Shown here: piece by piece, positions 1 through 64,000 of the stretch
Numbering within the stretch: the first letter of the stretch is position 1
How the letters are laid out: each line of letters opens with the position of its first letter
Source: Sulfurisphaera javensis
Lineage (GTDB): Archaea; Thermoproteota; Thermoprotei_A; Sulfolobales; Sulfolobaceae
Assembly (NCBI RefSeq): GCF_041154675.1
Contig: NZ_AP031322.1
Span: forward strand, 2,479,812 to 2,543,811
Direction: 5' to 3'
DNA: 64,000 nt
Made by a program: the position numbers and the translations under genes
The notes under the pieces: generated by a model
The model's database searches: none
What the model was told of the DNA's origin: nothing
The model's input: the letters and a program-made list of their open reading frames with translations, nothing else

Positions 1-2
1 TC

Positions 3-662
3 GATCTAAATAATCCACCAGCAATAATAATGGAATTTATGGAAGGAGGAAGTGTATGGGAACTAATGCAAAATACCAATATCACTTATTCCACTTGCTG
101 GCCAGAAATCGTCAAAAAGATAGTAAAACAAGTAGCCTTAGCCTTAGATTATTTACACTCACAAGGATATGTGCATTTAGACGTTAAGCCCCAGAACATC
201 TTTCTGTCAAAGGACCCGGGCAAGACTGGAGCAGATGTTATGAATAACGTTGATGGAATAGTTAAGTTGGGCGATTTAGGTTCAGCTGTAAAAATTGGAG
301 GAAAAATTGATCAAGTCACTCCAGCTTACGCACCACCAGAACAAGTTGAAGCATCAATTTTAGGCAGTGGGGCTGATCCAAAGATGGATATATTTGCTTT
401 AGGTATGTCAACTTACGTTTTATTAACCTTACGCAGTGATAATCCAGCTAGTAACTTTCTAGATAAGGCAATAGAATCATACAATAATGGTAACATCAGA
501 GACGCTTTAGATTTAGTAAATCAAGCTAAACAAGCACTTTTATCATGGAAACCAACATTACCTCAAAATACGCCCTCTGAACTACAACAAGTTATATTGA
601 ATGCAATAAAAACGGATCCACAATCAAGGCCAACTGCAAAAGATATTATAAAAATGTTATAA
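3..662 (+). CDS. Hanks-type Ser/Thr protein kinase, C-terminal part (cut by window start)
   Basis: The frame is open from the first bases, so the start lies outside the window. What remains is most of the kinase C-lobe: MEFMEGGS hinge region, catalytic loop HLDVKPQN, metal-binding DLG (instead of DFG) and APPE at the end of the activation segment. The catalytic loop has HLD, not HRD, so it is a non-RD kinase. Between the DNPA motif and the last helices lies a helical insert of about 38 residues (LDKAI... to ...W+P.LP), shared with the other three kinases in this window. It is closely similar to the C-terminal half of the next gene, only 54 bp downstream on the same strand, so the two look like a tandem duplication. 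Substrates are unknown. Family assignment is firm; role is not. Confidence 0.9.
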   Translation, partial: DLNNPPAIIMEFMEGGSVWELMQNTNITYSTCWPEIVKKIVKQVALALDYLHSQGYVHLDVKPQNIFLSKDPGKTGADVMNNVDGIVKLGDLGSAVKIGGKIDQVTPAYAPPEQVEASILGSGADPKMDIFALGMSTYVLLTLRSDNPASNFLDKAIESYNNGNIRDALDLVNQAKQALLSWKPTLPQNTPSELQQVILNAIKTDPQSRPTAKDIIKML

Positions 663-716
663 ATATCTCATTCAGAAAGGGAAAAATTTAATAAAATATG
701 CACTTCTTTTATTATT

Positions 717-2312
717 ATGTCAAACGGTTCATTAACACATTTAGATGATTTAATACAATTACTTTCATCAAGAAACGTTGAGGAGAAACTTGGGGCTTAC
801 ATTGGATTACTTTACCTTTACCACACAGATTTTTCATCTTATCCTAAAATAGATTTTATCCAATTATTCCCAGCAAGTACAACAACATATTACGTAAACC
901 ACAGGGTAAACATTCAATTAATGGGGATTTACATGGACTACAAATTAAACATTATCTTAGGCTATGATATTAAGCCAGACATTAACGCGGTAATTGAACA
1001 AGAGATAAATAAGGTAAGCGATTTACTTAAGGACATTCATTACAACTTCATAAGGAGAAGAATAACAAGGAATGATGAAAGAATTATTTCACAACTTAGT
1101 AATTATGTTGACCCCACTTTTGGAACAGTTTTTGAATTATATTACCAACCTCTAACCTTTTACAATCCAAATTATGGTTATGTTGATTTTACTAAAATTT
1201 TCCCCTTTATGTCTCTAGCTCAGCTAATTAAATACATTATAAGCAAGGGAATTGGAATTCCATTAGAGCGTGAAAGCAGAATATTGATGTTTCCAGTAGT
1301 TAGCAAATTTTCTACTGCTAGTGCGACTTTTGGAATTATCACTGCTAGTTTCAGCATATCGTCCCCACAAACAGTTTACGGTTATAAAATCTTAGAAAAA
1401 ATCGGTGAAGGAGCTACTTCAACAGTTTATAAGGCTGAGAAAAGAGGGAATGTTTACGCTATAAAAATCTTTAAACCCGTAACTTCTGGTGGAACTACAA
1501 TGATGGCTAAAAGTTACTTTGACAATATAACTGCTGAGGCTGGCAATCTAATCATGCTATCTGAAGGCTCTCCTTACGTTATTAAAATTGAAGGAATTCA
1601 CGTGGATAGAAGTTCAGTAAGGGATTTAATTAGTGGAAGACTTGATCCAAATAATCCACCAGCAATAATTATGGAGTTCATGGAAGGAGGGAGTGTTGAA
1701 ACACTTATGTTGAATCCTAACATAACTTATTCCACTTACTGGCCGGGAATTGTTAAAAAGATAATAAGGCAAGTTGCAATGGCTTTAGCATATCTTCACT
1801 CAAAGGGTTATGTACATTTAGACGTTAAACCTCAAAACATTTTTCTGTCAAAGAACCCGGGGAAGACTGGAGGAGAAGTTTACACAAACATCGACGGAAT
1901 AGTTAAGTTGGGTGATTTAGGCTCAGCCGTAAAAGTCGGTGGGAAAATTGATCAAGTTACTCCTTCTTATGCACCGCCAGAACAAGTTGAGGCTGTGATT
2001 CTTGGTAAGGGAGCAGATCCTAAAATGGATATTTTTGCTTTAGGAATGACAGCTTATGTAATGTTAACCCTACGTCGTGATAATCCAGCTGGAGATTATT
2101 TAGATAAGGCAATTGAGGCTATTAATCAAGGTAAGGTTGGAGAGGCATTGAATTTTCTAAATCAAGCTAAACAAACACTAGCAGTATGGAAACCCGTACT
2201 TCCTCAAAACACACCCCTTGATCTACAACAAGCTATTTTCAGAGCCTTAAATCCAGATCCTAAGCTAAGACCAACTGCACAAGAAATTGTTAATACATTA
2301 CGATATCCATGA
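717..2312 (+). CDS. Ser/Thr protein kinase with unique N-terminal domain
   Basis: 531 residues. Residues 1 to about 215 form a domain I do not recognise, without obvious membrane helices. Residues about 222-531 are a Hanks-type kinase: glycine loop IGEGATSTVY, ATP-binding Lys in YAIKIF (about 250), catalytic loop HLDVKPQN (about 367-374), DLG (about 400) and APPEQ. The HRD arginine is Leu and DFG is DLG, as in the three other kinases here. It shares the helical insert after DNPA. ATG 717 is chosen because a TATA-like TTTAATAAAAT at 687-697 sits about 25 bp upstream, fitting leaderless transcription common in Sulfolobales. It is probably cytoplasmic, unlike the two membrane-anchored kinases further on. 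It follows a near-identical kinase tail and precedes a PaREP1 gene on the other strand. Confidence 0.93.
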   Translation: MSNGSLTHLDDLIQLLSSRNVEEKLGAYIGLLYLYHTDFSSYPKIDFIQLFPASTTTYYVNHRVNIQLMGIYMDYKLNIILGYDIKPDINAVIEQEINKVSDLLKDIHYNFIRRRITRNDERIISQLSNYVDPTFGTVFELYYQPLTFYNPNYGYVDFTKIFPFMSLAQLIKYIISKGIGIPLERESRILMFPVVSKFSTASATFGIITASFSISSPQTVYGYKILEKIGEGATSTVYKAEKRGNVYAIKIFKPVTSGGTTMMAKSYFDNITAEAGNLIMLSEGSPYVIKIEGIHVDRSSVRDLISGRLDPNNPPAIIMEFMEGGSVETLMLNPNITYSTYWPGIVKKIIRQVAMALAYLHSKGYVHLDVKPQNIFLSKNPGKTGGEVYTNIDGIVKLGDLGSAVKVGGKIDQVTPSYAPPEQVEAVILGKGADPKMDIFALGMTAYVMLTLRRDNPAGDYLDKAIEAINQGKVGEALNFLNQAKQTLAVWKPVLPQNTPLDLQQAIFRALNPDPKLRPTAQEIVNTLRYP

Positions 2313-2348
2313 CATAAAGAAAGATTGTGAGAAAGTAAATATAGCTTG

Positions 2349-2808
2349 TTATGACTCTGTCAAAATTTTCTTAGCTTTTTCATACATTTCTTTTACAGTT
2401 TTAACGTAACCCTCAATGTCTTTCAATTTTCCTTCATGAAAACCCCAAACGTGTAAATAATAAGCTGTTACCCAACCTTTATTTAACCAATCTCCAAGAG
2501 TTTTTGACAGTTCATATGCTACGTTACCAAGAGTGTAAGCATACCATTTTCCCTCTTGTTGATACTCAAGAGTGTTAAATTTCTCAGCTAAAGCTTTAAC
2601 AATCTCCTCAGCAACTTTGTATGCCTTTTCTGAAGCTTGAACAGTATCACCTTTCTTCAAATACTCTTCACATTCATTCAAGTACTTATCAGCTAGCAAA
2701 AGTCTAATTTTAATGCTTTCTTTAGGGTCAAGTTTAGATAATGCTGAAATTATAAGATCTTCAACGTTTATACCTTTTTTCCTCGGCCTTTTTAATTAAC
2801 TCTTCCAT
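2349..2808 (-). pseudogene. PaREP1 family protein, frameshifted near its N terminus
   Basis: Residues LADKYLNECEEYLKKGD... and the FHEGKL segment match the intact paralogue at 5546-6031, a PaREP1-type helical protein of unknown function common in Sulfolobales and Pyrobaculum. The homologous N terminus (MEELIKKAEEKG) begins at ATG 2808 but is in another frame: a run of six A near 2780 appears to hold one base too many, because removing one A gives a continuous reading through VEDLIISALSKLDPKES into the main body. The body alone (2349-2699) could still be made from an internal start. This is either a decayed gene or a homopolymer sequencing error. PaREP1 proteins are small alpha-helical proteins, often in multiple copies, that may be HEPN-like; no catalytic motif is obvious. 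Confidence 0.75.
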
Positions 2809-3046
2809 AATGGATTTTCATTTCCTATTCTTTTAAACTTAGCTAACAGTGAAGATAAATCAATTTGAACTTTAGTTTAACTATTCTTTAAAACAAAACG
2901 AGAGTTTATAAATTAAAAAGATTCAAATACACAGAGTATTACATTTTCTTAACGCACTTTACTAATTTTTTAGCAAAAAGAATTTTATGAAAAGACAGTT
3001 AAATTCTCATAGAGACTCTTCAAAACATGCTTTGTGAAGGAAATTC

Positions 3047-4018
3047 TTAACTCTCTTTACGTTTTGTCGTATACCCTAACTTTATAGCTAATTTTACACC
3101 TTGTTTATAACCATATATTCCAAAAATTACTACAGTCAATATGACTAAAAAGAATCCAATACCAAGTGTGTGAAGATTATGCACATATATTGGAGTTACA
3201 ATGTTATAAGTTAATAATGGCGGGTACAATAGGATTGCAATACCACCAATTATAAATGCTAACCCTCCATATTCAAGAACAGTCTTAGTTATAGTTTTAC
3301 CTACAATAGCTATTCCTTCCATTGTTAAGTTTTTCATCCTACTTAACCAAGTTCCGAATAATGTACCAAACATTACTTGTGCAGTTAAAGTTCCTAAACC
3401 AAATAATGCCCCGGGTAACCAGCCTAAATAAGCATTAGGCATAACTGGTGCTAGGACAGTATAAACTATTAATGCAAATGCTCCAAATCCGAATCCTGCA
3501 ATAAAACCGTGAATGAAAGCTAATTTAACTGGTACTGGTTTTGTTATATCTTTCTCATTAACATAAGCTGGATTTATTTTATGTTCTAACTCAAGTTTTT
3601 GTAATTCACTACCTTTCTCATGTATACCACTAATTTCTCCTAATTTCTTCTCTAAATAATGCCAATGGAAATATCCTCCTTTTTTAGCTATGTAAATTCC
3701 AGCCAAAGTCATTGCTAACCCAACAAAAATATACGTTACTCCAAATGCTGTAGTAGTCATAAAAATTCCAGCTAAAGCTAAATATGCTAATTCAGAAAGT
3801 ATTGATCTTTGTAAAGTAAAACCAGACGAGAAAATTAGCCCAGTTTTAGCACCACCTTTAGCACTAAAAGTACCTACTGAGTAGGAAAAAGTTATTGGCC
3901 ATGTATGTTCATCTGGTGTAACTCCATGCAAAATTCCCAGTAGATATGCTATAACTAAAGCACTAATTACGTCTACATTTTGTGGATTCCAAAGATTAAT
4001 AATTAACCAGATAATCAC
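3047..4018 (-). CDS. NicO-like polytopic membrane transporter (putative nickel/cobalt or related metal)
   Basis: 323 residues with about seven or eight hydrophobic segments. The first helix ends in LGILHGVTPDEH, resembling the H-x(3)-PD-x-H signature in the first helices of NicO/RcnA/UreH-type metal permeases. A His-rich hydrophilic loop (FHWHYLEKK, about residues 118-126) fits metal handling. Start: the frame opens with GTG 4018; a TATA-like TTAAATATT lies at 4041-4049, about 27 bp upstream, so the mRNA is probably leaderless. A perfect 10-bp inverted repeat lies between TATA and start, which argues for repression by a DNA-binding regulator, plausibly metal-responsive. Family call is moderate, based on the motif and topology only; the transported ion cannot be read from the sequence. 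Confidence 0.6.
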   Translation of the reverse strand: MIIWLIINLWNPQNVDVISALVIAYLLGILHGVTPDEHTWPITFSYSVGTFSAKGGAKTGLIFSSGFTLQRSILSELAYLALAGIFMTTTAFGVTYIFVGLAMTLAGIYIAKKGGYFHWHYLEKKLGEISGIHEKGSELQKLELEHKINPAYVNEKDITKPVPVKLAFIHGFIAGFGFGAFALIVYTVLAPVMPNAYLGWLPGALFGLGTLTAQVMFGTLFGTWLSRMKNLTMEGIAIVGKTITKTVLEYGGLAFIIGGIAILLYPPLLTYNIVTPIYVHNLHTLGIGFFLVILTVVIFGIYGYKQGVKLAIKLGYTTKRKES

Positions 4019-4022
4019 AAGT

Positions 4023-4045
4023 AATATTAGGGGAACCCTAATATT
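4023..4045 (-). promoter_or_regulatory. Palindromic operator in the transporter promoter
   Basis: Perfect inverted repeat with arms AATATTAGGG (4023-4032) and CCCTAATATT (4036-4045) around a 3-nt spacer. It overlaps the edge of the TATA box (4041-4049) and ends five bases before the GTG start of the NicO-like gene. That is where a repressor would block transcription. The TTAGG...CCTAA core resembles DtxR/MntR-type boxes, but the link is only by likeness. Confidence 0.6.
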
Positions 4046-4175
4046 TAAGTTTTTCTTGCAGTATGTTTATCTATTATAACACGGCAAGACTCTGTCATCT
4101 CCTTGATACAAGGACTAAATGTATAAGATAAAAACCATGTACACCAATTTTTCGAGTTTTATTCCAACTAACTAT

Positions 4176-5000
4176 TTATTTTTTCCACCTAATCACAAAG
4201 GTTTTCATTTCGGGATTTATAATCTTCAAAACTAAAACATTTTCATTTTGTATAAATTCATGTTTAGTTTTTATTTTGTCAAAATCTAAGAGGTTTTCAG
4301 AATAAACCGTAAGTTCGTTTGCTTCTGCCCAAGAAGGTTTCCATGGAAGTTCAACTTTAATTTTAAAATAGTATGTAGGATATGGCACAAACGAACCAAC
4401 ACCATCCTCCCTTTCATTAATAAATTCTTTATACCAAATATAATATCCCCATTTTACTATTTGCCCGGGTAAGAGGGATGGATTGAGAGAATAAGAGATT
4501 TTTAGGCTTCCTTTATTGTTAATTTTTTCGCAAGAAATGTTAGGAGTTCCCAGATCGAAAGGATCAAACACTTTTATTTTTCTACATCTAATACTATAGT
4601 AACCAGCCTCGGCTAAATAAACAGATTCCATTCCATTTAATTCCCTAACAGTTGAAATAGGAAAAGAGATGTAAGTATAACTTTTGCTTAAGTCATATTT
4701 AGGTGAGACTTTAGCTTCTACTTCATGAACTAAATAATAAGCCATTTTCCTTTCCTTTATCTTCTCATAAACAGTCCCTCTTCTAATCTTATCATTTTCA
4801 ATCTTAACAGTACCATTAGGTTCCATAGCTTCTTTAATCAAGTTGATAATTTTTTGAAGAGATTTTCCTTTGAACTTTTCCTTTACTTCTTCAATGCTAA
4901 TTTCCTCATTCTCGTATAACCTATATAAAATGTAAGCAATGATCTTCCAATCAGAAGTATTTGAGATTATATCCATATTTTGAATATTATGTGTAAGCAT
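4176..5000 (-). CDS. Conserved protein: N-terminal winged-helix-like region plus beta-rich C-terminal domain
   Basis: 274 residues, no signal peptide or membrane helix. Residues about 15-75 look like a winged-helix domain (helical part, then VKIENDKIRRG as the wing). The rest is beta-rich with motifs shared with the paralogue at 43032-43853: CRKIKVFDPFDLG, a PSLLPGQIV.W.YY.W block, and VELPWKPS.A.A followed by NP.M...V.RW at the end. I know no function. The conserved Cys before the FDP motif and the strongly kept Trp residues suggest a defined fold, perhaps ligand sensing linked to DNA binding, but this is inference. It lies alone on the minus strand between the metal transporter and a PaREP1 gene. 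Confidence 0.75.
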   Translation of the reverse strand: MLTHNIQNMDIISNTSDWKIIAYILYRLYENEEISIEEVKEKFKGKSLQKIINLIKEAMEPNGTVKIENDKIRRGTVYEKIKERKMAYYLVHEVEAKVSPKYDLSKSYTYISFPISTVRELNGMESVYLAEAGYYSIRCRKIKVFDPFDLGTPNISCEKINNKGSLKISYSLNPSLLPGQIVKWGYYIWYKEFINEREDGVGSFVPYPTYYFKIKVELPWKPSWAEANELTVYSENLLDFDKIKTKHEFIQNENVLVLKIINPEMKTFVIRWKK

Positions 5001-5545
5001 AAAAGCGTTACTATTAATGTTTAAATTGTTTTAAAGAATAAATGATAATGAATTTTTATACGTACAATTAAAAAATAATAATGATCCTACAAGTAAATAC
5101 ATAACTTTCTGTCATAATGTGATAATTGAAAAAGTGTATTCTAAATGAAAATAATACCTTGATATGATAGAAATGAAGCGTGAGAATTTTATTTTTAAAG
5201 TTCTTAACGCGTAGAGTTAAGTCACGTAAGTTAGTAGTTGAAGGAAAAATACAAGGTTAGTTCTTGCAAGTTCTGCTTTGGACGGTTCTCAAACCAGAGT
5301 TTACATCGTGAAGTGAATGCCATGGTTAGCAAGTATTGAAGATTTTTCTGAGGTAAACAATACTTCCTCAATGGTGATTTTAAAAGAACTTATTAAAGTA
5401 TTTGGAGAATATTATAGTTGAGACAGTCTTTAAGGCAATTCACGTAAAGGCCAGATGGGGTTTTCAAGATAAAAATATCAAAGACGAGATTTCAAAACTA
5501 GATTAGGAGATAAAAAGATTTAATCTGACATGAGATATTAAGTTT
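5001..5545. other. Intergenic stretch with coding-like remnants
   Basis: No intact gene. Short plus-strand open pieces at about 5320-5424 (starting MPWLASIEDFSEVNN) and about 5430-5505 (VFKAIHVKARWGF) read like remains of a gene broken by stops and shifts, slightly richer in GC than true spacers nearby. I cannot name a family. The region also holds the promoters of both flanking divergent genes. Confidence 0.35.
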
Positions 5546-6031
5546 GTGGAAGAGGTTATTAAAAAAGCAGAAGAAAAGGGTATAGATGTTATTGACGTTT
5601 TGTTGAGAGAGTTACAAAAGGAAGACCCCGAAGAAAGTTTGAAATTAAGAATTCACTTGGCTGATAAATTTTTATCAGAAGCAAAATCCTATTTAGAAAA
5701 GAATGACATTGTTCAAGCGAGTGAAAAGGGATATAATGCTGGAGAAGAAATAGTTAAGGCACTATCTGAAAAATACAAAACGAGGGAATACGAGCAGTAT
5801 ACGAAGGAAGGGAGATGGTATACATATTCCCTTTTCTCCTCAGCAATTAGTTTATCAAAAGTATTAGGTGATTGGGTTTTAGATGGATGGAGAAATGCTT
5901 ATGATCTTCATGTTTGGGGATTTCATGAGGGAAAACTTGATGTTGAAAAGGTAAAATATCTATTAGGAAAAGTTGAGGAGTTTGTGAATAAAGTAAAGAG
6001 TGTGTTAAAAGTTGAAGGATTAAGTAAATGA
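5546..6031 (+). CDS. PaREP1 family protein
   Basis: 161 residues, alpha-helical, soluble. It carries the family features: MEEVIKKAEEKGIDVIDVLL at the N terminus, a central LADKFLSEAKSYLEKND...ASEKGYNAGEEIVKAL block, a Trp/Tyr-rich segment (GRWYTYS) and the DLHVWGFHEGKL motif near the C terminus. PaREP1 proteins occur in families of paralogues in crenarchaea and have no proven role. Start GTG 5546 is kept because it gives the same N terminus as the frameshifted paralogue at 2349-2808. Intact, single gene, between a minus-strand winged-helix protein and thermopsin. Some relatives resemble HEPN toxins, but no R-x4-6-H motif stands out. Confidence 0.85.
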   Translation: MEEVIKKAEEKGIDVIDVLLRELQKEDPEESLKLRIHLADKFLSEAKSYLEKNDIVQASEKGYNAGEEIVKALSEKYKTREYEQYTKEGRWYTYSLFSSAISLSKVLGDWVLDGWRNAYDLHVWGFHEGKLDVEKVKYLLGKVEEFVNKVKSVLKVEGLSK

Positions 6032-6180
6032 ACAATCTTTATCGTACAGCTGAAGATAAAAATTCAATATCTTATGATATTATTCAGTAAAGTAACAAGA
6101 TTTTTGTGAGAAAGAAAGAAAATACATAATGTGTACGATTTGTTTTCTCATTTATCTATGGGCAAGAAGTTAAAAAAAAA

Positions 6181-8220
6181 TCACTTCCTTCTTACAAAAA
6201 CTACTGCTACTCCTATCAAAGCTACTACTATTACGATTATTCCGACAAAGGTTAAACTTATTGAAGTTTCTAGGCTTTCGTTTATTGGTTGGTTAACTGT
6301 AATGCTTCCACCCAGTGGTATATTCTCTGTACCTACGAAGCTTCCAGTTTCGTAAAATGGTAGGTTAACATTTAGCGTTATTGTAGTTCCAGCATCTACC
6401 CATTCGCTTGAGGTTGTAATTCCGTTTATTGTTACTGGGTAAGATGAGGATATAGTAACTAAGTATTGTTTGACGGTGACGATTTTGACAGTAGTTGGTG
6501 AGTTTACATTAAATGTTTGTGGAGTAATTGAGGTAATTACAAACCTTGTATTTGGAGACTGATAATATGTGATATTTTCCACTTTTATTGAAGTATTTGC
6601 ATTATACCAACCAGAAGTTAAAGATTCGTTTTTGCCATTTATTAATGCATAAAGTGGAACTGAGGAAGAAACGTTGATAAAGTACTGAGGAACTGCTGTA
6701 ATAGTTACTGTAATTGGATTATTAACTGTAAACGTTTGTAATGAAATTCCAGTTATTACAAATCTTTCATTTGACGTTTTATAATACGTTATGTTTTCCA
6801 CTCTTACAGAGGTACCAGCGTTATACCATCCAGAGGTTAAACTTTTGTTCATTCCGTTAATTATTGCGTAAACTGGTATTGGTGAATTCACGTTGATAAA
6901 GTATTGATTAATTCCAGAAACATTTACTGTTAATGGGCTATTCACAGTAATTGTAGTTTGGGGATAAATTGAGGTTATTACAAATCTATGATTAGATGAG
7001 TAGTAGTAAGTGAGATTTTCAATTTGTATTTCTGTACCCTGTGGGTAATAGCCAGAAGTTAGAGTTGTGTTTTTGCCATTCACTAGCGCATAAACAGGTG
7101 CTAATGAGTTTACGTTGACTTTGTAATACCATGTATATGACGGAGTAATCTTGTATATAGTAGGTAAGTAATCGCTTGGATAAATTACATAACTACTTTG
7201 TGACGTAAGTAATGCAAAGGCCGAAGAATTAGCCGTATAGTTTGTAGTGAACTGAACTGTAATTGGTTCATTAATATACATTGCTATAGATTTATTTGTG
7301 ATAAGAGTTCCATTTATGTAAAATGGTACTGGAGATGAGATTTCAACATATGTTAAACTTGGTGGAATGAAGTTAACAGGAAATGTGGCATTGTTGAAAG
7401 TACCAGTAGTAACAATGATTAAGCCATTATAATATATTACATGTAAATTATCAGCTCCCTCCGCCGTATCATAACCATAAGTTGACACATCTGGAACACT
7501 AACCCATTGACCGTTTTGTAAATAGTATAACGCTAATGCTGATTGCATTTCCTGGAAATATGTTTGTTCTCCATTAGCAAATCCTCCCCAGATTAATTCA
7601 AAATCATCATAAAGATAACCAAGTGGTCTGTAAGAGTTTACAACAAAACTAGCATTGATGACGTTACTCACTGGTATGAACACAGTATCATAAATTATAA
7701 GATGTGGAGGAATTTGCTTCACTCCATTAAGAAGACTGATATAGCCAACACTAACATACACTCCGTTACTTGTATAGCTCTCATTCATCCACAGATAGAA
7801 TGAAAGTGGAAGTGAGTAGAAACTTAATGGAGTTGTATAAACATATATAGTATTATTGTATACGTATCCATGCCCGTAAGCTGTTAGAGTAGCGTTGTAT
7901 GTTGTAATGTTGAACATGTTAATTCCAAACGCATACTGACTACTATTTGTAATAAAGCATGCAAAATTCTGTACCCAGAAGTAGTAAGTTTGTGTAGGAG
8001 TTTGTACTTGTAACACAGCATTTAGCTGTAAAGATACTCCGTAAGGCTGTTGTGTAAACGAACTGTTATAGGCTAGTAAGCTCTTAATGTATGCGAAACC
8101 TAGGAGAGCATTAGTTGAGATATTTGGATGATATACTCCAATTCCAGTTGGTATACCTGAAAAAGATATTGCTGAAATTATTACAGGAGATAATAAGAGT
8201 AATAGGATTAACCATTTCAT
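6181..8220 (-). CDS. Thermopsin-type acid protease (peptidase family A5), secreted and membrane-anchored
   Basis: About 679 residues from ATG 8220. Signal peptide MKWLILLLLLSPVIISA, then a thermopsin catalytic region to about residue 320 with the family blocks YYFWVQNFACF and DDFELIWGGFANGEQTYF. This is followed by four or five repeats of a beta module (YFINV...PVYA.INGK..SLTSGWYNAGT...VENITYY), and a C-terminal membrane helix ending VVFVRRK. It would digest proteins at the acidic cell surface. Start: the longest frame begins at TTG 8235, but ATG 8220 gives a clean signal peptide and lies about 27 bp after TTTTTAAA, so I prefer it. Catalytic acidic residues of this family cannot be picked with certainty. 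Confidence 0.92.
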   Translation of the reverse strand: MKWLILLLLLSPVIISAISFSGIPTGIGVYHPNISTNALLGFAYIKSLLAYNSSFTQQPYGVSLQLNAVLQVQTPTQTYYFWVQNFACFITNSSQYAFGINMFNITTYNATLTAYGHGYVYNNTIYVYTTPLSFYSLPLSFYLWMNESYTSNGVYVSVGYISLLNGVKQIPPHLIIYDTVFIPVSNVINASFVVNSYRPLGYLYDDFELIWGGFANGEQTYFQEMQSALALYYLQNGQWVSVPDVSTYGYDTAEGADNLHVIYYNGLIIVTTGTFNNATFPVNFIPPSLTYVEISSPVPFYINGTLITNKSIAMYINEPITVQFTTNYTANSSAFALLTSQSSYVIYPSDYLPTIYKITPSYTWYYKVNVNSLAPVYALVNGKNTTLTSGYYPQGTEIQIENLTYYYSSNHRFVITSIYPQTTITVNSPLTVNVSGINQYFINVNSPIPVYAIINGMNKSLTSGWYNAGTSVRVENITYYKTSNERFVITGISLQTFTVNNPITVTITAVPQYFINVSSSVPLYALINGKNESLTSGWYNANTSIKVENITYYQSPNTRFVITSITPQTFNVNSPTTVKIVTVKQYLVTISSSYPVTINGITTSSEWVDAGTTITLNVNLPFYETGSFVGTENIPLGGSITVNQPINESLETSISLTFVGIIVIVVALIGVAVVFVRRK

Positions 8221-8828
8221 AGGAAGAGGAGTCAAGATACTCTTTAAAAACCTTACTTTTCCTGTTAGTGTTGAAGTTTTAATTGAGTCTATTCTCTAAA
8301 ACTAAACCTTATTCACGATAAATAGACGTCAGAGCAAAAACTTCATATTGATATTTTCGTAACTATATTCCCAGAATCTTTGTTAAAAACAAGCTCTTTG
8401 TTCTTAGAGTTAAACGTTAAAATGATTTATTTTCTAGACTGAAATGAAAATAGTTAGAAAAGTTTATAAATACTACACGATTTTTAGTTCAATCTCTATA
8501 ATGAGACTCTACAGATTTAGTAAACTATCATTAGTTTCTTTAAATCGATAGAAGTATTATACCTTCGTAATATTTCTCAATAAAACTGTTTAACTTTTTT
8601 GCAAATAAAATGAGGCTTATTAAATTCGTAGATAAAAGAGAAATTAAAGTCTAGCTAAAGAGTAAGACTTGAGATAGTGTGATGCTATTTAGTGTAGTAA
8701 CTAAGGTGCAAACTAAAGACGTTTTATAATCTCTTTATGAAGACAAAATGAAAGTCTATCATTCTAGCTAAAAGAAAAAAGGCTAACTTATAGGAGCAAT
8801 CTATGTCTAACTAATGTCACTATACTTA
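8221..8828. other. Intergenic region upstream of thermopsin
   Basis: Very AT-rich. The first about 40 bp hold the thermopsin promoter (TTTTTAAA about 27 bp before ATG 8220). I see no gene, structured RNA or repeat in the rest; several TATA-like stretches are present but expected by composition. Confidence 0.5.
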
Positions 8829-11516
8829 TCACAAATATCTCTTTATAATAATTATTGCCAGTATTGGTAAGAGTATTATACTAGCTAAGATAAATAATGG
8901 CTGTTGTTGAGAGTCTGATGAGATTCCTACTGTTACGTTATACGACTGTACAAGAAATCCGTATTGAGATAATGGAATTAATGTTAATCCTACTTCCCAT
9001 TCTTTGACTGGTGAATAAAGCGAGATCTCGATTACTGAATTCATTGATATCGGTTTACTTGTAGATAGCTTAACTTTGATTTTGTTCATTCCAGGATATA
9101 AAGTTACAGGTGTTGCAATATGAGTATTACCATAATTAATTACTAAAACTAGGTAGAATGTGTTGTTGTTTTCATTGTTTATTTCAAGCTTAAGATTACC
9201 TCCATCTAATTTTGCTTCTTCTAATTTAATTAGGGAAAATTGATGTTTAATTATTGATACTATTGTTGAAGTATAGAGGAGAGCCTGTTCTTTAAACCAT
9301 ATTGGACCATTAGCAGGTGGTCCAGTTTGCCATGTCCAATCGCTACCTTCAGCAACATATAAGTAATTCCATAAAGTGTCTAGTAAATTAGTTGAGTTAG
9401 GAGTTTTGTCAAATGGTAAGTATACTACTGGAGAGATGTTTGCTCCTAATGCAATTGTATAAGCAATTAAGTATTCTCTAGCAACAGACAAGTTTTGCCA
9501 TATCTCAATTTTTCCGGGATAACCATTATTCCAGTAATCTAGATTTAAATCCCACGAACTTACTGGTAAGTTAGTAATTACTGCAGTTGGTTTATGTGTT
9601 AATAGTGCTTGGCTTGCTGTTTGTGTTATAAGCCATTGGCCTTGATATTCTGATAGGGTTTTATATATTGCATAAAGGTCTTCGGGACCAGTAGTTGGGT
9701 TGAAAATAAGTGGATTTTCTCCATCTAAAGCTACTGTAACTATTCCTCCAGGATTATACATGTAAATTTCAGCCAATTGTTGTATTAATTCTCTTGCAGT
9801 TAACTGGGGGGATTGACTAAATAATAAGAAACCAAATTCATTTGATAATGTAGTGTTTCTAAATAATACGAGAATTGTTTGCCCTAAGTTATTTTCAACA
9901 ATGAAAGGTTCGTCTGGATTTATTGTGCCCTTTACTAATGTTGCATAAGGTAAGAATGCTTGTTCATCAAGAATTGTGAATGATATATTGGATTCGTTAT
10001 AAATTCCAACAAGTCCCATACAAAATGCCATTTCTGGAGTCCAAGTTCCATTAGCTTTAACTCCAAATACTTGGTAAGTCATGTTTTCTCCCATAAGTAC
10101 TTGGGAAACAACATCACTCCAATATCCGTCACTTAATAAAAGAGGCTGTAATGGATGGTAAAATGGTACTGTTAATACTTCTACTTTTCCTTCTTCAACT
10201 AATTTCTTATATAGATTTAAAGTAAAGTTTACAGCCTCAACATCATGAGTAACGTTTAATCCAAAGTTTGATGTAAATGTGTAATTCTTTTCATGTAAAA
10301 TAGTTTCCCATTGATAGAGTAAGACTGGTGTAAAGTCTATTGTTACACTCACATTAAACTCATTTATAAAGAGTGCTTGTAACTCGTAAGCTCCTACAAG
10401 GCTTCCATTCCAGACAAAATCTTGGCCAGTATGTAAAAATACCCATGGCTGTTCCCAAGTTCCGTTAGGTGCAATATAAAGTGGCTGATGCATATTCCAC
10501 ACAATTACTAAACTTAATGGTTTCTTACCAGTTACGTTTAAGATGTAAAGTGCTGGTAATGTAACTTCTCTTTGTAATGAACTATTTACATAAATAAAAA
10601 GAACTGGATAGTAAATTCCTTGAGGAATATTCTGTGTGTTTAACGTTAAGTTTACCTCATTATAACCAGGGGATAAGGTTTCTTGATAATTGTAGTTTAC
10701 TCCTTGAATGGAAAGTGAGAAAGTTGAACTTACAGTTTGCCCATAAAGGTTATTTATAAGGATTGAAATGATTGCATTCTGCCCTTCTACATAAACATAC
10801 TTGTTATAAGTTGCGTTAAGAAATATTATTGGCGAATATACATCTTGTATTGCAAAGTTTGTTCCAGATACGTTATGAATCCATTGATTTAAGGTTAAAT
10901 CGTGATAAACCCATTGTACCCATTGTCCCGGTTTAAATGGTCCAATCATAATAGTATAGTTTCCCCAGAGAGGGTTATAGCTCATTAATTCATCTGTTAT
11001 GTTACTCCATGGTAAACCGGTTTGTGGTCCAGTTGTTAAACCGTAATGAATGTCTATTTCGTCTGGAGCTCTACCAATCATTGTTATTAGTATACTTCCG
11101 TTTTGAAGTACTGTAGCATAAGTATACCCAACATTAGGTGGATTAACTTCTAAATTCCAATTCCAAAATGGATGATTTTGGTAATTTATCCATTGTCCAG
11201 TTGTATTATCATAAAATACCCAAGCGATCCACGTTCCATTCTTAAAAGGTCCTATAGTTGCTGAAAAATTTTCTCCGTTCCAGACCATTTCTTTATTAAA
11301 AATTTCAATCCATGCTTGTTGTGGTCCATTTTCTATACCATAATGCAATGTAATTGTATTATTTTCTGGTAATCCAGCTAAAAATATTGTTACTAAACCA
11401 TTACTTGTTACTGTGAAATTAACGTTTATTTGAGATTGAGCTTTTAACAAAGGAAATGATAGCAATATTTGTAGAAGTAATAATATCATGACGAAATAGG
11501 AAATTTTTCTTATCAT
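8829..11516 (-). CDS. amyA: Secreted GH57 alpha-amylase / amylopullulanase-like enzyme
   Basis: 895 residues. Signal peptide (1 to about 26), two tandem N-terminal modules (about 30-120 and 125-225, each with HYG...GPQ and an IGPFK.G.W..WV pattern) likely to bind starch, an Ig-like stretch, and a GH57 domain from about 330: VIVWNMHQPLY, VEVLTVPFYHP, GTWTPEMAF, and VTVALDGENP carrying the general-acid Asp. A C-terminal beta region and a membrane helix (ILASIILLPILAIIIIKRYL) anchor it to the outside of the cell. It would cut starch and glycogen to maltodextrins. It is divergent from the malE-type gene at 11841, the same arrangement as the amylase and maltose transport locus of Saccharolobus solfataricus, which strongly supports the role. 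Confidence 0.93.
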   Translation of the reverse strand: MIRKISYFVMILLLLQILLSFPLLKAQSQINVNFTVTSNGLVTIFLAGLPENNTITLHYGIENGPQQAWIEIFNKEMVWNGENFSATIGPFKNGTWIAWVFYDNTTGQWINYQNHPFWNWNLEVNPPNVGYTYATVLQNGSILITMIGRAPDEIDIHYGLTTGPQTGLPWSNITDELMSYNPLWGNYTIMIGPFKPGQWVQWVYHDLTLNQWIHNVSGTNFAIQDVYSPIIFLNATYNKYVYVEGQNAIISILINNLYGQTVSSTFSLSIQGVNYNYQETLSPGYNEVNLTLNTQNIPQGIYYPVLFIYVNSSLQREVTLPALYILNVTGKKPLSLVIVWNMHQPLYIAPNGTWEQPWVFLHTGQDFVWNGSLVGAYELQALFINEFNVSVTIDFTPVLLYQWETILHEKNYTFTSNFGLNVTHDVEAVNFTLNLYKKLVEEGKVEVLTVPFYHPLQPLLLSDGYWSDVVSQVLMGENMTYQVFGVKANGTWTPEMAFCMGLVGIYNESNISFTILDEQAFLPYATLVKGTINPDEPFIVENNLGQTILVLFRNTTLSNEFGFLLFSQSPQLTARELIQQLAEIYMYNPGGIVTVALDGENPLIFNPTTGPEDLYAIYKTLSEYQGQWLITQTASQALLTHKPTAVITNLPVSSWDLNLDYWNNGYPGKIEIWQNLSVAREYLIAYTIALGANISPVVYLPFDKTPNSTNLLDTLWNYLYVAEGSDWTWQTGPPANGPIWFKEQALLYTSTIVSIIKHQFSLIKLEEAKLDGGNLKLEINNENNNTFYLVLVINYGNTHIATPVTLYPGMNKIKVKLSTSKPISMNSVIEISLYSPVKEWEVGLTLIPLSQYGFLVQSYNVTVGISSDSQQQPLFILASIILLPILAIIIIKRYL

Positions 11517-11840
11517 AACAGTTTCTATTTCTTATGGTATTAAAGTATTTTTCACTTTCACATCATATTTAAACAAGTCCCTTCTATGAGATTTAAAAAT
11601 TTGCAATATTTTTAGCTGAATATAAAAACTTACTTTAAATTTTTGGAAAAGTAATGTTAAGTATTAGTTTAGATACTTTTTTTAAGAGAGAAATGTAAGG
11701 TTAATATATGATTTTACATTACGAAATGTTTCATTTTTGTATGCTTAAAAGTTTTTAAGAAGTAGATTACTCTCTTATTTTGTATACTTTAAATTTTTAT
11801 ATTTGAGGATTGACAAATAATGTAGAAAGGTGTTTTTAAA
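11517..11840. promoter_or_regulatory. Divergent promoter region of amylase and maltodextrin transport genes
   Basis: The 324-bp spacer separates the minus-strand amylase from the plus-strand transport operon, so both promoters must be here. For the transport operon there is an AT-rich TATA candidate (ACTTTAAATTTTTATATTTG, about 11786-11805) and an AGGTG ribosome site at about 11827-11831, just before ATG 11841, so that message has a leader. For the amylase a TTTAATAC-like box lies about 25 bp before ATG 11516. No clear regulator palindrome was found. Confidence 0.55.
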
Positions 11841-13400
11841 ATGAACTCAAAAAATAAAAAAGAGAAAAGAGCTCTTTCTAAAATTGCTATTGGCATAATT
11901 GCTATCGTTATAATAATAGTTGCAATAGCCGCTGTATACTTTTTAACAAGCCATCCTTCAAAAACTACAGTAACAACAACTGTTCCTTCTACTATTACAA
12001 CAACTACTACTTCAGTTCCACTAAACACTTCTAATCCACAAGATTTAATGGAATTAGTTGGATTAACCTCACCACCTTCAACACCAGTAACAATTACTGT
12101 ATGGGATAGTTACAGTACTTCAGAAAATCAAGCTTTCAATCAAACTTTAGCTCAATTCGAAAAAGAATTCCCATGGATACATGTTGAGGTAACATATGGT
12201 GTTGGTGTAGGAACCTCACAGTTCGAAACTGCTGCTAAAGCTGATCAAGCTCCTATTGTTTATAGAGATACAAGTGATTCTGGTGGAGCATTATTTGCTT
12301 CTGGATTAGTTTTAAACTTATCTCAATATTTACCGCCAAGCATTACATCATTATATCTACCAACAGCAATCCATGATTGGGAGTTAAATGGTTCATTATA
12401 TGGTTTACCAGATGATATAAACTATATAGTTATGTTTTACAACAAGAAGTTTGTTCCATATCCACCAAATACAACTCAACAATTAATACAAATTGCTGAA
12501 CAAGTAAACTCTACTTATCACATTTGGGGAATAGCTTACGGTGCAAGTGATGAGTATGGTTATAGATTTGCAGCCTGGTTTGCTGGATATGATGGACAAA
12601 TATTTACAACTATGAATGGTCAAGTTTATCCAGATCTAAATACTACTGCAATGGTTGAAGCTTTGCAATTCTGGTATAATTTAACTTATGTATATAAGGT
12701 GAATTATTTAGCCCCATCTACTGGTGCGGGAGGAGTTGAAGGGCAATTATTCATTGCAAATAAGACGGCGATAATATTTGATGGACCTTGGGATTTAGAT
12801 GCGTATTTACAAGCTTTAGGACCTAACTTAGGAGCTGCACCATTACCAGTTGTTAGTCAAACTGGTTTAAGAGCAGAACCGTTCATTGGATCTACTGGTT
12901 GGTTAATTGCTTCTCCACAAGCTAGTGGTGCTTCACCTTTGCAAATTAAAGCTGCATTAATCTTCATTCTCTATGTTACCAATTATCAATCTGACTTGAG
13001 GTTATGGAATATTGCCCATGATATACCAGCAAATGCTCAAGCATACAATACAGCAATTGCTGAATTAAATGCTGGTGAATTAAAGCCTTCGTACTTAAAC
13101 TCTATCATGAAAGGTATTTTAGAGCAAGCTAAATATGGTCAAAAGTTCCCCAATATTCCTCAAATGGCATATTATTGGAACTCATTCCATGAGTATGCTA
13201 GCGAGTTCTTTGCAGGCAAAATCTCTGCTCAACAAGCAGCACAAGGAATGGAGCAAGCATTTGTACAAGCTTTAGTTCAAAACGGGTTACTTAGTAGCAT
13301 AAACTTACCTCCACCACCATTACCAACATTATCAACTTATGTTTTAATTTTAAGTGCTATTCTATCTCCACTTGTTATAGATAGGAGGTGGAAAATTTGA
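11841..13400 (+). CDS. malE: Maltodextrin ABC transporter, substrate-binding protein
   Basis: 519 residues. A basic start and one N-terminal membrane helix (about 15-36) are followed by a Thr/Ser-rich linker (TTVTTTVPSTITTTT), typical of membrane-anchored sugar binders in Sulfolobales. The rest is a family 1 solute-binding fold: VTITVWDSYS, QFEKEFPWI, FNGPWDLDAY-like IFDGPWDLDAY, and a C-terminal helical lobe. A short hydrophobic tail (LSTYVLILSAILSPLVI) ends the protein. It captures maltodextrins outside the cell. The stop TGA overlaps the TTG start of the next gene by four bases, so it heads a tightly coupled operon of malF, malG, malK and a glucoamylase-like gene. The substrate is inferred from neighbours and from the divergent amylase. 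Confidence 0.9.
   Translation: MNSKNKKEKRALSKIAIGIIAIVIIIVAIAAVYFLTSHPSKTTVTTTVPSTITTTTTSVPLNTSNPQDLMELVGLTSPPSTPVTITVWDSYSTSENQAFNQTLAQFEKEFPWIHVEVTYGVGVGTSQFETAAKADQAPIVYRDTSDSGGALFASGLVLNLSQYLPPSITSLYLPTAIHDWELNGSLYGLPDDINYIVMFYNKKFVPYPPNTTQQLIQIAEQVNSTYHIWGIAYGASDEYGYRFAAWFAGYDGQIFTTMNGQVYPDLNTTAMVEALQFWYNLTYVYKVNYLAPSTGAGGVEGQLFIANKTAIIFDGPWDLDAYLQALGPNLGAAPLPVVSQTGLRAEPFIGSTGWLIASPQASGASPLQIKAALIFILYVTNYQSDLRLWNIAHDIPANAQAYNTAIAELNAGELKPSYLNSIMKGILEQAKYGQKFPNIPQMAYYWNSFHEYASEFFAGKISAQQAAQGMEQAFVQALVQNGLLSSINLPPPPLPTLSTYVLILSAILSPLVIDRRWKI
13384..13399 (+). promoter_or_regulatory. Ribosome binding site that sets the malF start
   Basis: GGAGGTG at 13384-13390 is complementary to the 16S rRNA 3' end and lies six bases before TTG 13397. 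The longest frame would instead start at GTG 13388, inside this ribosome site. TTG 13397 also gives the four-base TTGA overlap with the malE stop, typical of translational coupling. Confidence 0.8.
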
Positions 13401-14278
13401 GAAAAGACAAGCTTTTTTCTTTCTTTTATATTTTACCAATTCTTGTTGTAACAGTTATTCTATTCGTGTTTCCTCTAGTTTATTCAGTTTACATTTCATT
13501 TACAAACTTAAGTTTATTTCACTTCTTCAAGTACAGTTTTATAGGCATTGAAAATTACATTCTCATCTTCAAATACGGATATTTTAACACTTTGCTAATT
13601 AACACACTAATCTGGACTTTGGGGAGCTTAATTACTATGATGGCTTTAGGATTCTTCTTAGCTTTAATACTTAATCAAAGAGACTTAAAGGGAAAGTCAA
13701 TATTTTACGCAATATTAATTTTGCCATGGGCTTTTCCTGGATTTATCTCATTACTTATATGGCAAGGATTATGGGTTGACCCTTATGGAATGATGAATAG
13801 ATTAATACTTCCCCTTTTACATTTGCCTCCAGTTAACTCTCTTACTTCAACAAAGGATGCTTGGATTGAATTAATAGTTACTAACGATTGGTTATCATTT
13901 CCTTATTTTATGACAGTATTTTATTCAGCTTTACAAAGCATTCCAAGAGAATTATATGAGATTGCTGAGCTTGATGGAGCTAGTACTTTTCAAAAATTCT
14001 TCAGAATAACTTTACCATCGCTTAAAAGAACTATTGCCTTTGTGTTTATAACTAGCTTTGTATTTACATGGAACAATTTCTATCCAATTTTCGTTTTAAC
14101 TGGTGGAGGGCCGGGAATTTCTACTGAAACTTTCATAGTTTATGCTTATGAAGAGGCATTTGATTACAATAATTTTGCCTTAGCAGCAGCTTGGTCAAAC
14201 ATTTCAACACTTATAATCATCATTTTAGCTATAATTGTAATTAAGTATACTCATATTTTAGATAATATAGCTGGGTGA
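13397..14278 (+). CDS. malF: Maltodextrin ABC transporter permease (MalF-like)
   Basis: About 293 residues, six membrane segments. The cytoplasmic loop before the last helices carries the EAA motif of binding-protein-dependent permeases (EIAELDGASTFQKFFRITLP), which docks on the ATPase. Start TTG 13397 is chosen over GTG 13388 because of the ribosome site GGAGGTG just upstream and the overlap with the preceding stop. Second gene of the malEFGK-type operon; the next start follows after four bases. It forms half of the membrane pore with the MalG-like protein. Confidence 0.92.
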   Translation: MRKDKLFSFFYILPILVVTVILFVFPLVYSVYISFTNLSLFHFFKYSFIGIENYILIFKYGYFNTLLINTLIWTLGSLITMMALGFFLALILNQRDLKGKSIFYAILILPWAFPGFISLLIWQGLWVDPYGMMNRLILPLLHLPPVNSLTSTKDAWIELIVTNDWLSFPYFMTVFYSALQSIPRELYEIAELDGASTFQKFFRITLPSLKRTIAFVFITSFVFTWNNFYPIFVLTGGGPGISTETFIVYAYEEAFDYNNFALAAAWSNISTLIIIILAIIVIKYTHILDNIAG

Positions 14279-14282
14279 GAGA

Positions 14283-15155
14283 ATGAACAAATACACTTTA
14301 TTTAAAATTATTAGGCTCCTTATTTCTTACTTTATATTAATTATAATGGCAATTTTTTCAATTTTCCCTCTATATTATGTTTTCATGACTTCATTTAGCA
14401 ATGCACCTAATTTAATTTCACTTTCAATTTCTGATCTATTTCCAAAGCATTTGCACTTGACAGCTTATAAAGAGTTACTTTCAGCAAATCTTTATGGTGG
14501 TAATTTCCCATTGTGGGTTAGGAATAGCTTAATTTTAGCTTCCTCAACAGCAATAATCTCGGTCTTCTTAGCCTTAATTACTGGTTATGCATTATCAAGA
14601 CTTGATATTCCAGCAAAGAAGATCTTAGCAATCTTCATTTACATCGTGACATTCTTCCCTTACACAGCAACAGCAGTACCTTTATACTTACTTTTTGCAA
14701 AACTTCATTTACTTAATTATATAGGTTTAATTTTAGCTTACACACCGGGTACATCAATTTTCGCAGCATTTATAGCAAAACTTAGTATTGACTCAATTCC
14801 ATCATCTTATGAGGAAATTGCTATGATTGATGGCTTATCACGTTTTGGTGCATTCTTAAGAATTGTAATGAGATTAGCTTTACCAGTTGTTGTATTAACA
14901 GCAATATTAGGGTTTTCTGGAGCTTATCTTGATTTTGCCTTAGCTTATGCTTTCTTATTACCAAATGTAAAGGAATGGACTGCAACTATTGGCTTATATT
15001 ACTTAGCTGGTTTATTAAATCCAGCAAGTGCTCCAGCATATAACATTTTTGCAGCTGGGGCAGTTTTAATGGGAATTCCTTTAACAGCTTTATTTATAGT
15101 TTCACAAAAAATGATGACTAGAGCTTATAGTAATTTAGCTGGGGTGAAACAATGA
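14283..15155 (+). CDS. malG: Maltodextrin ABC transporter permease (MalG-like)
   Basis: 290 residues, six membrane helices. The EAA loop reads EEIAMIDGLSRFGAFLRIVM, and the N terminus has the FPLYYVFMTSFS pattern of MalG-type sugar permeases. A GGTGAG ribosome site precedes ATG 14283. Its last codons overlap the next start in ATGA (15152-15155), so the two are translationally coupled. Pairs with the MalF-like subunit and the ATPase encoded next. Confidence 0.92.
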   Translation: MNKYTLFKIIRLLISYFILIIMAIFSIFPLYYVFMTSFSNAPNLISLSISDLFPKHLHLTAYKELLSANLYGGNFPLWVRNSLILASSTAIISVFLALITGYALSRLDIPAKKILAIFIYIVTFFPYTATAVPLYLLFAKLHLLNYIGLILAYTPGTSIFAAFIAKLSIDSIPSSYEEIAMIDGLSRFGAFLRIVMRLALPVVVLTAILGFSGAYLDFALAYAFLLPNVKEWTATIGLYYLAGLLNPASAPAYNIFAAGAVLMGIPLTALFIVSQKMMTRAYSNLAGVKQ

Positions 15156-16255
15156 GTTATGTTAAGCTCGAGGATGTTTGGAAATGGTATAAGAATAAAA
15201 ACAAAGTGACAGAAGTATTAAAAGGAGTAAATCTAGATATAGAGAAAGGAGAGTTTGTAGTAATTCTTGGGCCGTCTGGAGAAGGAAAAACAACAATTTT
15301 GAAAATAATATCTGGATTATTAAAGCAAGATAAAGGGCATGTATATCTTAGAGGGAAAATTGTTGATGATGTTCCTCCTAAAGATAGAAACGTTGCCATG
15401 GTTCCTCAAAATTATGCATTATATCCATTTATGTCAGTCTTTGATAACATAGCTTTTCCGTTAAAAGTTTCACACACTCCTAAAGAGGAAATAAAGAAGA
15501 GAGTAGTTGAAGTTGCTAAAATGTTAAGAATTGACGATTTACTTGACAGAAAACCTTCACAATTAAGTGGTGGGCAAATGCAAAGAGTTGCTATTGCTAG
15601 GGCATTAGTTAAGGGGGCTGACATTATATTAATGGATGAGCCATTATCTAATTTAGATGCACAAGTAAGAGTTCTAGCTAGAGAAGAGTTAAAACAGTTA
15701 CAAAGGGAACTAAAGTCAACAATTATTTACGTTACTCACGATCAAGTGGAGGCATTAAGCTTAGCATCAAAATTAGCAATACTTCATGATGGTATAATCC
15801 AAGCTTATGGTGATCCAAAGGAAATTTATAATAATCCAAATAACGCTTGGGTTGGTAAGTTTTTAGGCAATCCACCAATGAATGTTATAAAGGGAAGTGT
15901 TAATGGTGATAGTATAATCATTTACGATTATAGGATTCCTTTACCAGAAAGGTTTAAAGGAATAGTTAAGGACGGGCAAGATGTTTTAATTGGAATTAGA
16001 CCAGAGGACTTATTCATATCTGATAAAGGAGTTTTAGAGGGAGAAGTTGCAATGGTTGAGGATTTAGGACCTTACACTATCCTTCATGTCAAGATAGGTG
16101 ATGAAACCGTAAGAGTGTTTGAGAAATCGTTTATAAGGAAAGAGAGAAATGAAAAGGTTAAGTTAGATGTTAATGTGAATAAGATAGTATTGTTTGATCC
16201 TAAGAGTGAGAGAAACTTACTTTTACTTACGGGTATAGGGAATGGTAAAAAGTAG
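15152..16255 (+). CDS. malK: Maltodextrin ABC transporter ATP-binding protein (MalK-like)
   Basis: 367 residues. Walker A GPSGEGKTT (Glu where most members have Ser or Cys), Q-loop VPQNYALYP, signature LSGGQMQRVAIARAL, Walker B ILMDEPLSNLDA and H-loop YVTHDQVEAL, then a C-terminal TOBE-like domain (IGIRPEDLFIS). This length and layout are typical of CUT1 family sugar ATPases. It energises the MalFG pore; the archaeal versions often serve one transporter because it is inside the operon. The 3' end overlaps the next start by 14 bases. Confidence 0.94.
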   Translation: MSYVKLEDVWKWYKNKNKVTEVLKGVNLDIEKGEFVVILGPSGEGKTTILKIISGLLKQDKGHVYLRGKIVDDVPPKDRNVAMVPQNYALYPFMSVFDNIAFPLKVSHTPKEEIKKRVVEVAKMLRIDDLLDRKPSQLSGGQMQRVAIARALVKGADIILMDEPLSNLDAQVRVLAREELKQLQRELKSTIIYVTHDQVEALSLASKLAILHDGIIQAYGDPKEIYNNPNNAWVGKFLGNPPMNVIKGSVNGDSIIIYDYRIPLPERFKGIVKDGQDVLIGIRPEDLFISDKGVLEGEVAMVEDLGPYTILHVKIGDETVRVFEKSFIRKERNEKVKLDVNVNKIVLFDPKSERNLLLLTGIGNGKK

Positions 16256-18026
16256 AAGTATAATAATCGTGGTTATCGCTATTCTTTTTCTTATTTTAGC
16301 AATTTCTTTCTTTCCTTCAACAAAGAAAAGTAGTATCGAGAAAACTACATTCACCTTTCCCAATTACTTTGTAGTTCATAATCTCGTAATATATGACTCA
16401 CCTTCCTATTTGTTATTAAACAATTGGGTAAATGAATCAATTTGGATATCAACTGGAATACCAGAACCAAACGCATTGTTAAATAACTTACCAAATTTGC
16501 CACCAACAATAACAAACCTTTATGTTGGTCCTTATGGTTTATTAAACTTTACCTTAAGTGTTAACGCTAATACTTCTTTAGCTTATCTAAATTTAAATAA
16601 CTGTATTATTCTGGAAACTAATAAAGGAAACATTACTATACTTGAACCTCCTTACACACCATATTTTCTAATCCTTTTCAGCTTAAACTCAACTACTGCA
16701 GTTACAATTAAACCAACTAGCATGAGAATTTCTTCTTCTCTTTTCGTCATTAATGAAACTTTGCCAATTTATATACTTACAAATGGTACATTTCCTTTAG
16801 GAAAAGGTAAGTGGTTTATTGAGGTTAGCGTGTTAGAAAAACCAAACAGTAGCATATTAGCTTTAATAAAACTTAACAAGATGGAAGTTACTAAGTGGTT
16901 AGATAAATCTAAATCAACGAATCTGCCGAGTAACCTTAAGAAGGAGTACTATTTATCCCTTTTGATTGTCAAAGATGATCAAAATCCTTATTTAGGAACA
17001 TTTTCAGCCTCTCCATCTCCAATCTATTTATATTCATGGGTTAGGGATTCAGCATTTTCAGCCTTAGCTTTACAATATTCTGGCCATTATCATTCAGCAT
17101 TAAAGTATTGGCTATGGCTAAGTAAGGCTGAAGAACTTTATCCAGGAGTTTTTTACACTAGGTATAATTTTTACAACGGTAATCCAGATACAACTTTTGG
17201 AATACCAGAACTTGATGGTATTGGATTATTTGAAATTGGTATTTACTCTTATTATAACTTAACTGGTAATGTATCTTTCTTGAGAAGTGTATTTCCAACA
17301 TTAGAGAAAATTGTTGAATATCAAATAAAAGAGATAAACTCTTCTCCTTATCATCTTTTACCACAAGATTTAAGCGTTTGGGAAGATAGAGATGCTTATC
17401 ACTTTTGGACTGAGGCATTTAACGATCTCGGTTTATATTATGCTGTGAAAATTTACAAAGCTCTTGGTTTTGAGAATTACACTGTAATTGAAAAGTACGA
17501 GGAAATGCTAAATCAAAGTATAATTAGTAACTTCTGGCAAGGAAGTTATTTTGCCTCAGCCTTAGGTACTTCAGTAATTTTTGAAAATGGGAAGAGTGAA
17601 ACTGTCTTATCACCAGAACCCCCTTCAATAGATTCAGCAACATTATTACCCCTAGATTTAGGTTATTTACCGGTAACTTCAAACTATTCTTTAACAAATT
17701 TTGAAACCGTTAAATCAAAGCTTACTATAAATGGTGGTTTAGCAAGGTTTTATGGAGATGATTATCATTATGACGAATATTTGTATGACAGTACTGGACC
17801 AAACCCACCATGGATTATTACAACACTTTTTGAGGCATTATATTTTGAGAAACTAGGGAATTATAGTCAAGCATTAAACTTAATGAACTGGGCTTATCAA
17901 CATTCTCAACACGGATTATTACCAGAGGCAGTTAACCCAGTGTCTCCATCATATCCATTACCAACAACTTCGCCCTTGACTTGGTCATCTGCAATGTTTA
18001 TTATAGTAGCTTTAAATTATAACTAA
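16242..18026 (+). CDS. Secreted glucoamylase-like glycoside hydrolase (GH15 type)
   Basis: 594 residues. N-terminal membrane helix or uncleaved signal (SIIIVVIAILFLILAISFF), a beta-rich N-terminal domain to about 245, then an (alpha/alpha)6 barrel with GH15 blocks: YLYSWVRDSAFSALAL, VWEDRDAYHFWTEAFNDLG (likely holding a catalytic Glu), PPWIITTLFEA, and near the end LLPEAVNP and SPLTWSSAMF. The second catalytic Glu is probably in LLPEAV. It would release glucose from maltodextrin ends at the cell surface. It is the last gene of the malEFGK-type operon and starts inside the 3' end of malK, so it is co-expressed. Family is well supported; exact linkage preference is not visible. Confidence 0.88.
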   Translation: MVKSRSIIIVVIAILFLILAISFFPSTKKSSIEKTTFTFPNYFVVHNLVIYDSPSYLLLNNWVNESIWISTGIPEPNALLNNLPNLPPTITNLYVGPYGLLNFTLSVNANTSLAYLNLNNCIILETNKGNITILEPPYTPYFLILFSLNSTTAVTIKPTSMRISSSLFVINETLPIYILTNGTFPLGKGKWFIEVSVLEKPNSSILALIKLNKMEVTKWLDKSKSTNLPSNLKKEYYLSLLIVKDDQNPYLGTFSASPSPIYLYSWVRDSAFSALALQYSGHYHSALKYWLWLSKAEELYPGVFYTRYNFYNGNPDTTFGIPELDGIGLFEIGIYSYYNLTGNVSFLRSVFPTLEKIVEYQIKEINSSPYHLLPQDLSVWEDRDAYHFWTEAFNDLGLYYAVKIYKALGFENYTVIEKYEEMLNQSIISNFWQGSYFASALGTSVIFENGKSETVLSPEPPSIDSATLLPLDLGYLPVTSNYSLTNFETVKSKLTINGGLARFYGDDYHYDEYLYDSTGPNPPWIITTLFEALYFEKLGNYSQALNLMNWAYQHSQHGLLPEAVNPVSPSYPLPTTSPLTWSSAMFIIVALNYN

Positions 18027-18209
18027 CTATTGTTCTTTATGAGATAATTGTAATTTTATGTTGTTCAATATTAGATAAGTTCAGTTAAAGTGCATCGGAT
18101 TTCAAATAATTGAGCCATAGTGTTTAGCTTATTATTATGATAAGGCAATATTATATTAAGACGTAAATTTAAATTAGGCGTAAGTGAAGTTTATTATGCG
18201 AGATAAAAT

Positions 18210-19565
18210 ATGCATGAATCAAAAAGGGTATTTAAAGATATTTTAATTATTTTCCTTATATTTACATTTTTAATATATCCTATCTTAGGCTTAATTTTAC
18301 TTGCTGGGGGCATTTTTATATTTAACTTTGGTGTATACTTTATTCTTCTTATATTATCAGAAATTATAGGCATTTTGATTATTTCTTCACTTAAAAAAAA
18401 AAGACGGAAAGTATACACACTAAACCCTATTCCATATTATACTCAACGAATATCATTCAAAAGAAAGCATTATAGACCACACAGACACAAAAGAAAGCAT
18501 TATAGGTCACCAAAATATAGTAAACCTAAGAAACAATACTCTCCACCACCTCCTCCTAAATCGCCTTCTCCGTCAGTACCACCAATATCTAATTGGGATC
18601 CTAACGTATGGGTAGGTAATGAAATTCACGGATATAAAGTCGAATCAGTTATTGGAACAGGTGGAAATGGTTATGTCTTAAAGGTTTCTTTAGGTGGAAC
18701 TTATTATGCAATGAAAGTTCTTTCAATAACTCCACCACAAAGCGGTACTGTAACAATGATTGCTACAAGCGGTTTTGATCAATTATTTAACGAAAGTGAG
18801 AATTTAAAGAGATTGTCTCAAAATCCAAACTTTGTAAGGATATATGGAATTTATGTTGATTCAAATATAATAAGACAAGCCCTTAAGGGCGATTCAATGG
18901 CTTATTTTAAGAATCCACCAGCAATAGTTATGGAATTTATGGAAGGGGGAAGTGTGGACAAATTATTAAATGATAGAAACATTGTATACTCAAATTATTG
19001 GCCACTAATTGTAAAGAAGATAATAAAGCAAGTAGCTTTTGCCTTAGATTATTTACATTCGCAAGGATATGTGCATTTGGACATTAAACCTCAAAACATT
19101 TTCCTTCTAAGAAATCCCGGTTATTCCGGTTATGAAGTTTATAATAACATTGATAAGATTGTTAAGCTTGGTGATTTAGGTTCAGCAGTAAGAATAGGAG
19201 GAAGAATAGAGCAAGCAACAACTGCTTATTGTCCTCCAGACCAAATAGAGGCAGTAATTTTTGGCAGAGGTGCTGATCCTAAAATGGATATATTTGCTTT
19301 AGGAATAACAGCATATGTTTTACTAACATTACGCCGTGATAACCCAGCTATAGTATATTTAGATCAAGCCTTTGATTCATTTGTTAATGGTAATATTAAT
19401 GATGCGATTAGTTTCGTAAATCAAGCTAAGCAAGTATTAGCAACATGGAGGCCAATGTTACCTTCAAATACACCACCAGATTTACAACAAATAATTCTGA
19501 GATCAATAAATCCATATCCACAATATAGGCCTACAGCAAGGGAAATCGCATATGGGCTTTCTTAG
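18210..19565 (+). CDS. Membrane-anchored Ser/Thr protein kinase
   Basis: 451 residues. Two hydrophobic helices (about 10-32 and 38-60) form an N-terminal hairpin, then a strongly basic His/Arg/Lys-rich stretch, a proline-rich linker (PPPPPKSPSPSVPP) and a Hanks-type kinase from about 130: IGTGGNGYVL, YAMKVL, HLDIKPQN (about 288-295) and DLG (about 322). It is a non-RD enzyme, and the usual APE is PPD here. The activation segment and the helical insert after DNPA match the other kinases in the window. The hairpin would leave the kinase in the cytoplasm. A vWA protein gene follows on the same strand 175 bp downstream, a pairing known from archaellum regulators (ArnB with its kinases) and from bacterial TerY-type sets. 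Confidence 0.93.
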   Translation: MHESKRVFKDILIIFLIFTFLIYPILGLILLAGGIFIFNFGVYFILLILSEIIGILIISSLKKKRRKVYTLNPIPYYTQRISFKRKHYRPHRHKRKHYRSPKYSKPKKQYSPPPPPKSPSPSVPPISNWDPNVWVGNEIHGYKVESVIGTGGNGYVLKVSLGGTYYAMKVLSITPPQSGTVTMIATSGFDQLFNESENLKRLSQNPNFVRIYGIYVDSNIIRQALKGDSMAYFKNPPAIVMEFMEGGSVDKLLNDRNIVYSNYWPLIVKKIIKQVAFALDYLHSQGYVHLDIKPQNIFLLRNPGYSGYEVYNNIDKIVKLGDLGSAVRIGGRIEQATTAYCPPDQIEAVIFGRGADPKMDIFALGITAYVLLTLRRDNPAIVYLDQAFDSFVNGNINDAISFVNQAKQVLATWRPMLPSNTPPDLQQIILRSINPYPQYRPTAREIAYGLS

Positions 19566-19740
19566 ATTGCATTGGAACATTAACAAGATCATAGAAATTT
19601 TATTCATCACGAACCAAAAGAGCTCAATTTTTGAATTAAAAATATTTATTCCCTTATCAGAATATTCTAACAATGTTATGGGAATGTAATGTTCGTAAAA
19701 GTTCGCAACTACTAAATTTCACACTTCTGCGGGTGGTTTG

Positions 19741-20868
19741 ATGACTATATCCGCTAGACTAGAATTTAGTCATAAATATTCTTTTAATTCACCTATAAGG
19801 GGGACATTCAAATTAACAGTAGTTCCAGAAATGCTATCTGTAGCCTCAGGCTTTCATTACATAATTTTACTTGACACTTCTGGTTCAATGAGAGGAGAAA
19901 AAATCGAAACAGCAAAAAGAGGTGCAATTGAATTATTAAATAGAATACCTCAAGGAAACAAAGTTACGTTAATTACATTTTCTTCTTATGTAAATACTTT
20001 ATTTGAGTTTGAGGAAAGAAAGGATTTAGTTATTGAAAATATACAAAGAATTTATGCTAAAGGATACACAGCATTTCATACAGCATTAACTACTGCAGTA
20101 CAAATTGCTAAAAAGTATAATGTGCCGGGATATTTCATATTACTAACTGATGGACGCCCTACAGATAGAAAAGATATTCAAGCTTATGAAATGTTAGACT
20201 TTCCAAGAGAATTCAAAGTCATAGCTTATGGCATTGGCTATGATTATGAGGAAAGATTTTTGAAAATTATAGCTGATAAAACTGGCGGTATTTTCATTCA
20301 CATTCAAGATCCTAAGGAGATTATAAATTCACTTCCTCAAGCAGCTGTAACTAAAATAGGGGCAAAGGATGTCGTAATAGACATTGATGCACCATCATCA
20401 ATAAGGTTATTAAATTATCCCGGACCACCAGTAATATTAAATGCAATAGATAAAACAGTGACAATTTACGGTGAAACTACAATTCCAGCAAGATTTAACG
20501 GAAATGCATTAGTAGTAACGATTAGTTATGTAAATCCTTTAGATAACTTAAAAAAGAATATTACATTACAAGCTCAAGTTTATCCAGCAACTGATACCCA
20601 AATGTTTCTTAGTGGTATTAATAATGAGATTAATAATGAATATCAGTATTATGAGTTAATGAATAAACTTGCTGACCAAGTTAATTCAGAAAACTTAATA
20701 GAGGCTACAAAGACATTAAATCAAATGCAACAAATAGCACAACAAACAAAAAGGGTTGACTTAATTGAAACGACTAGGAAGTTACAACAAAGTATTGGAT
20801 CAACTAGAAATGTAGAACAGACTAGGAAAACCATAATGAGTGAAGTTACGAAAAAGATGAGATCATAA
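19741..20868 (+). CDS. vWA-domain protein (ArnB-like)
   Basis: 375 residues, soluble. vWA fold with a complete MIDAS site: DTSGSM at about residues 48-53, a Thr in KGYTAFHTAL, and Asp in LTDGRPTDRKD. A beta-sandwich region follows (about 210-285) and then a long helical tail rich in Gln. The layout resembles ArnB of Sulfolobus acidocaldarius, a phosphorylated vWA partner in archaellum control, but orthology is not claimed. Start: ATG 19741 is preferred over TTG 19738 since a GGGTGG site lies just upstream. It follows a membrane kinase on the same strand, so phosphorylation by that kinase is a reasonable guess. Confidence 0.88.
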   Translation: MTISARLEFSHKYSFNSPIRGTFKLTVVPEMLSVASGFHYIILLDTSGSMRGEKIETAKRGAIELLNRIPQGNKVTLITFSSYVNTLFEFEERKDLVIENIQRIYAKGYTAFHTALTTAVQIAKKYNVPGYFILLTDGRPTDRKDIQAYEMLDFPREFKVIAYGIGYDYEERFLKIIADKTGGIFIHIQDPKEIINSLPQAAVTKIGAKDVVIDIDAPSSIRLLNYPGPPVILNAIDKTVTIYGETTIPARFNGNALVVTISYVNPLDNLKKNITLQAQVYPATDTQMFLSGINNEINNEYQYYELMNKLADQVNSENLIEATKTLNQMQQIAQQTKRVDLIETTRKLQQSIGSTRNVEQTRKTIMSEVTKKMRS

Positions 20869-20893
20869 ATTGTAAAGCTCTTGTCTATGAAAA

Positions 20894-22019
20894 CTACATT
20901 TCAATATCTTTATTCATCTCTTTAGCTATATTAATTAACTCTTTAGGACCAAGAGAGACATCAGCAATTTCTGGCGGTTTCTCCTTTAAGCTTATTAGAC
21001 CAACTTTAGGTGCAACTTTACTTAATTTCTTCACAACCTCTTTAGCCTCTGAAGTTGTAATTTCACCCATCTTAACTTCAAATGCAATTATTGGTTTCCT
21101 CCTTCTCCTAATTATAATGTCAATATCCTCTTTTGGAGAATAAACAAATTCACCTTATATAGTATTTGCTCATCATTTCACCTATGGAAAATTGCACTTT
21201 CCAACCTATTGGTAAATCTTCAATCTCAACATCCCTTTCACTAAGCAAATACTTTGATTCCGCATAAAGGGAGAGAGATAAAACTGGAGATAAATGCTTG
21301 TAATAGTACTCTTTGCCAGTCGTTTTTAACTTTCATAATTAACCCCATTTTACTCAGCTTGTTTAACATAGATGAAACAGTTGCTTCACCCCCTCAACTT
21401 GTAGTATTCCAGCTAATTCAGAGCTTTTCCAAACTCCTTCAGCAACTTTTAGTAAAATTCTGTAGTACGTTTCCGTCAACTGCCTTTCCTCTTCTTTAAA
21501 TACTTCTTCTATTAAACCTTTAGAAATCAGTATGAACTCTTTAACTCTAGATACAAAGTCATCATAAGAGTTTATAAAAGGAATAATCCATGGGTCTCTA
21601 AAGAGGACAGACAGTATTGGATCTTCTAATTGTGCCAGAACTGTATCGTAATTCATTATCCTTATCCCCTTAGGAGTAAAGAAACCTAAAAGGTGAGAAT
21701 TTGAATCAAAGACTTTGTTTAGCACACCATAACTTGACCCGGCTAAAACAAGTATACTGTCCTTGGGCATAGTAGATAAGTCAGTATAATACTTCATTGG
21801 CAACCTCTGGAATTCATCAATTATAACAAAACTTCCTTTTCTAAGCTCTTCCCTTATGTCCTTTAGGATCTCTTCTATCTTCTTTCTTTCACCATTTTCT
21901 AATAGCCCTTCTTGTTCATCAGCAATTGTAACGTAATAATCGTACTTGAGACAGTTCTTCAAAAGCGTAGTTTTTCCAGTTTTTCTTCTTCCGTAAATTA
22001 AAGTCCAATAATTAATCAT
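20894..22019 (-). pseudogene. Archaeal ATPase (PF01637-type) with C-terminal PD-(D/E)XK-like domain, broken
   Basis: The N-terminal part (22019 down to about 21390) is intact with a P-loop GRRKTGKTTLL and a VIIDEFQRLP Walker B. It breaks at a run of five C (21389-21393): one more base restores the expected GEATVSSMLNKLSKMGL. Two further shifts follow, after VKND and after FSIGEMMSKYYIR, and the last piece reads SPKEDIDIIIRRRRKP then AFEVKMGE, the D...E-x-K pattern of the DUF234/nuclease-like tail. At least three frameshifts make this a decayed gene. Such ATPases are abundant and variable in Sulfolobales, their role unknown; some are thought to be selfish or defence related. Confidence 0.85.
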
Positions 22020-22045
22020 TTTCAGCTCTTTGCATTCTTTTCAGT

Positions 22046-22065
22046 ACTAGTCTCACAAGACTAGT
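22046..22065 (-). promoter_or_regulatory. Perfect inverted repeat upstream of the broken ATPase
   Basis: Arms ACTAGTCT and AGACTAGT (8 bp each) flank a CACA spacer. It lies between an AT-rich TATA-like stretch (about 22080) and the ATG at 22019, a good place for an operator. It could also fold as a leader hairpin. Confidence 0.45.
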
Positions 22066-22196
22066 CCTATAAGACAAGAATATATAAATTTAACTATTCA
22101 GGAAAATCGTAATGAGGGAAGTTTAAGATAATAGAAGACTTAATAATTTCTCAAAGTTATGATTCTTAAGAGAGTTAATGAAGAAGTAATGTCTAT

Positions 22197-22947
22197 TTAA
22201 GAATTAGGTCTCACATATTCTTCAATTTTCATCAATGTTTGAATTGCATTTTCCAAAGTTTCCTCATTATACACGTGATGATCTAATAATCTAACAAAGT
22301 AACCTTTTCCAATTTTCTTAACCCAAGAAGAGTAATAGAGTCCCTTACATAAAGTGTAATCAAGCTTAATTTCTGAAATGGGCAAGATAGACACACTCGC
22401 TTTTTAAAGGTCTTAAGGTTTTTCTATCTTTGTAGTTTAACGTCTCTCCGAGTAATGTCTGTTCAGCTTCCTTTTCTTCATTCAAATAGCACACATTTCC
22501 TATGTTGAAGAACTTCAGATAATTCACGTTGTAAGGAATGTATTTTACTTCCATGTTCTTCTCTACATAGATTGTTGATATTATGTCTCTGTAACATAAC
22601 ATTTCTCCTTTTCTTGTTGGTTTCAAGTGAGTAGAAAAGAAATCAAAGTGTGGTAGCCATTTGCTGTGTTTCTCCTTGAACAGTCCCTCTAGGACTTCTG
22701 GTTTATCATTATTTTCAATACACCTTACTCTATAAAAGAATGGTACATCACCTAGCCAAACAAATATTCCACCTTCTTTTATAAACCTTGCAAGGTTATT
22801 ATCAAGAGAAGTCAAAGTGTCGTAATCGACATTAAAAAGTGTGTAAGGCATTACACCCTGAAGCATAATAAGTATTCCAGGTTTTTCTACAGCCTTATTC
22901 ACACTGTGGTAATCAACAACTTGAACCTCTTGTTTTCCCTTACTCAA
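22197..22947 (-). pseudogene. Uncharacterised protein, 5' truncated and frameshifted
   Basis: The first piece (22366-22947) has an alpha/beta look with GILIMLQGVMPYTLF and FIKEGGIFVWLGDVPFFYR, recalling glutamine-amidotransferase-like or ThuA-like folds; this is only a likeness. It ends in a shifted frame near 22385; reading on in the next frame gives ASVSILPISEIKLDYTLC and a helical end (22197). The 5' end runs straight into the coding sequence of an oppositely oriented binding-protein fragment at about 22945, so the start of the gene is missing. Two broken genes meeting head to head indicate a deletion or rearrangement. Confidence 0.6.
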
Positions 22948-24741
22948 GCAGCTAAGGAAATTAATTTAACAATTGAATATGAAGTAGTTCCATTTACACC
23001 AACATTAAAACAAGATTTAATAACAGGAAACTATCAATTGATTACCTTTGGATGGGATGTTACTCCTATAGTACCGGGCTTTCTATATTTCATTGATGGA
23101 CCTTTAGCACCATCTAATAGTGATGATGATTTCGTAAATACAACTATTAATCAATTATTAACAGAAGCTTATGTAACTCCCTCTACACTTAACCAATCTG
23201 AGATGTATACTAAACAAGCCATATATGATCTACAATATGCAGTACTAGAAATAATAGCTGGCTGGGGTAATAGTGTAGCTGGCGCTTATTTATCTGGGTA
23301 TGCAAATTACATTCCAACTGTAAGTGCTGGAATTAGCTTAATGAATGTCCATGTAGCTAATTCTACTAAAGGTAAATTTACATGGGGTTTAGCTCCAGAA
23401 TCGGCAGCACCAACTACTTATGATGTTTATTCTGCAGAAACTGCATGCGAATTTGATGGACTACAAGAAGTGTATGATACACCATTATCATCACCACCTT
23501 ACAATCCATTACAATTGTTACCATGGGTAGTAGCAAACTGGACTATTATTGATCACTTAAACGAAACTATACCCGGTACTAATATCAAATTAGTTAACGG
23601 ACAAGAGATAATAATGTATTTAGTTCACAATGATACTTTCCAAAATGGTTTACCACTAACAGCCTTAGCTATAAACTTCACAATATGGTACTTTGATATG
23701 GGTGGTTATTCAAGCAATCCGTTTAACGCTTCGAAAGATACAGTATATATAGGAACTTACTGTGGTAAACCGGTCATATTAAACTACACTGCTGAAACAA
23801 GTGCTCCATCATTTGAATGGTTTGATCATTTACCAAATTTAGTTTATTCATACGTACCTCCAAATAATCCATACGAAATAGAAATATTCTTCAATGATAG
23901 TAACTTATGGAACATATACTCATTAAGTGGAATCTACATAGTTCCACCAAACATATTTGAAAACATTCCACCACAATGGTTAGGAGAAGACATTTACTCA
24001 GTATCTCATAATGGTCAAGTAATTGGTTCTGGTCCATACTACTTATACTCATGGAACACAAGTACTGGATCAATATTCTTAAGAAATAATGGTTACTTCA
24101 GATTAGACCCATTAGTTAACTTCATTGCTAACATTACTCAAGGAAATACTTACACATTAACATTTAACATTACTCAAGTTTATGGAGCACCGGCATACAT
24201 TAATGGAAAAGCAACAGTAACAACACCATTAGTACCAATTGATAACGCTACTGGTGTTGCTGAAATATGGATATATGGAGAAACACCAAAGCCAATAGAG
24301 ACAATACCAATAACTCACGTTAGTGGAAATACTTATGAGGTAACAATTAATACAGCAAACTTAACTCCCGGAGATACTTACGTAGTGTTCATTAATGCAA
24401 CATACACAGAACCAGTAATGTTAAACTTCAGTGCTAACAGCGTTGGTGGTGGAGTTAAATATGTACCAATGACTCACTACTTCTATGAGTACTATTCATT
24501 TAATGTAATATCAAAGACTGCTGTTGTAACAACTACAACTACGTCAACAACAGTCACAACAACCACTACAACTACAACTGCAGTTTCAACAATTACTCCA
24601 GTAACATCTGTAACACTACCAAGTGTACCAAGTGTTACAGTAACAACTACAACTGCAGTATATGAATCAGTTGGAATTGGAGCAGTATTTATAATAATAG
24701 CTATAGCAGTTTCATTCTTATTAGGTAGAAAGAAAGAATAA
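22945..24741 (+). pseudogene. Oligopeptide-type ABC substrate-binding protein (family 5), N-terminal part missing
   Basis: About 598 residues remain from the reading LTQAAKEINLTIEYEVVPF. The order of blocks (YQLITFGWDV, IIMYLVHNDTFQNGLPLTA, VIGSGPYYLYSW) is that of the C-terminal two thirds of OppA/DppA-like proteins, where the first lobe and a signal peptide should precede. The end is a Thr-rich linker and a membrane anchor (GAVFIIIAIAVSFLLGRKKE), usual for Sulfolobales binders. The open frame can be extended back to 22906, but those codons belong to the antisense of the truncated neighbour, so there is no true start. No permease or ATPase genes of this system follow. Likely non-functional. 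Confidence 0.85.
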
Positions 24742-24768
24742 AGGTAATTTTTCTTCTTCCTTTCTTTT

Positions 24769-27759
24769 TTATTTTCCACTTATCATTTCAATAGCCTTAT
24801 CTAATTGTAAATCTCTTTTTTCTCCCGGTGGAATATCAACCTCTATATCTGGTTCGACACCTTGATTTTCAATTTGTAATCCAATTTCATAGAAGTGAAC
24901 AGCATGCTCTGGTTGGGTTACTACTGTTCTATCTGCTAAAGTGTGCCTTAGTGAAATTCCAATTACACCACCCCAAGTTCTTTTTCCAATAACAACTCCC
25001 AACTTGTATTTCTTAAATAGATAAGTAAAGATATCACCATCTGAACCAGCATATTCATTAACTACTTCAACTAATTTAGGTGGAGAAGACATATAAGGTT
25101 CTGGGATTGGTTTCCTATTTCTACTAACTACCTCTCCTTGCCTTTTTAAAAGTAGGCGGGAAAGAATTAAACCAGATATAAATCCACCCCTGTTAAATCT
25201 AGCATCAACTATTAAGCCTTCTTTATCAAACTCTGAAACGAAAAGCCTGTAAAATTCTGCAAAACCTTGAAACATCATATCTGGTATGTGAATATAACCA
25301 ACCTTGTTATTAGTCTTTTCATGAACATATTCCCTATTCCTTTCTACCCAATCGCGGTAAAGTAAATACTTTTCATTCTTCAATAGACGCACATACACTC
25401 TCCTCTTTTTGCCATCTTTTGTTATTACATCAAGAGTTACGTTCTCTTTATTCATTAAATAATACTCTATTTGCCTATAAGTTATACTCTCTCCATCAAT
25501 TGAAACTATACAATCTCCTTCCTCTAATTGAACTCCGGGATCACGTAAGGGACTTCTTTCGTTCTCATTTGTAGGATCTCCCTTATAAATCCTTGTAATT
25601 TTAAAACATCCATTCTCAAACTTTACTTCAGCTCCTAAACCGTAAGTGAATAATGGATCATCAGTTTCATAACTATAAACGTATTGGTAAGAGTGGGAAG
25701 TTTTAGCTTCACCTTGCATTTCGTTAATTAAATCTGCTAATTCAAATCTAGTGCTTATCCTATCCACTAGTGGTAAATACTTATTTATTACTTCATCCCA
25801 GTTATTAAGTCTTTTCTCATTCCAATAATTTTCCTTTATTAATTCCCAAGCTTCAGATAGCATTTGTTTCCATTCTTTTTCTGGGTCAACAAGAACTTTT
25901 ACCCTAGATAGATCTACAACGCCACCTTTCTTGCCTTGTGCATTTAAATCTGGTTTAGTTGATACGTCAAATAACCTTACTCCATCTTTTAGCTGAACTA
26001 ATATTTTGCTTTTATCTAATGAAAGTGAGAAAAATCTTACGTTTTCAAGATAAGTGTCTAAGCTTTCGTTATCAAGATCATAAACTAATAATTTACCCAA
26101 CGTCTCGTCTTGAGATAAATTACCCTTCACTGGGAAAGTTAGTAAAAATACCTTGTTACCCTTTGCTCCTTCAATTTTTACATAAACATCTTCATCAACT
26201 GGGAATGGGATTACCCTATCTTGTATTCCCTCAATTTCAATTTCTTTCTTATCTTTAATTTCTTCAAGAGGTTGGTTAAATGGGGAATAAACGTTGGCTA
26301 ATGTAACTAAATAAGGTTTAATTGCCTTCTGAAAACTCATGTTAAATATTACTTTATCTGCCGTAGGGTCTAAATGCCTAACTGACAGAAAATATAAGTA
26401 TCTACCATCTGGATCGAAAGAGGGTGAAAAGTCATCGCCATAAGGTGAAGTTATTCTAATTATTTTACCACTCACATTTCCAAGTTTGATTGACCTAGTA
26501 TAAGGACCTTCTGGGAATGAGTATGCAAACCATTCACTATTAGGATGCCAATCCATTTCAGTAATTATACCATATTCACTTTTATCAATAAGCTTTGCAT
26601 TACCACTATCTAGCTCTACAAGCCATAATTCAAGTTTGTTATTTGAGACTAGAAGTTTTTTACCATCTGGTGAAATTTTCATGCTTTCAATTCTTCCTAA
26701 ATTAACGTTGATTTTCTTTTCGCCATCAAGAGAGAGAATTAATAATTCCCTTTTGTCATTAGTTGCTATTACTTTTCCATCTGGAGTTACTTGGATAGAA
26801 TAATATTTTACCCCTTGTTTTTCTCCCAATTGATATGCTGGACCTTCAAAAGGTTTCATTATGAATACTTTACCTCTACTAACAATTGCTAAATATTCAT
26901 TGCCAATTTTACCATCTGTAATGTAATCAAATGTTGAAACAAAGTGAGGTTTTCTTTTCTTTCTATCAGTAAATATTGAAATGTCAAGTTTTCTTAACTC
27001 GTCTTTCTGAGGATTAAATAAATAAAGATCACCTTTATGTTGAAATACAATTAATTTTCCATCGCTAGATGCATTTCTACAATATTCTAAGAATGTGTGT
27101 TGTCTTAATTCACTCCCATCGAGGTTTACTGAGTATAAATTTGATTTTCCATCATTATCATAAAGGAAATAAACGCGGTTATTAATTATGATTGGCCAAC
27201 TAATTATTCCGTTTAAAGATAAGAATTTCTTGAAAGTTTTACTATTATCAAAAGAAATCCAAAATTCTCCTTTTGTACCACCTTTATATCCTTTCCAAAA
27301 TGGGAGATCTTGATAGCCTCTTGCCACAATAACGACGTTGTCTTTAATTGTTACGTTTGAAACTATTCCATAATCAAGCCTTTAATATTCCCCAGTTTCT
27401 ACGTTTATTTTATAAGCGACTGTTGAAAAAGGCGTTTTATAATCAGTTATTGCTATAATTTCTTTATCTGAAATCCATTGAGAAACTCTTATTGAAAGGG
27501 TGTTAAAATAAGTAATTCTCCTTTCACCATTTTCGTCAATAAGAAAAAGATCTGAAACAGATTTCCCTTTATTTAACCAAATTCTGGTAAATACTATACT
27601 TCTCTTATCTGGACTTATTTTAGGCCATACTGAAACACCATTACCACTAGTTACTCTACTTGCAGTCCCTTTACTTATGTCGTAAATCCAAATGTCATCA
27701 TCTGTAGTAAAAGCAATTAAATTTTCTTTAATATCTGGAAACATGTAATATCCTTTCAT
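24769..27759 (-). pseudogene. tri: Tricorn protease, interrupted by one in-frame stop codon
   Basis: Full-length tricorn (peptidase family S41B) of about 996 codons, read in one frame apart from a single TAA at 27382-27384. Reading passes through ...VETGEY, stop, RLDYGIVSNVTIKDN and on into the main part with no base shift. Tricorn is a large cytosolic complex that trims peptides from the proteasome. Visible parts: two beta-propellers (residues to about 640), then the C1 core, PDZ domain (LEEGDCIVSIDGE) and C2 core. Catalytic residues seem kept: Ser-His in KTSHSYQ, the nucleophile Ser in AGSDGD, and Glu in IENQGVEP, 58 residues later as in the Thermoplasma enzyme. The 3' part (24769-27327) could be made from GTG 27327, lacking about 144 residues of the first propeller. 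Confidence 0.88.
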
Positions 27760-27813
27760 ATATTAGGAAATTTGAGTTACATTATAAAAAATTATTGAAA
27801 TGAATGTGCTTAC

Positions 27814-29103
27814 TTACGTTAATTCATAAAAAATTCTATCAGAAGAGATGAGATAAAGGAAAATTGAAGTTGGAATTATTATCGTGTCATTTTTCTTTTC
27901 AAATTCATCTAATGAGAGAACGTAACTAGGTAAAGATGAGATTCTTTTTATATTTCTCTCCCATTTTACTTCAATTCCAATTTTACCTACTAGAAAATCA
28001 ATTTCTTTACCACTCTTAAAGAAAGTATATGTTGCTTCACCATACTCTCTAGCTAAATGTTCTCCAACTACTCCCTCTATTAAGATTGGTATTTCGTGAT
28101 TCTCAAGATCTCCACCTATGCTGTATCTTTTCATTACTCTAAATAAGAAAGGATCAAGAAAGTACACTTTTTTAAAAGATTTGAAGTTAATTTTCCCCGT
28201 ATCAATTTCTTTCTTCCTAAAGATTCTAATAATGAAGAGTTTTTCCATTGTTTCTAGGTAATCCGAAACTGTGTTATGTGAAACTGAAATTTCTTTAGCT
28301 ATTGTATTATCCGAAATTCTACTCCCAATACTTTCAACTATTTTTCTAACTATTTGCTTAAAAAGAAGTTCGTCCTTATTTGCCTTTAAAATTTCTGAAA
28401 GAATTGCATCTTTATAAATTTCGTAAAGGGAAATTGGATCGTTAACTAAATTAGTTGCAAAATAACCGCCTTTTTTAACATATTCAAGTAATGCCTTATT
28501 TAACTCAGATATGTAAGGGAGAAGTCTAACAGAGTATTCAAAAATTTTATCTCTTTCATAAACTTTGACAGTAGGCACTTCTAGTCTTTTATAGAAAATA
28601 TTAAAATAATTTCGAAAGTTCAAAGGATAAAATATAACTTTTTGTATTGGTCTACCCGGTAAAGTTTCTTTGTAAAGATTTACTGAAGAGGAACCAGTGA
28701 CATATACTAAGGAATTTTTAAAGTAACCGGCATTGAATAAGTGAAGTAAACCAATATTCCAGTCCTTGACAGACGTTATTTCATCAAGGAAAATATAACT
28801 TTCTTCCCCACTGTTTATCAACGTTCTATATTCATGAACAAGTTCTATTAACTCTTCCTTTTTTGAGAGAGCATCACACGAAAAGAAAAGTATTTTCTCT
28901 GGTTTAACCCCTTTCTCAAGAAAGTTTTTTATTGTAAGTTTAATGAAAGTTGTTTTCCCTACTTGTCTTGGACCTAAGATAAGGGAATTTTGAGAGAGAG
29001 AAGGGATGTAAATTTTACCCTTTTTTACATTTTCATCGTCATAAATTTTCTTGGAATCGATCCACCAAGGGTTTTGAAAGCTCATTTGAGAATATAGTGA
29101 CAC
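27814..29103 (-). CDS. AAA ATPase with C-terminal DUF4143-like domain
   Basis: 429 residues. P-loop GPRQVGKTTF (about 44-53), Walker B YIFLDEIT, and the sensor-like VYVTGSSS, as in AAA_14 ATPases; then a winged-helix region (IAKEISVSHNTVSDYLETME) and a C-terminal domain ending in FFKSGKEIDFLV...GIEVKWER, the nuclease-like E-x-K pattern of DUF4143. The family is widespread in archaea and bacteria with no settled role. GTG 29103 is chosen because TTTAAATAAAAG sits about 25 bp upstream. The promoter bears repeated dyad elements (29115-29184), suggesting the gene is under tight, maybe autogenous, control. Alone, between tricorn and an ABC export pair. Confidence 0.88.
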   Translation of the reverse strand: MSLYSQMSFQNPWWIDSKKIYDDENVKKGKIYIPSLSQNSLILGPRQVGKTTFIKLTIKNFLEKGVKPEKILFFSCDALSKKEELIELVHEYRTLINSGEESYIFLDEITSVKDWNIGLLHLFNAGYFKNSLVYVTGSSSVNLYKETLPGRPIQKVIFYPLNFRNYFNIFYKRLEVPTVKVYERDKIFEYSVRLLPYISELNKALLEYVKKGGYFATNLVNDPISLYEIYKDAILSEILKANKDELLFKQIVRKIVESIGSRISDNTIAKEISVSHNTVSDYLETMEKLFIIRIFRKKEIDTGKINFKSFKKVYFLDPFLFRVMKRYSIGGDLENHEIPILIEGVVGEHLAREYGEATYTFFKSGKEIDFLVGKIGIEVKWERNIKRISSLPSYVLSLDEFEKKNDTIIIPTSIFLYLISSDRIFYELT

Positions 29104-29114
29104 TGATAATTATC

Positions 29115-29184
29115 TGTCAACTTTTATTTAAATCTTGTCATATTGTTGACAAGTTTTCCGTAAATTTTGTCATTTAATTGACAA
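29115..29184 (-). promoter_or_regulatory. Two dyads and a half site repeated at 32-bp spacing before the AAA ATPase
   Basis: TTGTCATATTGTTGACAA (29135-29152) and TTGTCATTTAATTGACAA (29167-29184) are near-perfect dyads exactly 32 bp apart, about three helical turns, each followed by AGTTTTCC. A partial unit, CTGTCAACTTTT, lies near the TATA box at about 29114-29125. Equal spacing on one face of the helix suggests cooperative binding by one regulator. Confidence 0.65.
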
Positions 29185-29207
29185 GTTTTCCATTATCTTC
29201 ATAGAGA

Positions 29208-30536
29208 TTATATTTCCTTCATAATGTAGTTTTCAATTGCTTTTCTCCAACTTACAAATAACAAGGCTAAGTTAGATATTACGATAAAGAGAATAACGTA
29301 AAGAGGGAAGAACATGAAAAATACTGTTATAAGTAACATGTAAATTGAAAGAACAAGTCCGAACAAGGAAGTTTTTCCAAGTGTTATTCTCTCCATTACA
29401 ATTCCTTGTTTAGAAATAATTGGAGAGTACATCAATGTGTATGTAAGTGTTATAAAGAAAAGTGGAAGAGAAAGAATTAATAAAGTCTCTTCAATATTGC
29501 CTAATATCGATGATACGACAATTAAAGGAAAAGTTACAAGGTATAGGGGTATGAGTTTTGAAGCAATATAATATCTGATAAACGTTCTTTCATCCATAAC
29601 AGTTATATAAATCCAGACTGCCTCACCGACCAAAGAAAACTGGGAATACACCATGATGTTAAAAAGGAGACTTACGTTAACTATTAACACTCCTATATTT
29701 ATATTTTGAATCGTAAATATGGGAATTCCTCTAAGCAGATCTTCAAAGACGTAATAAATTACTGACAATATTGAGGAAAGGATCAAGTACCCTCTTAAGT
29801 TCACGGAAACTAATCCAGTATGACCAGCTATTCTTATATTTTTCTTTAACATTGACATAAAAATTGAAGATGAAAATGCAATTTCTTTTCTTCTTCCTCC
29901 TAAAACTAAAACATTTAGTTGTGTAGGAATTGTATAGTACTTAAAGTAAAATGGTATAGTAAGTATGGAGAAAGCAATATAAGTATAATAACCTATGAAG
30001 TCACCGTAAATTACAGATAATGGAGATAATGGGAACTTAAACAAAAAGGATAGGAACCATAACTCTATCACGAGAATTATTATCCACCTATATTTTGAAA
30101 ATTTGTTCGTGATTACATTAAGTGTGGTAAAAGAAATTGCCAATGAGATAACAAAAGGTAATGAATACACACCCATAATAAAGATGAGAAAAATAAAAGT
30201 GGGTAATGAAAAAGTTAACAAATTGAGAATAATAGAAAAGATAAAGAAAGCTAATGCAAAATCTTTCTTATCTGCTGGTATTGTGAATAGAAAGTCAAAG
30301 TCGGATTTATCATATAATAGAGGACCAGCAGGATTACCTATACTACCTACTAGTTGTATAGTAAGTAAGAAAAAGAACATTAGAAGATATAAAGCTAGGA
30401 GTGAAACCGAAGTTTCTTTTAAATATCGAAATGAAAATGCAGTTATAACATACACAGCTATGATAAGGCTATTAGCTATTATGAGAGGGATACTAAATCT
30501 AGTTTTTAACTTTAGTTTCACAATTTTCCATATCAT
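29208..30536 (-). CDS. ABC transporter permease (ABC-2-like exporter)
   Basis: 442 residues, about ten to twelve hydrophobic helices, with the short cytoplasmic starts and the [23 protein letters not shown] motif seen in archaeal and Gram-positive ABC-2 type permeases. No periplasmic binding protein is nearby, in line with an exporter. It overlaps the ATPase gene upstream by four bases (30533-30536), so the two are coupled. Substrate unknown. Confidence 0.82.
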
Positions 30537-31252
30537 ATTTGAGGTCCTTTTGTCAATATTCTTGCTACTATACTCTCTATTGGCTCATTCTCATTTCCCA
30601 TTTTTCTTAACTCTTCTATTGTACCACTCCATATAACTCTACCGTGGTTAATTATGATAGCATTAGTAGCTAATCTAGTTGCAATCGACATTATGTGAGT
30701 TGAAACTAAAAGTGTTGAAGTTACGAAATTTTTTAAGATAGAGATCACAAGCTCTTGAGTAGGAATATCTAAGTAGTTTAAAGGTTCATCAAGTAAAATT
30801 ATTTCCGGATTATGAAGTAAAGTCATTGCTATTGAAAGCTTTTGTAAATTTCCTCTTGAAAGCTTTCCAGCCTCAGTGTACATGTATTCTTTAAGATTTA
30901 AGAGATAAATCATTTCTAAAGCTCTTTGTCTTGGATTTGGTAAACCACGTAAAGAGGCAATATATTCAAGGTTTTCTAAAACTGTAAGAACACGATAAGG
31001 CATAGCATCTTCTGGTAAATAACCAAGAATCTTTTTTACCTCCTTTGATGTAGGACTCATTCCTTTAATTTTCACATTCCCAAGATCTGGGGTTAAGAGT
31101 CCAGCTAAGATCTTTAAGGTTGTTGATTTTCCTGCCCCATTTGGACCAATTAATGCATATTTCCCACCACAAGGAATTGAGAATGATAATCCATCTAATG
31201 CAGTAACGTTTCCAAATTTCTTAACTACATTTTCAAGTTCTATGCATTCCAC
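30533..31252 (-). CDS. ABC transporter ATP-binding protein (exporter type)
   Basis: 239 residues. Walker [17 protein letters not shown], signature [15 protein letters not shown] (SRG in place of SGG), Walker [13 protein letters not shown] and H-loop STHIMSIA. The order and length are those of ABC-2 exporter ATPases (CcmA/drug export class). First gene of a two-gene operon with the permease that follows. The substrate cannot be inferred. Confidence 0.93.
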
Positions 31253-31368
31253 ATTTTAAAGTACCGGTTGAAGATAAAAAGATTTTTGAAACTAAGATAT
31301 TTTCCTTTCCTTTTAAGTATGAAGAATGCTCTTCTTCTATTAAATTTTTTAAATTACGAAAAAGATAC

Positions 31369-32410
<1,042 letters not shown>

Positions 32411-32536
32411 TATCTCTTGTAAATTCTCCTTTACTGCCATCAATTAAATTGACATTAACGAGTTTGTTCTGTATAGTAGAAGTTACGAGGAATTTTAAGA
32501 AAAATTTAAAAATTTGATTGTAAAAAAGCTTAACAT

Positions 32537-33484
32537 ATGAAAACTCTCTTCGCTGTTGCAATATTATTTATAGTTATAATAGCAGTAGTATTATACTATG
32601 ATCAAGGAAAACTTAATTTTTTGACTTACAATAAGACGACGTCAACTTTGACAACAACTACTGTTTCTGAAGCAAAGTCTCCTCCATCACCTATTTATCC
32701 TACCAACATGAAAGTAACGTTCATTAACATAACTTACAGCTACGGTTTAGCCTACTATAACAATATAGGAGTTTATACGATGACAATAAATGGTCAAGAA
32801 GTCACGGGAACTTCAAGAGCTGTACTTGCAGTATTTATTCAAATAACATATGAAGGAAATTCTCAACTAAATGTATCTCCTAGTAACTTCCATTTAGTTT
32901 GCTATTACGGTACTCCGGGTAATTATAATATCTCAACAATTAATGCCACGTTTAAGCTAATCAAAGGACTACCCGGCATTTATTTACATCAAGTCACATT
33001 AACTAAAGGTGAAAGCACGGAAGGTAATGTGGTTTTCCTCCCGTTTGTAAATGCAAATGCGTCATACATGTTAGAATATGTTAATAACGGAAATGTGTTA
33101 TTTAGAATTCCTATAAAACCAAACGTATATCTTTACGTGTTTCAAGGGATTAAAATTAACAATGAACCAGGGAGGAACTTATTAGTAATTATACAGAGCG
33201 TTTCCCCACCAATATCTGCAAGCATAGAACCCGGTCTTAGTGTAATAAAAAATGGTACAATAATCAATATTACTTTTCAGATAGAGAATGTATGTACTAG
33301 ATATGGTTATGAGTTATCATTTTATGGAGTATTTCCAGTATTTCCAACGAATATTAGTAATCCTCACTTACTCCTCCCACCAGACTCAGTGAAGTACTTA
33401 ACATTAAGAATAAAAGTATTGCCCAACCTAGACTATTACGGACCGCTTATCATAAATTTAGCCTTCTCACCAGTAGGATATTAG
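32537..33484 (+). CDS. Secreted membrane-anchored protein with DUF4352-like beta domain
   Basis: 315 residues. One N-terminal membrane helix (LFAVAILFIVIIAVVLYY) and a Thr/Ser linker place the rest outside the cell. Residues about 85-200 (AVLAVFIQITYEGNSQL then NVSPSNFHLVCYYG) recall the Ig-like DUF4352 or similar surface beta-sandwich; the C-terminal part has a second beta-sandwich (LRIKVLPNLDYYGPLIINLAF). Many N-glycosylation sites fit a surface protein. Function unknown. Promoter: an AT-rich stretch about 25 bp before ATG 32537. Confidence 0.72.
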   Translation: MKTLFAVAILFIVIIAVVLYYDQGKLNFLTYNKTTSTLTTTTVSEAKSPPSPIYPTNMKVTFINITYSYGLAYYNNIGVYTMTINGQEVTGTSRAVLAVFIQITYEGNSQLNVSPSNFHLVCYYGTPGNYNISTINATFKLIKGLPGIYLHQVTLTKGESTEGNVVFLPFVNANASYMLEYVNNGNVLFRIPIKPNVYLYVFQGIKINNEPGRNLLVIIQSVSPPISASIEPGLSVIKNGTIINITFQIENVCTRYGYELSFYGVFPVFPTNISNPHLLLPPDSVKYLTLRIKVLPNLDYYGPLIINLAFSPVGY

Positions 33485-33950
33485 TTAAGAACTCCACCTC
33501 TCAATAATATCCTTGTTATCAAGAACTAACATTAATCTTTGAAGATTTTGCAACGACCTTTCATGAGCTGATTTATCTGATGAAGATACTGCTTCCTTAG
33601 CAATTACTGGTAAGAAACCTAAGGCTTGAGCATGTCTAGCAGAAGTTTCTACTCCAATATCAGTAACGATTCCAGTAAAGACAATTGTAGTAATTCCAAC
33701 GTTTCTTATAGTCATTTTCATAGTAAATGCAACGTCATCCATAAATAAGGTCGTATGATTGAAATTTATCCGTTGCATTCTCAATGAAAATGACTATAAC
33801 ATCAATTCAAAGTTTGTTCCAACAAAAATACTTGGTGTGTTTTTATTAAGTACAACATCTCCAGGCTGAGGATATACTTCTTTGACTATATCTCCGGGAT
33901 TAAAAGATCTTCTAAAAGCTGGGTTTTGAAATCTCTCTGGTAAAGGAGTT
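33485..33950 (-). pseudogene. Isochorismatase-like hydrolase, truncated and split by a MITE
   Basis: The C-terminal part reads [26 protein letters not shown], the core block of isochorismatase-like cysteine hydrolases, though the usual catalytic Cys position holds Gly (DIGVE). Upstream in the same strand sense comes [19 protein letters not shown] and [19 protein letters not shown], again family-like. Between ELML and RNVG lies an 88-bp MITE (33709-33796); removing it with one TA copy rejoins ELMLRNVG exactly. The N-terminal third, with the first catalytic Asp, is absent: at about 33945 the sequence changes into an oppositely oriented E1-beta fragment. Confidence 0.85.
33709..33796. mobile_element. 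88-bp MITE of the IS630 type
   Basis: Terminal inverted repeats TAGTCATTTTCAT (33709-33721) and ATGAAAATGACTA (33784-33796), with more imperfect pairing inwards (AATGCAACG against CGTTGCATT). TA dinucleotides flank it (33707-33708 and 33797-33798), the usual IS630/mariner target duplication. The ends match those of the IS630-type element at 61963-63177 (TTTCATTGAAAATGCAACG), which probably represents the family that moved it. Confidence 0.9.
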
Positions 33951-34250
33951 AATATCTGCTGAAGTTATTGATTTAAGAACTCTAGTACCGTTAGATGAGG
34001 AAACCATTGTTAAGTCTGCTAAAAAACTGGGAGAGTTCTGATAGTTGATGAAGATTATATGAGCTATGGCATGACTGGTGAGATTGCTTTTCGAATTCAA
34101 GCTAAAGCATTAAAAGACCTTAAAGTTCCAATAGTTAGAGTTGCTAACCCTGATGTTCCAATACCTTTCTCTGAACCTCTCGAAAATACTGTTATACCAA
34201 GTGTTGATAGAATATACTCAGAGGCTAAGAGGTTAGTTCAAAGTAGTTAA
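33945..34250 (+). pseudogene. 2-oxoacid dehydrogenase E1 beta subunit, C-terminal fragment
   Basis: The reading [19 protein letters not shown] then (after a one-base shift in a run of A near 34025) TGRVLIVDEDYMSYGMTGE and FRIQAKALKDLKVPIVRVANPDVP is the C-terminal domain of E1-beta subunits of pyruvate or branched-chain oxoacid dehydrogenases. The N-terminal catalytic two thirds are absent and no alpha, E2 or E3 genes are near. The fragment starts where the isochorismatase remnant ends, so both were cut by one rearrangement. Confidence 0.85.
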
Positions 34251-34480
34251 TTTTCTTTTTATCTTTTTTCTCAGTTTGAACTTTTGTTCATTCCAGCAAA
34301 GTTACTTCGTTTCCTTTAGATTCATATATGAAGTGTAAATTGCTGATGAAATAACTAACATATTAAACGCATTTAACACATTCTACGTCAAATCTATTTG
34401 AATTAATTTAACTAATGTTCATCATTATCTAAACTCTTTTCCCTTATTCTTTGAAAGCTTCTTGAATTATCCATGTTAGC

Positions 34481-35596
34481 TTATTTCAAGGCATTTAAAA
34501 TGCAATCGTAAATTTCACTCACTTTCCTCACATTCTTAATATTGACTTTTTCATTAGGATTATGTGCTTCTTCTCCCGGACCAATATTTATTACTTGGGT
34601 CATAAAAAATACAGCATCATATCTAATTTGAGAAACTAACTTTGCTGGGTTTATTGAAATGGCTCTTTTTACACATTCTTCAGCAATTTTAACCAATTCT
34701 GATTTTTCATCAATCTTATACCCTGGCACATTAGATTTTATGCTAAATTCAAAGTCTATGTTAAGTTGTCTTCCAATGTCATTAATGAATTTTTTGACTT
34801 CTTCCTCAACCTCTTCCTCCTCTGGTGAAATTGATCTATAAAAACTGAAGGTAAATTCACCAGGAACAATGCCATCATTATCACTACTGTTTATAGTATA
34901 ACCACCGAGGTTCAATGAGATTCTCTTATTTTTTCTCTTTATGTATCCCCCATAAACTTTTTCAATCTCTAATGCAAATTTAGAAGCTTTTAAAAATGCA
35001 TTATCTCCTCCAATACTAGCATGAGCTTGTTTTCCTTTAACTTTTATAAAACCTCTAATTATTCCATAATGACCAATGAAGATGTTTGGAAAGCTTGGCT
35101 CTCCAATAATTACATACTTTGGTGAGACTTTTCTTTTCTCTATAAGGTATTTAGTACCTATTCCTCCGCTTTCCTCATCTGGTACTAATGATATTTCTAC
35201 TGGTACCTTAGCTTTACTTAACGTTAAGTACATGCTTACAATTCCTCCTTTCATATCCGATGTCCCTCTTCCATAAGCATAATCATCAACAATTTTTAGT
35301 TTAAATGGATATGTTAACCATCCCTCCTCAGGTGGAACTACATCATAATGAGCATTGAAATGAACTAAAGGTTCTTTATCATTTTTAGCTAAGACAATAT
35401 ACCTTTTATATCCCTTATTTCTTGGATAATAAATATAATTTCTGTTAACATACTCATCATCAATTTCTATTATCTCTACTGTAAATCCTATTTCTTTCAG
35501 TAAGTCTCTTAAGTAGCTTGAAATTTCCGAGTAATTCTCCCCAGGGGGATTTACTGTTTTGAAAGATACAAGGTCAGAAAGTAATTTCTCTATCAT
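34481..35596 (-). CDS. M20 family metallopeptidase (ArgE/DapE/ACY1 type)
   Basis: 371 residues. Metal-site motifs in order: HFNAHYDVVPP (first His and Asp), YGRGTSDMKGG (bridging Asp), VPDEESGGIGT (catalytic Glu and metal Glu), GEPSFPNIF, and AHNPNEKV near the C terminus (last His). The KVKGKQAHAS stretch belongs to the lid domain. It would hydrolyse amide bonds of N-acyl amino acids or small peptides in the cytoplasm. It is the distal gene of a minus-strand cluster with DUF1177, an FAD oxidase and an amino-acid permease, which points to catabolism of an imported amino acid derivative. The exact substrate is not visible. Confidence 0.9.
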   Translation of the reverse strand: MIEKLLSDLVSFKTVNPPGENYSEISSYLRDLLKEIGFTVEIIEIDDEYVNRNYIYYPRNKGYKRYIVLAKNDKEPLVHFNAHYDVVPPEEGWLTYPFKLKIVDDYAYGRGTSDMKGGIVSMYLTLSKAKVPVEISLVPDEESGGIGTKYLIEKRKVSPKYVIIGEPSFPNIFIGHYGIIRGFIKVKGKQAHASIGGDNAFLKASKFALEIEKVYGGYIKRKNKRISLNLGGYTINSSDNDGIVPGEFTFSFYRSISPEEEEVEEEVKKFINDIGRQLNIDFEFSIKSNVPGYKIDEKSELVKIAEECVKRAISINPAKLVSQIRYDAVFFMTQVINIGPGEEAHNPNEKVNIKNVRKVSEIYDCILNALK

Positions 35597-35632
35597 TTTT
35601 CTCCCAATGGTTTTAAGTATTTCCTAACTTTA

Positions 35633-36517
35633 TCACGTTCTTTTTACTTTAATTAAGTTTGATTTTCCTAATTTTTCCTCTAACTCCTTTAATTCTTCTT
35701 CATTATATACTTTTCCACCTTTTTCTACATACTTTATCATCTCTAAGCAAAATCTTGAAGCGTGTTCTAGCATGTTAATATTTAATACTCCTGTTACATA
35801 CCCCGGGATTACTTGTTTTGATACTGTTGCAATTCCTATTACTGGTGAGTTTGTGTATAACCAGGGTGAAACCAAAGTACTTATGTGATAAACCTTAAAA
35901 TCTATTGGTGTTAAATCCCCTGTTGTTAAAGGTATAAAATAAATTTCATGTCCAGTAATTCTATTGTAAATCTCAATTACATTATCGTCTAGCTTGAGAA
36001 TATATCCATCTTTAATAACATGAGTTAATGCAAAGTCGTCATATTTTGCAATTATATTCCCTTTTGTAGAGTCTATTGATAAAATTAAGTCTGCTTTTGG
36101 ATCTACCTCTTCCTTTAGTGCATCATTAAAATCTATTAAAGGTACCATGAAGTTAAAGGGCTTGTGAGAAATTAATTTAGCATTTAATGAAATGTTAGTA
36201 ATTATTGAGATGTCTATATCAAATTCTATTCCTTTTTGCATTAAATTTACTAGTTCGAGAAGTGCAGTTAAGGAAACTATAGCTCCATCTGCATCAGATA
36301 CTAATCCCTTGTTTTCTTTCATTTGTATTGCTCCCAATCTTCCTAAAATTTCTATTCTTTGTTTACCTCCCCCTTTATAGTAAGCTTTTACATAAGTAAC
36401 TTCACCTATCTTTTTCTCTTCATATTCAATATCCTTTGGAATTTTTCTCTTTAGTAACTCCAAAGGGTTATTTGATTCTAATAAGTCAATTACATCAAGT
36501 AAAGTTTTCAAAATCAT
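35633..36517 (-). CDS. DUF1177 family protein
   Basis: 294 residues, soluble. Matches the DUF1177 pattern that I recall: N-terminal LLDVIDLLES, the central GLVSDADGAIVSL, LSIDSTKGNIIA, GYILKLDDNVIEIYNRITG and the C-terminal ARFCLEMIKY. The family has no proven activity but its genes often sit with peptidases and racemases in amino-acid catabolic clusters. Its ATG overlaps the FAD oxidase stop by four bases (36514-36517), so the two are translationally coupled. Work with that oxidase on the same substrate is likely but inferred. Confidence 0.82.
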   Translation of the reverse strand: MILKTLLDVIDLLESNNPLELLKRKIPKDIEYEEKKIGEVTYVKAYYKGGGKQRIEILGRLGAIQMKENKGLVSDADGAIVSLTALLELVNLMQKGIEFDIDISIITNISLNAKLISHKPFNFMVPLIDFNDALKEEVDPKADLILSIDSTKGNIIAKYDDFALTHVIKDGYILKLDDNVIEIYNRITGHEIYFIPLTTGDLTPIDFKVYHISTLVSPWLYTNSPVIGIATVSKQVIPGYVTGVLNINMLEHASRFCLEMIKYVEKGGKVYNEEELKELEEKLGKSNLIKVKRT

Positions 36518-37749
36518 AATCTCAATTTCCCCGGATTTAATATATTGTGAGGATCTACAATGATTTTATACTTCTTCATTAACTCTAATCTAAACTCCTC
36601 GTCAACTCTATCATTAACTTCTATTGAATGTATTTCAAATGGTATTCCTTCCTTTAACATTATTGAATCAATAACATCAAAGTTCTGTTTTTCGGATATG
36701 AAAACAGTATAAATTATAATCTCATTTCTTAATGTCATTACATCGCCGTGTATTAAAACGTTTTTATCTAAAGCCTCCTTTACTTGTTTAACTACTCTAT
36801 TGAAACTATCTAATGACAATAATCTAACTTCATAGAAGTATTCTTTGAAGTTTGTTAATTTACTCATAGTAACGTAAATTGCAGCAAACGCTAACTCATC
36901 AAGGAACCTTAAATTTACTTCTTCACCAAAGCTTAAAGTACTTGCTAATATAATATTCCATTTACCAATCTTATCTACTCTCCCTTTACTAACTAATGAG
37001 AAAGCCTCAGAATCTTCAATTGTGATTCTTCTGATTTTACTTCTGTAGTTGCTTAAATTTTTTAGTATTTTTATAACATCTTCTAGTTCTTTTACTCTAA
37101 TTAGTTGATCTTTCCAGTCCTCATAGTCTACTGTAGCTATTTCTGCTTTGGATATTATTCCAGTTGTTCCAGCTGCTTGAGCTACAGCTAAAGTATCTTT
37201 TCCTTGTAGGTTAAAGTCTCCTTTTGGTCCAATGATCTTTATACTCTTTATACCATTATTATCGAAATGATAACCATATTGGAAAGAACCTATTCCCACA
37301 TCTCCTCCAGCAATGTAACCACCTAAGGTTGAAATGTAAAAGCTACTTGGGTAAACTCTTAACTCTTTTCCTCTTTTACGTAAATAGTCTAAAGCTTTTT
37401 TAACCTTTACGCTAGGAGTTATAACAGTCCATTTATCATCATATTCTATTCTCTCTTCCATTTTATTTATATCTAGAATTATACTCTCTTTTATTGGTAA
37501 TACTTGACCAATAGTTGATGTTCCAGCACCTCTAGCTACAACTGGGATTCTGTATTTATCACAAATTGATAAAGCGTTCTTGATGTCTTCCTCATCATTA
37601 ACAAACAATACTCCCAATGCACTTTTACCCATTTTTGAAAGGATTGGAGAGACTAAATAAGGTGCCTTAGAGGCTTCATCGATAATTTTTCTATCAGTAG
37701 TGAATTTTTCTCCAAATTCTCTCTCAAATTCCTTTAATAAAACTTCCAT
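36514..37749 (-). CDS. FAD-linked oxidase (GlcD / D-lactate dehydrogenase-like)
   Basis: 411 residues. FAD-binding PCMH domain with VPVVARGAGTSTIGQ, ILDINKME and the STLGGYIAGGDVGIGSFQYG loop for the pyrophosphate, then a cap domain and the C-terminal DPHNILNPGKL end common to GlcD-type enzymes. It would oxidise a 2-hydroxy acid or related compound. First of the coupled pair with DUF1177, behind the amino-acid permease gene, so the compound probably comes from an imported amino acid. Archaeal members often lack the Fe-S partner, and none is present here. Confidence 0.88.
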   Translation of the reverse strand: MEVLLKEFEREFGEKFTTDRKIIDEASKAPYLVSPILSKMGKSALGVLFVNDEEDIKNALSICDKYRIPVVARGAGTSTIGQVLPIKESIILDINKMEERIEYDDKWTVITPSVKVKKALDYLRKRGKELRVYPSSFYISTLGGYIAGGDVGIGSFQYGYHFDNNGIKSIKIIGPKGDFNLQGKDTLAVAQAAGTTGIISKAEIATVDYEDWKDQLIRVKELEDVIKILKNLSNYRSKIRRITIEDSEAFSLVSKGRVDKIGKWNIILASTLSFGEEVNLRFLDELAFAAIYVTMSKLTNFKEYFYEVRLLSLDSFNRVVKQVKEALDKNVLIHGDVMTLRNEIIIYTVFISEKQNFDVIDSIMLKEGIPFEIHSIEVNDRVDEEFRLELMKKYKIIVDPHNILNPGKLRL

Positions 37750-37815
37750 ATATAAAAATCAGTTTAAAACAATAAAAATATCACCTTTAACAATGTAAAA
37801 AGGGATTGAAGTGGT

Positions 37816-39231
37816 TTATAAGCTATAATCGCCAAACCTTTTCATTATTTCAGGTTTTCTTACCTTTAAAATATAATATATGACTATATGTAATCCAAGA
37901 ACACCCCAAGCTAAGTAGACTGCAATGTTTAATGGGAATGCTGGAGCTGGATATGTACCAAAATAAATTACTAAAATGTAAGTTATTGCTGAAATTATAG
38001 GCACTATTATATGCTTTATAATATCAAACATTTTCACCTTTACTTTATGCATAACAAGGCCTATTGCTGCAAATAAATGACCGAATGCAACATAAAATGA
38101 TCCAAAGGTTATTAGGAATATGCTAGCTTCTAAAGGTCCTAGAATATAACCAGAAATTAAACTTATTCCTCCAGTTATTATTCCAGTTAATATTATTGAT
38201 TTCCCAGGAACACCATACTTATTTATATCAGAGAACATCCTTGGATATAATACGTTATCCCTTGCCATTCCGTAGATCATTCTGCTTCCACTCGTTGCAA
38301 ATGCTATAGCAGAAGAATTGAACATAAATGCTACTAACACGATAAGGAGAATTACAACAATTGTTGGAAAGTATTTACTATAAATTACAATCATAGGATC
38401 TGGGAGTGATGCATAATTAAACATGTTAGACGGGCCATAGATAACTGTTTGAGCATAAGCGTTTAATATTAATCCTAATCCTAATAGTCCAAACTCTAAA
38501 AGTAATGCTCTTGGTAATGTTTTCTTTGGAGTTTTAGCTTCTTCAGCAACCCCAATAGGAGTTGTTGCTCCACCAAATGTTGTAATTCCAAATATCATGG
38601 CTGTTAATACTAATATCCAGTTGTTGTTTATCGGTTGTGCTGTAAATACTGAGAAAGTATTTTTACTTCCAGCTATTCCAATTAACACTATTGAAGTAAT
38701 AATTAAGAATGCAATAGAAATTAAACCTATAGCTAAGTTTAACATACCTGTTGGTTTAACTCCTAACCACATTAATATTGTTATTTCAGCTGTCATTACA
38801 ATAACTATGACAGCCCATAACCACGGCATTGTTGACTGTATTGAGGGAGAAATTAAATATAAGAAAGATGCTAATCCTAATAATCCAAAACCAGCAGTAC
38901 CAGAAATAAGGTATTGATAAATATATCCGTAACCTACTGTAAAAGCAGCTAAACTACTCCCTAAACCTTTCTTAACTATAGCTATATAACTATAAGCAGA
39001 AGCAATATCTTTACTCCATTCGTAGATCACTACTAAGGTTGTTGCATAAATTAAATAAGATAAAATTGTAACTAATGGTAATGCGCCACCAGCTAATCCA
39101 GCTATTCCAACAAAATATAAAGTTGCTACTGCTATTGGTGCGTTTGCAGCTATTCCATAACTTGCTACTAGCCAAGTGTTTAATACTTCTCTTTTTAATT
39201 CTTTTTTTACAACTTCTTTTCTTTCATCCAT
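37816..39231 (-). CDS. APC superfamily amino-acid permease
   Basis: 471 residues, twelve predicted membrane helices. The first helix holds ASYGIAANAPIAVATLYFVGIAG with the glycine-rich break of APC transporters; helix six has GITTFGGATTPIGVAEEAKTPKKTLPRAL, the conserved family block. Probably imports an amino acid with protons. It heads the minus-strand catabolic group of FAD oxidase, DUF1177 and M20 peptidase. Confidence 0.92.
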   Translation of the reverse strand: MDERKEVVKKELKREVLNTWLVASYGIAANAPIAVATLYFVGIAGLAGGALPLVTILSYLIYATTLVVIYEWSKDIASAYSYIAIVKKGLGSSLAAFTVGYGYIYQYLISGTAGFGLLGLASFLYLISPSIQSTMPWLWAVIVIVMTAEITILMWLGVKPTGMLNLAIGLISIAFLIITSIVLIGIAGSKNTFSVFTAQPINNNWILVLTAMIFGITTFGGATTPIGVAEEAKTPKKTLPRALLLEFGLLGLGLILNAYAQTVIYGPSNMFNYASLPDPMIVIYSKYFPTIVVILLIVLVAFMFNSSAIAFATSGSRMIYGMARDNVLYPRMFSDINKYGVPGKSIILTGIITGGISLISGYILGPLEASIFLITFGSFYVAFGHLFAAIGLVMHKVKVKMFDIIKHIIVPIISAITYILVIYFGTYPAPAFPLNIAVYLAWGVLGLHIVIYYILKVRKPEIMKRFGDYSL

Positions 39232-39371
39232 ATGATACTTTTTAAGATACTATTATATATTTTTGACAAAATTGAGTTTTAAGTAAACTAATATGAACAA
39301 TCATTAAACATTGTTAATAGTAAAACTTATAAGGTTTAAAGTTTAGGTGTTTCGTTTTATGACAAGCAAGA

Positions 39372-39980
39372 TTATATATTAAAATCTATTGAATTTAGGA
39401 GTTTGCTTATAGAATTTCTTATATGATATAGAAATGCTTGTTTTGATATTCCTAGACTTTCAGCAATATCTTTTGCTTTTACACTTCTAGGATAATTGAA
39501 GTATCCCATTAATAATGCAGTTTTAAGAATAAGTAATTCTTTCTCAGTTAAGTTATTTTTTACTATGCTATCTAATTTAATATTCCTAACTTTGACATTA
39601 GCTATACCAAAGTTTTCAGTTAAATCTTTAACTATTTGATTGTTTAGAGTTATTATATCCCAAACTTCTATTCCCTTATATACATAATTATCATAATCCA
39701 GTATATCATCCTCATAATTAAGGAGAAACCCAGATATTGAGGAGTGTTTATCCTCTAAAAATTTTATTAAATAGCCTCCGTTTAACTTCTTATATTTTAA
39801 AATTTTAATTACATTTTCTGATTTTCTCAATTCTTCAACTATATTATAAGGAGAGGCAATAATTACTTTTACTTCGTTTCCCTCATCTATAATCTTAACT
39901 GTTCTAATTCTGTTCTTAATTTTCTCAGTCCAACATCCCTTATGAGATATTGAAAACCTTACGTGGTATAGGTTCTTCAT
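39372..39980 (-). CDS. Bat-type transcription regulator (HTH_10)
   Basis: 202 residues. Residues about 150-200 form the HTH_10 domain typical of archaeal bacterio-opsin-activator-like regulators (LMGYFNYPRSVKAKDIAESLG then ISKQAFLYHIRNSISKLL). The N-terminal 140 residues are a likely ligand domain without known motif. It lies just upstream of the permease and catabolic cluster on the same strand, with its own start, so it is a fair candidate for the local regulator. Confidence 0.88.
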   Translation of the reverse strand: MKNLYHVRFSISHKGCWTEKIKNRIRTVKIIDEGNEVKVIIASPYNIVEELRKSENVIKILKYKKLNGGYLIKFLEDKHSSISGFLLNYEDDILDYDNYVYKGIEVWDIITLNNQIVKDLTENFGIANVKVRNIKLDSIVKNNLTEKELLILKTALLMGYFNYPRSVKAKDIAESLGISKQAFLYHIRNSISKLLNSIDFNI

Positions 39981-40259
39981 TCTTATAAAGATTATCTTAA
40001 ATAGTATTTAAGGATTATTTTTATAAACTTAAACATATGAATAAATTTATTGGGAATAAATTAAATAGAATTCACTTTTCTTTAGGAAGAGAAAGTAAAA
40101 ATTTTTCTTTTTTGTGATTGGATAACAGTAAATATTGAGCAAAAGTAACTTACAAAAATCTTTATAAATCAATAAATAGTGAATAGATAACATAATTCAT
40201 AAATTGATTCGTTTTTACTTTGTGTTCATAGTGTAACTGAGGTATAAAATTATGGTTAT

Positions 40260-40355
40260 GAGATCTCTACATGAAGATTAGATGAAAATGTTTATATATG
40301 CTAAACATTAAAAAATGAAAAGGTATAGAAATAACTTATGGTTTAATGACGACGT
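40260..40355 (+). repeat. Interspersed repeat, copy A
   Basis: Shares ATGAAGATTAGATGAAAATG, TTATATATGCTAAACATTAA and GGTATAGAAATAA in the same order and spacing with copies at 41851-41949, 46710-46806 (minus), 56140-56214 (minus) and a copy split by an IS at 58836 and 60027. No terminal inverted repeats seen. It lies in the spacer of about 600 bp before vapB, which holds nothing else but the hairpin and operators given below. Confidence 0.75.
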
Positions 40356-40460
40356 AAGGAGGAAATTCTTGAATAATTGTTAAATACTCTATCTAAGAAA
40401 GAAAGAGATAAGTTTTATCGTTGTGTAATATTATGGATCTTTTGATAAAAAAAGGACAAA

Positions 40461-40481
40461 CCTCGCCTTTTTACGGCGGGG
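40461..40481. other. GC-rich hairpin
   Basis: CCTCGCC (40461-40467) and GGCGGGG (40475-40481) can pair with one G-T pair around a TTTTTAC loop in otherwise AT-rich DNA. Such hairpins mark ends of IS200/IS605-type elements in thermophilic archaea, but no transposase is next to it, so it may be a relic end or a terminator-like structure. Confidence 0.4.
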
Positions 40482-40546
40482 TAAACAGTGTTCTACAAGA
40501 AGAGTAATAAGAGATGGTAAGAACTTGATTTTTTAACTCTATGCGG

Positions 40547-40601
40547 AATGTATACAATGCGGTGTAAAAACTTAAATATATTCAGTAGTAATGTATACAT
40601 G
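40547..40601 (+). promoter_or_regulatory. vapB promoter with two TGTATACA palindromes
   Basis: TGTATACA occurs at 40549-40556 and 40592-40599, on either side of the TATA-like CTTAAATATA (40571-40580). The second copy touches the ATG start 40599. This is the expected layout of an operator for a ribbon-helix-helix antitoxin that represses its own operon. Confidence 0.6.
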
Positions 40602-40832
40602 AATATGTCTACAGAAGTTTTGTCTATTAGGATTAAAAAAGAATTAAAAGAGAAGGCTGAAAAACTAGGAATAAATATTAGGGAGGTTGTTGAAAAAGCG
40701 TTAGAGGAGGAAATAAAGAGAAGGGAAGAGGAGAAAATAAGGGAAGTAGCAAAAGAAATCATAGAAAATATGAAAGATGTAACTGTTAATGAGTGGATTA
40801 AAATAGTAAGGGAGAATAGGAGTGAAAGATGA
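40599..40832 (+). CDS. vapB: Antitoxin VapB, ribbon-helix-helix type
   Basis: 77 residues from ATG 40599. Short N-terminal strand LSIRIKKELKEKAEKLGIN followed by helices is the ribbon-helix-helix DNA-binding fold; the charged C-terminal helix (EEEIKRREEEKIREVAKEI) would wrap the toxin. The longer frame back to 40548 runs over the promoter and is rejected: TATA at 40571-40580 is about 25 bp before ATG 40599 (a second ATG is at 40605). The stop overlaps the VapC start by 11 bases, which couples the pair. Confidence 0.9.
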   Translation: MNMSTEVLSIRIKKELKEKAEKLGINIREVVEKALEEEIKRREEEKIREVAKEIIENMKDVTVNEWIKIVRENRSER

Positions 40833-41232
40833 ATATTTGCTTGATACATCAGCCTTATACCCATTATTATTTAAGATTTTAACTCATGAAGTTAACATAG
40901 ATTTTATTTCTTCATCTCATATTCTTGATTTAACTATTTATGAGTTAGGTAATGCTATATGGAAGGATGCTAAGCTTTTGAAAAGGATAAAGGATCCACT
41001 TAGCGTTATGAGGAACTTCATGATTATTATTAGTAAAATGAAGACGGAAAAGGTTACTGACTATGTTGAAGTAATGTTGATTGCAATGGAAAGAGATTTA
41101 ACTTTTTATGATAGTGCTTATGTTTATGTGGCTGAAAGTAAAGGTTATACTTTAATTACTTATGACTCCGAACTTCTAAATAAATGTAAAAACGCTAAAA
41201 GATTAGAAGACATTCTAAATAAACAATCATAA
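40822..41232 (+). CDS. vapC: Toxin VapC, PIN-domain ribonuclease
   Basis: 136 residues. PIN fold with the acidic metal site: Asp in YLLDTSALYPLL (about 8), Glu in TIYELGNAIWK (about 46), Asp in LTFYDSAYVYVAE (about 96) and Asp in LITYDSELL (about 114). As the toxin of the pair it would cleave a cellular RNA when VapB is lost. Start GTG 40822 lies inside the vapB end. Intact, so the module is probably active. Confidence 0.93.
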   Translation: MKDEYLLDTSALYPLLFKILTHEVNIDFISSSHILDLTIYELGNAIWKDAKLLKRIKDPLSVMRNFMIIISKMKTEKVTDYVEVMLIAMERDLTFYDSAYVYVAESKGYTLITYDSELLNKCKNAKRLEDILNKQS

Positions 41233-41362
41233 GACAAAGGTACCTGATGAAGTGTAAAAATAATCTCTGATTTTAAGTAAACATTTATAAGACTATATCT
41301 GTGTATTTAATAAAAGTTGAACTTAATATTTATCCTCCGCATGACGTTATTTTACCTCTGTT

Positions 41363-41500
41363 ACGGGTTTGGGTCTCATTGAATTTCATATACTTTGTAT
41401 TCAATTCTCGACCCTTGGAGTTCACCAAAGTCGCGGATTAACCCGTTCATCCTTCTCACTCCCATTAGGGGATAACCCTACTCACCTTACGAGGAAACTC
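41363..41500 (+). ncRNA. Candidate structured RNA in a GC-rich island
   Basis: This stretch is clearly richer in GC than the AT-rich spacers around it and can fold well. ACGGGTT (41363-41369) pairs with AACCCGT (41440-41446) and encloses two hairpins: GGGTC/GACCC plus ATTGAAT/ATTCAAT (41371-41414), and TTGG/CCAA (41415-41428). TAGGG/CCCTA (41466-41480) and a short GAG-GAAA-CTC hairpin (41491-41500) follow; the GAAA loop is of GNRA type only on the plus strand. A 65-codon frame covers the same bases but has no family look. It matches no RNA I know. The spacer from 41233 to 42038 otherwise holds only repeat copy B. Confidence 0.5.
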
Positions 41501-41850
41501 CCACGTCCTAAAATTAAACTTATGCAGAAACCTCTTCATAATTCTGCAAAGAGAACTCTTATTTAAGGGTTTATACTTCTTTGCCTTAAAGAAAACTACT
41601 TTGCTTAACTCTCTTAACGTTAAGTTATAAATCCTTTAGTTAAAAATTTTGCATATTTATATAAATGTGTCCAATAATTCTATAAAAAGGGAAAGTTCCA
41701 TTATCCTGATAGAATATTAAGCAAGAAAAATCAGGTTATAAAAATAGAAAAATAGTTTATCTTATGACCGTTTATTTTATAAATTTACAAAAAGCAAAAT
41801 TGTGGGACACACTTATAGTGACATCTTTTAGGTATAATTTAAGGCATTAT

Positions 41851-41949
41851 CAATCTCTAATTAAAGATTAAATGAAAATGATTATATATGCTAAACATTA
41901 AGAGTATATTGAAAAGGTATAGAAATAATTTATACCTTAATGACTACAT
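41851..41949 (+). repeat. Interspersed repeat, copy B
   Basis: Best preserved copy of the family, with AGATTAAATGAAAATGATTA, TATATGCTAAACATTAAGAG and GGTATAGAAATAATTTATACC-like end (GGTATA and TATACC can pair). It ends about 90 bp before a gene for a surface protein. Confidence 0.8.
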
Positions 41950-42038
41950 AGTGAACATGTCCAATTTTCAGTATTATAAACCTTAAAAGAAATCATAAGT
42001 ATGAAAAGTTTTATTATTTTTTATGTTTATTTTATGTT

Positions 42039-42737
42039 ATGATATCAAAAGTGTTAACTTACGTGCTAGTAGCTCTTTTGATAATAGCAATAGCACTTTT
42101 TGTCTTCATCAGACTTTCTACTCCAATCGTTAACTCTTCTGTTGTTTTTACACTTCCCTTATCAACAGAAAATGTGTCCTCTGTATTAGGAGGAGATTGG
42201 ACTATTAATAATAATTACACTTTAACATTTCAGCATTTAAAAAATGACAAATATGTTGTAATTTATTTAAATACCACAGGTTTTAACACTACTAATTATT
42301 CACTACCAACTATAGGATTTGATTCACAATATATTGCAATTTATCCATTATTGAGCACAATGATATCATTTGCTAACAACGGCACTCTAGAGACTCTCTT
42401 TAATAATCAAAGTGATGTATTAGCAATAGCTATTATGTACTTTAGCTCTTCTGCTTCTCTTTTTGCTAAACAACTATCCCTTTCGAATGTAACAGTTAAT
42501 GGTACGTATGAGAGTTTTAATTATATATATTCTAACAACACTTATGAGCTCACTTCACAAAATCTTTATTATCAAATTGTTTATCCAGAAAGTGAAATTG
42601 TGTTAGTTCATGAAAATGAAGTTATTGTAATAATTACCTCTGGTTTTACGCTCTCTCCGCATCAATTACTACAGATTTTTTCTAAGTCCTCTTTCCAAAG
42701 AGAAATTATAAAAGTCAAAATATTATCTGAAAGTTAA
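42039..42737 (+). CDS. Secreted or membrane-anchored protein of unknown function
   Basis: 232 residues. N-terminal membrane helix (VLTYVLVALLIIAIALFVFI), then an external region with many Asn-x-Ser/Thr sites and beta-like patterns (YTLTFQHLKNDKYVVIYLNTT). No motif recognised. A helix-like stretch in the middle (LAIAIMYFSSSASLFAKQLSL) is moderately hydrophobic. ATG 42039 follows an AT-rich promoter; repeat copy B lies upstream. No partner on the same strand. Confidence 0.7.
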   Translation: MISKVLTYVLVALLIIAIALFVFIRLSTPIVNSSVVFTLPLSTENVSSVLGGDWTINNNYTLTFQHLKNDKYVVIYLNTTGFNTTNYSLPTIGFDSQYIAIYPLLSTMISFANNGTLETLFNNQSDVLAIAIMYFSSSASLFAKQLSLSNVTVNGTYESFNYIYSNNTYELTSQNLYYQIVYPESEIVLVHENEVIVIITSGFTLSPHQLLQIFSKSSFQREIIKVKILSES

Positions 42738-43031
42738 GGTCTGAAATTAACTACCCCTTTTATGTGTAGCTCCTTTTTTCTATAGTATAATTTCATTATA
42801 AATTAGAATCATTTTATGATGCTTAATGAGATCTTTTAGCAATTATTTGACTGTAACATTTTTTGAAAGAGTCTATGAATAACAATTAACTCTATTTAAT
42901 AAACAGTTTATCGTAGGAAAAAGATAGACTAAAAAGGAAAAATATATGCAATTTTCTTTCTTTTCACTTACTCTTTAACTACTATAGCTAAATTATCATA
43001 AAATCTATAGATTATTTAGAATATTTAGCAT

Positions 43032-43853
43032 TTATTTCGTTGGTGGTTTCCAAACTAATGCATAAGCTCCCATTCGAGGATTAACTAACTCTAATGTAAC
43101 CATATTATTTTCTATCTTTAAGTTATATGGAATAGTAATCGGATTTAAGAATATATTAACGGGAGAAGTTATGGATTCTTTAGCTTGAGCTAAACTGGGT
43201 TTCCATGGTAATTCAACGGTTATTTTAGCTAAATACGTTGGTGAAGCTATTGCAATTCCCTCACTACTGTAATCAACATTATACTTTTTCATAATTTCTT
43301 CAATAGTAGTACCGTAATACTCTTTATCCCAAGTGTAATAACTCCACGTAACTATTTGTCCTGGAATTAATGAAGGTTGAAAAGAAACGTCAATATTTAC
43401 AATATTCCCTTGTTGTTGTTTTTTGCAATCGGCTGTCACTTTACCTAAGTTTAATGGATCATAAATTCTAACTTTATTACATCTTACTACGTCAGAAGAT
43501 GTCTTTGAGTGATGTTTATGCATTATATGACTGATTTTATCTAAAGGTGTTAATGGTATTAATTCAGTTAAAGAACTGTAAGCCCTGTCTCCTCTTTCTG
43601 ATACGTTAATTTTGATATCTCTTTTTAGAACAAAATAATTTTTGTTCTCGTTATAAATATACCCTTTTTTTATTTTATTTCCATCAATTTTTATTACACC
43701 ATTTTCCTCGAGAACATGCTTAATTATATTATATTTTCCTTCATATTGTCTATTATCTGGAATGATGTCTGTGATATAGATCTCATCATAATTGTAAAGC
43801 TTGTTAAGTATTGATGCAATAAGTTGTTTTGTTAAAGGAGAGAGGTCTTCCAT
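43032..43853 (-). CDS. Conserved protein, paralogue of 4176-5000 (winged-helix-like plus beta domain)
   Basis: 273 residues, soluble. N-terminal helical part (LTKQLIASILNKLYNYDEIYI) and wing-like VIKIDGNKIKKG, then the beta-rich region with the same anchors as its paralogue: CNKVRIYDPLNLG, PSLIPGQIVTWSYYTW, VELPWKPSLAQAKE and the final VNPRMGAYALVWK. Both lie near kinase or surface-sensor genes but with no operon link. The fold and role are unknown; the pair defines a small paralogous family within 39 kb. Confidence 0.75.
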   Translation of the reverse strand: MEDLSPLTKQLIASILNKLYNYDEIYITDIIPDNRQYEGKYNIIKHVLEENGVIKIDGNKIKKGYIYNENKNYFVLKRDIKINVSERGDRAYSSLTELIPLTPLDKISHIMHKHHSKTSSDVVRCNKVRIYDPLNLGKVTADCKKQQQGNIVNIDVSFQPSLIPGQIVTWSYYTWDKEYYGTTIEEIMKKYNVDYSSEGIAIASPTYLAKITVELPWKPSLAQAKESITSPVNIFLNPITIPYNLKIENNMVTLELVNPRMGAYALVWKPPTK

Positions 43854-44539
43854 AATATAATTTCGAATTGAAAATTATAAATGTTTTCTGATTTCCTTAA
43901 TTTGAAAACAAATTGCTTGAATCATTTAAAATCTGTTTTAACGTTCAAATTATGATGTCATAATTCGAGATAAAATGGTAATATTTACGTATGTTATTAT
44001 TAGTCGAGTATATTGTTTAGTTCAACCATATAGTTGAAATATAAGAAACAGAAATAAGATAAAAGAAAACTTCTATTAAACGAAATTATATGTACCAAGA
44101 TAAAACCATTTTTCTTAAAAATGATATATATAAGCAGAGGAATTGGTGAAAATGAAAACTATTTATATCGTAAAGTTAGATTATTGTTCTAGCAATATAT
44201 ATTAGAATAAAACTATTGAGTGAAATTACTTTACTTTAAATTACTCAATCTATCTTAGATCCGAACTTATTAATACCATTATTTAAATTTGTGAGATACT
44301 ATTTTAATTGCTCTGTGGGATTTATGTAAACTGTTATAATTTATTACAAAATTAAAGAAAAATTCGAGCTGACGTTTATAGAGATTAAAAAAGATAAAGA
44401 TCTTCACTATTAAAAAGATTTAACGTTAGTGAGTATAAAAGGTCTTTAGACCAATAACCATGTAAAGGTAATTATGAGTATAGACCAATAACTTAGAAAG
44501 ACTTGCCGGAAACAGTAGTCTTTCAGTAAAAGTTAGATT
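43854..44539. other. Intergenic region with a 3' hairpin
   Basis: AT-rich, no gene seen. Near the right side lies a hairpin GAAAGACT (44496-44503) / AGTCTTTC (44517-44524), just behind the stop of the minus-strand gene at 44540, where it could act in mRNA ending or stability. A short direct repeat, TAGACCAATAAC, occurs twice (about 44447 and 44481). Confidence 0.4.
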
Positions 44540-46269
44540 TCACGGTATGTAGTATGTAGGTATTGTTATTGTAAAAGTTTGATTATTATATTGTATTATC
44601 ATTATTGTTTGGTATATCACGTTATTTGGTGTTAATCCTTGTGGTAATGTGTTTAACGTGACCGTAATAATATTTTGACCAACGGTCAAATAATTTGGTG
44701 TTATGTTTACTGCCACTAAATTAGTCTTATCTACAACTACTCCAATTATCTTTGCATTCACGTTAGAGTCTAAGTATAAAGACATTGTACCATTACTCTT
44801 TATAACACCAGCATAATTAGGCCTTATTGTAGGAGGTTGCATCATAGGAAAAGCTGATTGTTGAGCAACTATAGGAGTAGACTTCTTACCCCCCTCTTTA
44901 TGGTAAGAATACCACCCACAACAGCAAAAACACTTGCAATCACTACTATTAGCACTAAAAATATGAAATAATTATTAGAAGAACTAACTGAAGAAGTAGT
45001 CGAACTAGAAATTATAGGAGCAGAAGAAGTTGAAACTGTAGAGGAGCTAGGGAGATAAGTAACGGAATAAATGACACTAACAGAATTAGAATCTTCATTA
45101 ACCACATAAACGTAACCGTTTATAGGATCGTATACTGCACTTACTGGATTTTCCCCTACAGTTATTGTGTACAATAATTGAGTATTATTTATTATATACA
45201 CAACTCCATCTCCTAAAACATAAACGTAACCGTTAGCTTGATCGTAAACACCACACTTAGGTGCAAAAGCTTTAATTGAAGTTATAATGGAAGTACCAGA
45301 AACAACTACTACAGTATTATCTCCAGGGTCCATAAAGTATACGTAGCCATTCGAAGGATTGTAAGTAGCTGTTGTAAGTAAACCACCAGCATTTATTGTA
45401 TATGGAGTAGGAGTACTAGAAACAACTGATATTGTTCCAGCTAAATAATTTGTTATGTACAAATACCCATTTGAGGGATCGTAAGTAACAGAGTAAGGTT
45501 CAACTTCAACCTTAATAGATCCAATAATTGATGTGCCTGAAATGATTGAAACTTGATTAGAAGGGATATTAAAAGTTGGATTACAAAAATCTGCTACAAA
45601 TACATCTGTGTTAGCTGGATCATAAGTAGCGGAAATAGGGTTAAATCCTATTGGTATATTCGCTATAACAGAAGTATCAGAGATTACTATAATATTTTCA
45701 CCACTATAGTCAACAAGATATATATAACCGTTAGCTGGGTCATAAATCGCATCAGTTATATAAATGTGATTATAAAATGGTGGACTTAAGGCTGAAGTAG
45801 GTGGAGTACCTAAAGATATTGTTGTGATAACGGTTGTATTAGAAATAACAGAGACAGAGAATGAGCTATTATCAACCACGTATATATAACCATTAGTGGG
45901 GTCATAAACTCCTAAAACTGGATTTGGCTCTACGGAGATATTAGCTATAACTGATGTGTTAGCTATAACTGAAACTGTATTAGATCTTGAATTTAATACA
46001 TAAATATAGTTATTTTTTGGATCGTAAATTGCATATGCTGGCGAAGAACCTACTTTAATAGTTAAAGTTTTAAATTCAATATGAGTAAGAACAATAGATG
46101 CTTCAGATAGAATACCAAGTTTTGATAAATCTTTTGTAGAGTAAGATTTAGCATTATTATTTTGAGTACCCTCTATATGAGAAATTCCATAAACGTTGAA
46201 AGTTAAACTAAACAATAAAATAGTCAGCAAAAATAAGACGAGATTTAAACCTACTTTTCTAATAGACAT
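44540..46269 (-). pseudogene. Surface beta-propeller protein with cytoplasmic C-terminal domain, frameshifted in a G run
   Basis: Signal-like helix at the N terminus (LNLVLFLLTILLFSLTFNVYG), then a YncE-type seven-bladed propeller of repeats such as PNPVLGVYDP.NGYIYVVD.S and VSVI, a Ser-rich linker, and a membrane helix (FLVLIVVIASVFAVVGGIL) followed by a basic stop-transfer KRG. Here the frame ends at 44869 after a run of six G. One more G would continue as GGKKSTPIVAQQSAFPMMQPP into the C-terminal domain (44540-44845: GVIKSNG, TLNTLPQGL, final YYIP), exactly as in the intact protein at 56303-58666. So it is either a phase-variable switch, decay or a sequencing error. It would be an external sensor or adhesin with an inner domain. 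Confidence 0.85.
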
Positions 46270-46934
46270 CCTATTATATTCTCTTCCTTTTTATATTTAA
46301 AGATAACGATAAATTTCAAATACCCCTTTTATCTTTCATGTGCTTTCTGTATAAATCTTTATGAAAATTTTGACTATTAATCTATTTCCAGGCATATTTT
46401 AACTTTTCAAGAGTTAGAGATATTAATAGATTGTCTTTCTTTTTCCCTTAATAAAACAACAAACAAGATAAAAATTTTTAAATATAATTTGAGGTTTTAA
46501 AATATCGATTTTACTACTAATATCTAGTTAAGTAGTCTATACATAACTTACGAATTAAGCTCTATGTAAAAATCAAATTATAAACGTTAATGGTTGAGTC
46601 ATGCTATTAGGGCTTATATAAAGTTCTTGCAAACAAAATATCATTTGTAATTGCTTAGAACGAAAGCTTTCTCGATAAAAATATCTCTTATCATTTGATT
46701 GCCTCCATTATGTCACAATTTTGGTACAAATTATTTCTATAACTTTCCTATATACTTTTAATATTTAGCATATATAGACATTAACATTTTATCTTTACAT
46801 AGAGACCAAAAAGTCTTAAATTTGCACCTAAGTAGCCACATTATTAACGCGTTCTGTGAATGTACATTGTAATCTAGGGCTATCGCATAAATATTCTTAT
46901 AGAATATTTATTGACATTATTTCCACAATTTACA
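46270..46934. other. Intergenic region upstream of the propeller gene
   Basis: AT-rich. Holds the promoter of the minus-strand propeller gene and repeat copy D (46710-46806). No other gene or RNA seen. Confidence 0.45.
46710..46806 (-). repeat. Interspersed repeat, copy D
   Basis: Minus-strand copy: TCTATGTAAAGATAAAATGT, TATATATGCTAAATATTAAA and GTTATAGAAATAATTTGTACC-like end follow the same order as in copies A and B, with more changes. It lies about 440 bp upstream of the propeller gene on the same strand. Confidence 0.65.
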
Positions 46935-48011
46935 TTAATCTTGGTAATAGGCTATACTATTTATAGTTGTTAAATTGCCATTAGTAGATATATAAAGTGT
47001 TATTATATACTGATTACCTTTAATAAGATTTGGTAAATTTCCAAAATTAATCACTATATCATTATTTCCTGGATTTAGAAATACTGGATTTATATTATTT
47101 GATACCAAAGAGGTCCCCTGGATTTGTGCAGATGCTATTACAGCCGTTGTAGGGGAGTATAGAGTAAGTTGTGCATAACCATTACTTTTTATTACTCCTT
47201 GACCTATTTGAGAAAATTGATTTACGTATGTTTGCTGTAATTGCTGTCCATATGAAGGTTGCTGTATTAGTTGCACTGGGTTTTGCGCCATAATTGGAGT
47301 AGGATAATTAGTTAATGAAAGTTTATTAATTATTTTGCTTAACCCATAATATGCAAACATATAACCAATAAATGAAATAATAGGTATTGCAATTAATGTT
47401 CCACCAACTCTTGTTGTCCCCTCATTATATTCATCTCCTACCCTATAAGTACCAATGCCTAACAAAATTTCTCCTATGAGAATTAGAGTTGTTCCTAGTA
47501 TAGCGGCTGAGTAGAAGATAATAATAATTGCAAGAGTTATGTTATTTTCTGTAGAAGAAATACTTGATGCATTAGGAGATGTGATGCTAGAAGTCGTAAT
47601 TGAATTCATAACTAAAGTCCCTAATAATAAAACAACAATTGGAGTTAGAATTGTAACTATTAGACCAATTAGAAATAATGTTCCACCAAGTTTGCCCATG
47701 CCAACATCCTTACCTAAATCTTTTAACTTTCCATAACCGCTCCTTAGCATAACAATACCTAAAATTTCTAAGATTAGTGATACTAAAGGGAATATAATCA
47801 CTGACATACCAATACCTCCAGTTGCAAATGATAAAGTAGATGGTAATCCCGAACTAGATGAGGCTGAAGAAATGCCAAGTAAAATAAATAAATAACTTAG
47901 AGAATACACAGCAATAATAACTAAAATTATCAAAATCTGAGATATGAGTGACAGTAATGCTCCATTTTTCAATTTCCTTAATCCTTCTAATTCTACGTTT
48001 TGTGAACTCAT
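46935..48011 (-). CDS. DUF973-type membrane protein with shared C-terminal domain
   Basis: 358 residues. About five or six membrane helices from residue 15 to 230, with the DUF973 opening EGLRKLKNGALLSLI and later GEILLGIGTYRVGDEYNEG and VGGTLIAIPIISFIGYMFAYYGL. A Gln-rich linker (QQPSYGQQLQQ) leads to a C-terminal domain of about 90 residues: GVIKSNGYAQLTLYS, GTSLVSNNINP, LNPGNNDIVI. That domain is shared with three surface proteins in this window. DUF973 proteins are typical for Sulfolobales and have no proven role. In this protein the domain probably lies inside the cell. Confidence 0.85.
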   Translation of the reverse strand: MSSQNVELEGLRKLKNGALLSLISQILIILVIIAVYSLSYLFILLGISSASSSSGLPSTLSFATGGIGMSVIIFPLVSLILEILGIVMLRSGYGKLKDLGKDVGMGKLGGTLFLIGLIVTILTPIVVLLLGTLVMNSITTSSITSPNASSISSTENNITLAIIIIFYSAAILGTTLILIGEILLGIGTYRVGDEYNEGTTRVGGTLIAIPIISFIGYMFAYYGLSKIINKLSLTNYPTPIMAQNPVQLIQQPSYGQQLQQTYVNQFSQIGQGVIKSNGYAQLTLYSPTTAVIASAQIQGTSLVSNNINPVFLNPGNNDIVINFGNLPNLIKGNQYIITLYISTNGNLTTINSIAYYQD

Positions 48012-48589
48012 ATCTATCGATATATACTAATTTTTCCCTATTAATAAGCTTTATTTAAACGCTAAAATATAAACAAAATTGAACAGAAAATGTAGATAAG
48101 AGAAAATATTAATTATATAATTTGTGCATTTTAATAAGGAAAACTTCATAATATTTTTACTCTTCTTAAATCGTCATATTCGTTCTTCTTATATTCTTAG
48201 TTAATCCAAATAAATCAATTAAGACGGTGATATTCTGTTGGCAAGAATTCGATATTTGAAAACATTTTTCCTTTTTCTGTAATTTAATTATATTGCAATA
48301 TTTTATACATCATATTCTGTGCATTGGTAAATAAATTTAATCCAATGAATCAACGGAAAGAAATGGAATTTAATAGAGTTTAATTAAACTTAGAATAATG
48401 TAAGGATAGTGCTTAATGCTGAGAGAGATTTAGTAACTCTCTTTTAATACAAACATTAATACTAAAATAGAAGAAATAATGATAAGATAAATATTATCGG
48501 ACTCTTTCACTTTAATTTTTCTGGTTTTAGTTAGAATTTTTTATTTGTATATATTTAAGGATTTGAAACTTCTCTAACTTCAAGCACTA

Positions 48590-49330
48590 CCGTATCTCTT
48601 TAATCTTATTTGGCCATTTTATATCCTTAGTTGTACAATATTCCAAGAATCTTAATTTTACTGTAAACACATTGCCCTTATAGCTAATAATAATCTTAGC
48701 TAATTCTGAATTATACGTAAATATTAGATGTCTTTGTTTTTATAGATCTGTTTGGTTCAAATCTGCATTTATTTCTATAACGTTGTTGCCTACTGAAAGC
48801 CATCTTTAAAATACCTGGTAATATGTCTTCTTTTTTATGAATTCTTTCATTATCCAAAACTCCAGAGATATAAATTATGTTCATTTAATATTACTTATTA
48901 AAACATCTAACCAAGCGTCTTTTCTTTTTCCGATCCTTGCAAATGGAACTATAATCATCCTTTGGTATGATCTGACTTTGATACGTATCCTATTAAACCT
49001 CTATAATCATTTATTTTGAAGAAATATGTAACTGTTGAAAGTTGCATTTGGTGAAATTAGCTTATAATCGGATGACTTAGTAATCTCTCTAATATACTTG
49101 ATTTTAACTTTACTGTCTCTATCATGCCATGTTAAATTATAATTAGCATCACGTGCACTTTCCTAATTGTTTTGTTCAACTCTAATCATTGCTTCCGTTG
49201 TTTATTAAATAAAAATTTATCGTTATAAATTATCTTTTCTCCCATGACATTATTTCTATCAAACTATGTTAATGAAACTACTGATTGAGCTACTAAGTTT
49301 TTCGATACGATAAATCTCAGCCAGAACCCT
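48590..49330 (-). pseudogene. Decayed gene remnant in a long spacer
   Basis: The 48012-49573 spacer has no intact gene, but on the minus strand several short pieces read like protein in changing frames: DANYNLTWHDRDSKVKIKYI, PFARIGKRKDAWLDVLIS, and at the end VFTVKLRFLEYCTTKDIKW then KIKEIR before a stop. Many stops and shifts separate them. I cannot name the family. The kinase gene just downstream on this strand may once have had this neighbour. The rest of the spacer shows nothing. Confidence 0.4.
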
Positions 49331-49573
49331 TTATTTTTATTCGATAAAGATAAAAAGAAATCCTTGTTATCCATATATAGAAGAAATAAATAACTATTTA
49401 AATCTTTATTTATGTTAGGAGACTTTTCAAAGAAAATATAGGATGTCTGTAATATAAACTTTCATTTTGTAAATGATATTGACGTTATTGTGAAAACAGA
49501 TCCTTTAGGTTAATCTTTTGATTATACAACCGTTCTATAAATGAGAAGTAAACTTTTGTCCCAACAAAAAAGT

Positions 49574-51175
49574 TTACAGAGTATTAGCTATTTCTTGGGC
49601 TGTTGGTCTTAATTGTGGTTCTGGATTTAATGTTTTTATGATTACCTGCTGTAATTCTTGAGGCGTTGTTAGAGGTATGGTTGGTCTCCATGTTGACAGT
49701 ATTTGCTTAGCTTGACGTACTAAAGTTAAAGCAACGCTAATATTACCATTAATATAAGCATCTAACACTTTATCTAAGTAATCTCCAGCTGGATTATCAT
49801 GTTGTAAGGTAAGCATGACATAAGCTGTCATACCAAGAGCAAATATATCCATTTTAGGATCAGCTCCTTTTCCAGTTATTATTGCCTCAACATGTTCTGG
49901 TGGTGCATAAGAAGGAGTTACTTGCTCAATTTTTCCTCCAATTTTTACTGCTGAACCTAAATCACCTAGTTTAATTATTCCATCAATATTCCTATAAACT
50001 TCCTCTCCTAAATATCCGGGATTTCTCTTTAAGAATATGTTTTGAGGTTTAATATCTAAATGAACATAACCACTTGAGTGTAAATATGATAAGGCTACAG
50101 CTACTTGTTTTATTATTTTCTTTACGATAAGTGGCCAATACGTTGAATATGTAATATTTTGATTTGTTAGTAGTTTATCTGCGCTTCCTCCCTCCATAAA
50201 TTCCATAACTATTGCTGGTGGGTTCTTAAAATAAGCCTCAGCATTCCCTTTAAGTGCTTCCATGATCATGTTAGAATCAACATAAATTCCGAAAATTGTT
50301 ACAAAATTTGGATTTTGTGATAGTCTCTTCAAATTTTCACTCTCGTTAAATAATTGATCAAAACCGCTTTTTGCTTGTAAAGTTACAGTACCGCTTTTTG
50401 TTGGAGTTATTGAAAGAACTTTCATAGCGTATTTAGTACCACCTAAAGATACTTTTAGTACATAACCATTTCCACCAGTACCTATAACTGAATCAACCTT
50501 ATATCCGTGAATTTCTCTACCTACCCATACGTTTGGATCCCAATTAGATAACGAGAGATTTATTGGTAATTGATTCTGTCCAATAGGAGGTTGAGTAGGT
50601 GTTGGATAAGTTCCTGGTTTGTTAAATTCTATTCTAAGTCTTTGTTTTTTACCATTTTTGTCAACAATCTCTTTTTCAGCAACAATATGGGTTCTTGGAA
50701 TGTTTGGGTTAGTATAAATAGGATTATAGAATTTCATACATAGGGGGAAATCCAATAATACACTGTAGGCAGTTGTTGGCTGGTAATTTATTTCAATCAC
50801 ATTACCGGAGAGCTTTGTTTTAGCTGGTCTTGGAAAATAAACCATATTATCTACTATTTGAGGACAGAAAATAGCTAATGGAGATCCTTTTATCTCTAGC
50901 CTTGCTACGTCAGTATTAAAAGCAAGGGTCTTTGATTCTATTATTGCTATCCAATTTCTGACTGGTAAATTTCTAACCCTAATCTCAATTATTCTCTTTT
51001 TATTAGTTGCTAGTGAAATGCCTACAGCTAGAAACTCAAAAAATAAGAGAGGAATAAAGTAGCCCGTAAAGGTGAATATATTAATACCTCCGGATGCAGA
51101 TATTAATCCTAAGAAAGGATATAGCAAAAATGTATATAATATGAAAGTTATTATAATTGCCTTTGCTACGCCCAT
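49574..51175 (-). CDS. Membrane-anchored Ser/Thr protein kinase with extra beta domain
   Basis: 533 residues. N-terminal helix pair (about 7-28 and 33-56), similar to the kinase at 18210 (TFLLYP.LGLI). A middle domain (about 65-195), with beta-like strands and a KLSGNVIEINYQP motif, is not recognised. A Pro/Gln-rich linker leads to a Hanks-type kinase from about 215: IGTGGNGYVL, YAMKVL, HLDIKPQN (about 370), DLG (about 405), SYAPPEH. Non-RD catalytic loop and helical insert as in the other three kinases. It lies among four membrane proteins with a shared cytoplasmic domain, which makes them possible partners. Kinase activity is likely since Lys, Asp and Asn of the core are kept. Confidence 0.93.
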   Translation of the reverse strand: MGVAKAIIITFILYTFLLYPFLGLISASGGINIFTFTGYFIPLLFFEFLAVGISLATNKKRIIEIRVRNLPVRNWIAIIESKTLAFNTDVARLEIKGSPLAIFCPQIVDNMVYFPRPAKTKLSGNVIEINYQPTTAYSVLLDFPLCMKFYNPIYTNPNIPRTHIVAEKEIVDKNGKKQRLRIEFNKPGTYPTPTQPPIGQNQLPINLSLSNWDPNVWVGREIHGYKVDSVIGTGGNGYVLKVSLGGTKYAMKVLSITPTKSGTVTLQAKSGFDQLFNESENLKRLSQNPNFVTIFGIYVDSNMIMEALKGNAEAYFKNPPAIVMEFMEGGSADKLLTNQNITYSTYWPLIVKKIIKQVAVALSYLHSSGYVHLDIKPQNIFLKRNPGYLGEEVYRNIDGIIKLGDLGSAVKIGGKIEQVTPSYAPPEHVEAIITGKGADPKMDIFALGMTAYVMLTLQHDNPAGDYLDKVLDAYINGNISVALTLVRQAKQILSTWRPTIPLTTPQELQQVIIKTLNPEPQLRPTAQEIANTL

Positions 51176-51532
51176 GAATTAATAAGTGATAACTTGATAT
51201 ATAAATGTTGCTTTCTTATGAACGTTAAAAGATTTACGAACAAAAAGGAAGACTCCATTAATATTATGAGAAATCAAATGATTTGAAATCCTAATTATTT
51301 TTATTGTAACGTATCAGAGATAATTCTTTTTATAAGAAGTATTATATGGAATCTCCAAATATAGATCTATTATATTAATAGCCCATAATTTATAATTTTA
51401 TATGTTTTTATATTATTACTTAGAAATTATTTATTAATAAGTAAGATTTTGCTGTGGTAAGATGTATAATTTAAAAGGAATAAATGATTTTAAAGGAACA
51501 GCATAGATGCTAATTCCAATAAGTTTTAAGCA

Positions 51533-51732
51533 GGGAGTGTTCAATTGCATTCATGAAAATCAACAAATAATAAGATATAAATTGTAATCAACATTATTTT
51601 CTGTATGAGTTATACGATCCACATTAAATGAGTTCTTATACATTTACGGGAACTAACGTTGCGCATATATAATTTCTTTACGTTTTTAATTTTTGCATAC
51701 TACATATTACATGACTGCATTCGAACAGTCCC
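51533..51732. mobile_element. 200-bp MITE of the IS1 type
   Basis: Ends GGGAGTGTTCAATTGCATTC and (right end, reversed) GGGACTGTTCGAATGCAGTC match the ends of the IS1-family element at 58863-60026 (GGGAGTGTTGGAATGCAGTC). It is flanked by TTTAAGCA (51525-51532) and TTTAAGCC (51733-51740), an 8-bp duplication with one change. No coding capacity. It sits in the spacer 51176-51880, which holds nothing else but promoters. Confidence 0.85.
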
Positions 51733-51916
51733 TTTAAGCCTATTCTCTAAATCTTCAAACTTTAAAACTTCTCAGAAATACTAGAGCTTTTCATAGTAGT
51801 TGTAATATCTTTTGTAAGTGTGAGAGTAAATATAACAGATTCGTGTCTTCTTAACGAAAAACTGTATATGACATATTCTCATGAAAGATTTATATATTAT
51901 TAGAAATGATATTAAA

Positions 51917-53170
51917 ATGGATATGATTGGGAAACTAAGATTAATATCCATATTTATTTTAACATTACTTTTGATAGATTACGGACTTCAAATGCCATCT
52001 TTTGCTATCCTCTCAAATTATTCTATTCCTAGTGTAATGAATACTAATCCGACTACAATGTTTCATCCAGTTAAAATTCCGTTTAAATTTACTTTAACTA
52101 TTGCAAATATTTTAGTTAATGCACAATCCTCTCAGCAAAGTGTTACGTTTAACATTGTAAATAATCAATATATTTCAGGAAGCTATACTACTACTATTTC
52201 AGTATCACCAACTACTCTAACTCCCAATTCTACAAATAGTGTATCAGTATCAATATCTGGGAATAAATTACCTATAACTATTAATATACCACCAATTAAC
52301 ATAGGGGGCACACAAGTTTACTCTGGTGGGCAGTTTCAGTTGACTATTAACGCTCTAGGTACTTTTACGTGTGCTATTCCCGGATTGACTATTAACGCCT
52401 TTGTCTTCAGTGGAGGAGGATATATAAGTGTTATTGGAGAAATTGTAGGTTATGTTAATGTTAGTGGTGATGGCACTACATCTACTCAAAAGCTATGTTG
52501 GACTTCTCCTGGAGCTCAAAAGATAACAATAGAAACATCTAATGTAAAAAGCGGTAATGTTGTATTAGATATATATGATTTATCCTATGTTTTATCAATT
52601 TGTGTTTTCGTAAAGGCAAGCTCAGCTCTTGGCGGTAGTACTCAAATCACTGTAATTCCTCAAACTCAAGTAGGGAGTTTCAAAGGAGACCCAAGTTCAG
52701 TTCAATTCGATCTTAGTGTGTCATCAAGCATATTTCCAGAATTATCTTTGCCAATTCTCCTGCCCTTAGTCTCAGTACCCTTACTAGTAGGCGGAGTAGT
52801 TGCATATAGAAGGAAAAGAAAAGGTGGTAATAAGAGTCGGCCTAAGGTATCTAGTACGCCACAATATACTTACTCTCAGCCCTCAATTAAGTACGTTTAT
52901 GCTGGTGCAATAAGAAGGACCGGGGCTATTAAGCTTGTGTTAAATTCGACTGTAAAAGCTAGAATTGTCTCTATCTATGTGGAAGGGACGAATTACATCG
53001 CAAATAATATTACTCCTAGCGAAATACAACCTGGTAACAATGTTATTAGGGGATTCCTCAATCAAACGCCTTATAGTTTTAAGCAAGGTACAATATACAA
53101 TATTATAATGCATTATGAAGTTAATGGAAACTTATACGTTTTAAAAATACCTTCTTATTATATTCCATGA
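51917..53170 (+). CDS. Surface protein with one membrane helix and shared C-terminal domain
   Basis: 417 residues from ATG 51917. A signal-like helix (KLRLISIFILTLLLIDYGL), an external beta-rich part (about 45-280) with a Ser/Thr-rich strand pattern (NNQYISGSYTTTISVSPTT), a membrane helix near 285-305 (LPILLPLVSVPLLVGGVVAY) with basic RRKRKGG after it, then the common C-terminal domain: YVYAGAIRRTGAIKLVLNS, GTNYIANNITPSEIQPGNN and IPSYYIP. The topology puts the end in the cytoplasm. Start: the frame extends to ATG 51881, but TATATATT at 51891-51898 lies inside that extension, so ATG 51917 or 51923 is preferred. Role unknown; likely sensor or surface attachment. Confidence 0.78.
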   Translation: MDMIGKLRLISIFILTLLLIDYGLQMPSFAILSNYSIPSVMNTNPTTMFHPVKIPFKFTLTIANILVNAQSSQQSVTFNIVNNQYISGSYTTTISVSPTTLTPNSTNSVSVSISGNKLPITINIPPINIGGTQVYSGGQFQLTINALGTFTCAIPGLTINAFVFSGGGYISVIGEIVGYVNVSGDGTTSTQKLCWTSPGAQKITIETSNVKSGNVVLDIYDLSYVLSICVFVKASSALGGSTQITVIPQTQVGSFKGDPSSVQFDLSVSSSIFPELSLPILLPLVSVPLLVGGVVAYRRKRKGGNKSRPKVSSTPQYTYSQPSIKYVYAGAIRRTGAIKLVLNSTVKARIVSIYVEGTNYIANNITPSEIQPGNNVIRGFLNQTPYSFKQGTIYNIIMHYEVNGNLYVLKIPSYYIP

Positions 53171-53171
53171 T

Positions 53172-53524
53172 CTTGTGATGAAGTCCCATTGGCTTGTTGG
53201 TTCTCTTTCTTTTTTGCCATTCTTGTCTCACTTAATTTTATTTCTTCAAGTTTTTTAGCGTCTATTTTGTCGCTTTTCTTTCCTCTTTAGTTTTGATATT
53301 GTTAGTGGGTTTACTATTCTTATCTCGTAGTCCTTGTTTAGTGCTCTTATTACTTTTCTTGTGTATATTCCTGAGTCTTCTAGTATTATTTTTGATCCAC
53401 TTGGTAGTATTTTTCTTATTTCTTCGTATCCTTTTTCATCGTTTGTTAGCTTGTATAGTTTGCCTTGGTAGCTTAAGTACAAGGTTTTCTTTCCTATGTC
53501 TATTCCTGCTATTAATCCCTCCAT
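53172..53524 (-). mobile_element. IS110-family transposase remnant
   Basis: From ATG 53524: LIAGIDIGKKTLYLS has the first Asp, and KIILEDSGIYTRKVIRAL the Glu, of the DEDD recombinase domain; then VNPLTISKLKR. The frame is lost near 53280; one base shifted, the IS110 pattern KIDAKKLEEI appears, and the sequence ends close to the stop of the neighbouring gene. Only the N-terminal third remains, so no transposition by itself. The longest frame would begin at TTG 53554, inside the leader; ATG is more likely. Confidence 0.85.
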
Positions 53525-53655
53525 TTTCCCAACCTCATTCGGGCTTTTGCCCAACTTCCGGTACGGATGGAGGGAGGCCAGGCTAGCAACCGAGCTTGAG
53601 GCTCAGCTAGGGAGCCGGCCTCGTTCATCGGGTTTGAGTTATACAAACCCGACTA
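53525..53655 (-). ncRNA. Candidate bridge RNA in the IS110 leader
   Basis: Directly 5' of the IS110 transposase start lies a GC-rich stretch with three hairpins: TCGGGTTTG/CAAACCCGA (53628-53652, 9 bp, 7-nt loop); a long interrupted stem GAGGCC/GGCCTC, CTAGC/GCTAG and GAGC/GCTC (53574-53622); and GGGC/GCCC (53541-53552). IS110 elements are known to encode a bridge RNA between left end and transposase; the place, size and fold fit. Proof of the guide loops is not possible here. Confidence 0.6.
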
Positions 53656-53817
53656 ATATGTTTTATATGAGCTAGGGATAATACTCGACTTAAGTTCCTA
53701 TCCGCACTCAGAGTTAATAGACATATTGATAAGAAACATTAAACGTTACGTGATATGTAGATACATAATGAGTTTTTATATTTATGGCGCTAGCCAGTCC
53801 GCTAAACTTCTCACTTT

Positions 53818-55815
53818 TCATATTATTCTTAGTAGCTCCTCTATCGCCGGAAGCGCTGTCAGTAATGTGAGAACTACAAGAACCACTGTCAAGACGATAC
53901 TTATGATAGTGAGATCATGTAATCTTCTGTGTGCCTCATATTCCCCGAACATCCTTATCCTCTCAATCATCCTCTCATACATTCTATTCACGCCAGAGGT
54001 CTCCTTGAAAGTCTCAAATAATTGGTTGTAGGCATCGTTCTGAAGTATGTCAATATTGAAGAAATCGGAGAAATCCTTTGCGCCATCAGCCATTATTTCA
54101 TGGAGATGCTCAAAAGCGAGGGATCCCCTCAACCACATGGAGAAGAAACCCACTCTCTCGTACTGCATTAGATATCTATCAATTCTTTTGTTCATTAATA
54201 TCATGGTTTGTGACAGAATAGACAAGACTGCAGTGATGAAAATGCCCCAGCTTACGTCCCAGTTTAACTGCCACTTGTACAGATCTATCCTGTCCTCATC
54301 TACCCTTACATTTCTCTCGGGCTCCAGGTTAACTATCCAGTCGTCATAAAGAATAGTTTGATTAATTATATCTACCCTTGTAGAGCTACATAGCTCCATG
54401 ATGGAATCTTTTATCCTCATGGCTAGCTCTACGCGTTCTGAATATATGTCTAAATAATCATGAAAGATGTATGCCAGCAGAAGTGACAGATCCGAATCAG
54501 GCCTTAAGATATACCTCCCATCACTGAATTCCACTGATTTCGAAACTAGTAACCGATCATCCTTGGCCACGAGGCCTAAGGAATAATGAAAGAGACTGTT
54601 TCTGAGGTCAAAGATAGAGTGAAAGAATCTACTGGCGAATAGGGCAGGATGTCTACTATTTTTTAATTTTCCACGTTTTAATAATCTTTTCCTCATGGGC
54701 CGTGCCACAAAATACCAGGCTAAGAAGATCATGAAGAATTGTAGGCCGGTAAGAGTAAGCTTATCTCCTTGATCATTAGCATTTTGATCATTAGCATTCT
54801 GGTTTGATGTACTTATTTTCTCTTCAATAAGAAATTCCTTTCCCCCTGAGTGTTTAACAATATTTTTGTCCTTAACTCCAAGATATTTCGAAAAGAATGA
54901 TTCAATGTCTATATAAAATCCAGCCTCCGGATCAGTGATATGATGCAATAATTTCTCAAATAATTTCCTATTTTCCTTGCCCTCTTTTTGACTTTCACCG
55001 TCTGGCCTAAAGCTAAAAACTCCCACAAGGGCAGCTACATTATTTAACTTTCGTTTCATAATTTTCTGAGTATTTTCAACATTATTTTTATCTTCATCAT
55101 AACCATGTTCTAATGTAATAACAAGAAACAATCTAAATTCCAATTTATCTTCCGGATAGCTTTCAAGTATATCCCCTAAATTATCTTGATTTGAGGAATC
55201 AGGAACTTTTTCCATTTTGTACTTATCGGAATGATTATCTTTCTTTAAAATGTAATGGAAAGGCTTCTTCTCATTATCCTTCAGAACATATATGGGTAAA
55301 TTCCCATGATATAACTCAATAATTACTACATCATTTGATCTCTCAGAGAATAATGTCAATCTGGTTTTACTCAGAAATATAAGCAAAGGGTCTGCATCAT
55401 TAGCAGACAAGTTTTGATTACTAACAATCGCAAAATCGTTTAATATAGCTTCCTCTTCAAAAACTTTGGGCATAGAAATGTTTTCCTCAAGATCTTTCAG
55501 ATCAAAGTCATTATTACCTTTCTCTTTTTTTATGGATTCTAAATCTACAACTTCGCTGAATATTTGTTTTACATTTTTAATGCTAATTTCAGAGTTCTTC
55601 TTCATAGTAATAGTTTGTTTTAGGGATTCCATCAATTTATCAAGTGTAACGTTCTCTAGTTTCTCAATCTCTTTTAAGCTTATCGCACTTGTCCCTAGCA
55701 TATCAAAACCCAGAGAAACGACAAGTGTGGCTTTCTCAATAAATCCTATTATGTTATTAATTTTCCTTTGCATATAATCCTTGTTACTGGTATCACTATC
55801 AATATTCTCTACCAT
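53818..55815 (-). CDS. Large membrane protein of unknown function, foreign base composition
   Basis: 665 residues. N-terminal 340 residues are mostly charged and helical with an alpha/beta section (VVIIELYHGNLPIYVL, FRLFLVITLEHGYDED). A NANDQNANDQ repeat precedes a first membrane helix (LTGLQFFMIFLAWYFVA, about 353-370), a second is near 530 (WGIFITAVLSILSQTMILM), and a third ends the protein (IISIVLTVVLVVLTLLTALPAI). No family recognised; the C-terminal helix-turn after a long helical stretch vaguely recalls channel or effector proteins. Its codons use more G and C (especially 53818-54700) than neighbours, and it sits next to an IS110 remnant, so recent transfer is likely. A defence role is possible but only by analogy. 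Confidence 0.75.
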   Translation of the reverse strand: MVENIDSDTSNKDYMQRKINNIIGFIEKATLVVSLGFDMLGTSAISLKEIEKLENVTLDKLMESLKQTITMKKNSEISIKNVKQIFSEVVDLESIKKEKGNNDFDLKDLEENISMPKVFEEEAILNDFAIVSNQNLSANDADPLLIFLSKTRLTLFSERSNDVVIIELYHGNLPIYVLKDNEKKPFHYILKKDNHSDKYKMEKVPDSSNQDNLGDILESYPEDKLEFRLFLVITLEHGYDEDKNNVENTQKIMKRKLNNVAALVGVFSFRPDGESQKEGKENRKLFEKLLHHITDPEAGFYIDIESFFSKYLGVKDKNIVKHSGGKEFLIEEKISTSNQNANDQNANDQGDKLTLTGLQFFMIFLAWYFVARPMRKRLLKRGKLKNSRHPALFASRFFHSIFDLRNSLFHYSLGLVAKDDRLLVSKSVEFSDGRYILRPDSDLSLLLAYIFHDYLDIYSERVELAMRIKDSIMELCSSTRVDIINQTILYDDWIVNLEPERNVRVDEDRIDLYKWQLNWDVSWGIFITAVLSILSQTMILMNKRIDRYLMQYERVGFFSMWLRGSLAFEHLHEIMADGAKDFSDFFNIDILQNDAYNQLFETFKETSGVNRMYERMIERIRMFGEYEAHRRLHDLTIISIVLTVVLVVLTLLTALPAIEELLRII

Positions 55816-56293
55816 GATTTAATATGTGTAGTATAACTTTTTAAAAGTTTGGTTTTACATAATTTCCTATATTACGCAAAAATTATTTTTACTAAGTCAA
55901 AGTGAGGAGCGTGAGAAATGGCATTAATTTAGTATGTAGACAAAGGACTACATGCTATTGTCTCTAAAAATTAAATTAACTCACATTAAGAGATAAACTA
56001 CTCACATCCAGTAATGTAATAAGGCTAATGTAAATAATGCGAATTCAATTAAACAGTGCTTATTCAGAGCATATCGCCTTTTTCATCAGAGACAATAACG
56101 AATTAATTTGGAGCATATGATCTCCCTCGAGTGAGTCAATTATAATATTATTAGTTATTTCTACAACTTAATGTTTAGCGTATATAATCGTTCATCCAAT
56201 CTTTGTATAGAGATTAGTGATGCATTGAATATGTATCTAGACATTATGGACACACTCCTCACTAAGCAAAGTTTTTATATAAGGTATTTTTAA
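55816..56293. other. Intergenic region with repeat copy E and a strong promoter
   Basis: AT-rich spacer between divergent genes. Holds repeat copy E on the minus strand (56140-56214) and the TATA box of the next gene (TTTATATAA, 56274-56282). Nothing else seen. Confidence 0.5.
56140..56214 (-). repeat. Interspersed repeat, copy E
   Basis: Shortest copy: TCTCTATACAAAGATTGGAT, GATTATATACGCTAAACATT and GTAGAAATAAC on the minus strand in the family order. It lies 60 bp upstream of the TATA box of the propeller gene, in reverse orientation. Confidence 0.6.
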
Positions 56294-56302
56294 GTGTATA
56301 TA

Positions 56303-58666
56303 ATGATGATTATGAGAAGAAACAAGATATTGCTATCTCTATTACTAATTACCATAGAGCTTTTAGCGTTGAGCATTCTAGTAGTTAATTCAACTACTTC
56401 TTCTACATATACTATTTCGTTCGTTGAATATGGATTACCCTTAGGCTCTACTTGGTCTGTAACTTTGAACGGACAAACAAAAGTAGCATATGCTAATGAA
56501 AATATAACCTTTTATGAGCCAAATGGAAATTATCAGTATATAGTGAATAGTTCTTTGTTATATTACAATGCGTCAATTTCGAAAGGTAATATCACAGTTA
56601 ATAACGAAGACGTTAGCCAAACTATTTTCTTTACACTCTCTACCAATCATGTATTTGGATACATACCAGTTATCCCGCGTACTACTGGATTAGCTTATGA
56701 TCCACAAAACAAATTATTATATGTGCCAATACACAATTACCAAAGTTATTTCTATTATGTTTATATAATTAATACTTCAGTAAATCAAGTTATAAATGGT
56801 ATTAATTTGAATAATTTTTTTCCATATAGTATCATATATGATCCGCAGAATAATCTGCTCTACTTAACAGGTTTTTATTCTCAATCTTCATATATGTACG
56901 GTTTAGGTCTTGAAGTTATTAATCCCTCAACAAATAAAATAATTTGTTCTGGTATTCTTCAACCATATAATAATAATATATATTGTGCTTATGATGCTAT
57001 AATTCCTCTTTACGATCCTAATAATAATTTAATTTACATAGCAGATCCTGCTACTGCTAGTATACTTGCTATTGCACCTCAGTTAAATAATTCATTAGTT
57101 GCAAATATATCTATTTCTCCGGGTAATGTATACTCATTTCATTCTTCTTATTCGGCACTTACATACGACCCCGATAATAATTTAATATATGTAGCAGATT
57201 ACGTATTACAAGCTCTAACAGTCATAAATCCGTTGACAGAAAAAGTGATAGCAAACATACCTCTTCCTTACACACCATATGGTGTTACTGTAGATACGAA
57301 AGACAATCTAATATATGTGGCTGGCTCCAACGGCATACTAATTGTTAATGGGATAACAAATGAGATACAAGGGAATATTAATATAAATTATTTTGATCCA
57401 AGTTATATAATGTATGATTCTATTAATAATTTAATATATGCTGATGGTAATGGTTTATATATAATTAACGCCAGTAACAATAATATAACTAATATATGTT
57501 ATTCAGAAGGTGGTTGGATTGATATGGTTTATGATCAAAATAATCATATAATGTATTTTGTCTCTGCTGGAGGTAGTGCTGTTGGGATGTTCTATCCCCC
57601 AAACATAAACTATAATGTAACATTTGAGGAAACTGGTTTGCCTAATGGAACTCACTGGTCGGTAACTCTAAATACCATGAAGGAGGCATCCTCTTCAAGC
57701 AATATAACATTTAATGTGCCTAATGGAACTTATTTATATACAATTAATGTCCAGAATAGTGGATACAATATTATAACTCCGAAAGTAGGAACAATAATAG
57801 TTAATGGTAACAACGTAATTATAGACGTTAAGTTTGTTCCTAACATAACCACGTATCCAATTACTTTTGAGGCAGTAGGTTTACCAAAAGGATTACCATG
57901 GTCTGTCACACTTTCCGGAACTTCCACTAACGGACAGTTCGTAAATATTACTCAGACATCTGATGAAAATACGATTAAATTTAATCTGACTTCTGGAACA
58001 TACTTTTATGTTATTAGACTACCTTCTGGCTATCATACTAATCAACTAAACGGGTCAATTACAGTCACAAATAGTCCACAAGTAATAAAAATATCAGTCA
58101 TGCCCACTGAGACTACATCTACTCAAACACAGACTACCACTACTATACAAACCTCTTCAACAAGTGTGTCCACTACTACCTCTACTACCTCTTCTTCCCC
58201 GATATCTTCTAATATTGCGTTGAGTTCCTCTTCATTATCTAGTCAATCTTTGCTTACTACTCCAATCTTGATTTTAGCTATTGTAAGTTTGTTTGCTGTT
58301 GTTAGTGGTGTTCTTGTTTTTAGGAAGGGAAGAAATAATTCATCCTCTCATAGTGGAATGATGGCTACTCAGCCTGTTATTAGGCCGATTTATAGTGGAG
58401 TTATTAGGAGTAATGGGATTCTTAAACTTTATTTAGATTCTAATATTGTTGCTCGCATAATTAGTGTTAGTGTGGCTGGAACAAATCTGATAGGAACAAA
58501 TGTTAGTCCTAATACCTTAAATATCGGTCAAAATACTATCTTGGTTACTTTGAATACTGTCCCTCAAGGGTTAGTACCAAACAGTGCAATTTATCAAACA
58601 GTTTTAACAATTGAGTATAATAAACAAACGTTTACAATATCAATACCAACGTACTATATACCATAA
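56303..58666 (+). CDS. Surface beta-propeller protein with thermopsin-like repeats and shared C-terminal domain
   Basis: 787 residues from ATG 56303. Signal helix, one beta repeat (YTISFVEYGLPLGSTWSVTL), a propeller with blades like YDPQNNLLYV and IYVAD (about 110-430), two more repeats of the first kind (YNVTFEETGLPNGTHWSVTL; YPITFEAVGLPKGLPWSVTL), a Ser/Thr linker, a membrane helix (ILILAIVSLFAVVSGVLVF) and the common C-terminal domain (GVIRSNG, LYLDSN, TLNTVPQGL, final YYIP). It is the intact form of the layout broken at 44540-46269. The repeats are of the type used by thermopsins and other surface proteins. GTG 56294 is possible, but TATA at 56274-56282 is about 25 bp before ATG 56303. 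Likely a sensor or adhesin with an inner signalling or docking end. Confidence 0.88.
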   Translation: MMIMRRNKILLSLLLITIELLALSILVVNSTTSSTYTISFVEYGLPLGSTWSVTLNGQTKVAYANENITFYEPNGNYQYIVNSSLLYYNASISKGNITVNNEDVSQTIFFTLSTNHVFGYIPVIPRTTGLAYDPQNKLLYVPIHNYQSYFYYVYIINTSVNQVINGINLNNFFPYSIIYDPQNNLLYLTGFYSQSSYMYGLGLEVINPSTNKIICSGILQPYNNNIYCAYDAIIPLYDPNNNLIYIADPATASILAIAPQLNNSLVANISISPGNVYSFHSSYSALTYDPDNNLIYVADYVLQALTVINPLTEKVIANIPLPYTPYGVTVDTKDNLIYVAGSNGILIVNGITNEIQGNININYFDPSYIMYDSINNLIYADGNGLYIINASNNNITNICYSEGGWIDMVYDQNNHIMYFVSAGGSAVGMFYPPNINYNVTFEETGLPNGTHWSVTLNTMKEASSSSNITFNVPNGTYLYTINVQNSGYNIITPKVGTIIVNGNNVIIDVKFVPNITTYPITFEAVGLPKGLPWSVTLSGTSTNGQFVNITQTSDENTIKFNLTSGTYFYVIRLPSGYHTNQLNGSITVTNSPQVIKISVMPTETTSTQTQTTTTIQTSSTSVSTTTSTTSSSPISSNIALSSSSLSSQSLLTTPILILAIVSLFAVVSGVLVFRKGRNNSSSHSGMMATQPVIRPIYSGVIRSNGILKLYLDSNIVARIISVSVAGTNLIGTNVSPNTLNIGQNTILVTLNTVPQGLVPNSAIYQTVLTIEYNKQTFTISIPTYYIP

Positions 58667-58862
58667 TAATCACATACTTCTTTTTCTCGTATTTTTCTTA
58701 CTTACTCAGAAATAATCAGTCTAACAAATAATATTTTAGTCGAATACTTTTTCATAATGAGAAACTTGAATTACTAAAAAGATAATGTTAAATTTAATAT
58801 AGTGTAGTTTTTGAAGCAAAAAATTAAGGTACCAAGATCTTTATATGAAGATTAAATGAAAA

Positions 58863-60026
58863 GGGAGTGTTGGAATGCAGTCATGAAAATTAGTATGTAA
58901 TACGTAAAAAATTAAAAACGTCAAAAAATTATATAAGCAAAAAGTTTTAACGTAAAAATCAACAGAAAAACACTTGTGCTAGGGTTGCCGTCAAATTAAT
59001 GGGTAACCAGTTATGAACACAGCAACCCTAGCACAACTAATACTTCTCATACTTCAATATAAAAACATTAAGCCCAAAAAACACAACTTGAAGAACATAT
59101 CACAAGCACTAGCAAATTACATACTAGGAACACCAATAAACAAACTAACCCTACCAAAATCAACAACCTACTACTACATAAACAAACTAAAAATACCCAA
59201 GAGAAGAAAACAAAAAACAAGAGAAGAAACAATAACTTGCCCAAAATGCAAATCACAAAACATAATAAAAAAACGGTTCATCAAGAGGAAAAAAGAAATA
59301 TAAATGCAAAACATGCAACACAACATTCTACGAAGCAAAATACCATAGGTTAAGTAAAGACGAAAAGAGAAGAATAATACAAGAATATGTTAACAATATG
59401 AGTATGAGAAGTATCTCACGTGTTTCCAATAGAGACGTTTCTACTGTTTATCACGTGATTAGGAAAATTGGTCTTAATGCTTATCTTGCTCTCCTTGATC
59501 TTCAAGGTTTGATAAAGAATTATAGTGTTAGGGAGAAGATTTTTGATGAGCAGTGGACTTTTTATCGTGTTAGGCGTGGTTCTAAGAGGTGTGATTTGTG
59601 GAATTGGACTTGTTTGGCTGATGGTGTTCCTTACTCTTCTGTTCATGATAAGAGGAATTATGATGGCTTGAGCTCGTTGTTGATAGTTTTACCAAGAGGT
59701 GGTGTTAATTATTCTGATGATTATCAAGTGTATCAAGTTCTTGATAATCATCAAGTTGGTAAGCAGTATACTTATCGTATTGAGAGTTTTCATTCTATGG
59801 TGAGGAGTTGTCTTGCTCGTTTTAATCGTTTTACTAAGGCTGTTAATAGGAGTATTAGTATGGTTGAGTATAGTTTGAGTTTGCTTATTGTTATGAGGGG
59901 TAAGGTGTTTTCTAAGGTCCCTACTCCTTTTAATCAAGTTTGGTTGGAAAATGTAAAGAAGATTAGAGAGAGTTTAATTTAGCTCGTATTACATACTAAT
60001 TTTCATGACTGCACTCCAACACTCCC
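58863..60026 (+). mobile_element. IS1-family insertion sequence, 1164 bp
   Basis: Ends are inverted repeats of about 41 bp with few differences (GGGAGTGTTGGAATGCAGTC and, right end reversed, GGGAGTGTTGGAGTGCAGTC). AATGAAAA flanks both sides (58855-58862, 60027-60034), the 8-bp target duplication expected of IS1. Size and protein fit the archaeal ISC1173-like group. The clean duplication speaks for a recent insertion. Confidence 0.92.
59013..59982 (+). CDS. IS1-family transposase, in two frames joined at an A7C run
   Basis: First part (59013-59303): helical N terminus and zinc-finger start CPKCKSQN. Second part: CKTCNTTFYEAKYHRLS, helix-turn-helix, then the IS1 DDE domain with DEQWTFYRV, YSDDYQVY and the catalytic Glu in YRIESFHSMVRS, ending at 59982. 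The shift needed is +1 in position (one base skipped) at AAAAAAAC near 59271, where six A would join the parts (KNGSSRGKKKYKCKTC). E. coli IS1 makes its transposase by frameshifting on a similar A run, though by -1. Here slippage of RNA polymerase or ribosome, mutation or sequence error are all open. The coding strand is rich in A and C up to about 59395 and in T and G after it. Confidence 0.85.
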
Positions 60027-60194
60027 AATGAAAAGATTTACATATGGTAAATGTCAAATTAATAGGAAAAGTTATAAAAATAATTTAATACTATACAGAG
60101 GACATTATGAGTATGTTCTCGAAATATTTAAACTTCACACTTTATGTTTTTGAAATTAATGTTTTCACATTGAAAGTATAATTAAGGTATTAGT

Positions 60195-60336
60195 TTCGCT
60201 AGGCATGCCGTATTAATAACTGTTTCATTATTAATATGACGGCAACTCTAGTACAAGCGTTTTTCAGTCAATTTTTCACGTTGAAACTTTATTACGTATT
60301 ACATAACTAATTTTCATGACTGCCACCAACACACCC
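60195..60336. mobile_element. Fragment of an IS1-type element end
   Basis: Read in reverse, 60225-60336 matches the left end of the IS1 element at 58863: end CCCACCAAC-like, ATGAAAATTAGT, GTAATACG and then the CTAG/GTTGCCGTC part. A short forward copy of that inner part (GCTAGGCATGCCGTATTAAT, about 60197) faces it, giving an imperfect palindrome. It seems a deleted copy or a MITE lacking one terminus. Confidence 0.6.
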
Positions 60337-60939
60337 CTATTGGTTCAATTGCTAACTTACCCTTGGTATGACATAGTGTTCTACACCTAAAAGTATTACT
60401 AAAAATGACAGATTGATTTTGATCATCTAGTACAGATTAACTAATTACAATTTACAATGGAAACATTGGCTGTACATTACGAATCTGTTAGTTTAGTATT
60501 TTTTCTTGAAAATATTTCTATTCCATTATTTTAATTTACTTAAAATTTCTCATAATTCTACTATAAAATTATTCATTAAAGATATACTAAAATTGGGATC
60601 AATAAGATTATGTCTAGGATATTTCAAATTGAAACTACATCATTTGTATTAAACATTCTCATATTATTACTATCATATTGTCATGTTCACTAATAAGTTT
60701 GTATCTTAAAGAAATTAAAAATCGATAGATAAGTAGTCAAGAAAGATTTATATCAACAAATACAAAGTTAAAGGCTAGGTTTTATTTGATAATAAATAAT
60801 TCTAAAAATTAGTTCTTAAGATAACATGAGGCAGAGTATGATGTGTTTGTGCTCTTGATAGATAACTTCTTTCGATAATAAAGATTTATATATCTCTAAA
60901 ACAAATAAAAAAACTAGTAATAACAAAGTTAAATTCTAA
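60337..60939. other. Intergenic region
   Basis: AT-rich, about 600 bp. I see no gene, repeat or structured RNA except the promoter area of the next gene, with TTTATATATC near 60886. Confidence 0.45.
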
Positions 60940-60956
60940 GGAGGTGTTAAAAAATC
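60940..60956 (+). promoter_or_regulatory. Strong ribosome site facing an ATC codon
   Basis: GGAGGTG (60940-60946) within AAGGAGGTG is the best ribosome site in this window. Seven bases on, where a start codon should be, the codon is ATC (60954-60956). An in-frame TAA stands at 60948, and the first ATG in frame is 60987. Confidence 0.7.
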
Positions 60957-61589
60957 GGTATAGTTGATCTGCCTAACGGACAATCAATGCAAGTACCAGA
61001 TAATATGAGTATCAAGGATGTCACTAAACAAGTTCCTGGTATAGATTTAAATAATACCATAGCTTATAGCGTAAGAGATAAGATACCTGTTTCACCAGAC
61101 GAACCTATAGGTAATAGAGAAATTAAACTTATAAATCAAAGTGAAGTTAGTTTTTTTAACAATTCTCGTGAATATTATAGAAAATATGGTTGGATGAAAT
61201 TGGCTAGAGATTTTGTTGCAGCGCCTTTTAAAGGAAGATATGGCGCATATTTACTGGCTATGATTTCTGTAGGGGATGCTGCTAGATGGTTATGTGAAAG
61301 TAGAAGCAATTTGATTACAAATAACGTTTGTGTTCTTTTGGGAACTTTGAAAAATCCGCAAGAAGTAAGAGACCTTATTGTAGAACATGAACAAAGTTGT
61401 GTATCCTTTTCTACTCCTCCACAAGAATTTATAAACACTTTAAATAATGTATTCAGAATTAAATTGTATCCAAGCTTATGTATTGTACAATTTAAAACAC
61501 CTTTAGAGTACGTTGATGACGTAAGTTTGATCTTAAATGTAACTAAAACACTAGCAAATAGAATGAAAATTAGCTTTTGGGGAGCATAA
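60954..61589 (+). CDS. Unknown protein with ubiquitin-like N-terminal region
   Basis: 211 residues if read from ATC 60954, 200 from ATG 60987. The N-terminal 60 residues (GIVDLPNGQSMQVPDNMSIK, DVTKQVPGID, then VSPDEPIG and REIKLI) have the strand-strand-helix-strand rhythm and the spacing of a beta-grasp (ubiquitin-like) domain; the first strand is lost if ATG is the start. The rest (about 70-211) has helices (YGWMKLARDFVAAPF), a region with two or three Cys, and strands (IKLYPSLCIVQFK). No membrane helix. I do not recognise a family. The ribosome site strongly supports a start at the ATC. It is isolated among mobile elements and broken genes. Confidence 0.65.
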   Translation: MGIVDLPNGQSMQVPDNMSIKDVTKQVPGIDLNNTIAYSVRDKIPVSPDEPIGNREIKLINQSEVSFFNNSREYYRKYGWMKLARDFVAAPFKGRYGAYLLAMISVGDAARWLCESRSNLITNNVCVLLGTLKNPQEVRDLIVEHEQSCVSFSTPPQEFINTLNNVFRIKLYPSLCIVQFKTPLEYVDDVSLILNVTKTLANRMKISFWGA

Positions 61590-61649
61590 TGGTAACTCTA
61601 AAATTTCCTCACAAAATTTTCACGGAATTCGCTATCCGATATTACTCTT

Positions 61650-61962
61650 TTTAAGTATTCTTTAATATTTTAGCTTAAAGGCTCAAAGTCTTTCTTCTCA
61701 AGAACCTCACTAGCGTGTTTAAGAGTATTTAATGCTCCTCAGCCTTGTTTAAATCAATCCAAGCTAGATAACCTTCAATTAAAGATGAATAGATATCTTG
61801 GGCTGATACTAACCATAAGTCCTCATCTGAACTCTTAACCTCATTAGCTTACTCTTCAGCCCCTTCAACAAACCCTTTGCCATACTCTGGGAGATTTGCA
61901 TAAATGCTTGCTAAAAGGCTTTCAAAACTGGATCTAATTCCTTTCCTTTTCCAATACTAATA
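61650..61962 (-). pseudogene. Decayed helical protein, cut by the IS630 element
   Basis: On the minus strand the pieces SSFESLLASIYANLPEYGKG, DEDLWLVSAQDIYSSLIEGY and LKHASEVLEKKDFE read as a helical, TPR-like protein with stops between them. It ends where the IS630-type element begins at 61963. Family unknown. Confidence 0.5.
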
Positions 61963-63177
61963 TAGTCTTTTTCATTGAAAATGCAACGACTATGAACTCT
62001 ACCCAACAAAAAGATAGAACTCATCACATAAAAAATCAGACAACAACTAAGTTATAAGTGATATCATTTGAGAACAAATAATATCTGTAAAATAATATAA
62101 AATCTTCCACACTCATCACTACACCACCACGTGCAAGCACGTCACTAAACTTCTCCCTCCAATACCTCGTGTAATTACCCTTGGAAACCAACTCATTAAA
62201 CATCTTAACCAACAAACCACTTGGAAAAGTATAATAAGAATTAACACAACGCTTCAAATCCTTCCACACAAACTCAATAAGATTCAAACCAGAATAAGGA
62301 GGAAGAAAAACCAAAGTAATCCCCAACTCCTCAGCAGCATCTAAAACTACTCTTATGAAAACTAGCATTATCAAGAACAACAACAACCTTACCAGAATTC
62401 TCAGCCCTAAGCCTCCTCAACAACAACACTAGACTCAACCTCCATAGCTAGAGGAGTGCCAACACTCAAAGGAATACAACCAATAACATTAACCTTATTA
62501 CTAGGATACTCTTGCAAAACAAAAGTATAACCAAACCTCCTAACCTTAGAAGGATCATGATAAAAACCACTCTCGTCAAGGAAGAAAATCTTAGCCCCTT
62601 GAAGATCAACCCTTGATAAATTGTCGATTAAGATCTGGGCTGGGTTTAATGGTCTTTTTTCATTGTACTTGTAGGGTTTTGCATAGGGTAGTTTTAATCT
62701 CTCTCTAGTTATTCTCCATGTTGTTGTGTAGCTTATTGGGACTTTGTTTTTTAGTTCTGTGTAGACTTCTTTTAGTGTTTTTCCTTCTAGTTGTTTTACG
62801 TCTATTTTGTTTGTGTTTATTTTTGGTTGTTTTCCTCTTCTTTTTTTGTAGTATATTGCTTGTATGCCTCTTCTTTGGTAGTCTTTTATCCATCTGTATG
62901 TTGTGCTTCTGTTTACTTTGAGTGTTTTGCTATTTGGTTGTATGTTTTTCCGTTGAGGTATTCTAGTATTCCTAGTGCTTTTTTGTTGTTTAGTTGTGGT
63001 GGTTGTTTTTCTAGTGCTTTACGGATGTATTTTTCGTCTTGTTCATGTCTGATGCCGTCCATTACCAGCAACCTCATGATAGTTTTTCCTTTTTGATTGA
63101 GTTATATTGTTAATTAACTAATTAATGTTATTAATGAAAATTAGTTGGTGATTTCCGTTGCATTTTCAATGAAAATA
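61963..63177 (-). mobile_element. IS630-type insertion sequence with decayed transposase
   Basis: About 1.2 kb. Ends share TTTCATTGAAAATGCAACG in inverted orientation (left 61971-61987; right 63154-63172 reversed), flanked by TA on each side (61961-61962, 63178-63179). The left end begins TAGTC as in the MITE at 33709, but the right end lacks those bases. The element interrupts or borders decayed genes on both sides. Confidence 0.85.
62036..63077 (-). pseudogene. IS630-family transposase, several frameshifts
   Basis: From ATG 63077: N-terminal helix-turn-helix part (KALGILEYLNGKTYNQIAKH), one-base shift near 62920, then STTYRWIKDYQRRGIQAIYY and the DDE core FFLDESGFYHDP (first Asp). Another shift leads to VVVLDNASFHKS (second Asp) and a third to LPPYSGLNLIEFVWKDLKR (Glu). 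At least three shifts, so inactive unless errors. The coding strand is rich in A and C up to about 62630 and rich in T and G beyond, as in the unrelated IS1 element. Confidence 0.85.
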
Positions 63178-63180
63178 TAA

Positions 63181-63321
63181 CCAAATACAAATTCTAATGC
63201 AGAAACAGAAGGAAATACAACTCTTCATAACACGTTAAACTTTAACCTTGTTGGTATTCTTATATCAGTTATTGTTATAATAGTGATAATATTAATCATA
63301 AGCTGGATTAAGAAAAGATAA
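63181..63321 (+). pseudogene. C-terminal tail of a surface protein
   Basis: Open reading of about 46 codons without start: NTNSNAETEGNTTLHNT then a membrane helix (LVGILISVIVIIVIILIISW) and IKKR before the stop. This is the typical anchor of Sulfolobales surface proteins; the rest was removed, apparently by the IS630-type insertion that ends four bases upstream. Confidence 0.65.
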
Positions 63322-63789
63322 TTTTTCTTAAAAACAAATTATTATAAGTTATATATAGGGTACAACTCTCCTAAAAAGTGTAGTTTAAAGTTATCTTCAG
63401 ATTATTGAAAAACACGGATCAAGACTGCAGACGAATAGTCTCGTAAAAGGTAGATAATATAAAAAGTTCAAACATTATATTTCAATGATTGAAACTTCTA
63501 TTTATGATATATAATATAACGTTAAAAGAATCTGGTTAAATAATCATTGGTAAGTCTGATTTTAGCTTTTTTGAAACAACTTAAACTCATTTCCTTTATT
63601 TTTATAATCATTGAGGCAGCACACAAAAGTTGAGTTGATAAAATTGAGCTTCTATTATTATTTACGTCTAATTTGCTGTGTAAGATATAAATTATCTTTG
63701 AATCTTCAAAAACAGCTAGAAGTTATTATTTATATTACAATACTCCGTTTAATTTTTGCTTATATATAATCTTAAGTATATTTAAAAGT
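63322..63789. other. Intergenic region
   Basis: AT-rich, 468 bp. No gene, repeat or structured RNA seen apart from the TATA box of the next gene (TATATATAA, 63761-63769). Confidence 0.45.
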
Positions 63790-64000
63790 GTGGATTTAGC
63801 CAAGTTAAGTTCTTTAATCAATAGGTTAAGTAAAACTTCTCTTTCTGTAAATGAAGTTGATAAATCTTTCCTTCAATTCCTTATATCGTTTAAATTAGTA
63901 AAAATTGAAGATGATAAAATAGTTTTAGATAAAAACTTCTTTTTACATGATTTCGTAATTCTATATACGGAAAATAAAGTCACTATTTCAGATAAAAATT
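63790..64000 (+). CDS. Partial gene of unknown function, runs off the window
   Basis: The frame starts at GTG 63790 (DLAKLSSLINRLSKTSLSVN, then EVDKSFLQFLISFKLVKIED) and stays open to the end, 70 codons. The pattern of helices followed by IEDDKIVLDKN resembles the winged-helix start of the two paralogues at 4176 and 43032, but the piece is too short to be sure. TATATATAA lies about 25 bp upstream, fitting a leaderless start. Confidence 0.6.
   Translation, partial: MDLAKLSSLINRLSKTSLSVNEVDKSFLQFLISFKLVKIEDDKIVLDKNFFLHDFVILYTENKVTISDKN

Follow-up and report, generated by a model that had tools for sequence, protein, structure and literature searches.

Four proteins encoded in the window (the whole 64,000-nucleotide stretch of the Sulfurisphaera javensis genome analyzed here) share a C-terminal domain, a homologue of the Ig-like head found in type IV pilins of Sulfolobales. 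The Pfam family DUF973 (PF06157), whose model already contains this domain, combines a membrane part with a C-terminal pilin-head domain, and the two are separable. The homology of the domain, its fold, the range of its architectures and its topology in single-pass proteins are supported by the results below, and a docking function is putative.

A common C-terminal domain

The common tail of the four proteins (table 1) comprises 93–94 residues with 19 invariant columns, in good agreement with the approximately 95 residues that an earlier, sequence-only reading of this DNA had proposed, and the likeness of the copies is far beyond chance. When the four are aligned, identity to the first copy is 65, 39, and 35% for the other three, and the two copies borne by beta-propeller proteins (44540–44845 and 58376–58666) are 64% identical. 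All four tails match the end of PF06157 above the cut-off (E 4.4e-11, 1.8e-68, 9e-14, and 6.6e-12) and correspond to the last ~85 positions of the model, a relationship that the sequence-only reading had not foreseen. The whole model is matched by the protein at 46935–48011; the other three match its end only (positions 174–300, 180–305, and 223–305) and lack the membrane part. The terminal motif YYIP, previously given for most copies, closes three of them, and the DUF973 copy ends in YYQD.

The idea of different outer parts carried on one common C-terminal domain was borne out, with some amendment. Three genes are closed by the domain as described; in the first gene, the domain lies in another frame, reached by a frameshift. 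The remaining parts do differ but are of three kinds rather than four, because the propeller proteins are distantly paralogous to each other, with 26% identity (E 2.7e-11); the first contains YVTN beta-propeller repeats (E 2.3e-21) and the second contains repeated GLPxGTxWSVTLN-type stretches. Relatives of the outer part of the beta-rich protein at 51917 occur without the domain in two genomes (G012 and G015). The earlier reading gave no strand; the first propeller gene as originally delimited (44540–46269), the DUF973 gene and the kinase gene all lie on the minus strand. Transposase-like frames, recognized by eye, are located close by (53255–53554 and 59013–59982).

Table 1. Window genes and features associated with the common domain
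Feature	Position	Strand	Details
C-terminal domain of first propeller, other frame	44540..44845	-	PF06157 positions 223-305, E 4.4e-11
Beta-propeller surface protein, 466 aa	44869..46269	-	Signal; C-terminal membrane helix ~44908-44964; frame stops before domain
Run of six G	44889..44894	-	Meeting point of propeller frame and domain frame (frameshift)
DUF973 polytopic membrane protein, 358 aa	46935..48011	-	PF06157 positions 1-305, E 1.8e-68; domain ~46935-47207, preceded by Pro/Gln-rich linker
Protein kinase	49574..51175	-	Pkinase E 2.3e-34; two N-terminal hydrophobic segments
Single-pass beta-rich surface protein, 417 aa	51917..53170	+	Frame open from 51881; helix ~52748-52804, basic cluster, common domain ~52877-53170
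Single-pass beta-propeller surface protein, 787 aa	56303..58666	+	Helix ~58265-58321; domain ~58376-58666

The domain is not restricted to the window, an option ruled out by the whole S. javensis genome: a profile built from the four window copies finds 8 copies there, 5 of which are carried by DUF973-type proteins, and a further profile (A3) gives 11 matches, with the pilin-type ones counted in.

Relation to type IV pilin heads

Kinship with pilins had not been foreseen by the sequence-only reading. Using the four-copy profile, pilin-type proteins were found in the three other genomes of the genus (E 9.5e-5 to 6.0e-4), and a profile of 103 non-pilin copies detected every one of the 13 pilin-type heads, with E values from 3.5e-8 to 6.6e-24 when scaled for 200,000 sequences. 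Profile–profile comparison between non-pilin copies and pilin-type heads returned a probability of 99.6. A pilin with a class III signal and the common domain matches solved pilins, and the pilin-type head alone matches 8TIB (E 1.3e-8). Structure prediction, which the sequence-only reading had recommended, yielded a fold closest to Sulfolobales pili; these account for all four best matches (6W8X, 8TIB, 6NAV, and 8Q30; Z 10.7–12.0), and the next unrelated match has Z 9.1. The archaellum stator FlaF/FlaG and the archaellins share a related Ig-like fold but match more weakly than pilins do (Z 6.5–7.9), and in sequence the relationship does not extend beyond the E 0.088 of FlaG (6PBK), the best match of a PDB profile search with the non-pilin copies that returned nothing significant. 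Searching the PDB with the four-copy profile alone gave nothing useful, and Foldseek gave general Ig folds only among the matches listed.

The Ig-like head of the Sulfolobales adhesive type IV pilins (8TIB/8TIF, 6NAV, 6W8X, 8FJS, and 8Q30) is shared by sequence profile and predicted fold, but its setting differs. In the window proteins, the domain is C-terminal and follows membrane helices and a linker; it also carries more charge than pilin heads do and is poorer in Ser/Thr. The translations of these proteins show neither a class III signal nor an N-terminal hydrophobic helix immediately in front of the head, both of which are present in other copies of the domain (such as L136). The possibility, raised beforehand, that the domain would prove to be a known external module was thus half realized: among solved structures its nearest kin are pilus heads, which are external, but the module is also found on kinase, zinc-ribbon, and PH-like proteins.

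The two parts of DUF973 and their distribution

The membrane part of DUF973 occurs alone, without the C-terminal domain, in 60 genomes outside the Sulfolobaceae and is spread across the phylum; Sulfolobus acidocaldarius, included as a control genome, gave PF06157 matches. The profile search beyond the window that had been suggested earlier located the C-terminal domain in 31 of 31 Sulfolobaceae genomes, mostly in several copies each and with conserved columns, and gave a single weak match in the 198 other genomes of the class; occurrence throughout the class is hence ruled out (32 of 229 genomes, 31 of them Sulfolobaceae). DUF973-type proteins hold 93 of the 136 collected copies, and the non-pilin settings comprise DUF973, single-pass surface proteins, PH-like (bPH), zinc-ribbon and stand-alone proteins, and protein kinase, with a Pro/Gln-rich linker usually preceding the domain in the non-pilin proteins of the family.

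One reading of this scatter is neutral, in that a recombining or mobile tail would have been copied among membrane genes of S. javensis without any common function. Consistent with such shuffling, the trio of window fusions is found only in S. javensis among the 31 family genomes, one copy is frameshifted, transposase-like frames lie nearby, and architectures are scattered through the tree of the domain, the deep nodes of which are weak. However, we consider it very improbable given the retention of the domain, with its conserved columns, in every family genome and the excess of third-position differences that separate the propeller copies (23/21/53 by codon position over 93 codons).

A viral or plasmid origin was considered and set aside. 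The DUF973 query had no relative among viral contigs or phages; two Sulfolobus plasmid records carry relatives. The protein at 56303 likewise had no match in viral contigs, and the window kinase had three viral-contig matches at 25–27% identity. A general enrichment of surface genes around domain genes was also discarded as weak (17 in 1,015 kb vs 4 in 400 kb, using a crude definition of surface gene).

Membrane side, kinases, and a proposed role

The sequence-only reading had predicted a cytoplasmic place for the domain. This prediction stands for the single-pass proteins, in which the order of signal, low-charge outer part or stalk, helix, and basic residues would, by sequence logic, put the domain inside the cell; kinase, zinc-ribbon, and PH-like partners would by the same logic place their copies in the cytoplasm. 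For DUF973 the picture is mixed, and an alternative is that its domain lies outside and that DUF973 proteins serve adhesive pili as anchors, caps, or helpers; the copies in single-pass and soluble proteins would then be later side uses. The nearest relatives by fold and sequence are indeed pilus heads, and the window DUF973 protein has five helices both by hydropathy and by a poor AF2 model (single sequence, pLDDT 60), so that with an inner N-terminus its domain would be outside. However, across 85 DUF973 proteins, K+R per 100 is 10.7 after the last hydrophobic segment, compared with 10.3–13.3 in inner loops and 0.8–1.5 in outer loops; this last segment itself varies in length; and the linker is Pro/Gln-rich rather than Ser/Thr-rich, which we count toward the inner side. 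In charge, the DUF973 domain is intermediate between the pilins and the inner copies and distinct from each, being lower than in inner copies (p 0.005), as an outer location would have it, and clearly above pilins in K+R (p 4e-10), which argues the other way; in the window copy K+R is just 2.2%. A crude motif scan, run without a positive control, detected no pilus ATPase-like frame at DUF973 loci. On the charge pattern, segment length, and linker, an inner side is the likelier one for the DUF973 domain, although the helix count and the model point the other way, and we regard the pilus-side alternative as unlikely, albeit with some chance of being correct. Sequon counts were uninformative as a test of sidedness, as pilin-type heads also lack enrichment.

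The earlier reader took the outer parts to be sensors and proposed that the domain perhaps serves the kinase in the midst of these genes, at 49574, as substrate or scaffold. This kinase is a membrane kinase located between domain genes, as described, and shares the plan of an N-terminal membrane segment plus kinase domain with the Sulfolobales kinases SiRe_0101 and SiRe_2056 (PMC5682000). Further afield, the domain is fused to a protein kinase in two genomes (G019 and G020), each of the 4 genomes of the genus has a DUF973–kinase tandem, and a kinase is found within 2 kb of 6 of the 87 DUF973 genes, where 1.0 would be expected. Four of these six, however, represent one orthologous pair, leaving three independent cases in all, and nearly all DUF973-type copies are without an adjoining kinase. 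The window kinase itself carries no copy of the domain, belongs to a local expansion, and is separated from the DUF973 gene by ~1.56 kb in which no open frame reaches 80 residues; the domain was not found in its N-terminal region or in that of the tandem kinase (<2 bits). The tie to kinases is real in places but patchy, and a dedicated signaling set of this kind has little chance of being the explanation. The partner domains that the accessible part of PMC5682000 names for Sulfolobales kinases are TM, wHTH, and TPR, the pilin head not being among them.

We lean, with modest confidence, toward a pilin-head module that has gone mobile, is mostly cytoplasmic off pilins, and acts as a docking or self-associating domain. 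The Ig-like head would have become a mobile module in Sulfolobaceae, carried by the pilin helix, by a kinase, and by DUF973, single-pass, PH-like, and zinc-ribbon proteins. Most non-pilin copies, probably including those of DUF973, would lie on the cytoplasmic side, and docking or self-association there may bring surface proteins, DUF973, and in some species a kinase together at common submembrane sites. A bolder version, which we hold only tentatively and somewhat short of an even call, is that one Ig-like family provides pilus heads outside and an adaptor hub inside on receptors, polytopic proteins, PH-like proteins, and a kinase, with sensors fitted by gene fusion.

The solved pilus subunit 8TIB carries the name ‘DUF973 family protein’ because the Pfam model joins the membrane family and the pilin head, and automatic names therefore confuse pilins and multi-pass proteins. 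Archaeal pili are thought to be an old helix fused to a pre-existing Ig-like domain (PMC7347861); a non-pilin family with a pilin-head domain that is partly cytoplasmic makes the origin and reuse of the head testable. If the proposal is true, a family that is clearly related in sequence to the heads of archaeal pili without being pilin would offer a handle on the origin or fate of the head, and if the docking role holds, the domain would be an inner adaptor common to Sulfolobales surface proteins, through which signals from outside might reach the many kinases of these organisms.

A common C-terminal domain in four window genes

The sequence-only reading had proposed one C-terminal stretch common to four window proteins, and the aligned copies confirm it with 19 invariant columns; all four tails also match the last part of the DUF973 model (PF06157, 309 positions) above its curated cut-off. 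That reading placed the four genes around a protein kinase; the shared domain of this set stands, but the first propeller, DUF973 and kinase genes all lie on the minus strand of the window, which covers positions 2,479,812–2,543,811 of the 2.57 Mb genome. The first propeller gene does comprise a propeller, a membrane helix and the domain, as had been described, but not in a single frame: a stop follows the helix, and the propeller and domain frames of this surface protein meet at a run of six G (44889–44894). The domain differs from its closest paralogue by 23, 21 and 53 changes at the three codon positions over 93 codons, a third-position excess indicating that both were under protein selection for most of their history. 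The break in frame may have arisen recently, be programmed or reflect an assembly error, with slippage and decay among the candidates.

Other genes here include one between two domain genes (53818–55815, minus) for a protein of 665 residues that has three hydrophobic segments and matches no Pfam family, and a soluble-looking family of 273–277 residues (43032–43853 and 4176–5000, minus; no Pfam match for the 43032 protein), which by eye recurs on minus-strand frames near relatives of the 51917 protein in two other genomes (loci L203 and L204).

Features of the window and carriers of the shared domain in comparison genomes
Feature	Position or locus (genome)	Strand	Remark
Related protein kinases of local expansion	30-662, 717-2312, 18210-19565, 49574-51175
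Beta-propeller gene	44869-46269	minus	frame stops after membrane helix
First propeller's shared domain	44540-44845	minus	different frame from propeller
DUF973 gene	46935-48011	minus
Protein kinase gene	49574-51175	minus
Single-pass surface protein with domain	L047 (G001)
Single-pass surface protein with domain	L196 (G018)		frame short
CxxC-containing protein, kinase domain and shared domain	(G019, G020)		489-residue frames; no hydrophobic segment
Zinc-ribbon protein with domain	L094		ribbon E 2.5e-10
bPH-type protein with domain	L070		bPH E 1.1e-8
bPH-type protein with domain	L094		bPH E 5.1e-4, below its cut-off
Domain after soluble part	L097 (G018:C2)		contig of plasmid size
Stand-alone domain	L099, L111		neither helix nor signal

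Kinship with pilin heads

A profile of the four window copies alone retrieves small proteins from three other Sulfurisphaera genomes (E 9.5e-5 to 6.0e-4), in which a class III signal with its helix, of a 35-residue sequence type, precedes the shared domain. One such pilin-type protein, searched whole, matches solved pilins (8TIB, E 7.1e-27; 8FJS, 7.8e-24; 6NAV, 1e-21; 6W8X, 4.8e-19; 8Q30, 1.7e-6), matches that owe much to the helix; the heads were therefore tested alone, and still match 8TIB (1.3e-8), 6NAV (1.2e-7), 6W8X (1.7e-5) and 8FJS (2.1e-5). A profile of 103 non-pilin copies recovers 13/13 pilin-type heads, separated by eye from 12 frames (E 3.5e-8 to 6.6e-24 for 200,000 sequences), and profile against profile the two sets match with probability 99.6; since both were collected with a single iterated profile, the first-round matches from the four window copies are the independent sign. 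The fold predicted from four sequences (pLDDT 86) is best matched by four Sulfolobales pili (Z 12.0, 11.7, 11.2 and 10.7), followed by copper chaperones as the next unrelated proteins (9.1), a Pyrobaculum pilus (8.9) and, lower than the Sulfolobales pili, archaellum FlaF/FlaG (7.9). Against this kinship, the Foldseek matches listed are general Ig folds, and the non-pilin profile found no direct match to pilins among solved structures (best, FlaG 6PBK, E 0.088). By sequence and model, the shared domain is a predicted pilin head.

In the open literature searched, DUF973 or PF06157 is mentioned in one paper, on a database of cysteines, and no description of such a domain set was found; 'DUF973' was not found in passages of the archaeal pilus census (PMC4858521), nor 'DUF' in passages of three pilus structure papers (PMC11178852, PMC7347861, PMC11178815). 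The known part is thus the fold family and the new part its setting.

Spread, carriers and kinases

PF06157 matches 80/398 genomes of a phylum sample, 60 of these outside Sulfolobaceae. Among the matches listed, a hand count gives 66 from outside the family, none of which extends past position 228, so that they stop short of most of the shared domain. The last part also occurs without the membrane part, so PF06157 joins two separable parts. A domain profile of 62 non-pilin copies finds the domain in 31/31 family genomes and, weakly (E 3.6e-6), in 1/198 other genomes of the class. The model unites a membrane family with a pilin head and should be split; the solved pilus subunit 8TIB itself bears the name 'DUF973 family protein'.

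As a mobile module, the shared domain is carried not only by DUF973 proteins and pilins but also by single-pass surface proteins, three of them in the window, and by the other types tabulated; in the kinase fusion L112, Pkinase (E 2.1e-27) and the DUF973 tail (1.4e-7) are matched, the zinc ribbon only at 0.043. In a tree of 103 copies, pilins included, the window trio clusters (0.92), the other two single-pass copies lie outside this cluster and pilins are spread over three or more positions, with deep nodes weak. Relatives of the outer part of the 51917 protein in two genomes (G012, G015) stop shortly past the helix and lack the domain, which fits a gain in the Sulfurisphaera javensis lineage. 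The pilin-head domain also occurs on proteins of the Sulfolobus plasmid records NZ_CP146017.1 and NC_006906.1.

The kinase among the domain genes had been proposed as a partner. Its nearness stands, yet within the window proximity is the sole evidence, and stronger signs come from other genomes. The shared domain was looked for in this kinase and not found, and between the kinase and DUF973 genes lie 1.56 kb in which no open frame reaches 80 residues; three further kinases, encoded within the window or at its very beginning, belong to the same local expansion and share 58–71% identity with this one. The domain–kinase fusion in G019 and G020 is a better sign, and the DUF973–kinase tandem recurs on the same strand in 4/4 genomes of the genus. 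Measured from the shared domain, at least 6/87 DUF973 genes have a kinase no more than 2 kb away versus 1.0 expected (rotation p 0.0025), although four of the six are one orthologous pair, leaving three independent cases; among the kinases listed, none is that close to any of 19 pilin-type genes. Two side observations concern kinases: a vWA-domain-like frame (by eye; 19738–20868), presumably similar to ArnB, follows one expansion kinase, and at L070 (6269–7867, plus) a membrane kinase carries a GLPxxxTxWxVxxxG-type N-terminal stretch resembling, by eye, outer repeats of the 56303 protein.

Side of the membrane and proposed role

In the single-pass proteins a signal, a low-charge outer part (2.3–3.4% K+R), a helix and basic residues follow in order, which points to a domain that is very probably on the inner side. 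For DUF973 proteins the evidence is mixed, and an inner domain is the likelier reading. Against it, the window protein has five helices by hydropathy and by a poor model, and its domain only 2.2% K+R. For it, the 16 residues past the last segment average 1.72 K+R in 85 members, and this density of 10.7 per 100 is close to that of the inner loops (12.1, 13.3 and 10.3) and well above that of the outer ones (1.5 and 0.8); the last segment also varies in length (19–25 residues in 67 members, 33 in 13, 42–61 in 5), as expected of a shallow hairpin. Pro/Gln make up 27% of the linker before the domain in DUF973 proteins, 26% in single-pass, 23% in other non-pilin and 6% in pilin proteins. Median K+R of the domain rises from 1.2% in pilins (22 copies) through 4.7% in DUF973-type proteins (93) and 7.3% in soluble, PH-type or kinase carriers (eight) to 8.5% in single-pass proteins (five), with 4.8% in eight fragments, DUF973 domains differing from both pilins (p 4e-10) and the inner set (p 0.005). 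Kinase, zinc-ribbon and stand-alone carriers show no signal in their sequences.

At 11 loci, in five independent groups of which three span more than one genome, a DUF973-type gene and a single-pass surface gene that lacks the domain are no more than 400 bases apart. A DUF973 gene pair also stands end to end with a large single-pass surface gene (G000:C1:93485-98300, L044; L135, L139, L143), converging with 3–11 bases between frames in all four genus genomes. DUF973 and surface protein may form a pair encoded by neighboring genes in some species and fused in the window genome. Most economically, the domain would be a docking or self-associating Ig-like domain at the inner face, a binding role that we infer, and the propellers would act outside as sensors or adhesins. 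Same-domain fusions support a common use across receptors, polytopic proteins and kinase, through which different outer proteins would share one partner.

Follow-up and report, generated by a model that had tools for sequence, protein, structure and literature searches.

A probable bridge RNA gene in a dead archaeal IS110-family element and guide-target matching in its relatives

Introduction

The bridge RNAs that have been demonstrated experimentally are, in the literature that we found, bacterial. In IS621 of E. coli (PMC11208160, PMC11208158) the long left end encodes a leader RNA with a 5′ stem-loop, a target-binding loop and a donor-binding loop, the left and right target guides (LTG, RTG) and the left and right donor guides (LDG, RDG) address opposite strands, the core is CT, and the recombinase has DEDD and serine regions. 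The elements described here share all of this, including the strand logic by which the LTG is directed to the bottom strand and the RTG to the top strand, both with the core included (PMC11208160). They differ from IS621 in that the host belongs to a thermoacidophilic archaeal family and the copy in our window (the whole 64-kb stretch of DNA analyzed) is dead, in that the stem of the archaeal donor-binding loop includes the start codon, in that the predicted archaeal promoter is BRE/TATA-like and lies in the right end whereas that of IS621 is a sigma-70 promoter rebuilt on the circle, and in that the archaeal targets are mainly IS605/TnpB ends rather than REP elements.

IS110 elements are themselves known from the same host family. 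ISC1229 and other IS110 elements of Saccharolobus, many copies of which are decayed, are known for the binding of Cbp1, and the IS110 passages of that account do not discuss a guide RNA (PMC10883916). RNA-257 of S. solfataricus, which is also transposon-derived, was set aside, as it comes from ISC1904 and not from an IS110 element (PMC3674436). Our literature search returned no papers on ISC1190 and no published account of an archaeal bridge RNA; it covered the subscription literature only in part, and we do not claim priority.

Results

The ATG of the transposase (53524-53522) is on the minus strand, and the leader therefore runs from 53655 down to 53525. A preliminary description of this DNA had called the leader far richer in GC than its surroundings, which is borne out: its 131 nt have 56.5% GC against 31.5% for the window, and they overlap the richest-GC 131-nt stretch of the entire 64 kb, which begins at 53502. 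On the minus strand the fold reaches -61.6 kcal/mol compared with -41.0 ± 3.4 for shuffled sequences (z -6.1, none of 200 equally stable), whereas the plus strand gives a z of only -3.4. The three hairpins that had been described were recovered, as a stem of 9-10 bp (53653-53627), a three-part structure (53621-53576) and GGGC-AAAA-GCCC (within 53554-53539). A search of Rfam returned no matching family. Short hairpins are common, and GC-rich ones could stand before the transposase by chance and have no relation to it; however, the stability of the fold, the presence of the leader at the same place in full-length relatives and the stem pairs that have changed on both sides contradict this reading, which is already refuted by the shared position and to which we assign a negligible probability.

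The transposase is broken, as had been noted, being both frameshifted and truncated. When its two frames are joined it matches PF01548 at 29.1 bits (cut-off 29), and only this first domain is kept. The right end of the element is absent near the remnant, a loss that precludes formation of the circle and of its promoter, and we regard the window copy as a fossil. The hope that intact copies would be found in the same genome was disappointed: the remnant is the only copy there, and intact ones come from related species, both within the genus and elsewhere in the family. Plasmids and viral contigs held no further copies, and a wider search of genome contigs yielded one distant bacterial match, which was left out of the comparisons. 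The empty site corresponding to the flank of the remnant was not found in the genus, and a search of its own genome for the full predicted target CCCTAGCTAGCAAC gave near matches only, of which there were 4 as compared with 1 for the reversed control, a difference that is not persuasive. Predicted surface-type proteins (51881-53170 and 56294-58666, both plus strand) flank the remnant and a 665-aa open reading frame, and their C-terminal ends are nearly alike (IPSYYIP and IPTYYIP), a possible duplication.

Relatives of the remnant transposase are present in four genera of the family, and 40 of their loci were read. The close group has intact proteins of 316-318 aa with about 42-53% identity over the N-terminal part, and the same leader is present in these elements. 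In one intact relative (L050) the transposase matches the NCBIfam model for RNA-guided IS110 transposases at 223.9 bits, PF01548 at 52.3 bits and PF02371 at 99.9 bits. It aligns along its length, DEDD motifs and catalytic serine region included, with two PDB entries, IS621 (E = 2e-24) and the bridge recombinase of ISCro4 (PDB 9t56; E = 1.1e-25), the latter, bacterial by its name, being its closest solved relative as judged by protein sequence only.

The ends of the intact elements can be read from copies in one genome (G028), which share their sequence from CT|TATATAAAACATATTAG to ACCGGAAG|CT and differ in their flanks. The right end is short and terminates in ACCGGAAG, and a single CT stands at each junction. 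Empty sites with one CT, of the form CTGACYTC-CT-CCCCRCCCT (right half CCCCRCCCTRRA), occur in 22 of 31 family genomes, and a reversed control pattern had no matches. Covariance-model searches also found decayed or orphan bridge RNAs in three genomes, G011, G020 and G030 (L091, L092, L094 and L096-L099), some of them in genomes or loci where the protein search gave no group A transposase match. G013 contains at least 12 near-identical copies (L101-L112) of a third IS110 type (389 aa), in which the left end spans about 287 nt; most of these copies have the same flank.

Based on the comparison with these relatives, we conclude from sequence evidence that 53669-53517 on the minus strand very probably (probability about 0.94) encoded the bridge RNA of an IS110-family element that is now dead. 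The interval has the anatomy of an IS110 left end, in the order LE start, 5′ stem-loop, target-binding loop and donor-binding loop, the last reaching the transposase start codon (table 1). The left end of the window copy is about 145 nt long, compared with roughly 140-170 nt among the relatives.

Table 1. Features of the remnant element.
Feature	Sequence	Position	Strand	Basis or remark
IS110 transposase remnant, N-terminal RuvC-like part, frameshifted, remainder lost		53228..53524	-	Six-frame protein matches in two frames
Left target (LT), ending with CT core (53671-53670)	TTATCCCTAGCT	53670..53681	-	Junction from alignment with relatives
Left end (LE) start	CATATAAAACATATTAG	53653..53669	-	Right donor (RD) opens with CAT after core
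5′ stem-loop, 10 pairs		53627..53653	-	Three pairs altered on both sides relative to relatives
Target-binding loop	Outer stem GGCC/GGCC, inner stem GAGC/GCTC	53576..53621	-	Fold, alignment, pair counts, covariance model
Left target guide (LTG)	TCCCTAGCT	53605..53613	-	9-nt identity with left flank
Right target guide (RTG)	GGTTGCTAG	53583..53591	-	Position equivalent to relatives' RTGs that fit their right flanks
Donor-binding loop, stem containing start codon	Outer stem CCCTCCAT/ATGGAGGG	53517..53574	-	Fold
Left donor guide (LDG)	ACCGGAAG	53555..53562	-	Same as intact relatives' right-end terminus ACCGGAAG-CT
Right donor guide (RDG)	ATGAG	53534..53538	-	Complementary to element's own CT-CAT (53671-53667)

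The reading of the leader as a bridge RNA, put forward in the preliminary description, gains support from the remnant itself, whose loops correspond to the left flank and the left end of this same copy. The LTG is identical to the final 9 nt of the LT, TCCCTAGCT; of the 7,663 CT sites in the window, 4 match the LTG at 7 of 7, the element's own flank and guide being expected among them. Within the LE, ATATAAAACATATTAG is common to nearly all full-length relatives. Aligning the leaders for paired changes revealed double substitutions in the 5′ stem (A-U to G-C, A-U to G-C and C-G to U-A), all of which come from the window row of the alignment alone. The remnant matches the covariance model at 116 bits (E = 1.5e-25), a model that itself includes the remnant row. 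On the donor side the RDG pairs with the left end as ATGAG with CTCAT in the remnant and as ATAAG with CTTAT in relatives. The right target and right end of the remnant are lost, and thus the LTG and RDG were compared with its own sequence and the LDG only with the right ends of relatives; the RTG predicts that the lost right target was CT-AGCAACC.

The outer stem of the donor-binding loop, whose counterpart in relatives is CCTCC/GGAGG, pairs with the start codon region, so that folding would hide the start codon. It speaks for an ordinary structured 5′ untranslated region or attenuator of transposase translation, with no guide role. Such a reading leaves unexplained why a variable loop matches the flank of each copy and why loops match both element ends; guide-target covariation already disfavors it, and we consider it very unlikely as the sole role of the leader, although translational control may exist alongside a guide role.

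In the intact relatives the loops match the insertion sites and element ends copy by copy. In the first loop, the left flank of the copy recurs before the inner stem and the right flank recurs, as its reverse complement, after that stem; the second loop contains ACCGGAAG, which is identical to the right end, and ATAAG, which pairs with CTTAT of the left end. Among 27 non-redundant copies, the window copy included, LT-LTG matches numbered 134 against 100.8 ± 5.9 in shuffled pairings (0 of 20,000 as good), with one copy per LTG class (n = 14) they numbered 70 against 47.3 ± 4.3 (0 of 20,000), and RT-RTG matches, antisense to the right flank, numbered 104 against 87.6 ± 3.5 (1 of 20,000), counts that are not strict probabilities because the copies are related and the shuffles treat them as independent, which the per-class test alone partly corrects. 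Clear cases are L037 (GACACTAT; right side CTCCACAC), L033 (AGAACACT), L052 (GACGCTCCT) and L041 (ATCTCCT). We read the CTT that follows the RTG core in most copies as fitting the AAG that ends the left donor, which would resemble the handshake guides of IS621 (PMC11208158).

Alternatively, the repeats might act as DNA, as subterminal palindromes bound by a recombinase that chooses the target by itself. The 5′ stem-loop is indeed also a DNA palindrome at the element end, and TATA-like sequences overlap it. A protein that selects its own target, however, has no need of target copies within the element, and the guides change with the targets; moreover, an LTG in sense and an RTG in antisense orientation to the target are what a single RNA strand needs to pair with both DNA strands. 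We therefore hold the DNA-only reading to be extremely unlikely and retain that of a bridge RNA.

The fit is poor in L034, L044, L049 and L064. L056 and L057 look swapped, the former having a GACTTCCT guide in a GATGCTCCT site and the latter the reverse, an exchange that suggests gene conversion or a guide RNA acting in trans. Because several relatives fit their targets poorly or look swapped, copies appear to drift, convert or use the RNA of other copies.

A second IS110 subfamily in the same genomes (L113-L116 and L119-L138; about 330-420 aa) provides an independent set of guides. The RTG of L119 is GGGGAGAGGCG against CGCC|TCTCCCC, the LTG of L136, CCCCTTAA, matches its own flank, and the RTG of L113 matches CCACTACCC. 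For this subfamily LT-LTG matches numbered 57 against 39.4 in shuffled pairings (53 of 20,000) and RT-RTG matches 54 against 35.7 (2 of 20,000). Its core appears to be CC, and its bridge RNA overlaps the first ~35 codons of a long open frame.

Most guides that match aim at other mobile elements, chiefly at the 3′ end of IS605/TnpB elements. The commonest guide addresses the conserved terminus bordering the TnpB genes of IS605-type elements (at one such target, L084, OrfB_IS605 scores 112 bits and a TNB domain is present). The guides of L032 and L052 fall within the gene of an IS607-type serine recombinase, that of L033 within the C-terminal part of a further IS110 gene, and that of L046 within an ISC1217 transposase gene. 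Copies that match poorly are in some cases located in apparent host genes, for example those of an apparent permease (L043) and an apparent altronate dehydratase (L049), both judged by sequence only. In the set of 31 family genomes, a 22-nt motif, CTGACYTCCTCCCCRCCCTRRA, is located next to TnpB genes and likewise next to a transposase family of another kind (L078, L081, L082), as though IS605 ends received insertions of more than one type of element.

Discussion

Taking together the anatomy, the complementarity of guides to targets and donors, the CT cores at the junctions, the empty sites and the homology with IS621, all of which are visible in the sequences, we infer transcription of the leader, binding of the RNA by protein and formation of circles in the living relatives. 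In the mechanism that we propose, excision by the recombinase would yield a circular element, and the leader RNA would fold such that its donor-binding loop, with LDG and RDG, holds the circle junction while its target-binding loop, with LTG and RTG, holds the genomic target. Recombination at the shared CT dinucleotide would then give LT-CT-element-CT-RT with no further target duplication. The matched changes in the RDG and left end of the remnant and in its 5′ stem suggest that its lineage remained active for a while before being lost.

In archaea, transcription begins some 24-26 nt downstream of the TATA box. In 35 right ends of the first group the core is preceded, at a distance of 7 nt, by the BRE/TATA-like sequence GGAAAGGTTTTTATA, and the right ends of the second subfamily have CGAAAGnTTTATTA at about the same distance. 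Joining of the right end to the left end in the circle would place GGAAAGGTTTTTATA so that RNA would be expected to start at about the 5′ stem-loop. We hypothesize that this is a circle-dependent archaeal promoter, parallel to the sigma-70 promoter of IS621.

Insertion into mobile elements is not a new habit of this family, since IS621 goes into REP elements (PMC11208160) and members of the IS1111 group are reported, in a paper cited by PMC11208160, to go into transposon ends; the particular targets of the archaeal guides are new. We lean toward a broader interpretation in which these elements form an archaeal lineage of bridge-RNA recombinases that is adapted to heat and whose TATA-type promoter is put together on the circle. 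Its guides would have switched repeatedly to conserved sites in other mobile elements, that is, TnpB/omega-RNA 3′ ends, IS607-type recombinase genes, and other IS110 and ISC1217 transposase genes, with one RNA-guided element homing into another.

The window copy is a fossil, and the main value of the finding lies in its living relatives. They make guide-target matching visible in archaea of a thermoacidophilic family, which bears on the proposal that IS110, TIGR-Tas and archaeal box C/D RNPs are linked (PMC12045711), and their naturally re-aimed set of guides offers candidates for heat-stable, programmable recombinases.
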